Positions 1 through 64,000 of a stretch of 64,000 nucleotides of DNA are shown piece by piece. The notes beneath the pieces were generated by a model. The model saw only the letters and a list, made by a program, of their open reading frames with translations, was not told the origin of the DNA and made no database searches. The stretch covers positions 1,069,501 to 1,133,500 of the forward strand of contig NZ_AP028679.1 of NCBI RefSeq assembly GCF_037076455.1, given 5' to 3'. Numbering within the stretch: position 1 is the stretch's first letter; every line of letters starts with the position of its first letter. A program made the position numbers and the translations under genes. Source of the DNA: Desulfoferula mesophila (GTDB taxonomy: Bacteria > Desulfobacterota > Desulfarculia > Desulfarculales > Desulfarculaceae).

Positions 1-1
1 G

Positions 2-154
2 CTGGGTTGTGAGCAGGAGGGTCCGGCCGAGAAAGCCGCAAAAAGGATCGGTAAGGCCGTGGAAAAGGCCGGAGAAAAAGTAGAGGAGGCCACAGACAAG
101 ATGGGCGACACCATGGAGAAGGCCGAGGGCAAGGTCCATGATGCGACCAATTAG
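2..154 (+). CDS. Small lipoprotein, 3' part (5'-truncated by window edge)
   Basis: An open frame enters from the left edge and stops at 154, giving 50 visible residues. It begins with LGCE, which reads as the end of a lipoprotein signal peptide (lipobox LGC), so the mature protein would be lipid-anchored. The rest is a highly charged, Lys/Glu/Ala-rich amphipathic helix with repeated AxKxxExAxxK units, like small YtxH- or hydrophilin-like stress lipoproteins. The true start is outside the window. It lies 36 bases upstream of the next lipoprotein gene on the same strand, so the two may be co-transcribed. The role is unknown; a general envelope or stress function is a guess. Confidence 0.6.
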   Translation: MGCEQEGPAEKAAKRIGKAVEKAGEKVEEATDKMGDTMEKAEGKVHDATN

Positions 155-190
155 AGCTGGCAGGTGTTTGCCATGGTTAGGAGACTCGAG

Positions 191-820
191 ATGATTAACG
201 ATTTCATAATGTCAAAACTCATGGCGATAACCGTCTTGATGGTGGCGGTATTTTTTGCCGGATGCGCCGGTATGGTGCCTACTCCCCCTCCGCAAGCTCC
301 GTTGCCTTTAGAACCAAAATCAAATGTATCGGGCGGTGAGACGGTGTACACCTTGCAGCCAGTTTTGCAGTGGCAGACAGTTCCTGGGGCCGAGGGGTAC
401 GCCATCTACGTCAACGAGCAAACTCCTCGTGATTACCGCCTGATCTACAGCACTAAAGATAGAGGCCAACCCCAACTGCATGCCACCAGCTTCCGTTTAC
501 CTCCCAACCTGCTGCGTGACGGCGGGCACTACCGTTGGAACGTGAGGGCTTGGAACAGCAGCGGATGGAGTCCCTACTCCCGGAGCTACGAATTCAGGGT
601 CAAGATTTATGCGGACAGGGAGTTGGAATCGGTGGTTAGGGACCACCTTCAGCGGGCACCCGAGGTGGATGATCGAAATATAAGAATTATTGCTCGTGAT
701 GGCGATATTACTTTAAGTGGCTGTTTGAACACTCGTCGACAGATCGACTTGGCCAACGAGGTTACCGCTTCTGTTGGTGGTGTGCATAGAGTGTACAACG
801 ACTTGCGAGTCTGCCGCTAG
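191..820 (+). CDS. Outer-membrane lipoprotein with Fn3-like and BON domains
   Basis: The 209-residue product has a short hydrophobic signal ending in the lipobox FAGC, then a proline-rich linker. Residues of roughly 45-135 look like an extracellular fibronectin-type fold with aromatic strands (WQTVPGAEGYAIYV, HYRWNVRAWN). The C-terminal 65 residues match a BON domain: a charged helix, then DGDITLSG and a late VHRVYNDLRV. BON domains bind membranes or other envelope proteins. The start at 191 is chosen because AGGAG lies 7 bases upstream; a longer in-frame start at 164 lacks such a site. A strong terminator follows at 850-890. The specific role is unknown. Confidence 0.7.
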   Translation: MINDFIMSKLMAITVLMVAVFFAGCAGMVPTPPPQAPLPLEPKSNVSGGETVYTLQPVLQWQTVPGAEGYAIYVNEQTPRDYRLIYSTKDRGQPQLHATSFRLPPNLLRDGGHYRWNVRAWNSSGWSPYSRSYEFRVKIYADRELESVVRDHLQRAPEVDDRNIRIIARDGDITLSGCLNTRRQIDLANEVTASVGGVHRVYNDLRVCR

Positions 821-849
821 GCCATCCAGAACACAAGCAACTGAAATCG

Positions 850-890
850 CCGCACACTTCTTTCGGGAGGTGTGCGGTTTCTTTTTTCTT
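850..890 (+). terminator. Rho-independent terminator
   Basis: An 8-bp perfect stem CCGCACAC/GTGTGCGG (850-857 with 870-877) is followed by a T-rich tract TTTCTTTTTTCTT. It lies 30 bases after the stop of the BON lipoprotein and should end that transcript. Confidence 0.85.
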
Positions 891-1032
891 CTCCCTGTTC
901 TCCACGCTAGATTGGCTACCGGACGCAACCGTGCAAACCTGGTTTTAGTCTGTTCTTGGGTTTTGTTTAAATTCTTGGTGGTTGACCAGTCATCACCGAC
1001 CAACGCAATGGCTTCTTGAAAGTGAAGGTTCG

Positions 1033-1086
1033 TTATGGGAAGGGAATCTCGATGCCGACCCAGGCCAGGGCCCGCTTGACCGTGGC
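1033..1086 (-). pseudogene. Possible C-terminal remnant of an MscS-like channel
   Basis: Read on the minus strand, the last codons before a stop at 1033-1035 encode VKRALAWVGIEIPFP. This closely resembles the conserved C-terminal end of MscS-family mechanosensitive channels (GIEIPFPQ). Only about 17 codons remain, cut off beside the IS remnant that starts at 1095. The match is short, so the family assignment is tentative. Confidence 0.4.
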
Positions 1087-1094
1087 TGTTTAGA

Positions 1095-1222
1095 GTCAGA
1101 GCCTCTGAGACAGATTTGATTTTTTAGCTAATGGAGACTCCCGGGTAACATCGAGACCCAAAGGAGTGAGCCATAAGCGAGAATGAATGGGCAGAAAAGA
1201 AGGTCCAAGACATTCCGGGGGA
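1095..1222 (+). mobile_element. Degraded left end of an IS3-family element
   Basis: This stretch aligns almost base for base with the left end of the intact IS3-family element at 30516: GTCAGAGCC-C-CTGAGACAGATTT, then TTTTAGCTAATGGA, then CCCAAAGGAGTGAGCCAT and the first ~16 codons of its orfA. The orfA start codon is ATA instead of ATG here and substitutions are scattered, mostly without frame change. Similarity fades after about 1215. It is an inactive relic. Confidence 0.75.
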
Positions 1223-1346
1223 GATATGCCGGAACTCCCTGCCACCCTTAACAAAGTTCAGCTTTAAAGTTTAGAAATGTTATGCCAAGAAAAAGCCCCA
1301 TCCTGCGCTAACATAGAAATGAGGCTATTTAATGATCTCCTCGATC

Positions 1347-1700
1347 TTAACCGACAGGCACCAACCTCCAGGCGCTGGACTTGCCTCTGGGCTTCTCCAA
1401 GGTGAACGCGGCTCCAGGTTTGGCACCCGACATTTCGGCAAAATCGCTCACGGTCAGTCGACCCTTGGCGGTAACGGTATAGGTAGTAGGCTTTGCTTTC
1501 ACCTTGCCACCGGTTGCCTCTTGCTTGATCTTGCCCGATTCCACCATGCCCATTTTTAACTGCTGTGCGAATTCGACCGAGGTCATGGCCTTTTTCTTGT
1601 AGGCGAGCTTTTCCCTAATCTCCTGCTCTGATACACCATCGTTGACCATCTTAATAAGTTTCTTGCGGTCTTCTTCATTCCATTTCGAGGTCCTAGCCAT
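1347..1700 (-). CDS. Small basic protein, possible DNA-binding
   Basis: The 117-residue product is rich in Lys and Arg. The first ~45 residues (KWNEEDRKKLIKMVNDGVSE, then QEIREKL) have the look of a Myb/SANT-like or HTH module. The last ~45 residues (TVTAKGRLTVSDFAEMSG...) resemble a small beta-rich fold somewhat like AbrB/SpoVT. AGGA lies a few bases upstream of the ATG at 1700. I do not recognise the family. It stands alone between the IS remnant and the AT-rich island. A nucleic-acid-binding role is inferred only from composition and the helical N-terminus. Confidence 0.55.
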   Translation of the reverse strand: MARTSKWNEEDRKKLIKMVNDGVSEQEIREKLAYKKKAMTSVEFAQQLKMGMVESGKIKQEATGGKVKAKPTTYTVTAKGRLTVSDFAEMSGAKPGAAFTLEKPRGKSSAWRLVPVG

Positions 1701-1923
1701 GTTCCTGACTTTTTTTGCTTTAGGGATGCTTTAATTTTTTGGATTGTTCTTATTACCAGATATTATTAAGTCAGCGCAAGCACAATAAGCAAGCGATATT
1801 CAGTGAATGTGTACTGCTAGGTTAGATTTTGAGAAACCAACTGTAATGGAAAAAGCCGCTGCCGTTGTTACCTCCTCACGGGCAAGGTCGATCCAGCGGC
1901 AACGGCCTCTCGGGACAGTTAGA

Positions 1924-2550
1924 TTAATACCTCGCGATCATTATCCGATACTTCATGAATGCCTCATCTATTGTCATGCCTACTGCTTCTTCAAAAACTG
2001 GCAACGCCCATTCTTCTCTATTGGTTCCGTTTTTCTCAAAAATCCAATGAATTATCACTGGCATTTTATCTGTAGCCATAGCACTCTCTATAGCTAGACG
2101 GAATACTTCACTTGGCCTTGGAAAATTAAAACAATTTTGATATTGGGCAATGCTATCGGCTATTTCCAGATATTCCTCTGCGCATTCGGCCCTATTTACT
2201 GCCATATGGTATACTTTTCCTCCCCATTTTACGTCACCAAATATCTGAGGATGGGCAAGGCTATCGGCTAAAAACACTAGGTCTGAAGCATCTTGGGCAA
2301 CGCCGCTTGCCAATAAATAAGCATTCCTGGCGTAGGGACGGATCTCATAATTCCTGGACATTGCGAACTCAGTACCAGTACGAACCAGCTTTCTTGCATC
2401 TTTAATTTTATCCAAAGCCACTTTTAAAATCTCTTCGCCCCAGTCAACGTATTCGTTAAGGCAACTAGACAAAGCCATTTTGGCTAAGTCAATCAAGAAC
2501 CTTGTGTCATCTGTTGTTTCAATTATCTGTTTCATGTTTTCTGGTATCAT
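1924..2550 (-). CDS. Hypothetical helical protein
   Basis: The 208-residue product is predicted to be all alpha-helical, with repeated short helices (LIDLAKMALSSCLNEYVDWG, ARNAYLLASGVAQDASDLVF) reminiscent of HEAT/Sel1-like arrays. No catalytic motif is visible. ATG at 2550 is preferred over the in-frame GTG at 2568 because AAAAGGA lies 8 bases upstream of it. Base composition is AT-rich like the following primase gene, so it probably belongs to the same mobile island. Function unknown. Confidence 0.6.
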   Translation of the reverse strand: MIPENMKQIIETTDDTRFLIDLAKMALSSCLNEYVDWGEEILKVALDKIKDARKLVRTGTEFAMSRNYEIRPYARNAYLLASGVAQDASDLVFLADSLAHPQIFGDVKWGGKVYHMAVNRAECAEEYLEIADSIAQYQNCFNFPRPSEVFRLAIESAMATDKMPVIIHWIFEKNGTNREEWALPVFEEAVGMTIDEAFMKYRIMIARY

Positions 2551-2568
2551 CTGTTTTTTCCTTTTCAC

Positions 2569-2947
2569 CTAAGTGTTTTAATTGCGGTCCAATGAAATGA
2601 TGCCAATCAATGCATCTCCAAGTATCAATATTGGCAAAATGCTCTTGCTCTGCCGTTTACCTCCTTTCTAGACAGGCATGTAATTCCACTTAAATATCTA
2701 CAAGTAACCAAAGACCAGCTTCGCCCCTTCTCGCCAGGTGGGGGGGTAATGTTGGTCAAAATTGATCATCTCTAACATCATGAGGAATGTCCTCAAGAAT
2801 ACTTTCAGCTTCCACCAGGTAAATGTAGGGTATGTATGGTTTGGTGTATTCTTTTCTTCTTAATAACTATCTTATGGATTTTTTGGAAAACAATAGTATA
2901 ACCCTACATACCCTACATACTAACTCCTGGCGAAAAAGAGTCGGGAG
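2569..2947. other. Intergenic region with inverted ACCCTACAT repeats
   Basis: AT-rich, no gene seen. It contains ATGTAGGGTATGTATGG at 2823-2839 and, in opposite orientation, two tandem ACCCTACAT units at 2901-2918. These lie directly beyond the 3' end of the primase gene and could be binding sites for the replication protein. Confidence 0.5.
2823..2920. repeat. Inverted iteron-like repeats near primase gene
   Basis: GTAGGGTATGTA (2825-2836) is matched by its exact reverse complement TACATACCCTAC (2906-2917), about 70 bases apart. The right arm is itself a tandem pair of ACCCTACAT. The arms are too far apart and lack a T-tract, so this is not a normal terminator. Confidence 0.65.
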
Positions 2948-5329
2948 CTACTTCAAGCCAATATCATGATAAAAAATTCCATCAGTTTCCCTTTTTTTCT
3001 TGAACAGCTTAGAGAACTTCTCCCCAAATACTCTTGAGGACTCTTCTTGTAAACCTTCCTCTTCGCACCATTGCTGATAAGCATTGTATGCGTCACTTGC
3101 TTTAAGCTTAGACCCAGGTGAATCAAAACAACATTCCTCAGCAAACTTACCTATCACATCCTTACTGGCGAAATACTTCTGGGTGGCTTTTACTACTGCA
3201 GGACATTCAGGTAACTTTTTGTTCTTGCCGTATATCAGAGCTCCCTGGACTAACCAGACGAGGATTTGTGAGGAGTCTTCCTTGAGTTTGTCCGGTAGAT
3301 CGGTGTCTACCTGGTGCTCATTGGGTCCCTTTGGATTTACTACATACCGCTGATCAAAGTGCACCACTTTAATGCGTTCCTTTAGCGCCGCATCATTAGT
3401 ATCCAGGTCAGGAAGCGGGTTGGTGAGCATGAAGATGGTGTGAGTTGGTCGGAAGGAGGCCTGAGGTCTATAGATGTTTCTGGCAACCAAAATATCACCA
3501 CCGGTAAGGCGCTTGATCTCGCTGGAACTCAATTTACGGTTTTCATCAGATTCGGCACACCAAACCATTCGTTTACTTTTTAAAGCCACCAGAGCGGGGC
3601 TGGCTGCTTCTGCGGATCTTGTATGGGCCTGTTGCAGCAACATCTCCACACTAATCGGGCCCACCAAATCTCCCAGGACATGAGCTAGGACGTTGGTGAG
3701 GGTGGTCTTGCCATTGAAGCCTTCAGGTCCATGAAGAATAAATATTGCGTGTTCAGTGACTTTGCCGGTCAGGGCGTATCCGAGGATGGCTTGGAGGTAG
3801 TTGGCTTTGTCCTGGTCACCACCGCAGATATCAAGAAGGAATTTTTGGAAGCATGGGCCGGTAGCAAGAGCATCGAGATCAGTTATGCTGTAGGTGCCAG
3901 GTGCCCCAGGCCAGGGTGTCGGAATGGTGGTCCTGATAAAGTCATCGGGTTGCATGGGCCTAAGGGTCACGGTTGCAGCTTGCCAATTGAATTCAAGAAC
4001 CCCGTTGTCTACTCCCAAGAGGTTAGGGTTGGCATCCCACTCATCGCCTTTGATGGCCAGGGAGTCTTCGCCGGTTGCAGCCTGCTCGACTACGTTTTTT
4101 TGCCAGGGGGAGTTACCCAATTTTGCTATGCGCTCCCTGATCCGGCTTGTTTCTTTATCAACATCATTTGCGGCCGATTTTTTGCCTTCAGCAAGCAGTT
4201 GCGTTGCTTCCGTCACCTTCTCCGCCAATTTCTCCTCATAGATCCCCACCACAGACACAAGCCGCTTGATATGCTCGTCCAGCCCATCTTCTTCCCATCG
4301 GGTACCGGTCCAAATAAACCATTTGCTCGTTCCCTTATCCAAGCAGAGCTGGCCGCGCTGGACCTGAATGAAAAGCTCAGCGTCACCCTTCTGACCGTGA
4401 GCCAGATAGTGCTCGATGGGATGGGGCAGGAGAATTAAAGGGTTTTTCTTGCCAGCAGTCAGACCGCTGTTGATCGTATCTAATGATTCGGCCTTAGGGA
4501 GACCTGCCGCTAGGGCAGCCTGAAGCAAACTCGATGCGACCATTTTTTCATCCAGACCACCCGATTCGAGGATTTGACCCGTTAAAAAGGCCCCTTTGTT
4601 CAACTGGTCATTTCGGCTTCCAGGGGAGGCGCTTGCAATTATCTGGGCTTCGAGTCTCAATTTTTTGAGGGCCTCGGGTAGAGCAGTAGCTCTTGGTGCC
4701 TGAACTGGGAGAGTTTCCTTTCTTGGATGTTTAGGTTTGGTGCCCTTTTGGAGCAATTTCAGCAACCAGGGGGGCGCATCAGCAATTGCAACATCATCGG
4801 TATGATGATCCTTATCCCAAGCGTAGACTCCACCTAAAGCGTGGATAGAGGGAGGTGCCACTATTTGGCCACGGTCCCCTCGAATATCCAGCCCTGGGCC
4901 AATTCGACCTGCTGAGTTTCCAATATCGCTGTTCGGGGGATACGCGAACACGATGTGCTTACCACCGCCACCGGTATTAGAGATGACCGTTGAGGGCAGT
5001 GGACCGTACTGTTGTAAAAGTTGGTCAAGGGATTCATCACCGCCGTTCTTCGGGTCCACGTCCAGGACGAATATCCCGCTAGCTCTTCCGGTTAGAATCC
5101 CTACGTTGGCATCCGGCCATTGGCCCCACCACTCCTCGATCTGGCGAGGATCATCGGTGGCCACCTTTGGCCAATTCTTTACGCGGGGGTGCTTACCCGG
5201 CTTGTTGCAGTTGGGATCGCCGCATGAGCACTCACCATTGATAACTGAATGCAACGGTAAAACTTTCCAGCTTCGACTGGCATAAGCGAGTGCTGCTTCC
5301 AAGTTTTTTTCTGTATTTTTAATGGACAT
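2948..5329 (-). CDS. Bifunctional primase-polymerase / SF3 helicase
   Basis: This 793-residue replication protein has the architecture of P4/D5-type mobile-element primases. Residues ~10-200 are an archaeo-eukaryotic primase-polymerase domain: an early Cys cluster CSCGDPNC, the catalytic acidic pair in VLDVDPKNGG (D90, D92) and GGGGKHIVF. Residues ~320-490 correspond to a D5-like middle region. Residues ~500-690 are a superfamily 3 helicase with Walker A GPEGFNGKTT (K541) and a following acidic Walker B-like stretch (KRMVWCAESDE). It would prime and unwind the element for autonomous replication. It lies downstream of two small zinc-ribbon genes on the same strand, and the coding is markedly AT-richer than the host core, a sign of transfer. 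Confidence 0.9.
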   Translation of the reverse strand: MSIKNTEKNLEAALAYASRSWKVLPLHSVINGECSCGDPNCNKPGKHPRVKNWPKVATDDPRQIEEWWGQWPDANVGILTGRASGIFVLDVDPKNGGDESLDQLLQQYGPLPSTVISNTGGGGKHIVFAYPPNSDIGNSAGRIGPGLDIRGDRGQIVAPPSIHALGGVYAWDKDHHTDDVAIADAPPWLLKLLQKGTKPKHPRKETLPVQAPRATALPEALKKLRLEAQIIASASPGSRNDQLNKGAFLTGQILESGGLDEKMVASSLLQAALAAGLPKAESLDTINSGLTAGKKNPLILLPHPIEHYLAHGQKGDAELFIQVQRGQLCLDKGTSKWFIWTGTRWEEDGLDEHIKRLVSVVGIYEEKLAEKVTEATQLLAEGKKSAANDVDKETSRIRERIAKLGNSPWQKNVVEQAATGEDSLAIKGDEWDANPNLLGVDNGVLEFNWQAATVTLRPMQPDDFIRTTIPTPWPGAPGTYSITDLDALATGPCFQKFLLDICGGDQDKANYLQAILGYALTGKVTEHAIFILHGPEGFNGKTTLTNVLAHVLGDLVGPISVEMLLQQAHTRSAEAASPALVALKSKRMVWCAESDENRKLSSSEIKRLTGGDILVARNIYRPQASFRPTHTIFMLTNPLPDLDTNDAALKERIKVVHFDQRYVVNPKGPNEHQVDTDLPDKLKEDSSQILVWLVQGALIYGKNKKLPECPAVVKATQKYFASKDVIGKFAEECCFDSPGSKLKASDAYNAYQQWCEEEGLQEESSRVFGEKFSKLFKKKRETDGIFYHDIGLK

Positions 5330-5398
5330 TAATTTTCTCCTTTTTTTAATTAGGTGTGGGCCATACCTAGGGCAGGCCCACGCATTAAATGTTAAAAT

Positions 5399-5830
5399 TT
5401 ATTCATTCATGTCTTTACCGGTCTCTACATCGATTTTAAAATTATTTTCTTCGGCAAGTTGAACCAGAACTTCTATACACTGCAGCGCAGATTTAAGGCG
5501 CACCTCCATGTCTTTTAAGCGATAAGATCTGTGCATACGGCCATGCTTAATAAATGCTTCCACAAATTCGACATGGGCAGCCATCGCTTTAAAATTGGCT
5601 AGATAAACCTCTATATTTTTTTGCTTGGTAATGTCCTCATCAATGTTATCCTCATCCAATTCGATTAATTCTAACATTGCATCAATTACTGGTTCAGGAT
5701 CCTCGATTTGTTTTGGGAATGAATAACCACAACAAATACATAGACCATCAACCCCTGGATACGGCACGGGATATATAGGAAAATGACCACCACAATTACG
5801 ACATTTGGTTACAGTTATTTGCCTTATCAT
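5399..5830 (-). CDS. Zinc-ribbon protein of the mobile island
   Basis: The 143-residue product opens with a zinc-ribbon: CRNCGG near residue 10 and CICCGY about 25 residues later, probably holding one Zn. The remainder is acidic and helical. ATG at 5830 is chosen because AAGGA lies 10 bases upstream; the frame is open 12 codons further, but without a good site. It starts only 7 bases after the stop of another zinc-ribbon gene and lies 69 bases upstream of the primase gene, so these probably form one replication operon. Function unknown; nucleic-acid binding is an inference. Confidence 0.65.
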   Translation of the reverse strand: MIRQITVTKCRNCGGHFPIYPVPYPGVDGLCICCGYSFPKQIEDPEPVIDAMLELIELDEDNIDEDITKQKNIEVYLANFKAMAAHVEFVEAFIKHGRMHRSYRLKDMEVRLKSALQCIEVLVQLAEENNFKIDVETGKDMNE

Positions 5831-5837
5831 TTTAATT

Positions 5838-6002
5838 TTATCCTTCTTTTTGGGTAAATGTTTCAATGCTCAATTCTTCAATGTTAGGTTGGGTATTACC
5901 GCATCTCCGGCATATGAACCAAGCCTCTCCGTCAGGAGCTTCTAAGAAATCGCTATAGCTCCCGCATCGTTCACAAATGTTGATCAATTCGGATTTTTCC
6001 AT
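5838..6002 (-). CDS. Very small zinc-ribbon protein
   Basis: A 54-codon gene encodes a protein with two CxxC knuckles: CERC at residues 10-13 and CRRC at 31-34. This is a complete four-Cys zinc ribbon in a single short domain. GGAG sits 6 bases before the ATG at 6002, an excellent start signal. The stop is 7 bases ahead of the next zinc-ribbon gene (5830), so translation is likely coupled. It would be the first gene of the island replication operon. No function can be assigned; such ribbons commonly serve as transcription or replication accessory factors. Confidence 0.7.
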   Translation of the reverse strand: MEKSELINICERCGSYSDFLEAPDGEAWFICRRCGNTQPNIEELSIETFTQKEG

Positions 6003-6063
6003 TCCATTCTCCTTAATTTTTTCGAGTTAAAAATAATGGTCTCCATATAGTTTGTTGTTGCCC

Positions 6064-6141
6064 TGCAGAGAAAGGACATCGAATGGCTGATCGTTTTTAT
6101 TGTCTCTGTAATTGTTTGTTGTCATAATGCAGAGAAAGGAC
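6064..6141. repeat. Short direct repeats upstream of a plus-strand gene
   Basis: TGCAGAGAAAGGAC occurs twice, at 6064-6077 and 6128-6141, 64 bases apart, each preceded by TTTGTTGT-like sequence. They lie between the divergent zinc-ribbon operon and the gene starting at 6223 and may be regulatory. Confidence 0.45.
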
Positions 6142-6222
6142 GCTTGCGGTGTGGCCTCAAAGCTTTTATTTCTAAAGGCAAGCGGCTCATGGGGCGAACA
6201 TCACTCATTTATCGAGGTAATT

Positions 6223-7071
6223 ATGAGATACAAATTCGGGAACCCAAGAACTGAGGAGTCCCCCATTCGGGTAAATCCACGGATTTCCGAAATGGAGTTT
6301 AGAAATCTTGCAGATCAAGTGCGTAACACCAAATATGAAGATATAGATACAAATGTTTTATCCACCGCGATGGAAATGGCCTATTACCACGGATGGAGTA
6401 GGAAGAAACTAATCAATACAAAAGTTAGAGATGTTCTAAAAGACGACGGGACACTAATCGACGAATATCAAGATTTCTTAAACGAACATTTAAAATATAT
6501 AAGATCTAAATTCGCAGATCACGGAGACGATATGCCTTTGTTCCCCGGTAAAAACGGGAAAAAATATGTAGAAAGGACGTTTAATAGAAATTTAGAAAGC
6601 ATCCAAGAAAAAATAACCGCTATTAACTCCTTAGCAATGGTGACGTTTGAAGATCTAAGGCAAGCGGGCCTTTGTCGTTACTACAAGAAGGCTCTTAGCC
6701 AATACCCAGCAGAAGAAGCATTTCGAAAAACAATGGAGCATGCTGGAATTAAGCAGAGGCGTGCTCTCAGAGACCTTTTGACAAAAGGTAAGGGGCAAAG
6801 ACAAGGCGGAGAAAAACGAGAAAGAGAAGATAGTCGGGAATGGTTTGTCAGAAAAATTCTTCGTGTAGCGGATGGTGCCTGGCTTGATCTTAGCGAAAGG
6901 GAAATCCAAGATAATTTGGAAAAATTTGATAAACAGGTAGATAACTCGCAAAATACTGAGGTCAATAGTGAGGCAGATTATTTTAAAAAATTGATGAGAC
7001 GTGCCGTAGAAGTTGGTGAGGAAAACAGATCATATTGGGAAGCAATCAGGTCCAATCGATTTTATGGTTAA
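6223..7071 (+). CDS. Hypothetical island protein, possibly a degenerate recombinase
   Basis: The 282-residue product is charged and helical. Parts recall the core of tyrosine recombinases: a helix-rich AMEMAYYHGWSRKKLINTKV resembling the region around the first catalytic Arg, and VTFEDLRQAGLCRYYK resembling the HxxR box. The catalytic residues are not in place (FEDLRQ instead of xHxLRH), and I see no clear catalytic Tyr. The C-terminal third is unrelated. The start at 6223 is supported by GAGG 5 bases upstream; an open frame back to 6112 has no such site. It is transcribed divergently from the replication operon. It may be a DNA-binding directionality or regulatory factor, but I do not recognise the family. 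Confidence 0.5.
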   Translation: MRYKFGNPRTEESPIRVNPRISEMEFRNLADQVRNTKYEDIDTNVLSTAMEMAYYHGWSRKKLINTKVRDVLKDDGTLIDEYQDFLNEHLKYIRSKFADHGDDMPLFPGKNGKKYVERTFNRNLESIQEKITAINSLAMVTFEDLRQAGLCRYYKKALSQYPAEEAFRKTMEHAGIKQRRALRDLLTKGKGQRQGGEKREREDSREWFVRKILRVADGAWLDLSEREIQDNLEKFDKQVDNSQNTEVNSEADYFKKLMRRAVEVGEENRSYWEAIRSNRFYG

Positions 7072-7218
7072 TGTCGCAAGCGAGCCCCATAATACAGTAG
7101 ATTGAGTAAACTAGGGATAAATGTTGCATCGCAGTGGGTTGGTAGTCGTCTGAAGGGTCGCTTTGGGTGGCGGGATACCAAAGACGAAATAAAATGACAA
7201 ATATGTTTTGCCGATTTG

Positions 7219-7283
7219 GTGTAAGGGTGTAAGGATATTAATAGTATAAAATAATTAGCTAGTACGATCTTACACCATTACAC
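7219..7283. repeat. Inverted iteron-like repeats beside integrase gene
   Basis: GTGTAAGGGTGTAAG (7219-7233) and CTTACACCATTACAC (7269-7283) form an inverted repeat with 14 of 15 bases matching. Each arm is itself a tandem GTGTAA unit. It lies in the 240-base space between the 3' ends of the convergent plus-strand gene and the integrase gene. There is no T-tract. Confidence 0.6.
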
Positions 7284-7314
7284 GCGTTCATTCGGGGTTC
7301 TGTTGTACAGGGGC

Positions 7315-8553
7315 TCAGCGTGGGTCCTTTTTCCGTCGAGTTCGCTTGAAAGGGACCACCTCACCCGCCTCCTCGAAAAATGCTTGATCGAGGCTAGCCA
7401 TGGCCCTTTTCTGGTTTTCAGGATCGGAGTGGACATAGCGTGCTGCCATCTCCACCGACTTCCATCCCATCGTATCCATGAGCTCTCTGAGATTAAGTCG
7501 TTTGGCCAGTTGGGTAGCTACTGAGTGTCTGATGGTGTGAAAGGTCACCCGCTCCCTGGGTCCCCTGTCCTTGTTGAAGCCTAAATCTGCCACCACCTTC
7601 TTGAAAGCAGTGGGCACCTCGCTATAGGCCCGGCCAACTTGACTCAGAAACACAGGCTCTCCCGCTGCCTTTGGCCCAATTTCCGTAAACAGGTCTTTTA
7701 AGGCAGGTGTAATCGGCAGAATCCTGGTGCTTTTGTTCTTGGTGTCCCGGAAGGTGAGTTTACCCGCTTCAAGGTCTACGTCCTTCCACTTTAGACGTCG
7801 CGCCTCTGCCAAGCGGCATCCCGTCAAGAAGGAGAACTTCACGAATCTCCAGGCGTTCACATCGCTGACCTTGAGCTTCTCCTGGATTGCCCGTGCCTCT
7901 TTGCTAGTAATTATCCTAAGCCTACGGTTATCTCTTGGGGCTGTGGCCCCCAGTTGCTTGCCCGTGGGGATGTTGACATCAAGCCCCATGGTCTTGGCGT
8001 GACGGAGGACCCTGCGGCCAGTACCGGTGATGTATTCCTTACTTCGTTGACTACGTCCAGCTTTGTCCAACTCTTTCATCAGAAGCTCCCAGTGCTGCAT
8101 TTTGATGTCGACCACTGGAATTTTTCCAAATATGGGACTCAGCCACTTGTTGAAGTGCTGAACCTCTTTCCCCCATGAGGTTTCTTTTTTGGTTCTTTTG
8201 GCATGCGGCAGGAAGTTGTCGCGCCAGAAATCATCAAAGAGGACACGTCGCGTTGCTTCTTCCTGCCTGGCCACCTCCTCCTGTTCCCGATGGGCTTCAG
8301 CCAACTCCCGTGTCTCAGCCAACGTGGCGGGCCCTTCTCCAGTCCGAGCCGCTTCCTTCAAAGGCGCTAATTTCGCCCGCGCCTTCTCCAGGGTCCAACC
8401 TTGGCTTGCCCAGCCCAGAGCTTCCTGCTTGGATTTGCCGTTGACGGTATACCTGAGTACGAAATAACGATCAGGTTTCACGCCGTGCTTGCGGGTAGGG
8501 TGCTCCCTGCATCTGATGCCGGGAGCCAGTTTGATCCACGTATCTTGGCCCAT
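7315..8553 (-). CDS. Tyrosine site-specific integrase
   Basis: The 412-residue phage/island integrase has an N-terminal arm-type DNA-binding domain, a core-binding SAM-like domain (~105-200) and a C-terminal catalytic domain. The catalytic set is visible: Arg247 in TGCRLAEARRL, His339 and Arg342 in FHTIRHS, Trp364 (in place of the usual His) and Tyr373 in AARYVH. It would cut and rejoin DNA at the tRNA-Leu-derived attachment site, a copy of which lies at 8711-8777, only ~160 bases from its start. It appears intact and is the best candidate for the enzyme that moves the AT-rich island. Confidence 0.93.
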   Translation of the reverse strand: MGQDTWIKLAPGIRCREHPTRKHGVKPDRYFVLRYTVNGKSKQEALGWASQGWTLEKARAKLAPLKEAARTGEGPATLAETRELAEAHREQEEVARQEEATRRVLFDDFWRDNFLPHAKRTKKETSWGKEVQHFNKWLSPIFGKIPVVDIKMQHWELLMKELDKAGRSQRSKEYITGTGRRVLRHAKTMGLDVNIPTGKQLGATAPRDNRRLRIITSKEARAIQEKLKVSDVNAWRFVKFSFLTGCRLAEARRLKWKDVDLEAGKLTFRDTKNKSTRILPITPALKDLFTEIGPKAAGEPVFLSQVGRAYSEVPTAFKKVVADLGFNKDRGPRERVTFHTIRHSVATQLAKRLNLRELMDTMGWKSVEMAARYVHSDPENQKRAMASLDQAFFEEAGEVVPFKRTRRKKDPR

Positions 8554-8710
8554 TTAAATCCCCCGGAAAAGTTGTGCCACTATTGTGCCATTTTATTTCG
8601 TGAAGTAAAGTGATTTAAGCTATGTTATGTGAAGCATCAAATGGACAATATCTTAATTATATCGGTACAATAATTATGATACGTGATGTTGCGTGAAACA
8701 TATTTTAAGA

Positions 8711-8777
8711 GACTTAAAATCCCCAGGCCTAAAGGCCGTGCGGGTTCGAGTCCCGCCCCGGGCACCAAATTAAATCA
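8711..8777 (+). repeat. tRNA-Leu(UAA) 3' fragment, attachment site copy 1
   Basis: Bases 8711-8767 are the 3' part of a tRNA-Leu: anticodon loop CTTAAAA (anticodon UAA), variable arm, TPsiC arm GGGTTCGAGTCCC, the acceptor 3' strand and CCA. No 5' half precedes it, so it is not a functional tRNA. The 67-base unit, including AATTAAATCA after the CCA, recurs at 12389-12455 with two mismatches. This is the expected scar of integration into a tRNA gene. Confidence 0.85.
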
Positions 8778-8792
8778 GGTAGTTATACTAAT

Positions 8793-8820
8793 AGGGGCAA
8801 GCTTTAAGTTTGCCCCTGTT
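8793..8820 (+). terminator. Hairpin after tRNA fragment
   Basis: AGGGGCAA (8793-8800) pairs with TTGCCCCT (8810-8817), followed by a weak T-rich run. Its position 25 bases after the CCA suggests a former tRNA terminator. Confidence 0.5.
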
Positions 8821-8892
8821 AATTTCACGTAAGCGTAGCGTAAGCATTAGGCGCAATCTTACCCATCTTGCGCTTTGGAAATTGCCAACTAA

Positions 8893-9038
8893 CTGACCCT
8901 TGGCCAAAAGGATCTCTGCCTCGCGAAGCTTGCCGATCATCTGCTCGGCCGAATAGCGCTTCCTGCCCATACTAACCCTCCCTCTCTCGGCCCAAAATCC
9001 TAACTTAAAATGTGGACCGGGTTAAGGGGGGCAGGTCA
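8893..9038 (-). mobile_element. IS3-family element fragment: left end and orfA start
   Basis: On the minus strand an IS end TGACCTGCCCCCC begins at 9038. It is followed 65 bases later by an ATG (8970) encoding MGRKRYSAEQMIGKLREAEI and LLAKGQ, the standard N-terminus of IS3-family OrfA. Homology stops after ~26 codons near 8893, where unrelated sequence leading to the tRNA fragment begins. The open frame continues to 8788 but is not meaningful. Inactive remnant. Confidence 0.75.
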
Positions 9039-9048
9039 GCACTGGAGG

Positions 9049-9124
9049 TCACCCCGAATTAGATCCAGCCAATAGGTGAGGGCTTGGCTCTTTTGGAGAT
9101 CCTCCGGTTGGGGTTTTGGACAGG
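9049..9124 (-). pseudogene. IS3-family orfB 3' tail, distal piece
   Basis: If the IS21-family element (9125-11651) and one copy of its target duplication are removed, the minus-strand frame at 11761-11657 continues here as HLSKTPTGGSPKEP and ends with a stop at 9049-9051. The final TPTGG-rich tail is typical of IS3-family OrfB ends. This is the second half of a transposase tail split by the IS21 insertion. Confidence 0.65.
9120..9124. repeat. Target-site duplication (left), ACAGG
   Basis: ACAGG directly outside the left IS21-family terminus is repeated at 11652-11656 directly outside the right terminus. Confidence 0.8.
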
Positions 9125-9226
9125 TGTGAATGGCGGAGTAAGTGCGGGACAGTTGGCGGTCTAAAACCGTGACACTTGTTTTAGAGATATAGTCCTGTTG
9201 TTCATGCTGTCAATCATGATCTTGCC

Positions 9227-10003
9227 TTAGTTGGTTTTGGGCTTTGCCTGGGATCGTCTTTTGGCTTGGCGGAGCCGGTAGCTTTCTCCATTGGCCTCGA
9301 TGATGTGGCACCTATGGGTCAGTCTGTCCAGCAGTGCACCGGTGAGTCTTTCGGAGCCGAAGACCTCCGTCCATTGCTGGAAAGGGAGATTGGTGGTGAT
9401 CATGAGGCTTTGTTGTTCATATGCCCTACCCACCACCTCGAATAGCATTTGAGCGCCTATCTTGGAGAAGGGCACATAGCCCAGTTCATCGATGACCAGC
9501 AGGTGTAGGCGCTGGAGCTGTTTCTGCAGGCGTTGCAGACGTCTTTCCTCGCGGCATTCCATGAGCTCTGTGACCAGGGCGGTGGCGCTGTAGAATTTCA
9601 CCTTGCTTCCCTGGGCGCAGGCCGCAAAGGCCATGGCGCTGGCCAGCTGGGTCTTGCCGGTGCCGGAGTTTCCGATCAGGAGCACGTTTTCCTTTTTGGC
9701 GATGTACTCGCCCCTCATCAGCTCCCTGACCAGCTGCTGATTGATGGAGGGCTGTGCCTTGAAATCAAAGGTGTCCATGGTCTTGATCACCGGAAAGGCG
9801 GCTTGCTTGATGCGCCTTTCGGCTGCCCGCTTCTCGCGGTCCAGAAGCTCCCGCTCGGTCAGGCGCAGCAGGTAGGTCATGTAATCGGAGCGGTCTTGGC
9901 TGCAGACCTTGGCCATGGCCGCGTATTCCCGGAGAATGGTGGGCAGCTTCAGCTTTTTGAGGTGGTACTCCAAGAGCACGGTGGGTTTGTCCTGGTCCTT
10001 CAT
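9227..10003 (-). CDS. istB: IS21-family helper ATPase IstB
   Basis: The 258-residue AAA+ ATPase has Walker A GNSGTGKTQLA and Walker B LLVIDELGYVPFS, followed by the sensor-like MITTNLPFQQW. In the IS21 family IstB binds target DNA and activates the transposase. Its ATG overlaps the istA stop by four bases (ATGA), giving translational coupling. Length is normal for the family and the frame is intact, so the element is probably active. Confidence 0.95.
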   Translation of the reverse strand: MKDQDKPTVLLEYHLKKLKLPTILREYAAMAKVCSQDRSDYMTYLLRLTERELLDREKRAAERRIKQAAFPVIKTMDTFDFKAQPSINQQLVRELMRGEYIAKKENVLLIGNSGTGKTQLASAMAFAACAQGSKVKFYSATALVTELMECREERRLQRLQKQLQRLHLLVIDELGYVPFSKIGAQMLFEVVGRAYEQQSLMITTNLPFQQWTEVFGSERLTGALLDRLTHRCHIIEANGESYRLRQAKRRSQAKPKTN

Positions 10004-11499
10004 GACAGCGCCCCTCCCTGCGCGAGGAGGGAGTCATAGACTGTGATATCGGGCCCGGCCACGCTCACTCGGCCCAGGTGCTCACGACCGTCCAGCAGGA
10101 AGGTGGCCGCGGGCCCTGATGATGGCGGCTCCAGCAGGTGGACAATGGCCTCCGGGGCATAGGCTCCCGCGTACAATGCCTGCTCCACCGCCCGCTTCAG
10201 TCTGGCCATGGAGTGGTCCTCCAGCAAACGTAGGACCTTTATGTATTTACGGGTGCCCTGGCCAGGCATGTCTTCCCCGGCCACCAGCCGCCGCCTCAAG
10301 ACCTCAAAGCACTCAGACAGATCTAGGTCAGCCAGGGGGCGGGCGTGGTCCAGGGAGCCAGGCTTGCGCTCCAGCAAGGGCAGATAATGCCGGTAGTCGA
10401 AAAACACCCCTTCCTTGCCCCAGGATCGGGAGTGGCGGGCCACCACCACGTCATGGTGGCAGAGCACCACCCGATCCACATAGCCCTTGGCCACAATTTC
10501 ATGGTGGGCACAAGCCACCGGCACCGAGTAGTCATTGTCGTCGAAGCGGACCAGGGACAATGAATTGGCCCGGGTAGGCTGTTTGCGGCAGGCATCGAAG
10601 CGGGAGGGAGGCAGGGGGACAAAGGCTGTCTGGTCTTCCTGCAAAACCTCGGCCTTGCTACCGCCCTTGCCACGCAAACGGCGCTTCATGTCGTCGCGGC
10701 ACTGCCTTAAAAGCATGGCATTGAGCTCGGCCAGGTCCTTCACCTGGGGCACTGGCACCAAAAAATTCTGCCGGGCGTACTTGACCACCCCTTCCACCAC
10801 GCCCTTCTCGTTTGGACGCCGCACCCGACAAAAATGCTCCCGAAAAAGGTAATGGCTCTGCAGCTTGAGAAAACCATCGGTCAGCTTGCGCTCATGAGGC
10901 CCTATGATCTTGGAAACCAGGACCTTGCTATTGTCGTAACTGATCCGGTGGGGCACCCCACCGAAAAACTCGAACGCCCTGGCATGCCCTTCCCAGTAGC
11001 TCTCGCTGCACTCCTTGTCGAAGGCCGCCACGAAAAAGGCATCGGAGTACGGCAAGGCCATGATAAAAAGCGCTATCTTGCGAAGCTCCCCGGAAACCTT
11101 GGCCAGGGCATAGCCAAAGTCCACCTGCGCCTCGCCGGGACGATGGACCAGGGGCATGTACACCTCCTGGCTCACGCGCTTGATTGCGCGCACCGCCTCC
11201 TTTACCTGGGTGTACTTGCCCTGATAACCCGCCTCCTTGATGCGGTGATATATGCGCGTGGCCGTGTGCCTTTGCTTCTTGGGAACCTTTTTGTCCTCTT
11301 TTATGATCCGGGCGATCAGCTCAAGGTAGGGGCCAAGCTTGGGCTTGGCTCGGGGGACACTCAGTCGGTAACCGGGAGGCTCAGAATAATCCTGAATCTT
11401 TTGCAGGGTATCCCAATGGATGCCCTCTCTACGCATTAACTCGCGCTTGCTCGCCTGGCCATCGCGCAACTCAAGTCTGATCCGGGCCCATTGATCCAT
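10000..11499 (-). CDS. istA: IS21-family transposase IstA
   Basis: The ~499-residue DDE transposase has an N-terminal HTH region (SKRELMRREGIHWDTLQKI) and an RNase H-like catalytic core. Likely catalytic Asp residues are in GEAQVDFGYA and RISYDNSKVLV, and the Glu in RRPNEKGVVEGVV. A beta-barrel-like C-terminal segment follows (SRFDACRK..., NDYSVPVACAH). ATG at 11499 gives the usual family length; the frame is open upstream to 11562 but runs into the terminal repeat region. It acts with IstB, which follows directly. Confidence 0.93.
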   Translation of the reverse strand: MDQWARIRLELRDGQASKRELMRREGIHWDTLQKIQDYSEPPGYRLSVPRAKPKLGPYLELIARIIKEDKKVPKKQRHTATRIYHRIKEAGYQGKYTQVKEAVRAIKRVSQEVYMPLVHRPGEAQVDFGYALAKVSGELRKIALFIMALPYSDAFFVAAFDKECSESYWEGHARAFEFFGGVPHRISYDNSKVLVSKIIGPHERKLTDGFLKLQSHYLFREHFCRVRRPNEKGVVEGVVKYARQNFLVPVPQVKDLAELNAMLLRQCRDDMKRRLRGKGGSKAEVLQEDQTAFVPLPPSRFDACRKQPTRANSLSLVRFDDNDYSVPVACAHHEIVAKGYVDRVVLCHHDVVVARHSRSWGKEGVFFDYRHYLPLLERKPGSLDHARPLADLDLSECFEVLRRRLVAGEDMPGQGTRKYIKVLRLLEDHSMARLKRAVEQALYAGAYAPEAIVHLLEPPSSGPAATFLLDGREHLGRVSVAGPDITVYDSLLAQGGALS

Positions 11500-11651
11500 G
11501 TCCGTGTACACCCCTTCCGCTCCTCCAGAGAGTCCTGGCCTGGAAGCCACCATGGCCTCCATCGCACCAAAACACCTGAAGAAAACTGAATCGGTGTGTC
11601 ACGGTTTTCAACCGCCACTAAAATCGTCTCGCTTTTGGACCGCCATTTACA

Positions 11652-11656
11652 ACAGG
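11652..11656. repeat. Target-site duplication (right), ACAGG
   Basis: Right copy of the 5-bp ACAGG duplication flanking the IS21-family element. Confidence 0.8.
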
Positions 11657-11761
11657 TGGCATCGGGCGAATTCCCGAGGCGTCCGGTCCCCTAGGGAGGT
11701 GTGAGGTCGGCTAACATTATAGTCCCGCCTCCAATCAGGCAGCCCTCGTTTTTCCGGAACC
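11657..11761 (-). pseudogene. IS3-family orfB tail, proximal piece
   Basis: The minus-strand frame encodes WRRDYNVSRPHTSLGDRTP and REFARCHL, the conserved C-terminal segment of IS3-family OrfB (RPHSSLGxxTPxEFA). It begins abruptly after the end of another IS (TGAACCGCC at 11762) and is cut at 11656 by the IS21-family insertion. The tail continues at 9124. Confidence 0.75.
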
Positions 11762-12211
11762 TGAACCGCCCCGGTTTTTCCGGAGGCTCTTTTGTTAGAG
11801 TCAGGCCGCCATGGCCTGTGCCGGTAGTGACTGATAGTATGCCATCTCGATTTCCACGGGAGGAATGTGTCCCATGGGCTCGAGCAGGCGCCGGTTGTTA
11901 AACCAGTCCACCCATTCGAGGGTGGCAAATTCCACCGCGTCAAGGTTACGCAAGGGACCCCGCCTTCGGATCACCTCGGTCTTGTAAAGACCGATCACCG
12001 TCTCGGCCAAAGCATTGTCGTAAGAATTGCCCACGCTGCCCACCGAAGGCTCCACGCCAGCCTCGGCCAGGCGCTCGGTGTAACCAATTGAAAGATATTG
12101 GGAGCCGCGGTCGCTGTGATGGACCAAGCCCTCGATGTCTCCCCGCGCCCACAATGCCTGCTCCAGGGCATCCAGGGCCAGGTCGGGCCGCAATGAAGCG
12201 GCCAGGGGCAT
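11762..12211 (-). mobile_element. IS3-family fragment: orfB C-terminus and right end
   Basis: The frame at 12211-11801 encodes 136 residues of an IS3-family OrfB: VHHSDRGSQYLSI with the second catalytic Asp, VGNSYDNALAETVIGLYKTE with the catalytic Glu, and WVDWFNNRRLLEPMGHIPP. The N-terminal half including the first catalytic Asp is missing. The element's right terminus is visible as the inverted TGAACCGCCCCGGTTTTTCC at 11762. Its 5' break abuts the integrase remnant at ~12215. Confidence 0.85.
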
Positions 12212-12214
12212 CTC

Positions 12215-12334
12215 AGAGCACGCTATTCAAGAGATCATGGGGCCTGCCAGCATTACACAACCACCCAGATCTATACCAAGGGCATGGCGCGGGTCGCCGA
12301 CCTTTATGAATTGATGAGCAAGGGGCTCAAGTAG
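12215..12334 (+). pseudogene. Tyrosine integrase C-terminal remnant, frameshifted
   Basis: HAIQEIMGPASIT in one frame, then TTQIYTKGMARVADLYELMS in the next, stopping at 12334, reconstruct the end of a XerC/D-like tyrosine recombinase (normally LGHxSIxTTxIYTH). The catalytic Tyr is in QIYTK. A frameshift near 12262, substitution of the expected His and loss of everything upstream show it is dead. It lies 55 bases before attachment copy 2, on the same strand, so it is probably the decayed integrase of the element that made that site. Confidence 0.7.
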
Positions 12335-12388
12335 CACAAAACCAGCACAGTTGGCGGGGAAATTTAATCATTTCAGGTACGACTTTAG

Positions 12389-12455
12389 GACTTAAAATCC
12401 ACGGGCCTAAAGGCCGTGCGGGTTCGAGTCCCGCCCCGGGCACCAAATTAAATCA
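12389..12455 (+). repeat. tRNA-Leu(UAA) 3' fragment, attachment site copy 2
   Basis: The same 67-base tRNA-Leu 3' half as at 8711-8777, with two differences, again lacking a 5' half. Downstream sequence differs from copy 1 after AAATTAAATCA. The intact tRNA gene must lie outside the window, most likely to the left. Confidence 0.85.
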
Positions 12456-12733
12456 ATAAGTTAATATGGAAACTCCGCCTCGGACGGGGCGGTCATGTTT
12501 TCGTGCCACCGATTTGCGCCACGCTTTATGGTGAAATTAAGTGAACGTTGGTGGCGTTGGACTCTGCTGCTGAACGTTCGGCGCCACTGACCTGGGTCTA
12601 TTTTCGAGAAGCAGTTCGGTGGGGCAGACTGAGAAAACCACCATTGGGTTTACTGGTGAGCGCGCAATAATTTGTTCAAAGCGTTAGTGCACAACCCAAC
12701 GCCCGATCCCGTATCCATAGCGTCTCCGCTCAA
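12456..12733. other. Intergenic region, no gene seen
   Basis: Between attachment copy 2 and the end of the ATPase operon. It has a GC-rich hairpin (CCGCC/GGCGG near 12477-12494) without a clear T-tract; nothing else is recognised. I see no obvious terminator for atpG. Confidence 0.5.
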
Positions 12734-13618
12734 CTAGGATTGCTGGCTAAAGGCCTCATAGCCTGAAACTATGTCCAGGAGTTCTTCGGTGATGGCCGAT
12801 TGGCGGCGCTGGAAGTAGCGGCGGGTCAGTTCGTCCATGCGCTCGGCAATGCTTTTTTCCGCCCCCTGCATGGCCGCCAGGCGCGAGGCGTTTTCGCTGG
12901 CCGCGCTCTCGGCCAAGGCCTGGAACAGCCCTATGAAAAGGTATTGCCGCAACAGGGCGGAGAACAGGGCCTGGGGGTCCATGGTAAAGGCGGGCAGGCT
13001 GGGGCCTTGCCAAGGCTCGCTCACCAGCCGCTCCAACCAGCTCCGGTCCAGGGGCAGCAGCTCCCGCTTGATGGGCTTGTAGGAAGCCCCGCCTTGCTGG
13101 CGGTTGTAGTACAGCCACACCCGGTCTATGCCCCGCTCTTCGCCCCAGGCCTGAATGTGGAACAACAGCTCGTGGACCAGGGGGGTTATGCCCGCGATGG
13201 AGCCCGCCACCTGTAGATAGCTTTCCGCCTGGCCGCCCGCGTCTTCCCAGGGGCCCAACAGCCGCTGGCCCACCGCCACCATGGGCAGCCCGGCCAGGTC
13301 CACGGCATTTTCCTTGAGGTCGTCTATGGCCAGGGAAGCCACCTGCTCGTTGAGGGAGCCGGCCATGCCCTGGTCCGAGCCGAAAACCACCACCCCCAGG
13401 TTGCCGTGGGCCTTGCGGCGGGCCCTGGGCGGGCGGCCTCCGGCCCCCAACACCACCGCCAGGCCCAGCTCCACGGTGCGGGCGTAGTCGGCCAGGGAGC
13501 GCACCGCCTTCTCGTATTGCCGGATGTTCACCGCGGCCATGGCCTTCATGGTCTTGACCACCGATTGCAGGTCTTCGGTGCTGCCCAGCTTGCGTTTGAG
13601 CCCCTCGACCGTTTCCAC
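12734..13618 (-). CDS. atpG: N-ATPase gamma subunit
   Basis: The 294-residue rotor-stalk protein has the two terminal coiled-coil helices of gamma: an N-terminal METVEGLKRKLGSTEDLQSV and KTMKAMAAVNIRQYEKAV, and a C-terminal ASENASRLAAMQGAEKSIAE. The region between is divergent, as expected for N-type ATPases. The start is GTG at 13618, two bases after the atpA stop. The same frame is open far upstream through atpA, but that part is an antisense-like artefact of high GC. Last gene of the operon. Confidence 0.9.
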   Translation of the reverse strand: METVEGLKRKLGSTEDLQSVVKTMKAMAAVNIRQYEKAVRSLADYARTVELGLAVVLGAGGRPPRARRKAHGNLGVVVFGSDQGMAGSLNEQVASLAIDDLKENAVDLAGLPMVAVGQRLLGPWEDAGGQAESYLQVAGSIAGITPLVHELLFHIQAWGEERGIDRVWLYYNRQQGGASYKPIKRELLPLDRSWLERLVSEPWQGPSLPAFTMDPQALFSALLRQYLFIGLFQALAESAASENASRLAAMQGAEKSIAERMDELTRRYFQRRQSAITEELLDIVSGYEAFSQQS

Positions 13619-13620
13619 GG

Positions 13621-15225
13621 CTAACCTTCTTCCCCGATCTGGCCCTGTGCCTCGGCTTCTTGCTCTGCGGGGCCCTCGCCCCCGGCCAACGGCTGACCCC
13701 CGGAGTCCAGACCCAAGGCCTGGCGCGAGGCCTCGCGGATGCGCTCCAGATCCTCGTCGCCCAGCTTGTCGCCCTTGGCGATGGATTCGGCCAGCTCGGC
13801 CAGCGGCCCGCGCATGACCCGGCGTACCTCCTGTTCGGCCTCGGCGATCCGGTCCAATTCCAAACCGTCGAACAAGCCCTGGTTCACCGCCACCAGCACC
13901 GCGATCTGCTCGGCCACCGGCATGGGCTGGTACTGGGGCTGCTTGAGCACCTCGCGCACCCGGCGGCCGCGCTCCAGGTTTTGGCGAGTGTCCTCGTCCA
14001 GGCGGCTGCCGAAGCGGGCAAAGGACTCCAGCTCCTCGAACTGTGTGTAGGACAGGCGCAGGTCGCCGGCCACGCGGTGGTAGGCCGGCAGCTGGGTCTT
14101 GCCCCCCACCCGGCTGACGCTCTTGCCCACGTCCACCGCCGGCAGGATGCCCTTGCGGAACAGCTCGGGGTTCAGATACACCTGCCCGTCGGTGATGGAG
14201 ATGAGGTTGGTGGGGATGTAGGCCGAGAGGTTCTGGGCCTCGGTCTCGATGATGGGCAGGGCGGTCAGCGAGCCGCCGCCGTGCTCCTCGCGCAAATGGG
14301 TGGAGCGCTCCAGCAGCCGCGAATGCACGTAGAAGATATCGCCCGGAAAGGCCTCGCGCCCCGGCGGCCGCCTGAGCAATAGCGACAGCTCGCGGTAGGC
14401 CCGGGCGTGGCGGGTGAGGTCGTCGTAGATCACCAGCACGTCGCGGCCCGAGGCCATGAAGTGCTCGCCGATGGTGGTGGCGGCGTAGGGAGCGAAGAAC
14501 TGCAAGCCCGGCGGGTCTTCCTCGGTGGCCACCATGACCAGGCTGTATTCCAGGGCCCCGGCCTCGCGCAGGCTTTGAACCACCCGGGCCACCGCCGAGC
14601 TGCGCTTGCCCACCGCGCAGTAGATGCACACCACCCCCTTGCCCTTCTGGTTGAGGATGGTGTCCACGGCCAGGGCGGTCTTGCCGGTCTGGCGGTCGCC
14701 CAGGATCAGCTCCCGCTGGCCTCGGCCGATGGGAATCATGGCGTCGACCACCTTGAGACCGGTCTGCAAGGGCACGGTCACCGGGGCGCGCTGCATGATC
14801 TCCGGGGCGGGCCGCTCCACCGGCAGGTTATCGGAGGCGTCGATGGGCCCCAGGTTGTCCAGGGGCCGCGCCCTGGCGTCCATCACCCGGCCCAGCAGTC
14901 CCTCGCCCACCGGGGTGTCCAGCACCCGGCCGCTGCGCCGCACCTCGCCGCCCGCGCTCAGGCCCTCGCCCTTGTCCAGCAGGATCACCCCCACCTCGCG
15001 GCTGTCCAGGTTGAAGGCCATGCCCTCGACGCCGCCCTCGAAAACGAGAAGTTCCTCGCTTTGCACCCCGCGCAGGCCGCCCACGCGCACCACTCCCGGC
15101 CCCACGCTGAGCACCTCCCCCACCTCCTGCAAGCGGAGCGACGGCGCTTGGGGACGCGTGGTCTCATCCAGCGCATCCTCCAGGGCCTCCAAAGCCCGGC
15201 GCAGCTCCGGCGGCCGCTCAGGCAT
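13621..15225 (-). CDS. atpA: N-ATPase alpha subunit
   Basis: The 534-residue subunit has Walker [11 protein letters not shown], nucleotide-site residues in [20 protein letters not shown], and the conserved [10 protein letters not shown]. It starts eight bases inside the end of atpF, indicating translational coupling. In the F1 head it alternates with beta around gamma and provides non-catalytic sites including the arginine finger. The C-terminus has a Gly/Glu-rich extension of ~30 residues beyond the usual helical domain ([19 protein letters not shown]). Placement of atpA after atpF and before atpG is the N-ATPase order. Confidence 0.95.
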
Positions 15226-16036
15226 CGCCCGGCTCCTCCCGCGCCTCGTCGGCCCCTCCCTGGCGGGTCTTGGCGCTGTTCAGGGCTCGGGCCAGGCGCT
15301 CCACCAACTGCTGCTCCATCTCGCCCAGGTACTCGTCCATGCTCCAGGCCAGCTTGCGCCCCGGCACCCGGACCTCCAGGCCCAGGATCAGCTTGGCCTC
15401 CCGGTTGAACTCCAACGCAGGCTCCCCGCCCAGCAGCTCTCCCAGGGCCTGTCCAAGACGGCGTCGCTGCCGCTCGTCCAGCTCAAAGGCCGATCGGACC
15501 TCCAGGGCCTCGGCCTGGCCCAGGGCGCTCTTGAGCTCCCGGCGCTCATCGCCTTCCACGCCGGCCAGCTTGTCCAGGAACACCTCCAGCGAGCGCTGGT
15601 CCACCTCCTCGCCGGCCAAGTCCTCCATGGCCCGCCGGGCCATGCCGGCCGCGCCTTGCCCGGCCAAACGGGCCAGGTCCCCGGCCAGGGCCTGCCGGTC
15701 GCGCTCCAGGGCCTCGCGCCAGTCGTCCCGCTGGCCCTCCACCTCCTGCTTGGCCTGGTTCACCAGCTCCCGGCGGCGCTGCTCGGCCTGCTCCTTGGCC
15801 TCGGTCATCAGCGCCCCGCTCTTTTCCTCCAACTCCCGGCGGCTCTGCTCGAGCTCGCTCTGTTGCCGGGCGGCGGCGTCTTGCTCGGCTTCGGCCTGTT
15901 CGAAGCGGGCGGCGATGTCCGCCTCCCGCTGGTCGATGGCCTTGATGATGCGGTCATAGAGGAAGCGCTTGAGCAGCCACACCAGTATCAGGAAGTTGAC
16001 TACCTGGGCCGCCACGGTGAACCAGTCGATGAGCAC
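15218..16036 (-). CDS. atpF: N-ATPase long b-type stator subunit
   Basis: One N-terminal membrane helix ([20 protein letters not shown]) is followed by a long charged coiled coil (~30-130) and then a ~130-residue C-terminal region rich in [20 protein letters not shown]-type helices. At 272 residues it is ~100 longer than a normal b subunit. No atpH (delta) gene exists in the operon, and the extra C-terminal region has delta-like features (residues ~150-250), so it probably supplies the delta connection to F1. This matches the known N-ATPase pattern. Confidence 0.88.
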
Positions 16037-16039
16037 GGC

Positions 16040-16318
16040 CTAGCCTCCCGCCTTTTTCACCACGTAGTCCCAGAAGGGGTTGGCGAACAGGAGGATCATG
16101 GAGACCACGAAGCAATAGATCGCCGTGGACTCGATCATGGCCAAACCCACGAACAGGGTGCGGGTGATGGTGTTGGACTCGTCGGGCTGCTGGGCCATGG
16201 CCGCCAGGGCCTGCGCCACGGCACGCCCCTCGCCCAGGGCCGGGCCGATGGCCCCCAAGCCGATGGTGATGCCGGCGGTGGCCACCGAGATCATGCCTAT
16301 GAGGCCCAAGTTATCCAT
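16040..16318 (-). CDS. atpE: N-ATPase c subunit, predicted Na+-binding
   Basis: The 92-residue two-helix rotor-ring subunit. Helix 1 contains GAIGPALGEGRAVAQAL with Glu30; the loop is AMAQQPDES; helix 2 contains LAMIESTAIYCF with Glu63-Ser64-Thr65. An acidic residue in both helices plus the Glu-Ser-Thr triad is the ligand pattern reported for Na+-specific c rings of N-ATPases, so Na+ translocation is predicted. It follows atpB with an eight-base overlap and precedes atpF by three bases. Confidence 0.93.
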   Translation of the reverse strand: MDNLGLIGMISVATAGITIGLGAIGPALGEGRAVAQALAAMAQQPDESNTITRTLFVGLAMIESTAIYCFVVSMILLFANPFWDYVVKKAGG

Positions 16319-17060
16319 TATCGTCTCCTTTCGCCAAAGCCCCCTCGCGGGTCTTTTGTTCGCGCTCTTGCTGGATGCGGGCGGCCGAGGCTATATAGAC
16401 CATGGCCAGCACCGCGAAAATGTATGCCTGGATCATGCCGGTCAGCAGGCCCAGAGCCTGCATGACCACCGGAAAGAGGATGGGAGTGATGGCCAGCAGG
16501 ATGGCCGCGATCTTGGTGCCGCTCATGATGTTGCCGAACAGGCGCACCGCCAGGGCCAGGGTGCGGCTCAGCTCGCCCAAAAGATTCATGGGCAGCATAA
16601 TCGGCGAGGGCTGTACGTAGAGCTTCAAATACTGCTTGAAGCCCCGGCTCTGGATGCCGTAGATGGGCACCCCGATCAACACCACCAGGGCCAGGGCCGC
16701 GGTGGTGGACAGCGAGGCGGTGGGCGGCACCCAGCCCGGGATAATGGCCAACAGGTTGCTCAGGGCGATGAACAGAAACAGGGTGCCCACAAAGGGCAAA
16801 AAGGGCGCCGCGTCCCGCTGGGCTATCTCCCGGATCTGGTTGCGCATGGCAGTGACGATCACTTCCAGGAAGTTCTGCCAGCGCGAGAGCTTTCGCCCGG
16901 CCTGCAGATTGCGGGTGGCCAGCCAGGAGCCCAGGGTCAATAGCAGCATGGCGATCCAGGTGTAGACGATGGTGGCGTTCAGCTTGGCCCAGTGCCAAGA
17001 CCAAAACACCAGCACGTCGGGGCTGATGTCCTTGATGCCCATCAGGTCCAGCGATTCCAT
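16311..17060 (-). CDS. atpB: N-ATPase a subunit
   Basis: The ~249-residue integral membrane protein has five to six hydrophobic helices. The essential stator Arg is in LAVRLFGNIMSG, with the conserved ELSRTLALAVR before it and GMIQAYIFAVLAMVYI at the end. It forms the ion half-channels against the c ring. ATG at 17060 overlaps the atpR stop; the open frame continues upstream but only as overlap with atpR. Position between atpR and atpE fits the N-ATPase operon. Confidence 0.93.
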   Translation of the reverse strand: MESLDLMGIKDISPDVLVFWSWHWAKLNATIVYTWIAMLLLTLGSWLATRNLQAGRKLSRWQNFLEVIVTAMRNQIREIAQRDAAPFLPFVGTLFLFIALSNLLAIIPGWVPPTASLSTTAALALVVLIGVPIYGIQSRGFKQYLKLYVQPSPIMLPMNLLGELSRTLALAVRLFGNIMSGTKIAAILLAITPILFPVVMQALGLLTGMIQAYIFAVLAMVYIASAARIQQEREQKTREGALAKGDDNG

Positions 17061-17356
17061 CAGGCGCCCTCCGCGGCCGGGCGCAGCCGCCGCACCAAGA
17101 TGAGGCGCATCACCACCACGCCCGCCACCGCCACGGCCAGGCGGCGCCAGTCCCCGGCCATGACCAGGAACAGCACCCCCAGGCTCACCCCCATGCGCAG
17201 CCCCAGGCTGCCCAGGGTGAGCAAGGCGGGGTGCTTGGAGGAGGGCAGGCGTTGCACCGTCCACCACAGCCCGTAGAAAAAGAACCAGCCCGCGGCCAGC
17301 CCGGCGGCAAAGGCCAGGGCCAGGTAAGCGGGTTGCAAGCCTTCCAGCAACATCAT
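17060..17356 (-). CDS. atpR: N-ATPase-specific membrane protein AtpR
   Basis: The 98-residue protein has three hydrophobic helices (LQPAYLALAFAAGLAAGWFF, LGLRMGVSLGVLFLVMAG, LAVAVAGVVVMRLIL). Its first two codons are both ATG and overlap the atpQ stop. atpR sits between atpQ and atpB in N-ATPase operons and is not found in ordinary F-ATPase operons. It is thought to help assembly of the c ring; this comes from family knowledge, not from a motif here. Confidence 0.85.
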   Translation of the reverse strand: MMLLEGLQPAYLALAFAAGLAAGWFFFYGLWWTVQRLPSSKHPALLTLGSLGLRMGVSLGVLFLVMAGDWRRLAVAVAGVVVMRLILVRRLRPAAEGA

Positions 17357-17654
17357 CCGTCCTCTTTGCTCTCGCGTTTGATCCAAAACCAGGCGTTCAG
17401 GCAGCCCACCGCCACCCCGACCACCAACAGGGTCAGGGTCCAGGAGGGCGGCCCGGGATAGCTTTTGTCCAGCCACACCCCCAGGGCCACGGCGGCCACG
17501 GTGGGGATGGCCACTGCCCAGCCCACCATGCCGAACATGCCCAGGCCGAACCACACCGAGCGCTGCTGCTCGCGCGCCTTGATCTTGCGCTGCTCCTTGA
17601 CGTCCACTTCGCGGCCGAAGCGCTGGTCCTGTTTGTCCGGCGTGGGGGGCCTCA

Positions 17655-17658
<4 letters not shown>
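17353..17658 (-). CDS. atpQ: N-ATPase-specific AtpI-like protein AtpQ
   Basis: The 101-residue protein has a charged N-terminal ~35 residues and two membrane helices (FGMVGWAVAIPTVAAVALGV, LTLLVVGVAVGCLNAWFWI) joined by a short loop with the motif WLDKSYPGPPS. It belongs to the AtpI/AtpZ-like group of small ATPase-associated membrane proteins. It starts four bases inside atpC and ends by overlapping atpR. Its presence after atpC defines the operon as N-type. Confidence 0.87.
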
Positions 17659-23066
<5,408 letters not shown>

Positions 23067-23067
23067 T

Positions 23068-23364
23068 TCAGCAAGCCTTCATTTTGTGCAACACGCCATC
23101 CACGTCATCCAGGTTGCCCACCACCCTGATCAAACTCCCACCCACCCCTATCAACAGGGTCGGCGTGAGAAAAATTTTGTTGTCAATGGCGGTTTGATGA
23201 TCATCATATACGTCGATAATTTTTACCAGGGATTTGTCGAATTTGCTCCGTTCGACGATGTGGTCCAAGTTTTTGCGGGCCAATTGGGAATTGGCCTCGT
23301 TGCCTGCTATGAACAGACGCAGAAACTCCAAATCGGGATGGTCGGTTTGGCGTTTGTCGGTCAT
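23068..23364 (-). CDS. kaiB: KaiB-like thioredoxin-fold protein
   Basis: The 98-residue KaiB-family protein contains LRLFIAGNEANSQLARKNL, KIIDVYDD and the typical KIFLTPTLLIGVGGSLIR. In cyanobacteria KaiB binds the KaiC CI ring and recruits a histidine kinase; many other bacteria have kaiBC pairs of uncertain role. ATG at 23364 is chosen because GGAGG lies just upstream and it slightly overlaps the kaiC stop; the longer frame back to 23430 lies wholly inside kaiC. Gene order kaiC-kaiB-kinase suggests one signalling unit. Confidence 0.9.
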   Translation of the reverse strand: MTDKRQTDHPDLEFLRLFIAGNEANSQLARKNLDHIVERSKFDKSLVKIIDVYDDHQTAIDNKIFLTPTLLIGVGGSLIRVVGNLDDVDGVLHKMKAC

Positions 23365-23368
23365 TGCG

Positions 23369-25120
23369 TTATGACCTCCTTGCCCCTTGAGCGGCCGGCG
23401 GAGCATGAAGTTCGCGCTCCTGCTCCTCACCCCTCATGTTTCCCCTCTGCTCGCGGGCGTTACGCCAGATAGCAAGCTCTTGACGGGCTTCCTCCAGTTC
23501 CGCTTCGGCCAGGGCCAGTGCGCTCTTTTCCAGATTGTCCTGGTGTTGGATGGCGACCCGCTTCAGGTTCACCTCTCTTGTCAGCTTCTCAATCCGGGAT
23601 CGGCGCAAGTGGAGCTCGGTATCATCGCGTATCTCTTGTTCTTGCCGGGCGGCGCCGGTCTTGACCCCGCCGGTACCCGTGTAGATGTCGGCGAATTTAA
23701 TGCCCTGGCCGGTTATGTGATATTCGCGGTATTGGTTGGAGTGGGCCATGCCCCGCGACTTGAGCACCAGCAACACCCGGTTCATCTCGCCGGCGGATTC
23801 GGAATAACGCATGAAAACCAGGGTGTCCAGCAGGGTTGAGATGCCCATGCCCGAAATCTCCTGGGCCTTGGCCAACCCCTCGATCTGATTGAGCAGAACG
23901 GTGGTGATCCCCTGGCTTTTTAAAAAGGCGATCAGGCGGGCCGCCAAGTTGAAACTGATTGTGGGGCCGCCCAGGCGGAAGAAAGCGCTGATGGCGTCCA
24001 CCACTACGTGATCTGGCCGGAATGCCTTCACCTGCTCCACGATATTGATGAGATGTGATTCAGCGTCCATAGATTCGGGCATCGCCGTGTGAAACTTCAG
24101 GCCGCCCTTTTTTATGACAGGTTCCAAATTCAAGCCGGTGCCGCGCATTTCGGCCACGATGCTGGCAACGGCTTCCTCGAAGCCCACATACAATACCTTT
24201 TGGCCATTCTTACAGGCCGAGTTGGCAAATATGCTGGCTAAGGTGGTCTTGCCGGTGCCGGTCTCGCCCGCCAGAAGAATCGCCGAGCCGACGCGGTAGC
24301 CCCCTCCCAATATCGTATCCAGCACTGGATGGCCGCTGGAGACCGTTTCGGTGAGAGGCCCCCGGCCCAGATCGGTGTTGCTCAAGGCAATGAGCTTTAT
24401 GCCACCATGAGTGACGATGAAGGGGTATTCGTTGCGCCCCGCGTCGGAGCCTCGGTACTTGATAACCCGCAGGCGGCGAGTGGTCAGCTCATGTTCAACC
24501 CGCTGATCGAGGAAAATCAAACAATCGGTCATGAACTCGATTTGGCCGAGCCCGGTTTGACTCTGCGACTGCCCCGCGCCCCGCGCGGTCATAAGCGATG
24601 TGAAGTTGTGGCTATCCAGCCACACATACAGCTGTATCAGGGCACCGGTTTTTTGCTCTGTGGTATTGAAATGTTGGAGCAGCACCTCGACCGAATCGAG
24701 GACAACCAGCCGGCATTTCATCTTTTTGCTCAGGCCGCCGACTATGGCCAGCAAGCTGCCCAGATCAAACTCTCCGCTGGTCTTGTGCCCGATAACGGGC
24801 CGCCCGTCGACGTAAACCAAGGTGCCCTTTTTCTCCAACTCATCAAAGTTGAAACCAAGGGAGGCCGCGTCGCGTATGGTGGCTTTTTGACTCATTTCAA
24901 AGGAGAGGAAAAGGCAAGGCTCTCCGCGAGCGGCGCAATTACCGACGATGTTCATGCACAAGGAGCTTTTGCCGGTGCCAGGGCCCCCCACCAGGGCGGT
25001 TGTGCGCCCCAGAGGAAGCCCGCCCGTCAAGACAACATCCAAACCTTGGATGCCGGTGGGCAGTTTTTTTGGGGGGCGTTCTTTGATTGTCGGCTTTGCA
25101 ACGGACTTTTTCTTAGGCAT
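23369..25120 (-). CDS. kaiC: KaiC-like dual RecA-domain ATPase/autokinase
   Basis: The 583-residue KaiC homologue has two RecA domains. CI has Walker A GGPGTGKSS (K51); CII has Walker A AGETGTGKTTL (K291). The phosphorylation pair of KaiC is kept in CII as Ser428-Thr429 in GISTLLDTLVF, and CII retains the adjacent catalytic Glu pair (VGFEEAV). In CI the equivalent pair reads FEMSQ, so one Glu is replaced by Met. The ~80-residue tail has charged coiled-coil character unlike the cyanobacterial A-loop. It probably autophosphorylates and interacts with KaiB; whether it oscillates is unknown. Confidence 0.92.
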   Translation of the reverse strand: MPKKKSVAKPTIKERPPKKLPTGIQGLDVVLTGGLPLGRTTALVGGPGTGKSSLCMNIVGNCAARGEPCLFLSFEMSQKATIRDAASLGFNFDELEKKGTLVYVDGRPVIGHKTSGEFDLGSLLAIVGGLSKKMKCRLVVLDSVEVLLQHFNTTEQKTGALIQLYVWLDSHNFTSLMTARGAGQSQSQTGLGQIEFMTDCLIFLDQRVEHELTTRRLRVIKYRGSDAGRNEYPFIVTHGGIKLIALSNTDLGRGPLTETVSSGHPVLDTILGGGYRVGSAILLAGETGTGKTTLASIFANSACKNGQKVLYVGFEEAVASIVAEMRGTGLNLEPVIKKGGLKFHTAMPESMDAESHLINIVEQVKAFRPDHVVVDAISAFFRLGGPTISFNLAARLIAFLKSQGITTVLLNQIEGLAKAQEISGMGISTLLDTLVFMRYSESAGEMNRVLLVLKSRGMAHSNQYREYHITGQGIKFADIYTGTGGVKTGAARQEQEIRDDTELHLRRSRIEKLTREVNLKRVAIQHQDNLEKSALALAEAELEEARQELAIWRNAREQRGNMRGEEQERELHAPPAAQGARRS

Positions 25121-25580
25121 GGGGGCAACACCTTCCTAAATCTTAGTCAGCGAAAGCACTGAAGTGGCCAGAGTTATTGCCGCAAAAATTATACATTATT
25201 GGCAGTGACATATGATACTAGTAGTTTTTTAATGCTTTTAAGGGGAAACTTGTTAAACGCTGGCCATCGAGGCGGCCACATGGAGACTCAGAGGCCGATG
25301 CGCGCCGTTCTCCAACAGCGTGCTAACCGAGCGGTTAAATTATAAAAAATTACCGGCCTATGCTGCATAGAACGTTGCCGCATACGAAAGTTGGGGGTAG
25401 GGCAAAGGGCCTTCGCGACCAACAGCTATTCGTGAGTATAGAAAAATCATATGTAAAAGCCGCCTTTCGTAAAGGCCCCATATGATTATATGGCAGACGA
25501 AAGTTTTTGTTAGCTTGGGACTTAAAAATGTGCTTACATTCATGTGCTATGTAAGGGGTTGAAGGGAGGGGCGAGATATT
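25121..25580. other. Divergent intergenic region with extended hairpin
   Basis: AT-rich region between kaiC (minus) and a signalling gene (plus); promoters for both are expected. Apart from the hairpin listed separately at 25445-25487 I see no gene or RNA. GGAGGGG near 25565 serves as ribosome site for the plus-strand gene. Confidence 0.45.
25445..25487. repeat. Two-level palindrome (cruciform-forming)
   Basis: AATCATATG (25445-25453) is the inverse of CATATGATT (25479-25487). Inside lies a second perfect stem GCCTTT-CGT-AAAGGC (62-67 with 71-76 in the same block). No T-tract follows, so an operator or RNA element is more likely than a terminator. Confidence 0.55.
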
Positions 25581-28079
25581 ATGTTTTTAGATCGTGAAAT
25601 AAATTTCAGCGAAAGGATATTGGTCGTTGATGATGATCCTTTAGTTTTGGATTTTCTTTCAAAGGCCATAAAAAATAAATACGATCTCATCGTTGCCAAC
25701 AGTGCCAAAGAAGCGCTGGATATTCTAAAAGAGCGCGGCCCCTTTGCTGTGGTCATAAGCGATTTACGCATGCCGGAAATGGACGGCATAACCTTTTTAA
25801 CCCTAGTAAAACAACGATGGCCGCAGGCTGTACGAATATTGTTCACCGGCTTCGCCGATCTGCAAGCGGCTACCACGGCAATCAATACGGCACATATATT
25901 TCGTCTTCTTACTAAGCCGGCCCGGAATATAGAAATAATTGAAACTATCAACGAAGGCCTCAAACAGCACCGATTGTTGGTTGCCGATGAGGCGCAGCTT
26001 ATTGAACGAGAGCACCAGCTTAGGATGGCATTGCTGAGTTTGCCCTTCCCGGCCATGATTCACGCTGAAGATGGTCAAGTAATATTGATGAATAAAACAT
26101 GGGAAGATCTCAGCGGCTGGAAATCATCCGATATATCAAGTATTAAGGATTGGTATGAAAAAGCCTATCGAAGAAATTGGCAAGAATTTAGCGGAAGCAT
26201 TGAAAAAATCTTTTTTAGACAAAATAGTGAAATCTACAATGATACCAAAGTATATACCAAAGATGGAAAAACGTTGATGTGGGACTTCAATTCCGCCCCA
26301 TTCGGGGAAATGTCCGATGGTAAGAAAGTTGCGATATCGATAGCATCCGACGTTACTCAGCGCCGAGCCATGGAGGATGACCTCTCCAGGGCCCGGCAAG
26401 TGTTTGAAAATGTACCCAATGGAATATTAATAACTAATTCTGATGGAGTGATCATAGACGTTAACCCGGCCATGTGCGAGACCAGTGGTTTTTCGCCGGA
26501 AGAGCTTATCGGGGAAACCCCCAAAATATTTAAATCCGGCCGTCACGATAAAAATTTTTATAAAACCATATGGCATTCCATGAATAAGGACGGATCGTGG
26601 CGGGGCGAGCTTTGGAATCGACGAAAAAACGGGGAAATTTATCCAGCGTGGATTACCATGTCACAAGTGGATGGCAGTGGATATTCCGACAATACTGAGC
26701 CGGTATTCGTGGCGATAATCACCGACATCAGCTCACTGCACGAGGCGCAGGAGCGCATAGAGTATCTTTCCTATTATGACGCGCTTACGGGGCTACCTAA
26801 TCAAGAAAACATGCGGATTATTTTGGAACAGGCCTTGGGCAATATTGGACGCCAAGGCGGCCATGTTTTGGCGGGCTATTTAGACTTAGATGATTTTAAA
26901 CTAATAAATGAGTCAAAGGGCCATGAAACAGGCGATAAACTATTGGTGCAGGTTAGCAATCGCCTAATGGGTTGTGTTAAGGACCGCGGTACAGTCATAC
27001 GCTGGGGGGCTGATCAATTTGTCATTATCGCCACCGTGAATGATGGTGAAAAGGAGGCTTTGCAGTTTGGCGATGAGTTGTTGGACTCATTAAAAGAGTC
27101 ATTTGAAATCGCCGGTGATGCGGTATTCGTATCCGCCTGCGTTGGCCTTAGTTTATACCCTAGAGATGACAGCAGTCCTAATACATTGATCCAGCATGCA
27201 AATATTGCTATGAACGAGGCCAAGAAAAATGGCCGAAATCAATTCCGACTGTTTTCTGATCCAATGAACCAGCGAGTCGTTGAACGGCTGGCCCTTGAGA
27301 CCGAAATGCGATTCTCCCTGGAAAACAATGAGTTTGTTCTGGATTATCAGCCATTAGTAGAGCTAAGCACCGGCAGGGTGAGAGGTGTAGAGGCCTTGGT
27401 GCGGTGGCAAAATCCCAAGCGTGGTCTGATGATGCCGGATTCTTTCTTACCGGTTGCCGAAAAATCTGGCCTGATTATACCGTTAGGTTTTTGGGTATTA
27501 GAAGAATCATGCAGGCAGATCAAGTTATGGGAAAAGCAAGGCATGAGTGTCGAAAGGGTCGCAGTCAATCTTTCAGCCCGCCAAATGTGGGAAGAAAACA
27601 TTGTGGATTCGGTTGCCGATATAATCAGCAAAACAGGGTGTAGATGTGATCAAATAGAACTAGAACTGACGGAAACCGTCTTGATGAGCTCGGTGGAAAA
27701 AACTGTCAAGATTTTGAGCCATTTGGCTGAATTAGGCATCGAAGTGTCCATGGATGATTTTGGTACTGGCTATTCATCACTTTATTATCTGCGAAATTTG
27801 CCGTTTCATATTATCAAGGTCGACAAGTCCTTTGTGGATGATTTACCACAAGATGCTGGTAGCGTTAGCCTTATTTCCAGCATTATCGCTTTCGCGCACG
27901 GTTTGGGAAAGAAGACCGTGGTTGAGGGTATCGAAACCCAGCAACAGTTAGAGTGTGTACATTCGTTGGGCGGCGACGTTGCGCAGGGCTATTATTTTGC
28001 GCGCCCCATGAATCCGCAAAAAATCGGCAAACTTTTAGCGTCCGGTCCTACCCCGTTTTCGCATATGTTGCCTAAGTGA
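25581..28079 (+). CDS. Response regulator with PAS-PAS-GGDEF-EAL, probable c-di-GMP phosphodiesterase
   Basis: The 832-residue soluble protein has a receiver at 11-125 with phosphoacceptor Asp61 in VVISDLRMPEM. PAS-like domains follow at ~150-270 and ~275-390, then a GGDEF domain at ~395-560 whose signature is degraded to WGADQF (476-480), so cyclase activity is unlikely. An EAL domain at ~575-820 has its motifs intact: EALVRW (604), NLSARQ, ELTETV, DDFGTGYSS, VDKSF and VEGIET. It should therefore hydrolyse cyclic di-GMP under control of a kinase, with GGDEF possibly serving as a GTP sensor. A kaiC-linked hybrid kinase lies across the divergent promoter region. Confidence 0.9.
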   Translation: MFLDREINFSERILVVDDDPLVLDFLSKAIKNKYDLIVANSAKEALDILKERGPFAVVISDLRMPEMDGITFLTLVKQRWPQAVRILFTGFADLQAATTAINTAHIFRLLTKPARNIEIIETINEGLKQHRLLVADEAQLIEREHQLRMALLSLPFPAMIHAEDGQVILMNKTWEDLSGWKSSDISSIKDWYEKAYRRNWQEFSGSIEKIFFRQNSEIYNDTKVYTKDGKTLMWDFNSAPFGEMSDGKKVAISIASDVTQRRAMEDDLSRARQVFENVPNGILITNSDGVIIDVNPAMCETSGFSPEELIGETPKIFKSGRHDKNFYKTIWHSMNKDGSWRGELWNRRKNGEIYPAWITMSQVDGSGYSDNTEPVFVAIITDISSLHEAQERIEYLSYYDALTGLPNQENMRIILEQALGNIGRQGGHVLAGYLDLDDFKLINESKGHETGDKLLVQVSNRLMGCVKDRGTVIRWGADQFVIIATVNDGEKEALQFGDELLDSLKESFEIAGDAVFVSACVGLSLYPRDDSSPNTLIQHANIAMNEAKKNGRNQFRLFSDPMNQRVVERLALETEMRFSLENNEFVLDYQPLVELSTGRVRGVEALVRWQNPKRGLMMPDSFLPVAEKSGLIIPLGFWVLEESCRQIKLWEKQGMSVERVAVNLSARQMWEENIVDSVADIISKTGCRCDQIELELTETVLMSSVEKTVKILSHLAELGIEVSMDDFGTGYSSLYYLRNLPFHIIKVDKSFVDDLPQDAGSVSLISSIIAFAHGLGKKTVVEGIETQQQLECVHSLGGDVAQGYYFARPMNPQKIGKLLASGPTPFSHMLPK

Positions 28080-28538
28080 GGGTGCTGATACTTAACCTTC
28101 AAACTGATTCCCCGGGCCGAGGCAGCTAAACCAATAAAGAAATTGCTTTTCGATATTTCTCTAGTGGTTTGTGCCAACTGGAATCATTTCAGCCCTGATA
28201 GCGGATTTGGCGTCGAAGGTTTGCGCCGGAGTGAAAAGCAGCTCGCTAATGCCTGACAATTCGCTTGTGCCACCGATGAAGGCCGGGCGGAAGCGGATAA
28301 CTAAAGGCCCATCAGTTCTTATCCATTGCGGCCGCCTTCAATAAAAGCCAGCAATCGCGCTGTGAACATAAACCTCATCCGGATTCCAGCCCTCATATAT
28401 GTTGCTTGAGAAAAACGCCAAAACTGGGAGCCAACGATCTTGACCCCCCTGTGTGGTTGGCAAGGGGCAACTTCAAAAAGAAGCGTCCTTGATTGATTGG
28501 GATATCCTGCTTATGCCAGCGCAAGATAGGAGGAAAGG
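28080..28538. other. Intergenic region, no gene seen
   Basis: About 460 bases between two plus-strand signalling genes with no coding frame of quality. An excellent ribosome site AGGAGG stands at 28527-28532 for the next gene. No terminator with a T-tract is evident. Confidence 0.45.
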
Positions 28539-30176
28539 TTGAAAGCGGGCAATCAAAAAAAACACACCGTCTCGACTAAAGGTGTAAGGCTCTTATTTTT
28601 TATAATATTTGTATCTGTCGGGACCATATTGGCAGGGATAATAACTTTTATTTATCAGCTTGAAACTGAAGGCTATTTTGAGCGGCTCAAGGAACATGAA
28701 AGCTTTGCCGTCAAGGTCAGTAGCCAACTTACCGACAAAATATTTGAGGACGTTACAGCCGATTTAAAATACTTATCGCAACAGCAAGCAGTACTCGATT
28801 TTTTTAAGCATAACCAAAAGCAAGATTTGGAAATCATAGCACAAGACTTTTTCACATTCTCCAAAGTTAAAAACAAGTATGATCAGGTCCGCTTGTTAAA
28901 CGCACAAGGCATGGAGATAGTACGGGTAAATTATGACCGAGGCCATCCCGCCATAGTTTCGCGAGATCAATTGCAAAATAAGGCGAAGCGCTATTACTTC
29001 GCGGATACCTTTGCCATGGGAAAAGGTGAGGTGTTTGTTTCTCCTTTTGATTTGAATATAGAAAACGGAGTTGTAGAAAAGCCTCTTAAACCAATGATTC
29101 GTTTCGGAATGGTGGTGTTTGACCCGGAGGGGAATAAGCGTGGGGTGGTTTTGTTGAATTACCTGGGCGATAGATTGTTGAAATTGCTTGAACAGGCTGG
29201 CAAGGCCATGTTTGGACAACCACTGTTGCTCAACCGCAAAGGCTATTGGATTATGGGGCCCCAAAAATCCGACGATTGGGGGTTCATGCTGGCCGGTCGG
29301 GAAAATAAAACCATATACAACCGCTTCCCCGTTTCTGCGGCTACCATTTTGAGCCAACACAGTGGTCAGCTTTATAACAAAGAGGGTATGTTTTCATTTG
29401 CCAATATATACCCTTTAAAGGTGGGCCAACAGTCAAGTTGCGGAGCGGCCGCTGCCTTTGAACGAAGTACGGAAGGCCTGACGGCTGAACAATACCACTG
29501 GATACTCATCTCTTATATGAGCCCCGATAATGTAAAAGCGTACTCTTTCGGACTTTTGACCAACTTAGCGATTTTAGGATCGGCGTTATTTTTACTCACC
29601 GCATTGGCGAGTTGGCTGATTGCCGGTGCGATCGTTCGTAAACGCCTTTATCGCGCTGAATTGTACAAAATGGCGCACTTTGATGAACTCACGAAGCTGC
29701 CCAACCGTGCATTATTTTATGACCGCCTGAATCAAACATACGAAACCTGCAAACGTTATGACCGCTCCTTCGCGCTCCTCAATATAGACCTGGACGATTT
29801 CAAGAATGTCAATGATTCCCTGGGGCACGGCGCAGGCGACATGCTATTGAAAGAGGTGTCTGGGAGAATGCTGGGAATCGTGCGCAAGTCAGACACCGTG
29901 GCGCGAATGGGCGGTGACGAGTTCATGATCATCTTGGCCGAGTTGCCTGGGCCGCAAGCCGTCGAAGCGGTGGCTCAAAAGCTCCTCGACTCTTTGACCA
30001 AGCCAGTGGTGCTGGATGGCCAGCAGGCTCAGGTTGGGGCGTGCATAGGATCGGCCATTTATCCCGACGACTCCACTGACCTGGCTCAACTTATCAAAAT
30101 GGCAGACATGGCCATGTACGCATGCAAGGCGGAGGGCAAAAACATGGCTAAAACCTACTCTTCCTTGAGCCGATAG
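28539..30176 (+). CDS. Membrane diguanylate cyclase with extracytoplasmic sensor
   Basis: The 545-residue protein has a membrane helix at ~16-39, a ~310-residue periplasmic region resembling a double Cache/PDC sensor, a second helix at ~352-372 and a C-terminal GGDEF domain. The active-site loop is intact (RMGGDEFMII), and an RxxD product-inhibition site (RKSD) lies five residues before it. It therefore should make cyclic di-GMP in response to an external ligand, with feedback inhibition. The start is TTG at 28539, five bases after AGGAGGAAAGG; no ATG is available. It may oppose the EAL protein upstream. Confidence 0.9.
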   Translation: MKAGNQKKHTVSTKGVRLLFFIIFVSVGTILAGIITFIYQLETEGYFERLKEHESFAVKVSSQLTDKIFEDVTADLKYLSQQQAVLDFFKHNQKQDLEIIAQDFFTFSKVKNKYDQVRLLNAQGMEIVRVNYDRGHPAIVSRDQLQNKAKRYYFADTFAMGKGEVFVSPFDLNIENGVVEKPLKPMIRFGMVVFDPEGNKRGVVLLNYLGDRLLKLLEQAGKAMFGQPLLLNRKGYWIMGPQKSDDWGFMLAGRENKTIYNRFPVSAATILSQHSGQLYNKEGMFSFANIYPLKVGQQSSCGAAAAFERSTEGLTAEQYHWILISYMSPDNVKAYSFGLLTNLAILGSALFLLTALASWLIAGAIVRKRLYRAELYKMAHFDELTKLPNRALFYDRLNQTYETCKRYDRSFALLNIDLDDFKNVNDSLGHGAGDMLLKEVSGRMLGIVRKSDTVARMGGDEFMIILAELPGPQAVEAVAQKLLDSLTKPVVLDGQQAQVGACIGSAIYPDDSTDLAQLIKMADMAMYACKAEGKNMAKTYSSLSR

Positions 30177-30447
30177 ACTCCCGCCTCGGTCATGATGGCT
30201 GTGAAGCCTTTGACGGGCCGCGGCCGATTCCGCCGCAACGGCATCCGGCACGCCCGCCAGGGTCCGGTGTCCTGATCCGCCCAAGGCGTGGACAGCGTTC
30301 ACCCCTCCTCAGCCCCCCATAGCCTTCGCTTACCATGACGCGCCCTCTCCCCCGGCGGGCAGTGGCCCTGTAACCCTCCCTTAAAATAGGGCCAGTTTGA
30401 GGTAGAGACTTCTGGCAGACTGAGGTCTGCAAGGAGGACTCTTCACG
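30177..30447. other. Intergenic region with outer end of a broken IS3 element
   Basis: From about 30369 the sequence TGTAACCCTCCCTTAAAATA reads like an IS3-family left end and leads to the orfA fragment at 30448. The first ~190 bases hold nothing I recognise. Confidence 0.45.
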
Positions 30448-30515
30448 ATGCGCAGGACCAGATTCAGCGAAACTCAGATCGTCAAAATTCTGAAAGAGGT
30501 GGAAGGGTGTTTGGT
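30448..30515 (+). pseudogene. IS3-family orfA fragment cut by another IS
   Basis: ATG at 30448, with AAGGAGG a few bases upstream, starts MRRTRFSETQIVKILKEVEG, the standard N-terminus of an IS3-family OrfA. The coding homology ends exactly where the intact element begins (30516), so that element interrupted it. The distal part is not found on the other side, which instead holds a cytochrome gene. Confidence 0.8.
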
Positions 30516-30593
30516 GTCAGAGCCCCTGAGACAGATTTGTTGTTTTAGCTAATGGATACTCCTGGGTAGAATCGGCACCCAAAGGAGTGAGCC

Positions 30594-30956
30594 ATGAGCC
30601 AGAGTGAAGCAGTGGAAGACAAGGTCCGGGAGATCAGGCGTAAAACCCGAAGGAAGTACTCGGCGGAGGAGAAGATCCGGATCGTCTTGGAGGGTCTTAG
30701 GGGCGAGGAGAGCATCGCCGAACTCTGTCGCCGAGAGGGCATAGCCCCCAATCTCTACTACAGCTGGAGCAAGGAGTTTCTGGAGGCTGGCAAGCGGCGC
30801 CTGATGGGCGACACCAAGCGTCAGGCCACCAGCGGCGAGGTGCGGTCCTTGCGTCTGGAAAACAGCCAGCTCAAGGAACTGGTGGCTGATCTGTCCCTGA
30901 AGAACGTGGTGCTTAAAAAAAGCTTGGCTGGCACGGGCGAAGATCTGGATCAGTGA
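30594..30956 (+). CDS. IS3-family transposase OrfA
   Basis: The 120-residue protein has an HTH (KYSAEEKIRIVLEGLRGEES and IAELCRREGIAPNLYYSW) and a C-terminal leucine-zipper-like coiled coil (LRLENSQLKELVADLSLKNV). It binds the element's inverted ends. AAAGGAG lies ahead of the ATG at 30594. The stop overlaps the orfB start by four bases. In IS3 elements a -1 frameshift usually yields a fused OrfAB; here the overlap is short, so coupling is also possible. Confidence 0.92.
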   Translation: MSQSEAVEDKVREIRRKTRRKYSAEEKIRIVLEGLRGEESIAELCRREGIAPNLYYSWSKEFLEAGKRRLMGDTKRQATSGEVRSLRLENSQLKELVADLSLKNVVLKKSLAGTGEDLDQ

Positions 30957-31984
30957 TGCGCTTCAGCCAAGCTGAGAAGATGGAGATCATCCGGCTGGTG
31001 GAGGGGTCGTCCCTGCCGGTGAAGCAGACGCTGCGCGAGATGGACGTGCCGCGCAGCTCCTTCTACCGCTGGTATCGACGATATCTGGATTATGGCTACG
31101 ATGGCCTGGCCAGCCAGCCTCCCCATGCCAGGAGATTCTGGAACAAGATCCCTGAGAGCGAGAAGAAGCATATTGTTTCAGAGGCCAAGCAGATGCCTGA
31201 GCTCACCCCCCGAGAGCTGGCCTGGCACATCACCGACAGCCAGGGGGCCTTCATCAGCGAGTCCAGCGTCTATCGCATCTTGAGGGACTATGACCTGGTG
31301 GCCAGTCCGGCCTATATCGTGCTCACGGCCGCCGATGAGTATAGGCACAAGACCAAACGGGTGCACCAGCTTTGGCAGACCGACTTCACCTATTTCAAGA
31401 TCATCGGCTGGGGCTGGTACTACCTGTCCACGATCCTGGATGACTACAGCCGCTATATCATCGCCTGGCTTCTGACCAGCACCATGTCGGCGGAGGACGT
31501 GAAGAACACTCTGGACTTGGCCATCACCAAGACCGGGATTACCGGGGTCAAGGTCCGGCACCGGCCGCGGCTGCTATCGGACAACGGGCCCTGCTACCTG
31601 GCCGGGGACCTGAAGCAGTACCTGGACCAGCATGGCATCAGACACACCAGGGGCAAGCCCTACCACCCCATGACTCAGGGCAAGATCGAGCGATACCACC
31701 GGACATTGAAAAATCGGATCAACCTTGAGAACTACTACCTGCCCTGGGAACTAGAGCACCAGATAGGCCGCTTCGTGGATTATTACAACCACCGTCGGGT
31801 GCACGAGTCCCTGGACAACCTGACACCCGCTGACGTGTATCACGGCAGGGTCAGGGATATCATCACAGCCAGAAACCTGGTCAAGGAACAGACTATGCGG
31901 CGCAGGAGGCGCCAAAACCTGGGACTGAAGCCCTTAAACGAAGAGATTATTAAACCCGAGGTCTACCGGGAATGTCTCCATTAG
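30953..31984 (+). CDS. IS3-family transposase OrfB (DDE catalytic)
   Basis: The 343-residue integrase-core transposase has an N-terminal HTH (LPVKQTLREMDVPRSSFYRW) and an RNase H-like core. The catalytic triad appears as Asp in LWQTDFTYF, Asp in LLSDNGPCYL and Glu in GKIERYHRTLK. The C-terminal DYYNHRRVHESLDNLTPADV is characteristic of the family. It is full length, so the element may still move. Confidence 0.94.
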   Translation: MMRFSQAEKMEIIRLVEGSSLPVKQTLREMDVPRSSFYRWYRRYLDYGYDGLASQPPHARRFWNKIPESEKKHIVSEAKQMPELTPRELAWHITDSQGAFISESSVYRILRDYDLVASPAYIVLTAADEYRHKTKRVHQLWQTDFTYFKIIGWGWYYLSTILDDYSRYIIAWLLTSTMSAEDVKNTLDLAITKTGITGVKVRHRPRLLSDNGPCYLAGDLKQYLDQHGIRHTRGKPYHPMTQGKIERYHRTLKNRINLENYYLPWELEHQIGRFVDYYNHRRVHESLDNLTPADVYHGRVRDIITARNLVKEQTMRRRRRQNLGLKPLNEEIIKPEVYRECLH

Positions 31985-32016
31985 CAAAAACCAATTCTTG
32001 TCCCAAACGCTTTGAC

Positions 32017-32405
32017 GACATACATTTGCGCCGCTCGCGGTATTTGGGATAAGTCACCGCTACCCCCACCAGGGACAAGGTGTTGCGTTCGCGTCCGGCG
32101 TTGAAATGGCAGTTGCGGCAGTTCAGGGTGTTGCCCACGTATTCCTTGGCGTAGGTCTGGGTGTCCATGAGGATGTGGTAGCCCAGCATGACCCCGTCGC
32201 GGATGCTCTCCGGCGCGTCTTCGGGGCGGGGCGGATCGAACACCACCTGGGAGGCCCGCACCGCCTCGCCGGGAGCTTGGTTGTTTTCCATGACCCTGGG
32301 CGCGGGGAAGTTGCCCATGGAACTGAACAGCCAGTAGAAACCCGTGGCCACCAGCACCAGGACCAGGGTTAGCGCCAGAGAGAGAGATAACCGGTGGGTA
32401 CGCAA
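32017..32405 (-). pseudogene. Membrane-anchored cytochrome c, 3' end lost to IS
   Basis: From a TTG start at 32405 (GGAG seven bases upstream) the frame encodes an N-terminal membrane anchor (LSLSLALTLVLVLVATGFYW), a ~60-residue linker and a heme-binding CRNCH within TLNCRNCHFNAG. The following VGVAVTYPKYRER resembles the first heme domain of TsdA/SoxX-type diheme cytochromes. The right end of the IS3-family element at 32016 removes the rest, including any second heme site and the axial Met region. It is almost certainly non-functional. Confidence 0.75.
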
Positions 32406-32788
32406 GGGCGCGCTCCTTCCAATGTCTGCGAGAACTCCTGCAACAAACACGGATCGTTCGGCGCAAGCACGAAGGAATTCGCCTTGGCGTCGGTGGCCTG
32501 TTTGCAAATTCAGTATGAAGGATCGGGAGAGCTGATGGTACCCCCAAACCTTGAGTTTCCCCTACCACAACCATATAAATTGATTGGCTTTTTCCTGAAT
32601 ATAACCCTACTGGGAAAGTAGCGTTTCGCGCCCGTTGGCCCGATTTGGTCCGGGCCCACTCCAAGAAGTGGTACATTAATTACCAATCGGCCATCATGCA
32701 GGTGGCCTGGGCGGCCAGTAGCGGCAGAGCCAGGGGCAAGGCCGGAGCGCGCCGTCTGCGTAGGAACGCGAAAATAGGGGATATTGCT
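32406..32788. other. Intergenic region, no gene seen
   Basis: Between the divergent truncated cytochrome gene and the DUF362 gene. A plus-strand frame from 32645 is open but its first 48 codons (Arg/Ala-rich) lack conservation features; I treat it as untranslated. No RNA or promoter is recognised. Confidence 0.4.
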
Positions 32789-33766
32789 TTGAGTTTGGTT
32801 ACATTGTGCAAAAATCATGAGCGGGCTTACGGCGTCCAGGCCGTGATCGGGGCCATGGGTTGGGACGAGGCCGCCAACCCCATCCGGGGCCAACAGGTTC
32901 TGTTGAAACCCAATCTCAACACCGCGGACCCGGCGCCCGGCTCCACGGACAACGCCACCTTGGAGGCGCTCATCGACGAGTTGTGGCGCCTGGGGGCCAA
33001 GTCCATAACCCTGGGCGAGCGCAGCTGGAAGACGACCCGCCAGGTGGTGGCCGAGAAGAACCTGGAGCCGCTGCTAAAGGCCAAGCAAGTGGAGCTGGTG
33101 ATTTTCGATGATCTGCCGGAAAGCGGTTGGGCGCAGATAAAAGCCCCTGGCCACCATTGGCCCGGGGGATTTCTGGTGCCCCGAGCCCTGCTGGAGTCCG
33201 AGTGCGTGGTGGAGACCTGCTGCCTCAAGACCCATGCCTATGGCGGCGTTTTCACCATGTCCCTGAAGCTGGCGGTGGGCTTTGTGCCGGGCCGGGAGCA
33301 GAACCCGATCTACATGAACTCCCTGCATTCCTCCCCGCATCAGCGGGAGATGATCGCCGAGATCAACACGGCCTTCACCCCCGCCCTGGTGGTGTTGGAC
33401 GGCGTGGACGCCTTTGTGGACGGGGGGCCCATGACCGGCGAACTGGCCGCGGGCGACGTCATGCTGGCCTCCGGCGACCGGGTGGCCATCGACGCGGTGG
33501 GCCTGGCCTGCCTAAAGCAGCTGGGCGCCAACAAGGCCATCAGCAAGCCGGCCATCTTCGATCAGGACCAGATAAGACGGGCGATCGAGTTGGGGCTGGG
33601 GGTGAAAAGCGCCCGGGAGATAGAGCTGGCGGCCGCCGACGAGGCCAGCCGGGACTACGCCGCGGCCATAGGGGAGATATTGCTGGACAACGAGGCCCGC
33701 GGCGCCTCGGGAGCCGCGTCCAAGCTGCGCGAGTTCACCGCCAATCTTTTGAAGAACGGGCGTTAG
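32789..33766 (+). CDS. DUF362-family protein
   Basis: The ~325-residue product has the DUF362 pattern: QQVLLKPNLNTADPAPGSTD near the N-terminus, GAKSITLGERS, then ESECVVETCCLKTHAYGGVF, MSLKLAVGFVPG and VLDGVDAFVDGGPMTGE. The family has no firmly known reaction; some members carry ferredoxin domains, this one does not. The start is taken as TTG at 32789, with GGGG eight bases upstream and family homology beginning there; the frame is open to 32645. The flippase gene follows 104 bases later on the same strand. Confidence 0.78.
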   Translation: MSLVTLCKNHERAYGVQAVIGAMGWDEAANPIRGQQVLLKPNLNTADPAPGSTDNATLEALIDELWRLGAKSITLGERSWKTTRQVVAEKNLEPLLKAKQVELVIFDDLPESGWAQIKAPGHHWPGGFLVPRALLESECVVETCCLKTHAYGGVFTMSLKLAVGFVPGREQNPIYMNSLHSSPHQREMIAEINTAFTPALVVLDGVDAFVDGGPMTGELAAGDVMLASGDRVAIDAVGLACLKQLGANKAISKPAIFDQDQIRRAIELGLGVKSAREIELAAADEASRDYAAAIGEILLDNEARGASGAASKLREFTANLLKNGR

Positions 33767-33870
33767 AGCGCCTTGGTCTGGCCGGTCCGCCAGACGCCTC
33801 GGGCAGTGCGGGAAACGCCGGCCGTGCGCTTTGCTAAAGACAAACCGGTTAAGCGGACGGGAGGACGGCG

Positions 33871-35196
33871 GTGCCGGGGCCTCGCCTAGTCGGGGAAGTG
33901 TGGCGCAGTCCCAAGGCCCGCCGGGCGGCGGCCAATTCCGGTTGGCTGCTGGCGGCCACGGTGGTGGCCCGTCTATCCGGCCTGGCGGTGGCCGTGGTCT
34001 TGGCCCGGGTGCTGGGCCCCGAAGAATACGGGGTCTGGGGCATGGCCCTGGCCGTGGTGGCCCTGCTGTCGGGCCTGGCCGGGGGGGGCATAGCCCAGGT
34101 GGTGGTCAAGGAGTTGGTTCGCCGTCCCGAGAGGGAGCCGCAAATCCTGGGCAGCGCCTTGCTGATCCGCCTGGCGCTTTTCCTGCCGGCCCTGGCCGCG
34201 GCCCTGGTGGCCCCCCACTTGCCCGGCCTGAACCAGGCGGGGCTGGGCCTGGTCGTCACGCTATTGGCCCTGGCCTGGCTGCCCCAGTCGTTTAGCGGGG
34301 TCACCGGCGCCCTCTTCCAGAGCCGCCTGCAGGACCGGCTCAACTTCCAGGCGGGCTTCCTGGCCACCGTGGGGGAGGCCTTGGGCAAGTGCCTGGCCGC
34401 TCTCGCCGGGGCTGGCCTGTGGGTCGTGGCTGCGGTCCATAGCCTGGCCAGCCTGGTGCGGGCAGTGCTGGCCCTGCGCCTTTTGCCCGGCGGTTGGCGC
34501 CAGACGCGGGAATGGCGGGTGGAATCGGAGGTGACGCGGCACCTGTGGAGCGAGACCTGGCCCATTATTTTCTGGTCGAGCATGGTGGCCGTGTATACCA
34601 GCATCGACCAATTGATGCTAGGCTACCTGGTGGGGCCCTCCTCCACCGGGCAATATCTGGCCGCCGTGCGCCTGGCAAGGGTCTGGTTGATGCTCCCGCC
34701 CTTGATTCTGCCTTCCCTGTTCCCTTACCTGGTGAAGCTAAGAGAGGAGAACCAGGCGCTCTATGAACAGCGTTTCGCGCAGATTTACTGGTTCTTCACC
34801 TGGTCGGCCATTCTCATCTCGATTTTGGTCAGCCTCCCGGCGGATGGCTTGATAACCCTGATTTTCGGCCCGCAATACGCCGGCAGCGGTACGATGTTGG
34901 CCATCCTGGTCTGGGGCAACGTGTTCAGCTTTCAGGGCCTGGCCCGGGGCCAGTGGCTGATCGCCGAGGGGCTGCAACGCTACTCCATCTATTACGCCGC
35001 CATCGGGGCTCTGACCAACGTGGGGGCCAACCTGTTTTTGATTCCCCTATGGGGCGGGGTGGGGGCGGCATGGGCCACCCTGCTTTCCCTGGTGTGCTCA
35101 ATCCTGCTGGGCCCGCTCTTGTTCACGCCCACCCGGCCATCCTCCCTCATGCTGCTGCGCTCCTACCTTCCCTATCGGCGGGGCTTGCTGGGCTGA
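33871..35196 (+). CDS. Wzx-type oligosaccharide flippase / MATE-like exporter
   Basis: The 441-residue integral membrane protein has ~12 predicted helices and the family signature near the N-terminus: SGWLLAATVVARLSGLAVAV, then LARVLGPEEYGVWGMALAVV. Such proteins flip lipid-linked glycans across the inner membrane. The start is GTG at 33871, five bases after GGGAGG. It converges on the HPr-kinase-like gene with only 16 bases between stops. No glycosyltransferase is nearby, so its substrate is open; a link to the adjacent peptide system is speculative. Confidence 0.85.
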   Translation: MPGPRLVGEVWRSPKARRAAANSGWLLAATVVARLSGLAVAVVLARVLGPEEYGVWGMALAVVALLSGLAGGGIAQVVVKELVRRPEREPQILGSALLIRLALFLPALAAALVAPHLPGLNQAGLGLVVTLLALAWLPQSFSGVTGALFQSRLQDRLNFQAGFLATVGEALGKCLAALAGAGLWVVAAVHSLASLVRAVLALRLLPGGWRQTREWRVESEVTRHLWSETWPIIFWSSMVAVYTSIDQLMLGYLVGPSSTGQYLAAVRLARVWLMLPPLILPSLFPYLVKLREENQALYEQRFAQIYWFFTWSAILISILVSLPADGLITLIFGPQYAGSGTMLAILVWGNVFSFQGLARGQWLIAEGLQRYSIYYAAIGALTNVGANLFLIPLWGGVGAAWATLLSLVCSILLGPLLFTPTRPSSLMLLRSYLPYRRGLLG

Positions 35197-35212
35197 CCAA
35201 GGGGGCCGGGCC

Positions 35213-36226
35213 CTAGAGTTGGCCGGCCAACTCCTGGAAGGCGGCCACCGCGCGAGCGGGGTCGGTGCCCACGCCTACCGCGTAGCAGGGAACGGCCTTG
35301 AGCAGATCCATGAGAAACTCGAACACCAGCCTGGTCTCTTCCGGCTGTTGCAGGGGCATGGTCACCGGAAAGAGGCCGGAGACCGCCGCGGCCTTGGGCA
35401 GGGGCGCCCAGGTGGTCGGGACCTGGCCGGTTTGGTGCAGGCAGCAGAGGGCCGATACCGGAGCGCGGTCCTGAAAGGGCAGGGAGGAGAGGCTCAGCTT
35501 GAAGTACAGATCCCCGGCGTGCTCGCAGAGGGCCTCCCGGGCCTTCAGCCCAGGCACGAAGCGCTCCAGGGTGGGGCGGCTCACCTTTACCACGTCGCTG
35601 AGGGTGGCGGCCTGGTAGCGTTGCCCGCCAACGGCTTGCAGGAAAATGCGCTCGTCGGTGAGCAGGGGATGGCCGCCCTGGCCCAGGATCAGGCTGGCGG
35701 TGGATTTGCCGCCGCCGGATTTAGCCGAGAGCAACAGGCCCTTGCCGCCCACCACCGCGCAGCCGGCGTGCACCGGGATCAGTCCCTTGGCCCGGAGGAA
35801 ACCGGAGAGGGCGATAACCGCGAATAGGTAGCGCAAGGGAAGGTGGTCACCAAAGGCCCGGGGAGTGAGCACCGCCTGGTAGCGACTGTCTTCCAGATTC
35901 CAATACTGCCTGCCCAGGCCGTGGAACTGGCGCCACCAGGCCTGGCCCCGGCCCAGGAAGCGGGTCTCCGGGTAGGATTCCTCCCCCAGAAGCAGGTTGA
36001 TGCCATTTTCAGCCGAGGCGCTCGGGTCGATGGGCAGCACCCGGTCAAAGTCCTTTTCCTCGGCCAACTCGAAGGAGCAATGCAGGGGCTTTTCGCCGGT
36101 TGGCGCAGTATCCGCGGACCGGGGGGCCAAGAGCCCGACAATCCCCTCGCGCACCTCTGGGGTGGAGCTGTGGATGACCAGGCTTTGTCCCTGGAAGGTG
36201 TAGGTGTCAACAATCGGTGAGGGCAA
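35213..36226 (-). CDS. HPr-kinase-like protein of a peptide-modification cluster
   Basis: The 337-residue protein has a C-terminal P-loop domain related to HPr kinase: a His-containing strand (LIPVHAGCAVVGG, His153), Walker A SAKSGGGKST (167-176) and acidic LLTDERIFL. The N-terminal ~130 residues are the variable part found in HprK-related proteins beside lasso-type B2 and PqqD genes. Some relatives phosphorylate a Ser near the C-terminus of lasso precursors; here every nearby precursor has such a Ser. It overlaps the B2-like gene by 20 bases, last in the order radical SAM - PqqD - B2 - kinase. Substrate is inferred only from context. Confidence 0.82.
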   Translation of the reverse strand: MPSPIVDTYTFQGQSLVIHSSTPEVREGIVGLLAPRSADTAPTGEKPLHCSFELAEEKDFDRVLPIDPSASAENGINLLLGEESYPETRFLGRGQAWWRQFHGLGRQYWNLEDSRYQAVLTPRAFGDHLPLRYLFAVIALSGFLRAKGLIPVHAGCAVVGGKGLLLSAKSGGGKSTASLILGQGGHPLLTDERIFLQAVGGQRYQAATLSDVVKVSRPTLERFVPGLKAREALCEHAGDLYFKLSLSSLPFQDRAPVSALCCLHQTGQVPTTWAPLPKAAAVSGLFPVTMPLQQPEETRLVFEFLMDLLKAVPCYAVGVGTDPARAVAAFQELAGQL

Positions 36227-36731
36227 TCGGGTGATCCATTTCGGGCTGTGAATGAAAGTCGAGGCCGCCCCGGGTATCGGCGGTGATCATGGGCCGGTAG
36301 CGCTTCAGGCCTTGGATATCCTCGAAAAGGGGCTCCCCCGCCAACTCGATCCAACTATGGCCTTGTAAGTCCTGGCCTTGTTTGGCCACGCCGATCACCA
36401 AGTTGGCTTGAATGCCTTTTTGACGGCACCAGGCGAACAAATACAGGCAACGTCTCAGGCAGGGGCGGGAAGAAAAAAACAGGTAATTCAGGCACAGGGT
36501 GCACAGGCGCCAGAGACGCCCCAGTTGCCGCCGCTCCTCCACAGTGGGTGGATGAAACGCCGCCCCGGCGGGACGTTCCAGCCGCCGCCGTAGCATGGCA
36601 GGCACTGGGGTGCGCAAAAGAAACAGGGAGAGGGAGTCCAGGCCCAGGCGCAAGGCGATAACCGGCACTCGCCACGCCCCGCGCAGCAGCACCAGTCTGG
36701 ACTCTATGGGCGGGGCAGGCTCCTCGGGCAT
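36207..36731 (-). CDS. Lasso-B2-like transglutaminase-fold protease
   Basis: The 174-residue protein has the layout of lasso peptide B2 proteins. A papain/transglutaminase-like triad is visible as Cys91 in PCLRRCLYLF, His125 in GHSWIELAG and Asp138 in PLFEDI, with NLVIGVAKQG between. B2 proteins cut the leader from a precursor delivered by the B1/PqqD-like partner. It starts directly after the PqqD-like stop and overlaps the kinase-like gene. No asparagine-synthetase-like lasso cyclase is present, so after cleavage the peptide would not be lassoed by the usual enzyme. Confidence 0.87.
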   Translation of the reverse strand: MPEEPAPPIESRLVLLRGAWRVPVIALRLGLDSLSLFLLRTPVPAMLRRRLERPAGAAFHPPTVEERRQLGRLWRLCTLCLNYLFFSSRPCLRRCLYLFAWCRQKGIQANLVIGVAKQGQDLQGHSWIELAGEPLFEDIQGLKRYRPMITADTRGGLDFHSQPEMDHPIALTDC

Positions 36732-37010
36732 TTATTCCCTGGTTTCCAACAGTCCCTTACGGGACATCTCCTGGGCCAGATCCCCTATGTCCTGCTTGAG
36801 CACCGTCAGCTGCACGTCGTACTCCTCGAACATCATCTCCAGGATCTTGCTCAGCGGCCGAGCTCCGTCCACTTTTTCCCAAAACGACAGACCGGTGTCG
36901 TTGAGGCTGAAATAGTCCCCGTTCTTAATGTTGAGCAACACGGCCTCGCCGTCGAGCTCGGACCAGATGAATTCCTCATTCTTGCGATAGATGGGGTCAC
37001 TCTCGCTCAT
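36732..37010 (-). CDS. PqqD-like RiPP recognition protein (B1-like)
   Basis: The 92-residue winged-helix domain of the PqqD/RRE type has IYRKNEEFIWSELDGEAVLL, then NIKNGDYFSLNDTGLSFWEK, followed by helices. These proteins bind the leader of a ribosomally made peptide; in lasso systems they recognise a YxxPx[L] motif, and the five nearby precursors carry YxKPx[L/V]. The start at 37010 has GGAGGT just upstream and overlaps the radical SAM gene by 14 bases, implying coupled translation. The open frame reaches 37022, but GGAGGT lies within it. Confidence 0.9.
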   Translation of the reverse strand: MSESDPIYRKNEEFIWSELDGEAVLLNIKNGDYFSLNDTGLSFWEKVDGARPLSKILEMMFEEYDVQLTVLKQDIGDLAQEMSRKGLLETRE

Positions 37011-38442
37011 CACTACCTCCACCGATTTTCCGCGCCAGGGACAGCGCTCGATTTCGCACCCTCTGGACGGTCAGTCCGGCCAAGGCAAGGGGAGGGTTGG
37101 CTTTTATTTGACAAATCCTTCTCTGTCGGGCCATCAGGGGCCTGGCCCTTTTTTGCAACCATTCTTCCAAATCAGCGAGACTTACGGAACTCAAATTTCG
37201 CCGGTAATAGTCATGCACCGCTTGGCGGTCATCCCAGGGGTTGTCCTCGAAAAACGAGTCCCCGTATTGCTCGTACAGGGGAGTGCCCGGGAATACATGC
37301 AGTTTAACCCAAAAAAAGTTGGAAGGCCGATACTTGCGAACCCATGCTTCACTGGCATGGAGGTCGGCCAAGGTCTCTCCCGGCAATCCCCTCATCAAGT
37401 AGGCATGGGAGTATATACCCACCTCGCGGCATAGCCCCAAGGCTTTTTGGGCCGCTTCCACCGGTATGGTCTTGTCCATTGCCCTTAAATGATCCTGGTT
37501 GGGAGTCTCCACCCCAAACTCCAACGAGGTGCAGCCCGCCTTTTTCATCAGTCCAAGCAGACCGCCCTCCACGCAATCGGCCCGGACCTGAGCGGACCAA
37601 AGCAATCGACGGTGCAAGTTCCTTTCCAGCAGCATTTCACAAAAGCGCGCGCATCGCCGCCGGTCCACCAGGAAGTTGCAGTCCCGCAAATAGATCGCAT
37701 CTAAGTTGTAGTCTCGCAAACAACGCTCGACATCTTCCAGCACTAATTCAAGGCTGCGAAAGCGCAACCCCGGTCCGTAGTCCCTGGATTCAAGGCAATA
37801 GGCGCATCTGCCCGTGCATCCCCTCGAAGTCATGAGAGTAAGAGAGGACAGGTAGTGGCACCAGATGGTGTCGGTGCCACGCATGGCGTAATAGCCCGTG
37901 TCCATCAGGTGAAATGCGGGGAATGGCAACAAATCCATATCAATGGGAGACGACCTGCGCGAAGGGGGACGCGCCTCATCGCCATCGCGCAGCCAAACTC
38001 CGCTGGCCGAGGACCAATCGCCTGAGACCAATTGCGCCAGGGGGATCTCCGCCTCACCCTCGATCAACAAGTCTATCTGAGGAATTTTTTGAAAGGCCAG
38101 GGCGGGCAGGGCCGTGGCGTGGGCGCCAAAAATCCCCAGGGGGGCGTCGTGGAGCGCCTTGATGTCGCGGGCGCAGTGGCAGGTGTCATATATGGATTCC
38201 GGGTTGGCCTCGATCAGCACCAAATCGGGCTTGAACGAACTCACCAGGGAGAGCATTGCCTGGTGGGTGCCGGCCAAAGATTGCCCGCCGCGATGGCTGT
38301 GCGCCAGGCGGTCGAAAACCCTAACCGTGCAGCCTGTGTTTTCCAAAACAGCGGCCGCGGAGGCGATGAATAAAGGCGTCCAGGTGTTTTTGTTGGGGCC
38401 TATCCGGCTGTCGTTGGGGCTTACGATTAAAACTTTGGGCAT
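36997..38442 (-). CDS. B12-binding-domain radical SAM enzyme
   Basis: The 481-residue protein has an N-terminal Rossmann-like B12-binding domain (MPKVLIVSPNDSRIGPNKNT; VFDRLAHS; LVLIEANPESIY; GIFGAHATALP) and a radical SAM core with the cluster-binding SRGCTGRCAYC (CxxxCxxC). Conserved FGVETPNQDHLRAMDK and SHAYLMRGLPGET follow. Relatives include methylases and ring-forming enzymes acting on peptides, lipids and tetrapyrroles. ATG at 38442 is preferred: homology begins there and GGAAG lies upstream. It is first in a tightly coupled set with PqqD, B2 and kinase genes, and divergent from five precursor genes, so a peptide substrate is the best inference; the reaction is unknown. Confidence 0.85.
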   Translation of the reverse strand: MPKVLIVSPNDSRIGPNKNTWTPLFIASAAAVLENTGCTVRVFDRLAHSHRGGQSLAGTHQAMLSLVSSFKPDLVLIEANPESIYDTCHCARDIKALHDAPLGIFGAHATALPALAFQKIPQIDLLIEGEAEIPLAQLVSGDWSSASGVWLRDGDEARPPSRRSSPIDMDLLPFPAFHLMDTGYYAMRGTDTIWCHYLSSLTLMTSRGCTGRCAYCLESRDYGPGLRFRSLELVLEDVERCLRDYNLDAIYLRDCNFLVDRRRCARFCEMLLERNLHRRLLWSAQVRADCVEGGLLGLMKKAGCTSLEFGVETPNQDHLRAMDKTIPVEAAQKALGLCREVGIYSHAYLMRGLPGETLADLHASEAWVRKYRPSNFFWVKLHVFPGTPLYEQYGDSFFEDNPWDDRQAVHDYYRRNLSSVSLADLEEWLQKRARPLMARQRRICQIKANPPLALAGLTVQRVRNRALSLARKIGGGSDERE

Positions 38443-38632
38443 TGCATACTTCCGCTGATACCAACAAAGCCGGCACCAATTATTTTCAATCGTTAAAAAA
38501 ATTATAATATATTTTACCAAACAATTAAATTATAGTAAGTTGATAAAATATGGTAAAAGCGAGGTGTCGGGAAGGCGGTCAAATTTGGACACGTCTGGAT
38601 CGACTGGTGCATGAACTTAGGGATGAAAACGG
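38443..38632. promoter_or_regulatory. AT-rich divergent promoter region of the peptide cluster
   Basis: A sharply AT-rich stretch (38485-38555) separates the modification genes (minus) from the precursor genes (plus). TATAAT-like hexamers occur on both strands (ATTATAATATAT near 38500-38513; TATAGT near 38532). An inverted repeat TTTTACCA (38512-38519) / TGGTAAAA (38551-38558) could be an operator serving both directions. Confidence 0.5.
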
Positions 38633-38728
38633 ATGAATGTCAAAAAGGAATATGTGAAACCGAAGGTTGTGGCTCACAAAAGCTTGGGGGACATAACCGC
38701 GTTAGAGCCGCCTTCCGCAGTAGGCTAG
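38633..38728 (+). CDS. Candidate RiPP precursor peptide 1 (divergent)
   Basis: A 31-residue peptide beginning MNVKKEYVKPKVVAHKSLGD. It keeps the KKxYxKPx[VL]xxH leader of the other four but diverges after LGDIT, ending in ALEPPSAVG. AGGG lies ~11 bases upstream, a modest ribosome site. It is nearest to the divergent promoter. Being the least conserved, it may be a decaying or specialised member. A longer frame in another phase (38611-38814) has no ribosome site and is not conserved. Confidence 0.6.
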   Translation: MNVKKEYVKPKVVAHKSLGDITALEPPSAVG

Positions 38729-38821
38729 CTCCAAGAATGTGCAATGCCCGGGCGCGGTCAGGGGCTGCGCCTGCGGGTTCATGGTTCGCGAATAAATCCG
38801 CTTGCAGAGGATGACAGGGCG

Positions 38822-38914
38822 ATGAGTAAAAAGGCATACCAAAAGCCGAAGCTGACCCAGTGCCAGAGTCTGCAAAAGCTCACGGGTGGTCTCAGAGCCT
38901 CGGAAGAGTTTTGA
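38822..38914 (+). CDS. Candidate RiPP precursor peptide 2
   Basis: A 30-residue peptide starting MSKKAYQKPKLTQCQSLQ, with leader motif YQKPKL and boundary LQKLTGG, followed by the tail LRASEEF. It holds the only Cys in the five-member family (TQCQS). Same strand and spacing as its neighbours, ~100 bases apart. The tail carries a Ser and two Glu, residues that could be phosphorylated or joined in a side-chain bond; this is inference. Confidence 0.7.
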   Translation: MSKKAYQKPKLTQCQSLQKLTGGLRASEEF

Positions 38915-39021
38915 AAACGTCATCCGGGCACTAGGGGCGGCAACAAAGGTGGATGCGGGGTGGCCCGCGTGACGGCCGCAAGCTCGACGTAAACGTTACA
39001 CAAGCAGTTGGTGGTGATCAA

Positions 39022-39117
39022 ATGGCTGATAAGAAGACTTACGAAAAGCCCGAATTGAAGGCCCATCAAAACCTGCGGCAGGTCACCGGCGGCGCTCCCG
39101 CCTCTGACCAGACTTGA
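39022..39117 (+). CDS. Candidate RiPP precursor peptide 3
   Basis: A 31-residue peptide starting MADKKTYEKPELKAHQNL, with motif YEKPEL, boundary LRQVTGG and tail APASDQT. GGTG precedes the ATG at 39022. The match to peptides 4 and 5 through LRQVTGG, with a variable tail, is the usual leader/core pattern. The conserved Thr two residues before the putative cut site recalls lasso precursors (Thr at -2). Confidence 0.75.
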   Translation: MADKKTYEKPELKAHQNLRQVTGGAPASDQT

Positions 39118-39233
39118 GCGGCTTTACCACCAAAGGCTCGATAAGGACGGCGGAACCGTTGAGTTGGCTCCCTGCTGGCTCAGGGCCCCAAATGTCGGCA
39201 ACACACCTCATGCAAAGCAAGCGCGGAAGACGG

Positions 39234-39329
39234 ATGAGCGAAAAAAAAGCCTATAAAAAGCCCGAACTCACGGCCGGTCAAAACCTGCGCCAGGTTACCG
39301 GCGGTCTGTTGTCCTCGCGGGAAGATTGA
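39234..39329 (+). CDS. Candidate RiPP precursor peptide 4
   Basis: A 31-residue peptide starting MSEKKAYKKPELTAGQNL, with motif YKKPEL, boundary LRQVTGG and tail LLSSRED. GGAAG lies four bases before the ATG at 39234. If cut before the second Gly, the core would be GLLSSRED, with acidic residues at positions 7 and 8, the positions used for macrolactam closure in lasso peptides, but no tail would remain to thread. Confidence 0.75.
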   Translation: MSEKKAYKKPELTAGQNLRQVTGGLLSSRED

Positions 39330-39431
39330 GCGGGACGCAGGAGGGCTGCCCGGATTATGGATGGAGCCCGGCCGTGACCATAGCGGCTTGACCCCATTGG
39401 CAAACCGTTTAATAGAGCGAGGAGACGGCAA

Positions 39432-39527
39432 ATGGCCCCCAAGAAAGCCTATGAAAAACCCGAAGTGGTGGCTCACCCCAACCTGCGGCAGGTGACCAGT
39501 GGCGACCTTTCCTCCCAGGACACTTAA
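39432..39527 (+). CDS. Candidate RiPP precursor peptide 5
   Basis: A 31-residue peptide starting MAPKKAYEKPEVVAHPNL, with motif YEKPEV, boundary LRQVTSG and tail DLSSQDT. GAGGAG lies upstream of the ATG at 39432. Last of the series; no further copy is found in the next 450 bases. Confidence 0.75.
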   Translation: MAPKKAYEKPEVVAHPNLRQVTSGDLSSQDT

Positions 39528-39979
39528 TAGCTTCCCAATCCATATGCCAACCGCCTGAACTATCCTTTCTCCTAGTATCTTATCGCCCTGCCTAAACCTG
39601 CGGGTCGCGGTCCCGCGCCGTATGGCGCACTGAGTCGGCCCGTCTTCAGGACGCATTCCAGACCTAACAAATCGGCGGCGCGTAGCAAAACCGAGCGGCA
39701 TTGTCCCGTCCAGGGCAAGACGGGCTCGTGCGGACGCATATAAATACCTACAAGTTCTACGGGGTTTGACTGCGGCGCGGGTATCGGATTAACCTGTAGC
39801 GTCTATAGGAATGTATTGGTTCGTACCAATGCCGATACTTTTGTTTTGCTCACAGGGCGAAATACAGGATTTTAGTGGATTGTCTACCCGGAGGCCAACA
39901 TTGCGTGAGGCCATATATGAGGCCCGCGACCATCAATAGCAGTTAACGGAACTTCTCAACCTCGGCGACGAAAGGACCC
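39528..39979. other. Intergenic region containing an RNA-like structure
   Basis: 450 bases after the last precursor gene without a coding frame. The notable content is the three-stem structure at 39781-39847 listed separately. AAAGGA near 39970 is the ribosome site of the next gene. Confidence 0.5.
39781..39847 (+). ncRNA. Candidate three-way-junction RNA / leader element
   Basis: Three nested stems fit one fold. Closing stem: GTATCGG (39781-39787) with CCGATAC (39832-39838). Hairpin 1: CCTGTAG (39793-39799), loop CGT, CTATAGG (39803-39809), with one G-U pair. Hairpin 2: ATTGGT (39815-39820), loop TCGT, ACCAAT (39825-39830). TTTTGTTTT follows at once, as in an intrinsic terminator. It lies ~130 bases ahead of the exported-protein gene at 39980. 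It matches no riboswitch class I can name. Confidence 0.5.
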
Positions 39980-41248
39980 ATGATGAAGTTTTGGCCCGTG
40001 AAGACCTTTTTGGTGTTGATTCTGGCAGGGATCACCCTGGTTGCCCCGTCCGCCGCGCAGGCACAGGATCTGCCTGATTGTTGTTTCCAGATATACAGCA
40101 CCGGCAGGTTTATGGGATGGGGGGCGGCTCTGCTGGAATACACCCGGCCGCGTCAGAGGCCCTCGCAATGGGACACGGTTATCTATCAACAGCTGCAGGG
40201 CGCTTCCAACACGGCGGCCGCGGCCTATAATTCCTGCCGGGCCTATATTCCCGCCTGGAGCGACTGGCGCCAGAAGCAGCAATGGCTGGCGCAGCAGATC
40301 AACGACCTTCAGCGGGTCAACAACCATCGTTCCTGGCGAAATCGGGTCTACCAAAACGTGGCCCAGAGCTACAACTCATGGGCCAACCAACTTTCCATAA
40401 TGCGGGTCAACAACCGGATCATCCGGGCCACCACCTGCTCCACCTGCTATTTCCGGCTGGGCTATGCCTCGGCTTATGTGTCCCAGGCCCTGCGCCAGGC
40501 CAACGAAGCCCTAAACCGCAACCGCAACCGGCAGGAAGCGGGGCGGCAGTTGCAGCTGGCTCGCGACCATCTCCAGCGCATGCTCAGCGTGCTGCGGGTC
40601 TACCGCGAGATACAAATGCCCAGGGGCTCGTTTATCATTCGCTGCTCCAACCTCAATCGACTGAATCTGGGAAACCGGATCCAAAACCTGTTCGCCGCCT
40701 GCCGCAGCCTGAACAATCTGCCGGGCAAGATCCAAGCCGCCAACCAAATGAGCGACCAAATCGGCAATACCCTGCTCAATGACTGCATCCCGCGCCGGGG
40801 AGCCGTGAACCGGCCGGGCGGCCCGGGCAGCGGACCCGGCGGCGGCGGCAGCGGGGGGAGCGGAGGCCGGGAGATATGCGGCGACGGCATAGACAACAAC
40901 GGCAACAACCTGATCGACGAGGGCTGCAACTACAAGCGCGAGATCATCCTCGATGACGACGAGTGCCCGGATGACACCGTGGGCCTGGTTGTCGACGGCC
41001 GCAAGCTGGGCAATACTCCGCCGGGAAACAAAAGGCACTTCGATGTTTCGTATCTGCGCCCGGGCAGGCATACCATAATCGTGCTGGCCGTCAGGTCGGG
41101 CGGCCAGCAATACCGCTGCAGCAATAATAAGCAAGTCACCTATTCCGTGAAGCTGGGCAAGGGCATCAAATTCACCAACGGCAGAAACTATGCCACGGGT
41201 AATATCAAGGAAGGCAGCAACCGCAAGTACACCATCGTGGTGCAATAG
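39980..41248 (+). CDS. Exported helical protein with MopE-like metal-binding motif
   Basis: The 422-residue secreted protein has a signal peptide (FLVLILAGITLVAPSAAQAQ). Residues ~30-270 are a helical, Cys-bearing region rich in Asn, Gln and Arg. A Gly/Pro linker follows (RPGGPGSGPGGGGSGGSGG), then ICGDGIDNNGNNLIDEGC, a single acidic CxDGxDNxxxxxxDEGC repeat of the MopE/thrombospondin-like Ca2+-binding kind. The last ~100 residues are beta-rich. AAAGGA precedes the ATG. It is followed by two more exported-protein genes on the same strand. The family of the N-terminal part is not recognised. Confidence 0.7.
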   Translation: MMKFWPVKTFLVLILAGITLVAPSAAQAQDLPDCCFQIYSTGRFMGWGAALLEYTRPRQRPSQWDTVIYQQLQGASNTAAAAYNSCRAYIPAWSDWRQKQQWLAQQINDLQRVNNHRSWRNRVYQNVAQSYNSWANQLSIMRVNNRIIRATTCSTCYFRLGYASAYVSQALRQANEALNRNRNRQEAGRQLQLARDHLQRMLSVLRVYREIQMPRGSFIIRCSNLNRLNLGNRIQNLFAACRSLNNLPGKIQAANQMSDQIGNTLLNDCIPRRGAVNRPGGPGSGPGGGGSGGSGGREICGDGIDNNGNNLIDEGCNYKREIILDDDECPDDTVGLVVDGRKLGNTPPGNKRHFDVSYLRPGRHTIIVLAVRSGGQQYRCSNNKQVTYSVKLGKGIKFTNGRNYATGNIKEGSNRKYTIVVQ

Positions 41249-41270
41249 CCGGATACCGCGAGGTTGGCGA

Positions 41271-41897
41271 ATGCGATTTCCAAGCCTGCATAAGCGCCGG
41301 AGCGCGGACTCCGGCCCAGCGCGCTGGTCGCCGGCAAGCAAGGCCGTAGTGGGGCTCGTGGCCCTGCTGATCCTGCTCGCCGGCGGTTTCTGCTGGGCGG
41401 ACGAGCTCAACCTGGCGCCCCGTTGCCTGGCCGATTATTGTCCCCGCTGCCCCCAGCCTTGGGACGCGGTCATGGCGGACGGCAAATGCTCCCAGTGCCT
41501 GAACCGGCATTGGCAAGCCATCGTAGCTTGCGGCAAGAAGGCAGCCCCGGCGCCCCTGGATTCGGCAATGGTGGGTCTCTGGCGCTCTCCCAGCGGCTTG
41601 TCCATGTTGCTGCAGGAAAACAGCCAGGGTCTTTGGGGCTACCTTTACTGGGTTCCCCCAAGCCTGACCGAGCGCTATCCCAAGCTATGGGCGGTGATGG
41701 CCAAGATGAATAAGAGCGCCGATGGAGGCTATCGGGGGAAGTTTCTGGCCCCCTCGGGCCGCTGGGTGCCGGTGAAGGCGCTCCTAGAAGGCAAAAAGAA
41801 CCTGCGCACCATCTTCGCCGATAACGAGGTGGTGAAATGGACCAAGACCGTGATCCTCAAGCGCAACCCCACGGGGCCGGACCCGGCGGGTCGCTGA
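41271..41897 (+). CDS. Exported Cys-rich hypothetical protein
   Basis: The 208-residue product has a basic N-terminus and a membrane/signal helix (AVVGLVALLILLAGGFCWA). A Cys cluster follows (CLADYCPRCPQP ... CSQCLNRHW) that could bind a metal, then a domain beginning MVGLWRSPSGLSMLLQENSQ, possibly a small beta fold. The start at 41271 has GAGG upstream; the frame is open to 41190 but overlaps the preceding gene. Function unknown. Confidence 0.6.
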   Translation: MRFPSLHKRRSADSGPARWSPASKAVVGLVALLILLAGGFCWADELNLAPRCLADYCPRCPQPWDAVMADGKCSQCLNRHWQAIVACGKKAAPAPLDSAMVGLWRSPSGLSMLLQENSQGLWGYLYWVPPSLTERYPKLWAVMAKMNKSADGGYRGKFLAPSGRWVPVKALLEGKKNLRTIFADNEVVKWTKTVILKRNPTGPDPAGR

Positions 41898-41946
41898 GGT
41901 TGCTTAGGCCCCGGCTGGCCGGTCGGGGCATTACGGGAGGCTTGCC

Positions 41947-42534
41947 TTGCCGCGTTTGAAAAAGGTCGCCTTGTTGTTGTGCGGGTTGCTGCTTCTGGGT
42001 TCGTTGGCGGCGGGAACCAGCCTGGGGGCCGGGACCATCGACTGGTGGGTGGCCGCCTATGAGCGCGGCGAACGCCACAAGGCCTTGTTCCATCTGATGG
42101 ACTGTGCCGACAACTACCAGGCTCCGGGCGATGATTTGCTTATGCTGCCCATGATTCAGGACGCTCTGGGCCGCGAGGCCAAGGTGGCCGAGTTGGGCGT
42201 CCAGGTGTTCCTCTATTACAATCAACTGTATGGCGCCCGTAACAGTGCGGCCTACGCCGCGCTGCGGGCCTCTCTGGCCCAACGCGGGGTGAAGGTGGAT
42301 TTGACGCGCTACGCAAAATGGATGGTGGTTATCGCCGAGCGAGGCGCCAACCTGCGCCAAAGCCCCAGCCCCGAGGGGAGGGTGCTTACCGCGCTCAAAA
42401 ACGGCATGCAGGCGCTCCCCCTGGGCCAGAGCGGCTCCTGGGTTGAGGTGAAACCGGTGGGGCCGGGGGCGGTGGACCCCCGCTTCGAGCGGGTGCGAGG
42501 CTACGTGCACGCTTCCCTGCTGGCCCCTTATTGA
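41947..42534 (+). CDS. Exported SH3b-domain protein
   Basis: The 195-residue product has a signal peptide (VALLLCGLLLLGSLAAGTS), a ~90-residue helical middle, and a C-terminal bacterial SH3 domain from ~residue 125: MVVIAERGANLRQSPSPEGR, LPLGQSGSWVEVKPV and RGYVHASLLAPY. SH3b domains bind cell-wall or peptide ligands. The start is TTG at 41947, six bases after GGGAGG. It is third in a run of exported-protein genes. Confidence 0.72.
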   Translation: MPRLKKVALLLCGLLLLGSLAAGTSLGAGTIDWWVAAYERGERHKALFHLMDCADNYQAPGDDLLMLPMIQDALGREAKVAELGVQVFLYYNQLYGARNSAAYAALRASLAQRGVKVDLTRYAKWMVVIAERGANLRQSPSPEGRVLTALKNGMQALPLGQSGSWVEVKPVGPGAVDPRFERVRGYVHASLLAPY

Positions 42535-42549
42535 TTAGGCCCGGGGGAC

Positions 42550-42587
42550 AAAAAAACGGCCAGGCGCCGCTAAAGCGCCTGGCCGTT
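42550..42587 (-). terminator. Rho-independent terminator of the nif operon
   Basis: A 13-bp perfect stem AACGGCCAGGCGC (42555-42567) / GCGCCTGGCCGTT (42575-42587) with a 7-base loop, followed on the minus strand by a run of T (plus-strand A's at 42550-42556). It ends the nif transcript after nifB and may also stop the convergent SH3b gene. Confidence 0.88.
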
Positions 42588-42652
42588 ACGCAGAGGGGGG
42601 TGGGTCCGGCAATGATGTCAAATCAAGATGCGCCCCCTTTATGCCCTAAGAA

Positions 42653-43930
42653 TTACATGCAGCCCATGCCTCCGCCCGAGCCCATCTTCTCGGCGCAGCA
42701 GGCCTTGCCCTTGCGGATGCGGAAGGCCGAAAGGTCGTCGCCCGCATAGATAGCCTTCAAGGTCTCCTCGATGAAACCGCTGACCTCCAGGGGCTCCACC
42801 CCGTAGCCGCTGAGCACCGCCCGCGGGGTTTCGCCGATGCCGCTGACGAGCACGTGGCGGCAATCGCTCAGCGTCTCGGCCAGTTTTTTCCAGCGCAGCT
42901 CGCCGCCGCCCGCCTCCGGCGCGGGCCGCACCTCCAAGAGGCTGAAGCCGCCGGGGATGGGCCCCCAGATCTGGAACTCGGGGGCCTGGCCCAGGTGCAG
43001 ATTGACCAAGGTGCCTTCCCGGGTGGCCACGGCCACGTAGGGGTGCGACACCTCCTTGGGCTCGGGCAGCTTGGTGCAGGAAGACAGGCAGCCGCCCATT
43101 TCCCGGGAGCGGTCCTGGCCCAGCAGACCCACGGCGTCGGCCCGGCAGCGGGTGCAGTGGGACATCTGGTTGAGATAGGGGGCGCAGTCGCTCCTGAGCT
43201 GCTGCATCAGCTCGCGGCTGGGCTCGCCCAGGGCCTCGAAGACGGTGTTGGGGGTGGGGAACATGGGCATCAGGTTCATGAGGTCCGCGCCCAGCTCGGA
43301 GGCCCAGCGGGCCACCTCGGTCATGTGCCCATCGTTGATGGTGGGGATGACAATGCTGTTGATCTTCACGGTGATGCCGCGCTCCTTGAGCCCGGCCACC
43401 GCCTGGGTTTGGCGCTCCAAGAGCAGGCGGGCCGCTTCCTCGCCCCGGTAGGCCACCTTGCCCTCCTTGACCCAGGAGTAGATCTTGGCCCCGATGGCCG
43501 GGTCCACCGCGTTCACGGTGATGGTCATGTGGGTCACCCCGGAGTCGGCCAGGGCGTCCAGATGCTCGGGCACGGCCAGGCCGTTGGAGGACAGGCACAA
43601 CAGGGTGCCGGGAAAGCGCTCGCCGATCAGGCGCATGGTCTGTAGGGTCTTGGCCGCGTTGGCCATGGGATCGCCTGGTCCGGCGATGCCCGCCACGCTG
43701 ATGCGCGGCTCGGCGGCCACCACCCGGGCGAAATATTCCTGGGCCTGGCGGGGAGCCAGCACCGCGCTGGTCACGCCGGGGCGCGACTCGTTGACGCATG
43801 AATACTTGCGGTCGCAGTAGTTGCACTTGATGTTGCAGGCCGGGGCCACCGGCAGGTGCACCCGTCCGTGGCTGCCCTTGGCTCCCCGGTTGAAACAGGG
43901 ATGATTTTCGCTGTTGTTGGGTATGCTCAT
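42653..43930 (-). CDS. nifB: FeMo-cofactor biosynthesis radical SAM protein NifB
   Basis: The 425-residue NifB makes the NifB-co (8Fe-9S-C) core of the nitrogenase cofactor. The radical SAM cluster motif is CNIKCNYC in a HGRVHLPVAP context; other conserved parts are GIAGPGDPMAN, LCLSSNGLAVPEH and the later Cys of CTRCRADAVGLLG. Residues ~300-400 are a NifX/NafY-like cofactor-binding domain (YVAVATREGTLVNLHLGQAP). The tail ends Cys/Gly-rich (CCAEKMGSGGGMGCM). Last gene of the operon, 10 bases after nifN, with a strong terminator beyond. Confidence 0.95.
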   Translation of the reverse strand: MSIPNNSENHPCFNRGAKGSHGRVHLPVAPACNIKCNYCDRKYSCVNESRPGVTSAVLAPRQAQEYFARVVAAEPRISVAGIAGPGDPMANAAKTLQTMRLIGERFPGTLLCLSSNGLAVPEHLDALADSGVTHMTITVNAVDPAIGAKIYSWVKEGKVAYRGEEAARLLLERQTQAVAGLKERGITVKINSIVIPTINDGHMTEVARWASELGADLMNLMPMFPTPNTVFEALGEPSRELMQQLRSDCAPYLNQMSHCTRCRADAVGLLGQDRSREMGGCLSSCTKLPEPKEVSHPYVAVATREGTLVNLHLGQAPEFQIWGPIPGGFSLLEVRPAPEAGGGELRWKKLAETLSDCRHVLVSGIGETPRAVLSGYGVEPLEVSGFIEETLKAIYAGDDLSAFRIRKGKACCAEKMGSGGGMGCM

Positions 43931-43940
43931 GATCTTGCCC

Positions 43941-45317
43941 CTATAGGTATCCGTAGCCCACGTTGCTCTCGCTCTGCTTCTGCTCCAGCAGGGCGTTGAC
44001 GATGCGGTCGTACATCTCCTGGGCGCCGCGGTAGCCCAGGTGGTGCAGGCGCGGCCCGCCGAAGCGGTCGTGGATGGGGAAGCCCACCCGCACCAGGGGA
44101 ACGCCCAACTCCCGGGCGATGAGGTAGCCCTTGGAGTGGCCCAGCAGGAAGTCCGGTTTGAGCTCGCGGCTCAGCTCGGCGATGCGGTAGAAGTCCACGC
44201 CTGGCTCGGCGTGGACCGTCTCGCGCACCAGGCCCTCGGTGACCCGCTCCAGGTTCTCCCGGAAACCGGCGCCGCGCCCGCCGCTGGCGCACAGCACCGG
44301 CTGCACCCCGATTTCGGCCAGGAAGGAGGCCAGGCCGATGACCAGGTCCTGCTCGCCATAGACCACCGCCCGCTTGCCCGAGAGGTACTTGTGGCCGTCC
44401 ACCATGGCGTCCAGCAGGCGGCCGCGTTGATCGGCGTGCCGCGAGGGAATCTCGCGCTTGGCGAGCGCGGCCAGGGCCTCGAACATGGCGTCGCTCTGGC
44501 GCAGGCCGATGGGCAGGCCCAGGTCGTGGAGTGCCACGCCGCAGCGCTCCTGCAGGTCGCGGCCCGCCGCCTGGGAATAAGGGGTCCAGCCGAAGGACAG
44601 GGTGGCCGCCGCGCCGCCCATCTTGGCGATGTCGGCCAGGGGGGTGCCCCCGCCGGGCAGAATCTCGTAGCTGGTGCCGGCCGGGGCATCCAGGGGCCGC
44701 GAGTAGTCGGGCAGCAGGGTGGCCTTGAGGCCGAAGCCCTTGGCCACTTCCTGCAGATGGCGGATGTCGGCCGGGCTCACGAAGCCGGGCAGCAGGTTGA
44801 TTCCGCTGTGGCGGGCCACCGGATGGGCCAGCTGGCGCACGATGGCGTCCACCGCCGCGTGGAAGCCCTCGGCGTGGGTGGCCGCGTAGGAGGGGGTGGA
44901 GGCGTGGATCAGGGCGGGCATCTTGCCGCCCGGGCCTTCCACCTTGGCCGCGTCCAGGAACTCCTTGACGATGGCGGGCACGTTGTCGCCGATGGTCTCG
45001 GTGAGGCAGGTGGTGGCGATGCCCACCGCCTTGGCCTGGTACTTGTTGATGACGTTGACCAGGCCCTGCTTCAGGTTGGGGCCGCCGCCGAACACGGCCT
45101 CGCCCTCGCCCAGGGCGCTGGAGGCGATGTCCACCGGCTCGCGAAAGTGGCTGATCAGATAGCGGCGCATGTAGGTGGCGCAGCCCTGGGAGCCGTGCAA
45201 AAAGGGCACGCAGCCCTCAACTCCCTTGAAGGCTATGCTGGCCCCCAGGGGCATGCAGGCCTTGCAGGCGTTGGTGCTGGAAACGTAGTCGCGCTTTTCG
45301 GCCAAGTTGCTTTTCAT
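43941..45317 (-). CDS. nifN: Nitrogenase cofactor scaffold NifN
   Basis: The 458-residue NifN is the NifK-like half of the NifEN scaffold. N-terminal cluster ligands are in NACKACMPLGA and CVPFLHGSQGCATYMRRYLI; TTCLTETIGDNVP is the usual nitrogenase-family signature. ATG at 45317 overlaps the nifE stop by four bases (ATGA), so NifE and NifN should be made in equal amounts; the same frame stays open far upstream within nifE but only as an artefact. Confidence 0.95.
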   Translation of the reverse strand: MKSNLAEKRDYVSSTNACKACMPLGASIAFKGVEGCVPFLHGSQGCATYMRRYLISHFREPVDIASSALGEGEAVFGGGPNLKQGLVNVINKYQAKAVGIATTCLTETIGDNVPAIVKEFLDAAKVEGPGGKMPALIHASTPSYAATHAEGFHAAVDAIVRQLAHPVARHSGINLLPGFVSPADIRHLQEVAKGFGLKATLLPDYSRPLDAPAGTSYEILPGGGTPLADIAKMGGAAATLSFGWTPYSQAAGRDLQERCGVALHDLGLPIGLRQSDAMFEALAALAKREIPSRHADQRGRLLDAMVDGHKYLSGKRAVVYGEQDLVIGLASFLAEIGVQPVLCASGGRGAGFRENLERVTEGLVRETVHAEPGVDFYRIAELSRELKPDFLLGHSKGYLIARELGVPLVRVGFPIHDRFGGPRLHHLGYRGAQEMYDRIVNALLEQKQSESNVGYGYL

Positions 45318-46684
45318 GCCGCCACCTCCTCCAGCCGGGGCAGGGTGCGGCGCGGCGTGAAGCGCCACACCGGGCTCATCACCGTGGCGTGAATCTCCTC
45401 GGCGAAGTTGAGCATGCCCACAAAGCCCTCCAGGGCCAGCTTGCGTTCGTGGTTGTGGTCGCAAAAACCGATGCCCAGCTTGTGGGCGATGGGCCGTTCC
45501 TTGACCCCGCCCACGAAAACGTCCACGTCCTTTTCGATGAGGCAGTGCATCAGCTCCAGGGGGTTGGCGTCGTCCACGATGATGGTGCCGGGCTCGCAGA
45601 TGGAGGCCAGCTCCTCGTAGTCCTCCTGGGTCCCGGTCTGGGAGCCGGCCAGCACCACCTTCATGCCCAGCAGGCGGAATGACTTGATGAGGCTGAAGGC
45701 CTTGAAGGCTCCGCCCACGTACAGGGCGGCCCGCTTGCCTTCCAAATCCTTGCGCAGGCGCTTGAGGCGGGGGTAGATGCGCCCCAGCTCCTCGCTGACG
45801 ATCTCTTTGGCCCGCTCCATGGCCTGGGCGTCCCCAAAGAACTCGGCCACGTCGTACAGGGCTTGGGCCATGTCGTCGGCCCCCAGGTAGCTCACCCGCA
45901 TGAAGGGCGTGCCGTAGGTCTCCTTCATCATCTTGGCCAGCTCCATGGTGGAGCCCGAGCACTGCACCAGGTTGAGCGCCGCACCGTGGGCCCGGCGCAC
46001 GTCGGCCACCCGGCCGTCGCCGGTGATGTTGGCCACCACGCTCACCCCCATGCGCTCCAGGTATTCCCGAATGATCCAGATCTCGCCGGCCAGGTTGAAG
46101 TCGCCCAGCAGGTTCACTGACATGGGGGGGATGCCCTCGGTGTCGCCGGTGCCCACCAGGCGGAACATGGCCTCGCAGGCCGCGTAGTAACCGGCGCGCT
46201 TGTTGCCCTTGAAGCCCTCGCTCATCACCGGGATCACCGGGATGCCGTGGCGCTCCGTGGCCTTTTTGCACACCGCCTCCATGTCGTCGCCGATGAGCCC
46301 CACCATGCAGGTGGAGTAGACAAAGGCCGCCTTGGGCTGGTGCAGGGGGATCAGCTCGTCCAGGGCCCGGGTGAGCTTGGCCTCGCCGCCGAAGATCACG
46401 TCGGTTTCGCCCAGGTCGGTGCTGAAGGAGTAGCGGTGCAGCTCCGGCCCGGAGGAGAGGGCCCCGCGGATGTCCCAGGTGTAGGTGGCGCAGCCGATGG
46501 GGCCGTGGATCAGGTGCAGGGCGTCGGCGATGGGGTAGAGCACCACCCGGGAGCCGCAGAACACGCAAGCCCGCTGGCTCACCGCCCCGGCCAGGCTTTG
46601 CTTGTCGCAGCTTATGCGAAAGGGCTTGTCCGTGCCCGTTTCAAAAAACTGATCCTTGCGCTCTTCGAAAACCATCTGGGACAT
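45314..46684 (-). CDS. nifE: Nitrogenase cofactor scaffold NifE
   Basis: The 456-residue NifE is NifD-like. P-cluster-like Cys are in RACVFCGSR, HGPIGCATYTWD and STCMVGLIGDD; VQCSGSTMELAKMMKETYGT replaces the FeMo-co Cys/Arg region of NifD. With NifN it holds the cofactor precursor while Mo and homocitrate are added. It begins 10 bases after the GNAT gene. Confidence 0.95.
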   Translation of the reverse strand: MSQMVFEERKDQFFETGTDKPFRISCDKQSLAGAVSQRACVFCGSRVVLYPIADALHLIHGPIGCATYTWDIRGALSSGPELHRYSFSTDLGETDVIFGGEAKLTRALDELIPLHQPKAAFVYSTCMVGLIGDDMEAVCKKATERHGIPVIPVMSEGFKGNKRAGYYAACEAMFRLVGTGDTEGIPPMSVNLLGDFNLAGEIWIIREYLERMGVSVVANITGDGRVADVRRAHGAALNLVQCSGSTMELAKMMKETYGTPFMRVSYLGADDMAQALYDVAEFFGDAQAMERAKEIVSEELGRIYPRLKRLRKDLEGKRAALYVGGAFKAFSLIKSFRLLGMKVVLAGSQTGTQEDYEELASICEPGTIIVDDANPLELMHCLIEKDVDVFVGGVKERPIAHKLGIGFCDHNHERKLALEGFVGMLNFAEEIHATVMSPVWRFTPRRTLPRLEEVAA

Positions 46685-46694
46685 GATGCTTCCT

Positions 46695-47153
46695 CTAATC
46701 CGGATACTTGCGCATGCAGGTCATCCTGGTGAGCTCGTAGCCGATGCGCTGGTGAAAGGCCTTGCCGGTATCGTTGCTTTGGTCCACCAAAAGCTGCAAA
46801 CGGGTGGCCCCGTGCTTGACGGCCCACTCGGCCACGGCCGCCATGAGCCGCCGCCCGATGCCTTGGTTGCGCCAGGCGGGATCCACCACCAGGTCCTCGG
46901 CCCACAGGGAGGGCGCGCCCTCGGAGGTGGAGATCACCAGCTGCCCGGTGACCATGCCCACCACCTTGCCGTCCGCCTCGGCGGCCAGCACCACCGAGCG
47001 GGGGCTGCCCAGGAGCAGGGAAAGGCCGCGCTCCTGACGGGCGTAGTCGATGCGAAACTCCTCCTCGATGGTGAACAGCAGCTTGAGCATGTCCACCATT
47101 TCGGCCAGGTCCCCCGGTCGGGCGGCGCGTATTTTCACCTCGTTTCCCGGCAT
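46695..47153 (-). CDS. GNAT N-acetyltransferase within the nif operon
   Basis: The 152-residue single GNAT domain has the acetyl-CoA binding motif A in DLVVDPAWRNQGIGRRLM (Q/R-x-x-G-x-G/A) and the C-terminal beta-bulge region QSNDTGKAFHQRIGYE. It lies 12 bases after the ferredoxin gene and 10 bases before nifE, so it is clearly co-transcribed. The substrate is not evident. Possible roles are protein acetylation of nitrogenase or of the ferredoxin, or small-molecule acetylation; none can be chosen from sequence. Confidence 0.88.
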   Translation of the reverse strand: MPGNEVKIRAARPGDLAEMVDMLKLLFTIEEEFRIDYARQERGLSLLLGSPRSVVLAAEADGKVVGMVTGQLVISTSEGAPSLWAEDLVVDPAWRNQGIGRRLMAAVAEWAVKHGATRLQLLVDQSNDTGKAFHQRIGYELTRMTCMRKYPD

Positions 47154-47165
47154 GTCGTCGCTCCC

Positions 47166-47468
47166 CTAGGAAATCAGGTATTCCGCCGGTGGCTCCCCGT
47201 CTTCCAGGCCGTCCAGGATGGCGTCGATGACCGCCTCGCTGTCCACCCCCTTGAACCACCAGTTTTGGGGCTGGATGACCATGGCCGGGCCGTTCTCGCA
47301 CTGCTTGAGGCAGCCGGTGGCCGTTACCTGGCAGTCCAGGCCCCGGTCCAGGATTTCTTCCTCCAGGTACTGCAAGAAGCCGTCGGTCTTTTTGTGGCAG
47401 ATGCCCTTGGGCTCGCCGCTGAGCCGGAAACTCTGACAAACCAATATCTGACTGGAGGGGATGCCCAT
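47166..47468 (-). CDS. Thioredoxin-like [2Fe-2S] ferredoxin
   Basis: The 100-residue thioredoxin-fold ferredoxin of the Shethna/FdI type has cluster ligands Cys11 and Cys24 and Cys53 and Cys57 in TGCLKQCENG. GPAMVIQPQNWWFKGV is the usual following strand. Related proteins in diazotrophs are nif-regulated and either donate electrons or protect nitrogenase from oxygen by binding it. GNAT and NifB-like genes flank it in the operon. Confidence 0.9.
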   Translation of the reverse strand: MGIPSSQILVCQSFRLSGEPKGICHKKTDGFLQYLEEEILDRGLDCQVTATGCLKQCENGPAMVIQPQNWWFKGVDSEAVIDAILDGLEDGEPPAEYLIS

Positions 47469-47518
47469 CTCTATCGTCTCCTTGAAGCTGAGTTGCTTGC
47501 CTGGCTAGTGATCGCCGG

Positions 47519-48679
47519 TTACTTCTTGCCGCCTTTTTTCTTGCCGCCGCCGTAGAGGACATCCACCAGGCCCTCCACGTTGCCCTCTTGGGTGAGCACG
47601 GCCAGTCCCTTTTCGGCCAGAATCCGCTTGGGATTTTCCCCGGCGGCCGAGGCCAGCACGGCGAAGCAGTCGCTCAAAAGCAGGGCCACCTGCTGCCAGC
47701 GGCCGTCGCCGGCGCCGGGCTCCGGGGCGGGGCGGGCTTCCAACAGGCTCACCGGGCCGTTCTTGGGGCCGTAGATTAGAAATTGGTAGGCCTGGCCCAG
47801 GTGGGTGTCCACCACAAAGCCGTCGGAGCTGCACACCGCCAGGTGGGGCCTCTTGGGGCTGGGCTTGGGCAGCACCGCCTGCTCGGCCACCTCGGCGCTG
47901 AACTCGTTCTCGATCATTTCCTGGCAGGTGGCCAGGTCCATCAGGATGGTGGGCAGGTGCTTGTTGGCCTGGGCGGCCAGCTCCGAGAGCTCCTCGGGGG
48001 TGGCTTCGTCGCGCGGCCGGGGGGAGTCCTCGCCCTTGGCCACGAAGGGGAACAGCTTCATCTCCGAGGCGCCCAGTTCGGCCGCCTTGGCCGCGATGGC
48101 CGCGATGTGCTGGGAGTTGATGCCGGGATACACCGTGGTTTTTACCAGCACCCGAACCCCGGCCTCGGCCAGGGCCTGAATGGCGGCCGCCTGCTCGGCC
48201 ACCAGCAGGGCCGCGGCCTCGGCCAAGGGCAGGGTCTTGGTGCCGGGGCGGATCCAGGCATAGATGCCCTGGGCCACCTCGGGCTCCACCGCGTCCATGA
48301 GGATGGACACGTGGGCCAGGTTTTGGCGAGCCAGCTCCTTGGCGTAGGCGGCGGCGCCGATGCCCAGGGTGGTCAGGCACAGGCTGACGCCGGGGTAGTG
48401 GTCCCGGAGCAGGTTGAGGGTGAGCAGGGTCAGCTCCGGGGTGGCCATGGGGTCGCCCGGGCCGTTCAGGTTTATCACCTTCACTCTATGGCCCTGCCCG
48501 GCCAAGTACTCCAGCCAGTTCAGGGCCTGGTCCGGGGTAAGGGCCCGAGGCAAAGCCGCCTCGGGGCTGAAGCGCCCCCGGGCCAGGGCCTTGGGAGCCG
48601 TCGGCAGATGCACCCTGCCCGAGGCCTTCAGGTTGTCGGCGCAGTAGTTTTCGGCTGATTGGTGATCCACTGGCTTCAT
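47519..48679 (-). CDS. NifB paralogue lacking radical-SAM cysteines, with NifX-like domain
   Basis: The 386-residue protein is clearly homologous to the NifB encoded downstream: GRVHLPTAPKALARGRF aligns with GRVHLPVAPACNIKCNY, NLNGPGDPMATPEL with IAGPGDPMAN, KTTVYPGINSQH with INSIVIPTINDGH, and the C-terminal LAVCSSDGFVVDTHLGQAY and SLLEARPAPEPG with the NifX-like domain. All three CxxxCxxC cysteines and the later CTRC pair are absent, so no [4Fe-4S]/SAM chemistry is possible. It may act as a NafY/NifX-like cofactor chaperone with a TIM-barrel body. The Lys/Gly-rich tail (GGGKKKGGKK) is also odd. It starts 34 bases after nifK. Confidence 0.85.
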   Translation of the reverse strand: MKPVDHQSAENYCADNLKASGRVHLPTAPKALARGRFSPEAALPRALTPDQALNWLEYLAGQGHRVKVINLNGPGDPMATPELTLLTLNLLRDHYPGVSLCLTTLGIGAAAYAKELARQNLAHVSILMDAVEPEVAQGIYAWIRPGTKTLPLAEAAALLVAEQAAAIQALAEAGVRVLVKTTVYPGINSQHIAAIAAKAAELGASEMKLFPFVAKGEDSPRPRDEATPEELSELAAQANKHLPTILMDLATCQEMIENEFSAEVAEQAVLPKPSPKRPHLAVCSSDGFVVDTHLGQAYQFLIYGPKNGPVSLLEARPAPEPGAGDGRWQQVALLLSDCFAVLASAAGENPKRILAEKGLAVLTQEGNVEGLVDVLYGGGKKKGGKK

Positions 48680-48712
48680 GGTGCTTGCCCTTCCCTTGCT
48701 TGTTTGGCTCGG

Positions 48713-50092
48713 CTACATCACCAGCTCGAAGCTCTGTTCCGAATCGTCGCGATCCTTGCGATCGAGCAGGGCGGAGAGGATTTTCTCCAGAAGCCTGAGG
48801 GCGCCCTTGTAGCCCACGGTGGGGAAATACTGGTGCCCCACCCGGTCCACGATGGGGAAGCCCCAGCGCACCAAGGGGATGTCCTCGTCGCGGGCGATGT
48901 ACTTCATGTAGGTGTTGCCGATGAGCAGGTCCACCGGGTCGTTCTTGATCCACTGGTGCAGCAGGAACATGTCCGCCTGCTGGTCCACCTTGATGTTCAC
49001 CTCCACGGGAAGCTCGGCGGTAAGCTCGCGGATGCGGGCCGCGAAAGCCTTGCCCGGGGTGCCGGTGATCACGTGGGTGGGCAGCATGTCGATGGAGACC
49101 AAAAACTCCACCATGGAGATGATCTGGTCCGGGTCGCCGGCCAGGGCCACCTTCTTGTGGAAGTAGTACTGGTGCATGTCGCTGATCATGTCCACCAGCT
49201 GGCCGCGCTCGTGGGTCACTTCCTCGGGCACGCTGACCCCGGCGATGGTGCGCAGGGCGTCCACGAAACGGTCGGTGGCCTTGAGCCCGATGGGAATGTC
49301 CAGCACCCGGCAGGGCACCTTGTTGTTGGTGTCCAGGAAGCGGGCCGCGTCGGCGCTGCACCACTCTCCCAGGGCCAGGGTGCCCACGGAGTCGCCGGCC
49401 GAGCGCAGCTGCTCGATGGTCACGCCGCCCTCGGGGAACATCTTGTACTCGCCGGACATGGGTCCATTGAGGATGCCCGAGGTGTCGGGGAACAGGATGA
49501 TCTCCACCCCGATGAGCGCGGCCAGGCGCTTGATCTCTTCCATATCGGCGGGCTCCACCCAGCCGGGGATGATGTTCACCTTGCCGTTCTTGCGTCCCGT
49601 ACTCTGGGCCAGCCGGGCCATGCCCTTGACCATGTTGGAGAAGCCGGTGACGTGGCTGCCCACGTAGCTGGGTGTGTTGGCGTAGACCACCTGCTTGCCC
49701 TTGGGGATCTTGCCTTCCTTGGTGGCCTTGTCGATGATCTGGGGCAGGTCGTCGCCGATGGTCTCCGACAGGCAGGTGGTGTGCACCGCCACCACCTCGG
49801 GCTCGTAGACGGTGAAGATGTTGTCGATGGCCTGGAGCAGGTTGGCCTGGCCTCCGAACACCGAGGCGCCCTCGGTGAAGGAGCTGGTGCCCGCGCTGAT
49901 GGGCTCCTTGTAGTGCCGGGTAAGGGTGCTCCGGTGATAAGCGCAGCAGCCCTGGGAGCCGTGGCTGTGGGGCATGCAGCCGTGCATGCCCAGCGCCGCG
50001 TACATGGCCCCGATGGGCTGGCAAGTCTTGGCCGGGTTGATGGTCAAGGCGTGGCGCTCGGTTACTTCTGCAGGCGTGTGTCTCAGTAGCAT
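48713..50092 (-). CDS. nifK: Nitrogenase MoFe protein beta chain NifK
   Basis: The 459-residue protein has P-cluster ligands in KTCQPIGAMYA, HGSQGCCAYHRSTL and TTCLSETIGDDLPQ. It lacks the ~50-residue N-terminal extension of the Azotobacter protein, like other group III (anaerobe) NifK proteins. With NifD it forms the alpha2-beta2 MoFe protein. Starts 25 bases after nifD. Confidence 0.96.
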   Translation of the reverse strand: MLLRHTPAEVTERHALTINPAKTCQPIGAMYAALGMHGCMPHSHGSQGCCAYHRSTLTRHYKEPISAGTSSFTEGASVFGGQANLLQAIDNIFTVYEPEVVAVHTTCLSETIGDDLPQIIDKATKEGKIPKGKQVVYANTPSYVGSHVTGFSNMVKGMARLAQSTGRKNGKVNIIPGWVEPADMEEIKRLAALIGVEIILFPDTSGILNGPMSGEYKMFPEGGVTIEQLRSAGDSVGTLALGEWCSADAARFLDTNNKVPCRVLDIPIGLKATDRFVDALRTIAGVSVPEEVTHERGQLVDMISDMHQYYFHKKVALAGDPDQIISMVEFLVSIDMLPTHVITGTPGKAFAARIRELTAELPVEVNIKVDQQADMFLLHQWIKNDPVDLLIGNTYMKYIARDEDIPLVRWGFPIVDRVGHQYFPTVGYKGALRLLEKILSALLDRKDRDDSEQSFELVM

Positions 50093-50117
50093 GGTTTGCG
50101 TCCTTGTCTAGCGGCGA

Positions 50118-51758
50118 TCATTCCCAAACGTAGGTGGCCGAGAGTTCGGGGTTCTCCTGCCAGGGGGCCTTGAGGTAGCCCCAGACCTTGCTGTTCACCA
50201 GGCGGTCGATCTCGTGGTAGAAGTTCACCGCCCCCTTGAAGCCGGCGTAGGGCCCGCCGGAGTCGTAGCTGTGCAGCTGCTTCATGGGGATGCCCAGCTT
50301 CTGGATGGAGAACTTCTCCTTGATGCCCGCGCAGAAGATGTCGGGTTTCAAGAGCTCCACCATTTTTTCGGCCTCGTACTGGTTGAGGTCGTCGATGACC
50401 ATGGTGCCCTTTTCCATGTCCGGGATCATGCCGTCGTATTCCTTGAAGGCCAGGCCGGACTCTTCCAGGGCGGCCAACTCTTCCTCGCTCTTGCGCGGGT
50501 TGAAGCGGGTTTCGTCGGGGTTGACCTCGATCTCCTCGATGTTGCGCGAGTCGGCGTCCACCTTGAGGCCCGGCAGCACGTGGCGTCCCTCGTAGTCGTC
50601 GCGGTGGGCGAACTCGTAGCCGGCGCTGACGGTCTTCATGCCCAGTTCCTTGAACAGCTCCTGATAGTGGTGGGCCCGAGAGCCGCCCACGAAGAGCATG
50701 GCCGTCTTGCCCTCGGTGCGGGGCCGCACCTTGGCGGCCTCTTCCATCACCGGGGGCAGTTCCTCGGCGATCACCGCCTCCACCCGCTCGGTGAGCACGG
50801 GGTCGTCGAAGTACCGGGCGATCTTGCGCAGCGACTTGGCCGTGGACTGGGCTCCGATGAAGTTGACCTTGACCCAGGGCACGCCGTACTTGACCTCGAG
50901 CATGTCGGCCACGTAGTTGATGGAGCGGTGGCACATGACCGCGTTGAGGTCGGCGGTGTGGGCGCTGGCGAATTGGTCGTAGCTGGAGTTGCCGCTGAAG
51001 GTGGCGATGTTGGTGATGCCGCACTTCTTGAAGATGCGGTCGATCTCGAATCCGTCGCCGCCGATGTTGTACTCGCCCAGCAGGTTGATCTTGTACTCGC
51101 CGGGCTTTTGCTCGTCGTTGAGCCCCACCAGGTGGCGGAACACCTGGTTGTTGGCGATGTGGTGGCCGGCCGACTGGGACACGCCCTTGTAGCCCTCGCA
51201 GGAAAAGGCGAAGACGTTGCAGTCGCCCAGGCGCTCCTTCATCTTGGCGGCCACGGCGTGGATGTCGTCGCCGATGAGCCCCACCGGGCAGGTGGCGAAG
51301 ATGCAGATGCCCTTGGGGTGGAAAAGGTCGTAGGCCTCCTGGATGGCCGCCTCCAGCTTCTTCTCGCCGCCGAAGATGATGTCCTTGTCCTGCATGTCGG
51401 TGCTGAAGCAGTAGGTCATGTAGTTCTCGGCGCCGTCGGCGCTGGCGTCGGTCTGGTTGCGCCGGGTTAGCCAGGAGTAGAAGCCGCAGCCGATGGGGCC
51501 GTGGGTGATGTTCACGATGTCCCGGGTGGGGCCCATGATCACGCCCTTGCAGCCCGCGTAGGTGCACCCGCGCATGGTGATGATGCCGGGGATGGTGCGC
51601 ACGTTGGCCGTGATCTCGGGGGTTTCGTTTTCCAGGGCCTCGTTGATGAGGATCTGCTTGGCGCGCTTGCGGGCCACCTTGGGGGGATACTTCTGGAGTA
51701 TCTTTTCCTTGATGACCGCCGGGTCCGCCGGCGCCTTGTTGTCATGGGCTGAAATCAT
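50118..51758 (-). CDS. nifD: Nitrogenase MoFe protein alpha chain NifD
   Basis: The 546-residue protein has P-cluster Cys in MRGCTYAGCKG, HGPIGCGFYSWL and FATCPVGLIGDD. FeMo-co ligands are Cys in NAVMCHRSINYVAD and His496 in LHSYDSGGPYAGFKG. It is ~55 residues longer than the Azotobacter protein owing to an insertion around residues 385-440 (VDADSRNIEEIEVNPDETRF...), as in Clostridium and methanogen group III enzymes. Placed directly after nifI2. Confidence 0.96.
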   Translation of the reverse strand: MISAHDNKAPADPAVIKEKILQKYPPKVARKRAKQILINEALENETPEITANVRTIPGIITMRGCTYAGCKGVIMGPTRDIVNITHGPIGCGFYSWLTRRNQTDASADGAENYMTYCFSTDMQDKDIIFGGEKKLEAAIQEAYDLFHPKGICIFATCPVGLIGDDIHAVAAKMKERLGDCNVFAFSCEGYKGVSQSAGHHIANNQVFRHLVGLNDEQKPGEYKINLLGEYNIGGDGFEIDRIFKKCGITNIATFSGNSSYDQFASAHTADLNAVMCHRSINYVADMLEVKYGVPWVKVNFIGAQSTAKSLRKIARYFDDPVLTERVEAVIAEELPPVMEEAAKVRPRTEGKTAMLFVGGSRAHHYQELFKELGMKTVSAGYEFAHRDDYEGRHVLPGLKVDADSRNIEEIEVNPDETRFNPRKSEEELAALEESGLAFKEYDGMIPDMEKGTMVIDDLNQYEAEKMVELLKPDIFCAGIKEKFSIQKLGIPMKQLHSYDSGGPYAGFKGAVNFYHEIDRLVNSKVWGYLKAPWQENPELSATYVWE

Positions 51759-51779
51759 GTCTGCTGTCTCCCCGCCGTC

Positions 51780-52154
51780 CTAGACGATTGCCTTGGGGCC
51801 GATTTCCCCGGTGCGCACCCGAGCGGCGTTGCTGATCGGCAGGATGAAAATTTTGCCGTCGCCGGGCTTGCCGGTCTGGTTGGTCTCGATCAGGGTCTGG
51901 ATCACCGGCTCCACGTTGTGGTCCGAAACCACCATGGTCAGCATGCGCTTGGCGTAGAGCTTGCCCTTCTCGCCCAACAGGGCGATGGCCTCTTCGTGGC
52001 CTTCCTTGGCCCCGGACAGGATCTTCACGTCCACCAATCCCTTGCCGCGCCCCTGACACTCATGGGCGAACATGGAGTCGATGCCGATCTTGGTCAGGGC
52101 CTGCTTGGTCTGGTTCATGGTGTTCATGCGCACCACGGCGATTATCTCTTTCAT
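51780..52154 (-). CDS. nifI2: Nitrogenase-regulating PII-like protein NifI2
   Basis: The 124-residue PII-family protein starts MKEIIAVVRMNTMNQTKQAL and has a long T-loop region (MFAHECQGRGKGLVDVKILS), with VEPVIQTLIETNQTGKPGDG at the C-terminal ATP/2-oxoglutarate site. NifI1 and NifI2 form a complex that switches off nitrogenase directly when ammonia appears. It overlaps nifI1 by four bases and precedes nifD. Confidence 0.95.
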   Translation of the reverse strand: MKEIIAVVRMNTMNQTKQALTKIGIDSMFAHECQGRGKGLVDVKILSGAKEGHEEAIALLGEKGKLYAKRMLTMVVSDHNVEPVIQTLIETNQTGKPGDGKIFILPISNAARVRTGEIGPKAIV

Positions 52155-52522
52155 GCCGTGGCCTCGGCTTCCTCCACCGGCGCGGTGTCGCAGACACCGG
52201 AGCTGATGGTGTAGATCTCCTCCACCGGGCTGACGAAGATCTTGCCGTCGCCGAAGGCTCCCTTGCCCTTGGTACGGGCCGCCTCCATGATGGTCTTGAT
52301 CGCGAACTCCACGTCCTCGTCCCTGATCACGCTCATGAGCAGGGTCTTGGGGATTTCGTCGTAGGTGACCTGGCCGATCTTGATGCCGCGCTGTTTGCCG
52401 CGACCGGCCACCGAGTACTTGGTGACCGCGGGGAAGCCAGCGTCCATCAAGGCCTTAAGTACCTCGTCCGCCTTCTCGGGCCTGACGATTGCTCTCACCA
52501 TCATCATCATGTGGTTATCCAT
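52151..52522 (-). CDS. nifI1: Nitrogenase-regulating PII-like protein NifI1
   Basis: The 123-residue PII-family partner of NifI2: MVRAIVRPEKADEVLKALMD, T-loop region with GRGKQRGIKIGQ, and GKGAFGDGKIFVSPVEEIYT. The exact start is uncertain because four more Met codons follow within ten residues; ATG at 52522 gives the longest frame. It lies 19 bases after nifH, in the order nifH-nifI1-nifI2-nifD typical of methanogens and anaerobic bacteria. Confidence 0.94.
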   Translation of the reverse strand: MDNHMMMMVRAIVRPEKADEVLKALMDAGFPAVTKYSVAGRGKQRGIKIGQVTYDEIPKTLLMSVIRDEDVEFAIKTIMEAARTKGKGAFGDGKIFVSPVEEIYTISSGVCDTAPVEEAEATA

Positions 52523-52541
52523 CTTTCGCGGGTTAGGGTGG

Positions 52542-53591
<1,050 letters not shown>

Positions 53592-53782
53592 TCAATTACG
53601 TTTGTTTAAAAAACATAAGGAAGGTTGGCCGGGGAGCCCCCTTGTCCAGCGGGCAAAGCGCGGCGTGTGGCGCGGGGGGCGCTTGTCATGGGCTCAAATG
53701 ACGAAGTCGCCGCCAGGCCCATGAACATCGGCCTCGCGGCGCCTGGATGGAAGCCATGCGCCGGTCAGGGGAGGCGGGAGCG

Positions 53783-53844
53783 TCAGCTGCCCACCAAATC
53801 GTGGCGCTTTTGTTTCACCATCTCATCCAGGCCGTACTTCTTTA
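53783..53844 (-). pseudogene. Duplicated 3' end of nifA
   Basis: 62 bases match the 3' end of nifA (54489-54550) with five differences and still encode [17 protein letters not shown] followed by a stop. Nothing upstream of it matches nifA. Together with the true end it forms a direct repeat around the lipoprotein gene at 53937. Confidence 0.8.
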
Positions 53845-53936
53845 TAGTTTGAACCCCCCCAGGGCCTCTTTTGTCTGATTACAAATAGTGCCTTTAGGCG
53901 CATAATGTCGTCCGCCCAATTCAAAAGGAGCCCTAG

Positions 53937-54410
53937 ATGAAAGCCCTGCCCGCGCTTGTAATACTTCTGGCCGTGACGCTTTGCGGTTGTGTTACCGTAC
54001 CCCCGGCCCAACAAGGCCCCATAATGATTCCAGGCAGCATGTTTAAACTGGACGACGGCACTGAATTCGCATTTGCCATTCAGCGCAGCTCCGGCACGGG
54101 AATTATGACCGCCCGCAACCTGAAGACGGGGGAGACCTTTACCGGAAAATACACCGCCATGCTGGTGGACGGCAGCGTTTCAACCGGGGCCTATCAAAAC
54201 GCGTGGGGCTTTAACGCCGGCACGGTGACCACCAGCAAGGCGGCCACCAAGGCCGTGGGCAAGGGCATTCTGAGGGGAGACCAGGGGACAGTGATCAGCA
54301 TATCCCTTAACATCAAGCCCAGCTGGGACTATCGAGTCAATCCCTCGGGGTTCGGCGAAGGCACCGATAACAAAGGCGTGAAGTATCAGGTGCAGTTCGG
54401 TGGGCAGTAG
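53937..54410 (+). CDS. Hypothetical lipoprotein between nifA repeats
   Basis: The 157-residue product has a short signal ending in lipobox LCGC, so it is lipid-anchored. The mature part looks beta-rich (FKLDDGTEFAFAIQRSSGTG, MTARNLKTGETFTGKYTAML). GGAG lies seven bases before the ATG. It runs against the nif and nifA genes and is bracketed by the nifA 3' direct repeats, so it may have arrived by a duplication or insertion. Function unknown. Confidence 0.72.
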   Translation: MKALPALVILLAVTLCGCVTVPPAQQGPIMIPGSMFKLDDGTEFAFAIQRSSGTGIMTARNLKTGETFTGKYTAMLVDGSVSTGAYQNAWGFNAGTVTTSKAATKAVGKGILRGDQGTVISISLNIKPSWDYRVNPSGFGEGTDNKGVKYQVQFGGQ

Positions 54411-54488
54411 CGGCGCCCGGCCCATGGCGCCCTGGCCTGGAGGGGCGCTTTGGCTGCCTTTACCTCTAGGCGCGGAACCGGGAGGGAC

Positions 54489-56045
54489 TCAGCCACCCAC
54501 CAGATCGTGCCGCTTCTGTTTCACCATCTCATCCAGGCCGTACTTCTTTAAACGATAGCCCAGTTTGCGCAGGGTGATGCCCAGGTCCTGGGCGGCCCGC
54601 GACTGCACCCAACGGTTGCGCTTGAGCGCCTCCAGCAGTTCGGCCTTTTCCATGTCCTCCAGCTTGGAGCCGGAAAATTCGCCGGGATCGCTCTCGGGCG
54701 GGGCGGAGTCCTTGGCCAGCAAAAAGCCGGGCAGGTCGGCGGCGGCGATGGTGTCCTGATCCACCATGATGCTCAGGCGCTCGATGATGTTCTCCAGCTC
54801 GCGCACGTTGCCGGGCCAGGAGTAGTTCAACAAAATGTCGCGGGCCCGGGGCTCGATGCCCAACTGGCGGTTGTACTCCTCGGAGTTCTTGGCCAGGAAG
54901 TGGCTGATCAACAGGGGGATGTCCTCCACCCGCTCCCGAAGGGGCGGCAGGTGCAGGGGGAACACGTTGAGCCGGTAGTAAAGGTCCTGGCGGAACTCCT
55001 TGTTCTCCACCAGGACTGGAAGGTCCTGGTTGGTGGCGGCGATGATGCGCACATCCACCTTGTGGGTCTTGGGCGAGCCCAGGCGCTCGAACTCCTTGTC
55101 CTGCAAAAACCTCAGCAGCTTGGCCTGCAGGCTGATGGGCATCTCGGCGATCTCGTCCAGGAAGATGGTGCCGCCGTCGGCCTCTTCGAAGCGGCCCGGC
55201 TTTTCCTCGGTGGCCCCGGTAAAGGCCCCCTTGGCGTGGCCGAACAGCTCCGACTCCAGCAGGTTCTCCGGCAGGGCCGCGCAGTTGATCTTCACGAAGG
55301 GCCCATCGGCCCGGTTGCTCATCTCGTGGATGATGCGGGCCACCAGGGTCTTGCCGGTGCCCGATTCGCCCAGCAGTAGCACCGAAGCCTTGGCCGGGGC
55401 CACCTTGCCCAACAGGCCCTGCAGCTGGCGCATGGCCGGGCTTTTGCCCACGATGAAGAAGTTGTTGTAGCGCGAGGAGACCTCGTCCTTGAGCTGCTTG
55501 TTCTGGCGGCGCAACAGCTCCTCGCGCCGTTCCACCTGCTGGTTCAGTTCCACGAACTGGCCGATGAGCTGGGCCACGATGGTCAGAAAGCGGATGTCCT
55601 CGGAGGCCGATACCTCCTCGCCGAAGAGGCGGTCCACGTTGAGCACCCCGATGGGCTCGCCCTGCAAGAGAATGGGCACCCCCACGAAGGCCACCTGGCC
55701 CTTGTCCAGGTCGCGGGACTGGGTTTTGTTGAGGAACAGGGGCTCGCGGCTGACGTCGGGCACGTAAAAGGGTTGGGCGGTCTGGAAGATGCGCCCGGTG
55801 ACCCCCTCGCCCTGGTTGTAGACCCCGCGGCTCATCTCCCGCTGGGTCAGGCCGTAGGAGGCGTAGATGGCCAGGCTGCCGCTGCGGCTGTCGCGCAGGG
55901 TCACCGTGGCTCGCTTCATGGACAGGGTGTCGGACATGATGGCCAGCACCCGGTCCAGGGTCTGGGGCAGATTGAGCGCCTCGCCGATGACCCGGCTTAT
56001 CTCGAACAGAACCCGCAGTTCCAGCTCTGTGACTTGCTGTCTCAT
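54489..56045 (-). CDS. nifA: Sigma-54-dependent nitrogen fixation activator NifA
   Basis: The 518-residue protein has a GAF domain at ~20-170 and a linker, then an AAA+ domain with Walker [14 protein letters not shown], the sigma-54-contacting GAFTGA loop and Walker [15 protein letters not shown]-terminal Fis-type HTH is at ~475-510 ([19 protein letters not shown]). It should activate the nif operon promoter. No Cys motif of the oxygen-sensitive linker type is visible, and no nifL is nearby. Tandem repeats at 56150-56195 lie upstream and may control it. Confidence 0.92.
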
Positions 56046-56149
56046 GCCGCCGAAAGCTGCAAGTTCGGTGCCTATCAGGGAAAGGAGGGGTAACTTGCTT
56101 TAATTTAAAGGTAATTGTTATGTATGACTTGTGAGGCGCTCTCTTGATG

Positions 56150-56195
56150 ACACAAAAAGATACAAATTAGATATATAAAACACAAAAACATACAT
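56150..56195. promoter_or_regulatory. Direct repeats upstream of nifA
   Basis: ACACAAAAAGATACA at 56150-56164 and ACACAAAAACATACA at 56180-56194 are near-identical and spaced exactly 30 bases apart, about three helical turns, in an AT-rich segment. This arrangement suits cooperative binding of a regulator on one DNA face. Confidence 0.55.
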
Positions 56196-56205
56196 TTCGG
56201 TATGG

Positions 56206-57117
56206 TCAGTAGCCTACTATTACCTTCTCGTTAGACAAAATGGTGCTTAGCAGGGCTTCGGCCTTGGCCAGGCCCGCCAGCTCCAGATCGACGTCCACTC
56301 CCTTGCCGGCGAGAAACTCCACCGCCTGGCTCAGCGGCAGATTGGCCGGGGGGCGTCCCGCCAGGAAGGGGCACCCGCCCCGGCCCATGAGAGTGGCGTC
56401 CAACCAGGCCGCCCCGCCGCTCCAAGCGGCCTCCAGGTTGCCGGCAAGCCGTTCCTGGTCGCCGTGCAGATGCAAACCAATTTGTGCGCCAGGCAAGGCT
56501 TCGCGCAAATACTCCAGCTTTGCTTCGATGCCTGCCGGGGTGGCCCGCCCGGCGGTGTCGGCCAGGGCCAGGCGCTGGACCCCCATTTGATAAAAGGGCA
56601 GTAACCATTGGAAGATATGGCCCGCTTCCGGAGGGGTCAGCATGGGGCCGCCAAAGGCGCACTGCAGGCCCATGCGCACCGTAAGCCCCTGGGCCAGGGC
56701 CTCGGCGGCCATGTCCCGGCAGCGGGCCATGCCGTGCTCCACCGAGCAGCGCAGGTTACGCTGGCTGTGAATGGGCGACAGGGAGGCGGACAAGGCCACG
56801 TGGGTGATGCCGCAGTCCATGGCCCGCTGGAGGCCCCGGAAGTTGAACACCATGGCCCAGATTTCCAGGCCCGGCATGTGCCTGACATCGGTGAACAATT
56901 GCTCGATATGCGCCATCTGGGGCATGCGGTCGGCCCGCACCAGGGAGCCGAGTTGGAAGCGGCGCACCCCGGCCTCGAGCAGGGCCTCCAACACCCGCAA
57001 GCGCTCCGAGGGAGCCACCGGGCGGGTTTGTATCTGAAAGGCCTCCCGCAGGGTTTGATCTTCTAGTTCCATGGGCTGGCGGCGTGTCGCTTGAAGGTCG
57101 CTTGGCTTGGCTGGCAT
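56206..57117 (-). CDS. DRE-TIM metallolyase, HMG-CoA lyase/homocitrate-synthase-like
   Basis: The ~303-residue TIM-barrel protein starts with LEDQTLREAFQ (the DxTLRE signature), and has VALSASLSPIHSQRN, the HxH metal site in GLHLHGDQERL, and the late GRGGCPFLAGRPPANL, typical of HMG-CoA lyase and homocitrate synthase relatives. It lacks the C-terminal region expected of full NifV. Placed next to nifA in a cluster without nifV, it might supply or process homocitrate; sequence alone favours a lyase-like size. ATG at 57117 (GGGAG upstream) is preferred over the ATG at 57072. Confidence 0.75.
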   Translation of the reverse strand: MPAKPSDLQATRRQPMELEDQTLREAFQIQTRPVAPSERLRVLEALLEAGVRRFQLGSLVRADRMPQMAHIEQLFTDVRHMPGLEIWAMVFNFRGLQRAMDCGITHVALSASLSPIHSQRNLRCSVEHGMARCRDMAAEALAQGLTVRMGLQCAFGGPMLTPPEAGHIFQWLLPFYQMGVQRLALADTAGRATPAGIEAKLEYLREALPGAQIGLHLHGDQERLAGNLEAAWSGGAAWLDATLMGRGGCPFLAGRPPANLPLSQAVEFLAGKGVDVDLELAGLAKAEALLSTILSNEKVIVGY

Positions 57118-57352
57118 GGCCCGGCTCCCGGTGTGGCGGTGGCTTCCGGCCCGGACGGCGCTGGTTGCTCCGAGCCTTGACTCCTGAACAATGCAAACCG
57201 CGCACCAGAAAGGTCCCAAATGGTAGGTAAACGTAAAAAACATGTTAAATTGAGTTGTTGCCTTGTGCGTATCAGGAGGGGGCAAGGTTCTGGCGGGCGT
57301 GCACGGGTTTCCATGGGGTAAGGTGGTCGACAAAATGGGACAACGTCGGGCC

Positions 57353-57392
57353 AAAAAAGCGGCGCCCCCGGGATGGGTTCCCGGGGGCGCCG
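57353..57392 (-). terminator. Rho-independent terminator
   Basis: A 12-13-bp stem GGCGCCCCCGGG (57361-57372) / CCCGGGGGCGCC (57380-57391) followed on the minus strand by six T's (57353-57358). Ends the mscS-type transcript. Confidence 0.85.
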
Positions 57393-57430
57393 TAAAGGTC
57401 GTTAAGAATTGTTAGAGCAAATAATTTAAC

Positions 57431-58246
57431 CTAGGCGAGGGTGTCGCCGGAAGAGCCATCCTCCCGGATCAGGGCCAGCCGTGGCGCGGCCATGCTGATG
57501 CCCTCTCGGGCGAACTTCTCGTCGATAACCTCGTTCAGGGACCATTTGCCGGTGATGGCATGTTTGCGTGCCACCCAGAAGCGGGCCTGCATTTCGCGGT
57601 AATTGGGCGAGAACTTGGACAGGACCACCTTGGGGGCGGGCTTGTCCAGCACCCGCTCGTCGTTGGTCAAAATGTCCATGACCACCTGCTTCACCCTGGC
57701 CACGCTCTGGTCGTATGGGATGAAGAAATCGATGTCCACCCGGCGCTTGGGCTTGGCGCTGAAATTGACCACCTGGTCGTTCATCACCTTGTGGTTGGGT
57801 ATGAACACCACCTTGCCGTCGAAGGTCTTGAGCTGGGTGTACATGATGGAAATCGCCTCCACGTTGCCCACCTTGCCGCCGATGCCCACCACGTCGCCTT
57901 TTTTCAGGGGGAGCTTGGGAAGATAGGGCCTGGCGATGATGTAGGAGGCGACCAGCACCATGAGGATGATTACGATGGTGCGGAACAGGAGCATGCCCGG
58001 GAACCCCAGGATGTTCAGCACCACCAAGGCGGCTATGAACAACACCAGTATGTGCAGCGCGGTTACCGACATGGCGGAGCGGCGTTCCGGCAGGCCCATT
58101 TTCACCAGGAAATTGGCCAGAATCTTGCCCAGGTATAGGGTCAAAAACAGGACGATGACCAGAAGTATCACCGCCTTGACCACGATAGGGCCGAACTGGT
58201 TTCCAACCTCGCTTATTTGGCTCACATAACTGTTCAAGCTTTCCAT
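57431..58246 (-). CDS. mscS: MscS-type mechanosensitive channel
   Basis: The 271-residue protein has three N-terminal membrane helices (AVILLVIVLFLTLYLGKIL; ALHILVLFIAALVVLNIL; LLFRTIVIILMVLVASYII), then the beta domain KKGDVVGIGGKVGNVEAISI and VVFIPNHKVMNDQVVNF, and the alpha/beta C-terminal domain. The pore helix is less Gly/Ala-patterned than in the E. coli protein. It would open under membrane tension to release osmolytes. Own terminator downstream; stands as a single gene. Confidence 0.9.
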   Translation of the reverse strand: MESLNSYVSQISEVGNQFGPIVVKAVILLVIVLFLTLYLGKILANFLVKMGLPERRSAMSVTALHILVLFIAALVVLNILGFPGMLLFRTIVIILMVLVASYIIARPYLPKLPLKKGDVVGIGGKVGNVEAISIMYTQLKTFDGKVVFIPNHKVMNDQVVNFSAKPKRRVDIDFFIPYDQSVARVKQVVMDILTNDERVLDKPAPKVVLSKFSPNYREMQARFWVARKHAITGKWSLNEVIDEKFAREGISMAAPRLALIREDGSSGDTLA

Positions 58247-58592
58247 GGCTAACTCCCCCGGCAGTGATGCGGCGGCGGTCTGAACCCATTGGGATCGCCC
58301 GCGACCGGGTTAACTCTCACGACAGCGGGCAATATCCACCTTAAAGTACTGAAACCTACGCTACACCCGGGAGGCGCCGCAAGTCCATACCCTGCTGCGC
58401 CGCCCGGCGAAGCCCCGCGAGAGCGGTATCTTATTTCCCGGAATGCGCGGACCTTGCATCTGATTGCCGATGGTTTAAGATACCTGGACGCCCCCATCGG
58501 CTCCCCCCGGGGCGATAGCTATGCATTTGACTAATTTTTTTGACTAATATTATGATTGGCTTGCAACAGGGGGGAGGTTATTATCTGCCAAC
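58247..58592. other. Divergent intergenic region with short direct repeats
   Basis: Between mscS and the export operon. TTTGACTAAT occurs twice (58526-58535 and 58539-58548), 13 bases apart, ~45 bases before the export operon start; it could be an operator or -35 region. No gene seen. Confidence 0.45.
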
Positions 58593-60179
58593 ATGCTTTT
58601 TTTACGCGCGCATAGGTTGAAAAAGCGGGCCGGTTGGGCCCTGCTCCCTCTTGTCTTCCTGCTCTTATTTTCGGGCCCGGCCTTTGGCGAGGGCGAGGCG
58701 CAGGGCGAACTGCCCCTGCTGCCCGGCGGCGGCATAGGCAAGACCAGGGACATGAGTCTGCCCGAGGCCGTCTTTTTGGTGGTTCGGGGCAATACCAGCA
58801 TAGAAAACGCCTACCTGGATCGGGTGGCCCAGAAATACGGCCTGGAGGTGGAGGAGCACAAGTTCAAGCCCGACATCTCCTTTGACTCCAGTCTGGTGCG
58901 CTCGGGCAGCGACGACGATTACAACTACGCCGGCTCCGACGATATCACCGACACCAACGACACCCAGTTGCAGGCCTCGGTGACCCTGACCGAAAAGATC
59001 CCCACCGGCGCGCAGTTCTCTTTTGTCTGGCAGGTCAACAAGACCACCGGCGACACGGCCGGCAGCTATTACAGCGATGATGAAAGCGTGCGCAACTCCT
59101 GGAACATCCAGTTCCAACAACCCCTGCTGCGGGGCGGGGGCATAGACGCCAACATGGCCTCGGTGCGCCAAGCCCGCATAACCGAGCAACAGAACATCCT
59201 GAGCCTGAAGGCCACCCTGATAGACACCATCACCACCACCATCTACGACTACCGCTCCTTTCTGGAGTCGGCCCGCCAGGTGGCCATCGTGCTGCGCTCG
59301 CTCAAGCGGGCCTACGAGCTGCTGGAAGAGAACCGGGCCCTCATCGCCGCCGGGCGCATGGCCCAAAGCGACCTGGTGCAATCCCAGTCCAACCTGGCCA
59401 ACCAGCGCATCGCCTACCAGCAGACCCTAAACGACGTGCAGCAAAGCCGCCTGGAGCTGTTGCGCACCCTGAACATGAACAAAAACACCAAGGTCAACCC
59501 CACCGAGGTGCTTTCCCTGCCCGAGAACCTGCCCAGCAGCCAGCAGTGCCTGGCCCTGGCCTATGCCAACCAGCCCGCCTATCTGCAGGCCAAGTTGGTG
59601 TTGGACTACAGCAAGCAGGATCTCATCCTGGCCAAGAATAACATGCTCTGGGACTTGAACCTGCTGGTCAATTACAGCCGCGACAATACCAAATCGGACT
59701 CCTACGGCGACTCGGACAACAACTACTGGGACGCTGGGTTGTATCTGAGCATTCCGGTGTACGGACAGACCCGCATGAGCCGCCAATCGCAGTTGCTTTC
59801 GGCCCGCTCCAATTTGTTCAAGGCGCAAAACAGCCTTAGGCAGACCAACGAGAACCTGCAAATCGACGTGGACAACCGCCTGAGGGATTTGCACATAAAA
59901 AAGGAACAGGTGACTCTCTCGCGCGAGGCCCTGCGGCTTTCCCGCCTGCAACTGGAAAACGAGCAGGAAAAGCTGAAATACGGGCGCTCCTCCAATTTCC
60001 AGGTGGTCAGCTACCAGCTGGACTTGGCCAACGCGGAGAACACCCTGCTCACCGCCGAGGTGGATTATCTGAACAGTCTGGTCAGCTTGGACCAGACCCT
60101 GGGCACCACCCTGGACACCTGGCGCATCGCCTTCAAGACCCAGCGCAAGGCCGCCCAGAAAAAGGTATGGGGCCAATGA
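58593..60179 (+). CDS. TolC-like outer membrane efflux protein
   Basis: The 528-residue product has a signal peptide ending near GPAFGEG, then the two-repeat outer-membrane efflux protein layout: ENAYLDRVAQKYGLEVEEHK, SNLANQRIAYQQTLNDVQQS, and a long coiled coil in the second half (LSREALRLSRLQLENEQEKL, NFQVVSYQLDLANAENTLL). It forms the outer membrane tunnel of a tripartite exporter. First gene of an operon with an adaptor, ATPase and permease. Confidence 0.9.
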   Translation: MLFLRAHRLKKRAGWALLPLVFLLLFSGPAFGEGEAQGELPLLPGGGIGKTRDMSLPEAVFLVVRGNTSIENAYLDRVAQKYGLEVEEHKFKPDISFDSSLVRSGSDDDYNYAGSDDITDTNDTQLQASVTLTEKIPTGAQFSFVWQVNKTTGDTAGSYYSDDESVRNSWNIQFQQPLLRGGGIDANMASVRQARITEQQNILSLKATLIDTITTTIYDYRSFLESARQVAIVLRSLKRAYELLEENRALIAAGRMAQSDLVQSQSNLANQRIAYQQTLNDVQQSRLELLRTLNMNKNTKVNPTEVLSLPENLPSSQQCLALAYANQPAYLQAKLVLDYSKQDLILAKNNMLWDLNLLVNYSRDNTKSDSYGDSDNNYWDAGLYLSIPVYGQTRMSRQSQLLSARSNLFKAQNSLRQTNENLQIDVDNRLRDLHIKKEQVTLSREALRLSRLQLENEQEKLKYGRSSNFQVVSYQLDLANAENTLLTAEVDYLNSLVSLDQTLGTTLDTWRIAFKTQRKAAQKKVWGQ

Positions 60180-60205
60180 CCCGGCGGGAGACGAGGAGTT
60201 GATGA

Positions 60206-61960
60206 GTGATGACTGAGGCGACGCTGGATTACCAAAAACTGGTAAGCGGTTTGCCCCAGGGGATATTGGGCCTGGGTCCCCGGGGCGAGGTGCTCCGGAT
60301 GAACCCCGCCGCCGGGCGCATTTTGGGCCTGGACCCCGACCGGGCCTCCGGCCGCGTCTTCAGCGAGCTGTTCGCCGATCGTCTGGATGAGGGCGAAGAG
60401 CTTTTCAAGACCATCGCCTCGGCCCAGGCCAAGGGCACCTCCGTCAACGGCCTGGTGCTGCCCCTGGCGGGAGCGGGGGGTGAGGAGAGCCACATCGCCC
60501 TGAGCGTCACCCCCCTGGCCGGGGGGGAGTCGGCGGTGGTGTTGGCCGACGTGACCCGCCAGGAGCAGGTGCGCCGCCATCACATGAAGAAGCAGGACCA
60601 GGCCACCAGCTGGGCCCTGCGTCTGGAGCAGGAAAAGAACCGGCTGGAGCAGTTGCTCAGAAGGAACCAGCGCCTGCGCCTCTGGGCCTCGGTGGCTATC
60701 ATCCTGATCTTCGCGGGCCTGGGCTATTACGCCTGGACCCGCATCCACCTGGCCGGCTACGAGGCCGGCGGACTGAACGGCTCGGGCGCCCTGGCCGCCA
60801 GCGGCGCCACCTACACCCTCCAGCCCGGCCCGCTCAGCTCCAGCATCAACCTCACGGGCAGCATCCAGCCCTATGAGACCATCAACCTGCTCAGCCCCTT
60901 TGCCGGGCGCGTCCTGGAGCGGCGGTTTCAGTACGGGCAAAGGGTAAAAAAGGGTGAGCTGTTGCTCAAGCTGGACACCTCGGACCTGGAGCTGAAGCTC
61001 CGGGACGCCCAGGTGGAGGCGATCAAGGCCCAGGAGGAGTTCAACAAACTGGTCGACTGGAAAAACAGCCCCACCGTGTTGCAGGCCCAGCGCGAGCTGG
61101 AAAAGGCCAAAAACGACCTGGAGGTCACCCAGCAAAAGCTGCACGAGGCCGAGATGCTCTACAAGCGGGGCATCATTCCCCTGGACGAGTTGCGCTCGCT
61201 CAAGGAGCAGGCCAAAAACCAGCAGATCAGCCTGGACACCCTCAAGGACCAATTGCGCACGGCCATTGAAAAGGGCCAGAGCAAAAATATCCTGATGGCC
61301 AAGCTGCAAAAGGAGAACGCCGAGTCCAAGCTGGCCAAGATCAGCCAGGAGATAAAAAAGGGCAGCATCACGGCCCCGGTGGTGGGAGTGGCCATAAAAC
61401 CCACCGGGGACGACGACAAAAAGAGCCGGGTCGTCGAGGTGGGCTACGAAGTGGCCAAGGGGCAGGTGCTGTTGGCCCTGGGCAATTTAGAGAGGCTTTC
61501 GGTCACCACCAAGGTGGGAGAGCTCAACGTGGCCAAGCTGCGCCAGGGGCAAAAGGTGGCCATCACCAGCTACGCCTTCCCCGACCTGCTGCTCAACGGC
61601 CGCATCGACTCGGTGAGCTCCCAGGCGCTGCCCGGGGGCTCCGGCGATCCGCCGTCGTTCGAGGTGCGCATCATCACCGACCAGCTAACCACCGACCAGC
61701 AGGCCGGTTTGCGCCTGGGCATGAGCGCCAACCTGGAGGTGAACGTGTTCGACGACCCCCAGGCCTTGGCCGTGCCCATCGCGGCGGTGCATCCCTGCCC
61801 CCAAGGCGGCGGCAACAAGGTGACCCTGGTGGGCAAGGGCGGCGCCTGCAAGGAGGTGAGCGTTAAGACCGGCCTGACCACCGAGGACAAGGTGCAGATA
61901 ACCGATGGGCTCAAGCCCGGCGACAAGGTGGTGGTGCCCGCCGCCGCCCCGGAGGGGTGA
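60206..61960 (+). CDS. PAS-domain-fused membrane fusion (adaptor) protein
   Basis: The 584-residue product has an N-terminal cytoplasmic PAS domain (~8-118: LVSGLPQGILGLGPRGEVLR, MNPAAGRILGLD), a short coiled coil, one membrane helix (~159-176) and then a MacA/HlyD-type periplasmic adaptor. The adaptor has lipoyl halves (PFAGRVLERRFQYGQRVKKG), a long alpha-hairpin (~285-385) and beta-barrel (AITSYAFPDLLLNGRIDSV). Adaptors normally carry only a short cytoplasmic stub, so the PAS domain is unusual. The start is GTG at 60206, seven bases after GAGGAG. Its stop overlaps the ATPase gene. Confidence 0.88.
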   Translation: MMTEATLDYQKLVSGLPQGILGLGPRGEVLRMNPAAGRILGLDPDRASGRVFSELFADRLDEGEELFKTIASAQAKGTSVNGLVLPLAGAGGEESHIALSVTPLAGGESAVVLADVTRQEQVRRHHMKKQDQATSWALRLEQEKNRLEQLLRRNQRLRLWASVAIILIFAGLGYYAWTRIHLAGYEAGGLNGSGALAASGATYTLQPGPLSSSINLTGSIQPYETINLLSPFAGRVLERRFQYGQRVKKGELLLKLDTSDLELKLRDAQVEAIKAQEEFNKLVDWKNSPTVLQAQRELEKAKNDLEVTQQKLHEAEMLYKRGIIPLDELRSLKEQAKNQQISLDTLKDQLRTAIEKGQSKNILMAKLQKENAESKLAKISQEIKKGSITAPVVGVAIKPTGDDDKKSRVVEVGYEVAKGQVLLALGNLERLSVTTKVGELNVAKLRQGQKVAITSYAFPDLLLNGRIDSVSSQALPGGSGDPPSFEVRIITDQLTTDQQAGLRLGMSANLEVNVFDDPQALAVPIAAVHPCPQGGGNKVTLVGKGGACKEVSVKTGLTTEDKVQITDGLKPGDKVVVPAAAPEG

Positions 61961-62643
61961 GCCGCACCATGGCCCTCATCGAGCTGAAAGGCATCAACAA
62001 GACCTATCGAATCGGCGACCTGGCCGTGGAGGTGCTCCGGGGGGTGGATCTTTCCGTGGAGCCCGGCGAGCTTTTGGCCATCATGGGCGAGAGCGGCGGC
62101 GGCAAATCCACCCTGATGAACATTATCGGTTTTCTGGACAGTCCCAGCGGGGGCGGCTACCGCTTCGAGGGCCAGGACGCCGGGCATCTCGACGACAACC
62201 AGTTGGCCCGCATCCGCAACCAGAAGATCGGCTTCATATTTCAGCAGTTCAACCTGCTGCCCCGCCTCACGGCCCTGGAAAACGTGATGCTGCCCTTGGT
62301 GTACCGGGGAGTGCCCCCGCGCGAGCGAGAGCGGGTGGCCCGCAAGATGCTGGAGCGGGTGGGCATGGCCCAGCGCATGACCCACCGTCCTCCCGAGCTG
62401 TCCGGCGGCCAGCAGCAAAGGGTGGCCATCGCCCGGGCCCTGTCCGGCAACCCCGCCCTGATTCTGGCCGACGAGCCCACCGGGGCCCTGGATTCCCAGG
62501 TGAGTCAGGAGATAATGGACATATTCCTGGAGCTGAACCGCGACAACAAGATCACCACGGTGATGGTCACCCATGACCCCAGGGTGGGCAAGCAGTGCCG
62601 CCGCACGGTGCGCATGGCCGACGGCATGGTGGTGGAGGTTTGA
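61957..62643 (+). CDS. MacB/LolD-type ABC transporter ATPase
   Basis: The 228-residue ATPase has Walker [15 protein letters not shown]-loop [11 protein letters not shown], signature [16 protein letters not shown], Walker [14 protein letters not shown] and switch His in VMVTHDP. GTG at 61957 overlaps the adaptor stop; an ATG four codons later (61969) is also possible. It powers the MacB-type permease encoded next, as a separate polypeptide rather than fused as in E. coli MacB. Confidence 0.93.
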
Positions 62644-62647
62644 CGCC

Positions 62648-63856
62648 GTGATGCCCCTGGGTGAAATAGTGCGCGAGGCCCTCAAGAGCCAGGCCGCGGC
62701 CAAGCAGCGCACCATCTTGGCCCTTGTCGGCATCGTCATCGGCATAGGCTCGGTGATCGCCCTGGTCACGGTGGGCGAGATGGTGCAGCTTACCTCCGAA
62801 CAGCAGTTCCGCCAGATGGGCACCAACATCATCACCATCCAGCCCGGCTACGGCAGCCCCCAGGGCGGCAACAACCAGGCCGACAGCCAGCCCAGGCAAA
62901 TCACCTGGGCCGAGGCCCAGGGCCTGTCGCGCAAGGTGGCGGGGCTGGAGGCGGTGGCGCCCTACACCAATGCCTGGGGCCGTCCCTTGATGGACGACAA
63001 GCCCTTGGACATGCCCTTGCTGGGGGTGACCGGCAGCTTCGCGGATATCAACAAGCTTACCCTGGCCAAGGGGCGTTTTGTCAGCGACCTGGACGGCTAC
63101 GCCTTTTTCGGGGTGCTGGGCGCGGGTGCCGCGGCCAAGCTGGCCCGCATGGGGATCAAGGAGCCCTTGGGCAAGACGGTATATTTCAAAAACCGTGGCT
63201 TCAAGATAATCGGGGTGCTCAAAAGGGTGGACGAAGGCGGCATGCGGCCCTTTGAGATCAACCCCGGAATGATGATTCCCCTGCAAACCTCCTTTTTGTT
63301 CAAGCCGGAGCGCAACATCAACGCGATCATGGCCCGCCTCAAACCCAAAGCCGATCGCCACCGGGTAAAAGCCGCGATAGAGCGCTACTTCAAGGGCGAT
63401 CTGCCGGGCGCCGGCGTCCAGGTGCGCAGCGCCGAGCAGTTGATCGCCGAGATGGCCAAGCAAAGCCGCCTGTTCACCCTGCTGTTGGGGGCCATCGGGA
63501 GTATCTCCCTGCTGGTGGGGGGCATCGGGGTTATGAACGTGATGCTGGTGGCGGTGAGCGAACGCCGCAAGGAGATCGGGGTGCGCCGGGCCCTGGGGGC
63601 CATGCAGGCCGACGTCAAGGCCCAGTTCCTGGTGGAGTCGGTTATCCTGTGCCTGGCCGGCGGTTTGATCGGCATCGCCCTGGGGGTGGGCGCGGCCTAT
63701 GTCCTGGCCAAGGTCAACGGTTGGATATTCTTCGTGTCCGGCTTGGGTCTGACCCTGGGGGTGGGGGTTTCCAGCGCCATCGGGGTGTCCTTCGGCTATT
63801 TCCCGGCCCGCCAGGCCAGCCGCCTGGACCCCATCCTGGCTCTACGGGACCAATGA
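62648..63856 (+). CDS. MacB-type ABC permease
   Basis: The ~402-residue protein has one N-terminal helix (RTILALVGIVIGIGSVIALV), a ~230-residue periplasmic MacB core domain, and three C-terminal helices of the FtsX type, with ISLLVGGIGVMNVMLVAVSE and RRKEIGVRRALGAMQADVKA characteristic. Works mechanically to push substrates through the adaptor-TolC tunnel. The start is GTG 62648 (or ATG 62651), nine bases after GGAGG. Its substrate (antibiotic, peptide or lipid) cannot be told from sequence. Confidence 0.92.
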   Translation: MMPLGEIVREALKSQAAAKQRTILALVGIVIGIGSVIALVTVGEMVQLTSEQQFRQMGTNIITIQPGYGSPQGGNNQADSQPRQITWAEAQGLSRKVAGLEAVAPYTNAWGRPLMDDKPLDMPLLGVTGSFADINKLTLAKGRFVSDLDGYAFFGVLGAGAAAKLARMGIKEPLGKTVYFKNRGFKIIGVLKRVDEGGMRPFEINPGMMIPLQTSFLFKPERNINAIMARLKPKADRHRVKAAIERYFKGDLPGAGVQVRSAEQLIAEMAKQSRLFTLLLGAIGSISLLVGGIGVMNVMLVAVSERRKEIGVRRALGAMQADVKAQFLVESVILCLAGGLIGIALGVGAAYVLAKVNGWIFFVSGLGLTLGVGVSSAIGVSFGYFPARQASRLDPILALRDQ

Positions 63857-64000
63857 GGTCAAAGCGCACTTCGGTTTTGTGGTTTTTTTGAAACAATCCT
63901 TGCCAGACCCTGATAAAAACAGGTATATGGGTAGCCGGGCCGCACGGCGCGGGCCCAGGAAAAAAACCATCCCCGCAAGGGGAGCTGAGGATCACAACGT
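63857..64000. other. Downstream of export operon, no supported gene
   Basis: Short GC-rich inverted pieces (CCCCGCAAGGGG at 63972-63983) and an A-run are present but no complete terminator or convincing gene start is visible before the window ends. Confidence 0.4.

Follow-up and report, generated by a model that had tools for sequence, protein, structure and literature searches.

The window analysed here is a stretch of 64,000 nt of Desulfoferula mesophila (NZ_AP028679.1, assembly GCF_037076455.1, positions 1,069,501 to 1,133,500), and coordinates are positions in it unless another locus is named. It contains a set of four minus-strand genes (35213-38442), divergent from five small plus-strand genes (38633-39527). 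An earlier, sequence-only reading had described both groups. The five small genes with YxKPx[L/V] are confirmed as ORFs, and so are the coupled starts of the minus-strand set, as adjoining genes overlap or abut, with the radical SAM gene overlapping the PqqD gene. The identities it had given to the four enzymes (B12-radical SAM, PqqD-like, B2-like and HprK-like) have HMM support, with matches below cut-off for HprK and for the B12-binding domain of the window protein.

Table 1. Genes of the cassette and its immediate surroundings in the window
Feature	Position	Strand	Remarks
DUF362 protein, doubtful member	32696..33766	+	related to cassette DUF362s, closest to lone housekeeping DUF362s
Wzx-type polysaccharide flippase	33871-35196	+	between DUF362 gene and kinase
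HprK-like serine kinase	35213..36226	-	P-loop; distant HMM relative
Lasso B2-like cysteine leader peptidase	36207..36731	-	NF033537, PF13471
Discrete RRE, PqqD family, lasso B1-like	36732..37022	-	GTG start at 37022 or ATG at 37010
B12-binding radical SAM enzyme	36997..38442	-	CxxxCxxC; ATG at 38442 preferred to TTG at 38520
Precursor peptide 1	38633..38728	+	divergent copy; core LEPPSAVG
Precursor peptide 2	38822..38914	+	core GLRASEEF
Precursor peptide 3	39022..39117	+	core GAPASDQT
Precursor peptide 4	39234..39329	+	core GLLSSRED
Precursor peptide 5	39432..39527	+	core GDLSSQDT

The small genes have 30-31 codons and an ATG start in each case, and the five translations are, in order, MNVKKEYVKPKVVAHKSLGDITALEPPSAVG; MSKKAYQKPKLTQCQSLQKLTGGLRASEEF; MADKKTYEKPELKAHQNLRQVTGGAPASDQT; MSEKKAYKKPELTAGQNLRQVTGGLLSSRED; MAPKKAYEKPEVVAHPNLRQVTSGDLSSQDT. 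YxKPx[L/V] is common to all, with a Thr 15 residues past the Tyr, and the purine-rich stretch 5' of the ATG is clear in some copies and weak in others. The LRQVTGG-like boundary that had been proposed is there in copies 2 to 5, being exact as LRQVT[G/S]G in three of the five and LQKLTGG in precursor 2, but precursor 1 (LGDITALEPPSAVG) has no Gly-Gly. The tails, put earlier at 7-8 residues, are indeed variable, with 8 residues past Thr-x in all five. Comparison of the copies with each other gave a pN of 0.29 for the leader against a pS of 0.76, which, together with the presence of the same gene set and peptide type in six other genomes, shows that the small genes are not there by chance.

Those genomes were found in several ways. 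With the kinase as query, 60 related genomes were searched, which led to G021, of the same class and with the same set, and a scan of the collection with the radical SAM pair to a Candidatus Atribacteria MAG (JAPLGF010000215.1). Whole-genome searches with a radical SAM profile led to G091 and, within its class (155 genomes), to G532, G536 and G576. The seven cassettes are those of the window, L009, L012, L043, L053, G536 (L052 and L114) and G576 (L051), and the six further genomes, which have the set with YxKP precursors, are from the same phylum as the window and from Atribacterota. Conservation of the small genes beside homologous enzyme sets had been set beforehand as a test, and it holds in all six. 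RRE, B2, HprK, DUF362 and radical SAM genes are on a single contig in L009, L012, L043 and L053, while the G536 set is split over two contigs, with the NTP transferase, PqqD and HprK genes on the second (L114). Three of the six are cut by contig ends; the L012 contig begins inside the precursors and that of L051 just 5' of the kinase gene. PqqD (PF05402) was not found in the whole G576 genome, and at L051 3-425 the kinase is directly preceded by the C-terminal part of a radical SAM protein of SPASM type; G576 perhaps represents a variant with another recognition scheme. The cassette is absent from seven congeners searched, and a radical SAM match over threshold was found in only 2 of 395 sampled genomes of the phylum, a patchy presence that suggests spread by horizontal transfer.

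Several other loci with PqqD genes were considered and set aside. L008 (G000:C1:575001-595000), in the same genome as the window, has a second pair of HprK-like and PqqD-like genes at 8747-10341 with glycosyltransferase-like genes around it, and L010 has at about 9011-10676 a PqqD-like ORF, adjoined by an HprK-like gene, whose C-terminal tail (KLPFKRPVLEKYTDMSDMLLLDPIHEVDETGWPALKKEGK) gives it the look of an RRE joined to a leader or substrate of its own. Neither has a matching set of small genes, and we treat them as different systems. L115 and L116 are PqqD loci of other kinds. In L116 a small minus-strand ORF at 7782-8018, with KKYMKPEAVRIY and a Gly/Cys-rich tail, lies close to an HprK-like gene and a tandem pair of PqqD genes, and it is possible that this is another YxKP-led RiPP.

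For comparison of the precursors we aligned 33 from the seven loci on the Tyr of YxxP, which is present in all 33 as a consequence of how they were searched for. Every locus has small YxKP-type genes, at most seven (L051, L053) and, in the truncated L012, one or more. Thr is at Tyr+15 in 30 of the 33, and Thr is the penultimate leader residue of lasso precursors (PMC10368454), so the precursors carry a lasso-type leader, [Y/W]xxPx[L/V...] with Thr at -2. Matches to lasso-leader HMMs are confined to this leader part and score below cut-off. Within loci the leader has a pN of 0.06-0.39 against a pS of 0.39-0.76, and the core a pN of 0.47-0.69, as expected for a conserved leader under purifying selection followed by a free, hypervariable core. 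The residues past Thr-x number 5-11 in 29 of the 33. Ser is the sole residue found in every core, usually at position 4-6, and it occurs within the first eight core residues in 33 of 33 precursors. Random redistribution of the pooled residues gives a mean of 25, and none of 20000 shuffles reached 33, although related precursors count as independent in this comparison. None of the 33 cores has a Cys, His, Trp or Tyr among its first eight residues.

The proteins predicted to read and cut the leader are both of lasso type. The RRE of the window matches PF05402 over cut-off, its best NCBIfam match being lasso_PqqD_Bac at 56.6 bits, under the cut-off of 80. A profile of five RRE sequences matches TbiB1 best (E 5.5e-17), and also PbaB1 (9x90), TfuB1 and LppB (9x8z). 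LppB belongs to the LPP system (lppAKBSDN; Popov et al. 2026, PMC13381572), cyclase-less RiPPs described from Bacillota that combine a YxxP leader with an RRE and an HprK-like kinase. In LppB the leader Tyr is hydrogen-bonded by D70 and the kink at the Pro is kept in place by N33 (PMC13381572), and the residues equivalent to these by alignment to LppB, D78 and N41, are invariant. That the leader is read in the lasso way, as had been proposed, is thus supported, and such reading is predicted from the TbiB1 match and the contact residues. The window B2 protein matches NF033537 at 61 bits (cut-off 33) and also PF13471. A B2 gene is present in six of the seven cassettes, and in all six the protein has invariant Cys91, His125 and Glu137, the acidic residue 12 past the His being Glu; McjB has Asp at that position.

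The kinase is more distant from known families. Its HMM matches (PF07475 at 20.6 bits, with ScmC at 25 and HprK_rel_A at 22 bits the best) are all under cut-off, and its best PDB matches are HPr kinases. The P-loop, His153, Lys174 and Asp191 are invariant in six cassettes, and as the fourth motif residue two of them have Asp and four have Glu. The His-Lys-Asp-Asp motif of the HprK-like lasso kinases (PMC9266682) is thus present, with Asp or Glu in fourth place. Lasso kinases polyphosphorylate a C-terminal Ser, and PsmN adds a hexose to the phosphate (PMC9266682); the LPP kinase phosphorylates Ser3 of the core several times over, and the leader is cleaved poorly if phosphorylation has not taken place (PMC13381572). 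By analogy with both, we expect the conserved Ser of the core to be the residue modified by the kinase here. The earlier suggestion of a phosphorylated product thereby gains a predicted target, given a Ser in 33 of 33 cores and retention of the kinase motif. NTP_transf_5-type proteins are encoded in L012, L043, L053 and L114.

The radical SAM protein of the window matches PF04055 at 60 bits, with a match to the B12-binding domain PF02310 (26 bits) that is under cut-off; in its relative from L053 the latter is 50.7 bits and over cut-off. The cluster cysteines 209, 213 and 216 are invariant in ten sequences. It has the CxxxCxxC motif and N-terminal B12-binding domain of a B12-dependent radical SAM enzyme, and is predicted to bind cobalamin. 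The structural model (pLDDT 79) has TsrM, AprD4, MgmA, TokK, OxsB and CysS as best Foldseek matches. TsrM and TokK carry out carbon methylation and AprD4 is a dehydratase, so the fold matches set the structural class and not the reaction; our best guess is methylation of a carbon, either in an aliphatic residue or close to the Ser. All seven cassettes have a member of one radical SAM clade (530-880 bits to the profile), located beside B2, PqqD, DUF362 or precursor genes. L036, L054 and L055 have close homologues away from any cassette, precursor or RRE, and were rejected as cassettes.

The sequence-only reading passed over a DUF362 protein, the gene for which is present in the six other cassettes, beside the radical SAM or B2 gene. 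In a tree these six and the partial L107 sequence form one supported clade (100/100). DUF362 has no sequence relative in the PDB. The window also has a DUF362 gene, two genes from the kinase, and we first accepted it as an orthologous member of the cassette, since it is adjacent and its product is 36% identical to that of L009. However it is 78% identical to the lone copy of a congener and groups in the tree with lone copies, which are widespread in the phylum, and we now treat it as probably a housekeeping copy. The dedicated DUF362 is then either missing from the window cassette or replaced by this neighbour. Two cassettes, L053 (7079-8017, with PF00551) and L052 (4834-5766), include a formyltransferase-like gene, possibly for an extra tailoring enzyme.

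With regard to the surroundings of the window cassette, the adjoining Wzx-type flippase gene recalls the capsule loci around LPP and paeninodin genes. At 30594-31984 two consecutive plus-strand ORFs resemble an IS3-type transposase pair, consistent with a mobile neighbourhood, and beside them at 31950-32507 is a short cytochrome-c-like ORF, possibly disrupted. Downstream, on the minus strand at 42653-46684, are NifB/NifE/NifN-like genes with the look of nitrogenase cofactor assembly.

Our main reading is that this is a cyclase-less RiPP cassette built on the lasso B1/B2/kinase module, for linear modified short peptides, and we put its probability at about 0.74. The PqqD-like RRE would bind the YxKPx[L/V] leader, a step that its sequence and the homologous RRE-leader complexes support, and would guide the HprK-like kinase to add at least one phosphate to the conserved Ser, which lies around core position 4-6, as the conservation of that Ser and the tested relatives lead us to expect. 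In cassettes with an NTP_transf_5 protein a sugar or nucleotide may then be added to the phosphate. The B12-radical SAM enzyme, its class set by structure, would change a carbon on the core, most likely by C-methylation of an aliphatic residue or in the neighbourhood of the Ser, with DUF362 as its putative partner in the related cassettes. Finally B2 would cut past Thr(-2)-x(-1) to give a linear modified peptide of 5-10 residues, one enzyme set presumably handling up to seven precursor variants per locus. A cassette with no ring-closing enzyme, and with a kinase and a B12-radical enzyme, probably makes very short peptides modified around the conserved Ser.

The leader, RRE, B2 and kinase are all lasso-like, and one has to ask if this is a lasso cluster with its cyclase encoded elsewhere, particularly as the window's genome does have Asn synthetases, all far from the cassette, and G021 and G576 have full-length ones on contigs other than that of the cassette. 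None of the seven loci has a gene for an asparagine-synthetase cyclase, be it within the window or on a cassette contig, and in the whole genomes of G091, G532, G536 and G441 a full-length Asn synthetase is lacking, with weak partial matches of at most 29 bits; one of the four is estimated to be 100% complete. The cores point the same way, as 25 of 33 lack the D/E at positions 7-9 needed as acceptor (present in the other 8) and are thus unable to form a lasso ring, 14 have no D/E within the first ten residues, and with 29 of 33 at 11 residues or fewer there is not the tail to thread. We reject a cyclase in trans as very improbable, and the earlier statement that no lasso cyclase accompanies these precursors stands.

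Two other explanations keep the peptides linear. Since LPPs work with no radical SAM enzyme, and radical SAM homologues exist away from cassettes, the RRE, kinase and B2 might suffice and the radical SAM gene be a mere neighbour with another substrate. We think this unlikely given that one clade accompanies all seven cassettes and that in the window the gene overlaps that for PqqD. Also unlikely, if slightly less so, is that the peptide is a phospho-relay or regulator tied to cell-envelope polysaccharide, with no released product, as for the HprK/PqqD pairs of exopolysaccharide loci. The adjoining flippase gene, the situation of LPP and paeninodin genes within capsule loci and the genome's second PqqD/HprK pair among glycosyltransferase-like genes all fit such a role, but the hypervariable cores of as many as seven precursors in a locus, the patchy presence of the cassette and a leader peptidase in six of seven speak against it.

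A linear modified product thus remains our preferred reading. The narrower claim of a distinct RiPP class, with ultra-short (5-10-residue) linear peptides, lasso-type leaders, (poly)phosphorylated Ser and modification by B12-radical SAM and DUF362, we make tentatively, at a little under even odds. If true, DUF362 would for the first time have a role in a RiPP pathway and, to judge by present searches, the lasso B1/B2/kinase module would for the first time be combined with a B12-radical SAM step. We found no account of the cassette in the open-licence literature on DUF362 with RiPPs or on lasso/kinase/B12-radical combinations, although absence there is no proof of novelty. The cassette shows the lasso reading-and-cutting module parted from cyclisation outside Bacillota too, and combined with predicted radical chemistry on cores whose first eight positions have none of the Cys, His, Trp and Tyr targeted by many known RiPP radical SAM enzymes. 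DUF362 gains a concrete pathway context, and the natural libraries of up to seven cores per locus could be used to probe the tolerance of the kinase and radical enzyme.

It remains to compare the cassette with known systems. Among NCBIfam models the radical SAM protein matches ApyD best, but its 103 bits are far under the ApyD cut-off of 750, and ApyD pathways are not known to include a lasso-type leader, a B2 or an HprK protein. The SynChlorMet cassette shares the grouping of HprK-like (ScmC), PqqD-like (ScmD) and radical SAM (ScmE) proteins (NCBIfam), but ScmE is of SPASM type and not B12-binding, and the matches to ScmC and ScmD, and to ScmE in the SPASM fragment by the G576 kinase, are weak and far under cut-off. 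The phosphorylated lasso peptides paeninodin and pseudomycoidin (A-C-B1-B2-K-N) have in common with our cassette the RRE (B1), B2, HprK-like kinase, NTP transferase and Thr at -2, but here there is no cyclase C, the cores are too short and mostly have no ring acceptor, and the Ser is internal and not C-terminal.

LPP is the closest known kind. It shares the discrete RRE and HprK-like kinase with no macrolactam cyclase, a single Ser early in the core as kinase target (here predicted), up to several precursors, and an NTP transferase, which is present here in some cassettes only. Of the LPP leader consensus, YxxPxVLxHQxIxFETxxS, only the YxxPx[V/L] part is shared. LPP has a SipW-like signal peptidase, whereas here B2 is present instead and no SpI/SipW-like peptidase was found among the window neighbours scanned (part of the neighbouring genes). 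LPP also encodes an MsbA-like exporter, whereas no dedicated exporter was identified for the cassette; its cores are of 5-10 residues against 45 in the one LPP tested, and it has a B12-radical SAM enzyme and, in six relatives, DUF362. With a cyclase-less, YxxP-led, HprK-phosphorylated family already reported (PMC13381572), the earlier description as a new RiPP system was too strong, but the radical SAM step is new relative to LPP, and the cassette is undescribed in the literature searched. The cassette is real and conserved across two phyla, and is a new combination of known parts among the cyclase-less, lasso-related phosphopeptide RiPPs.
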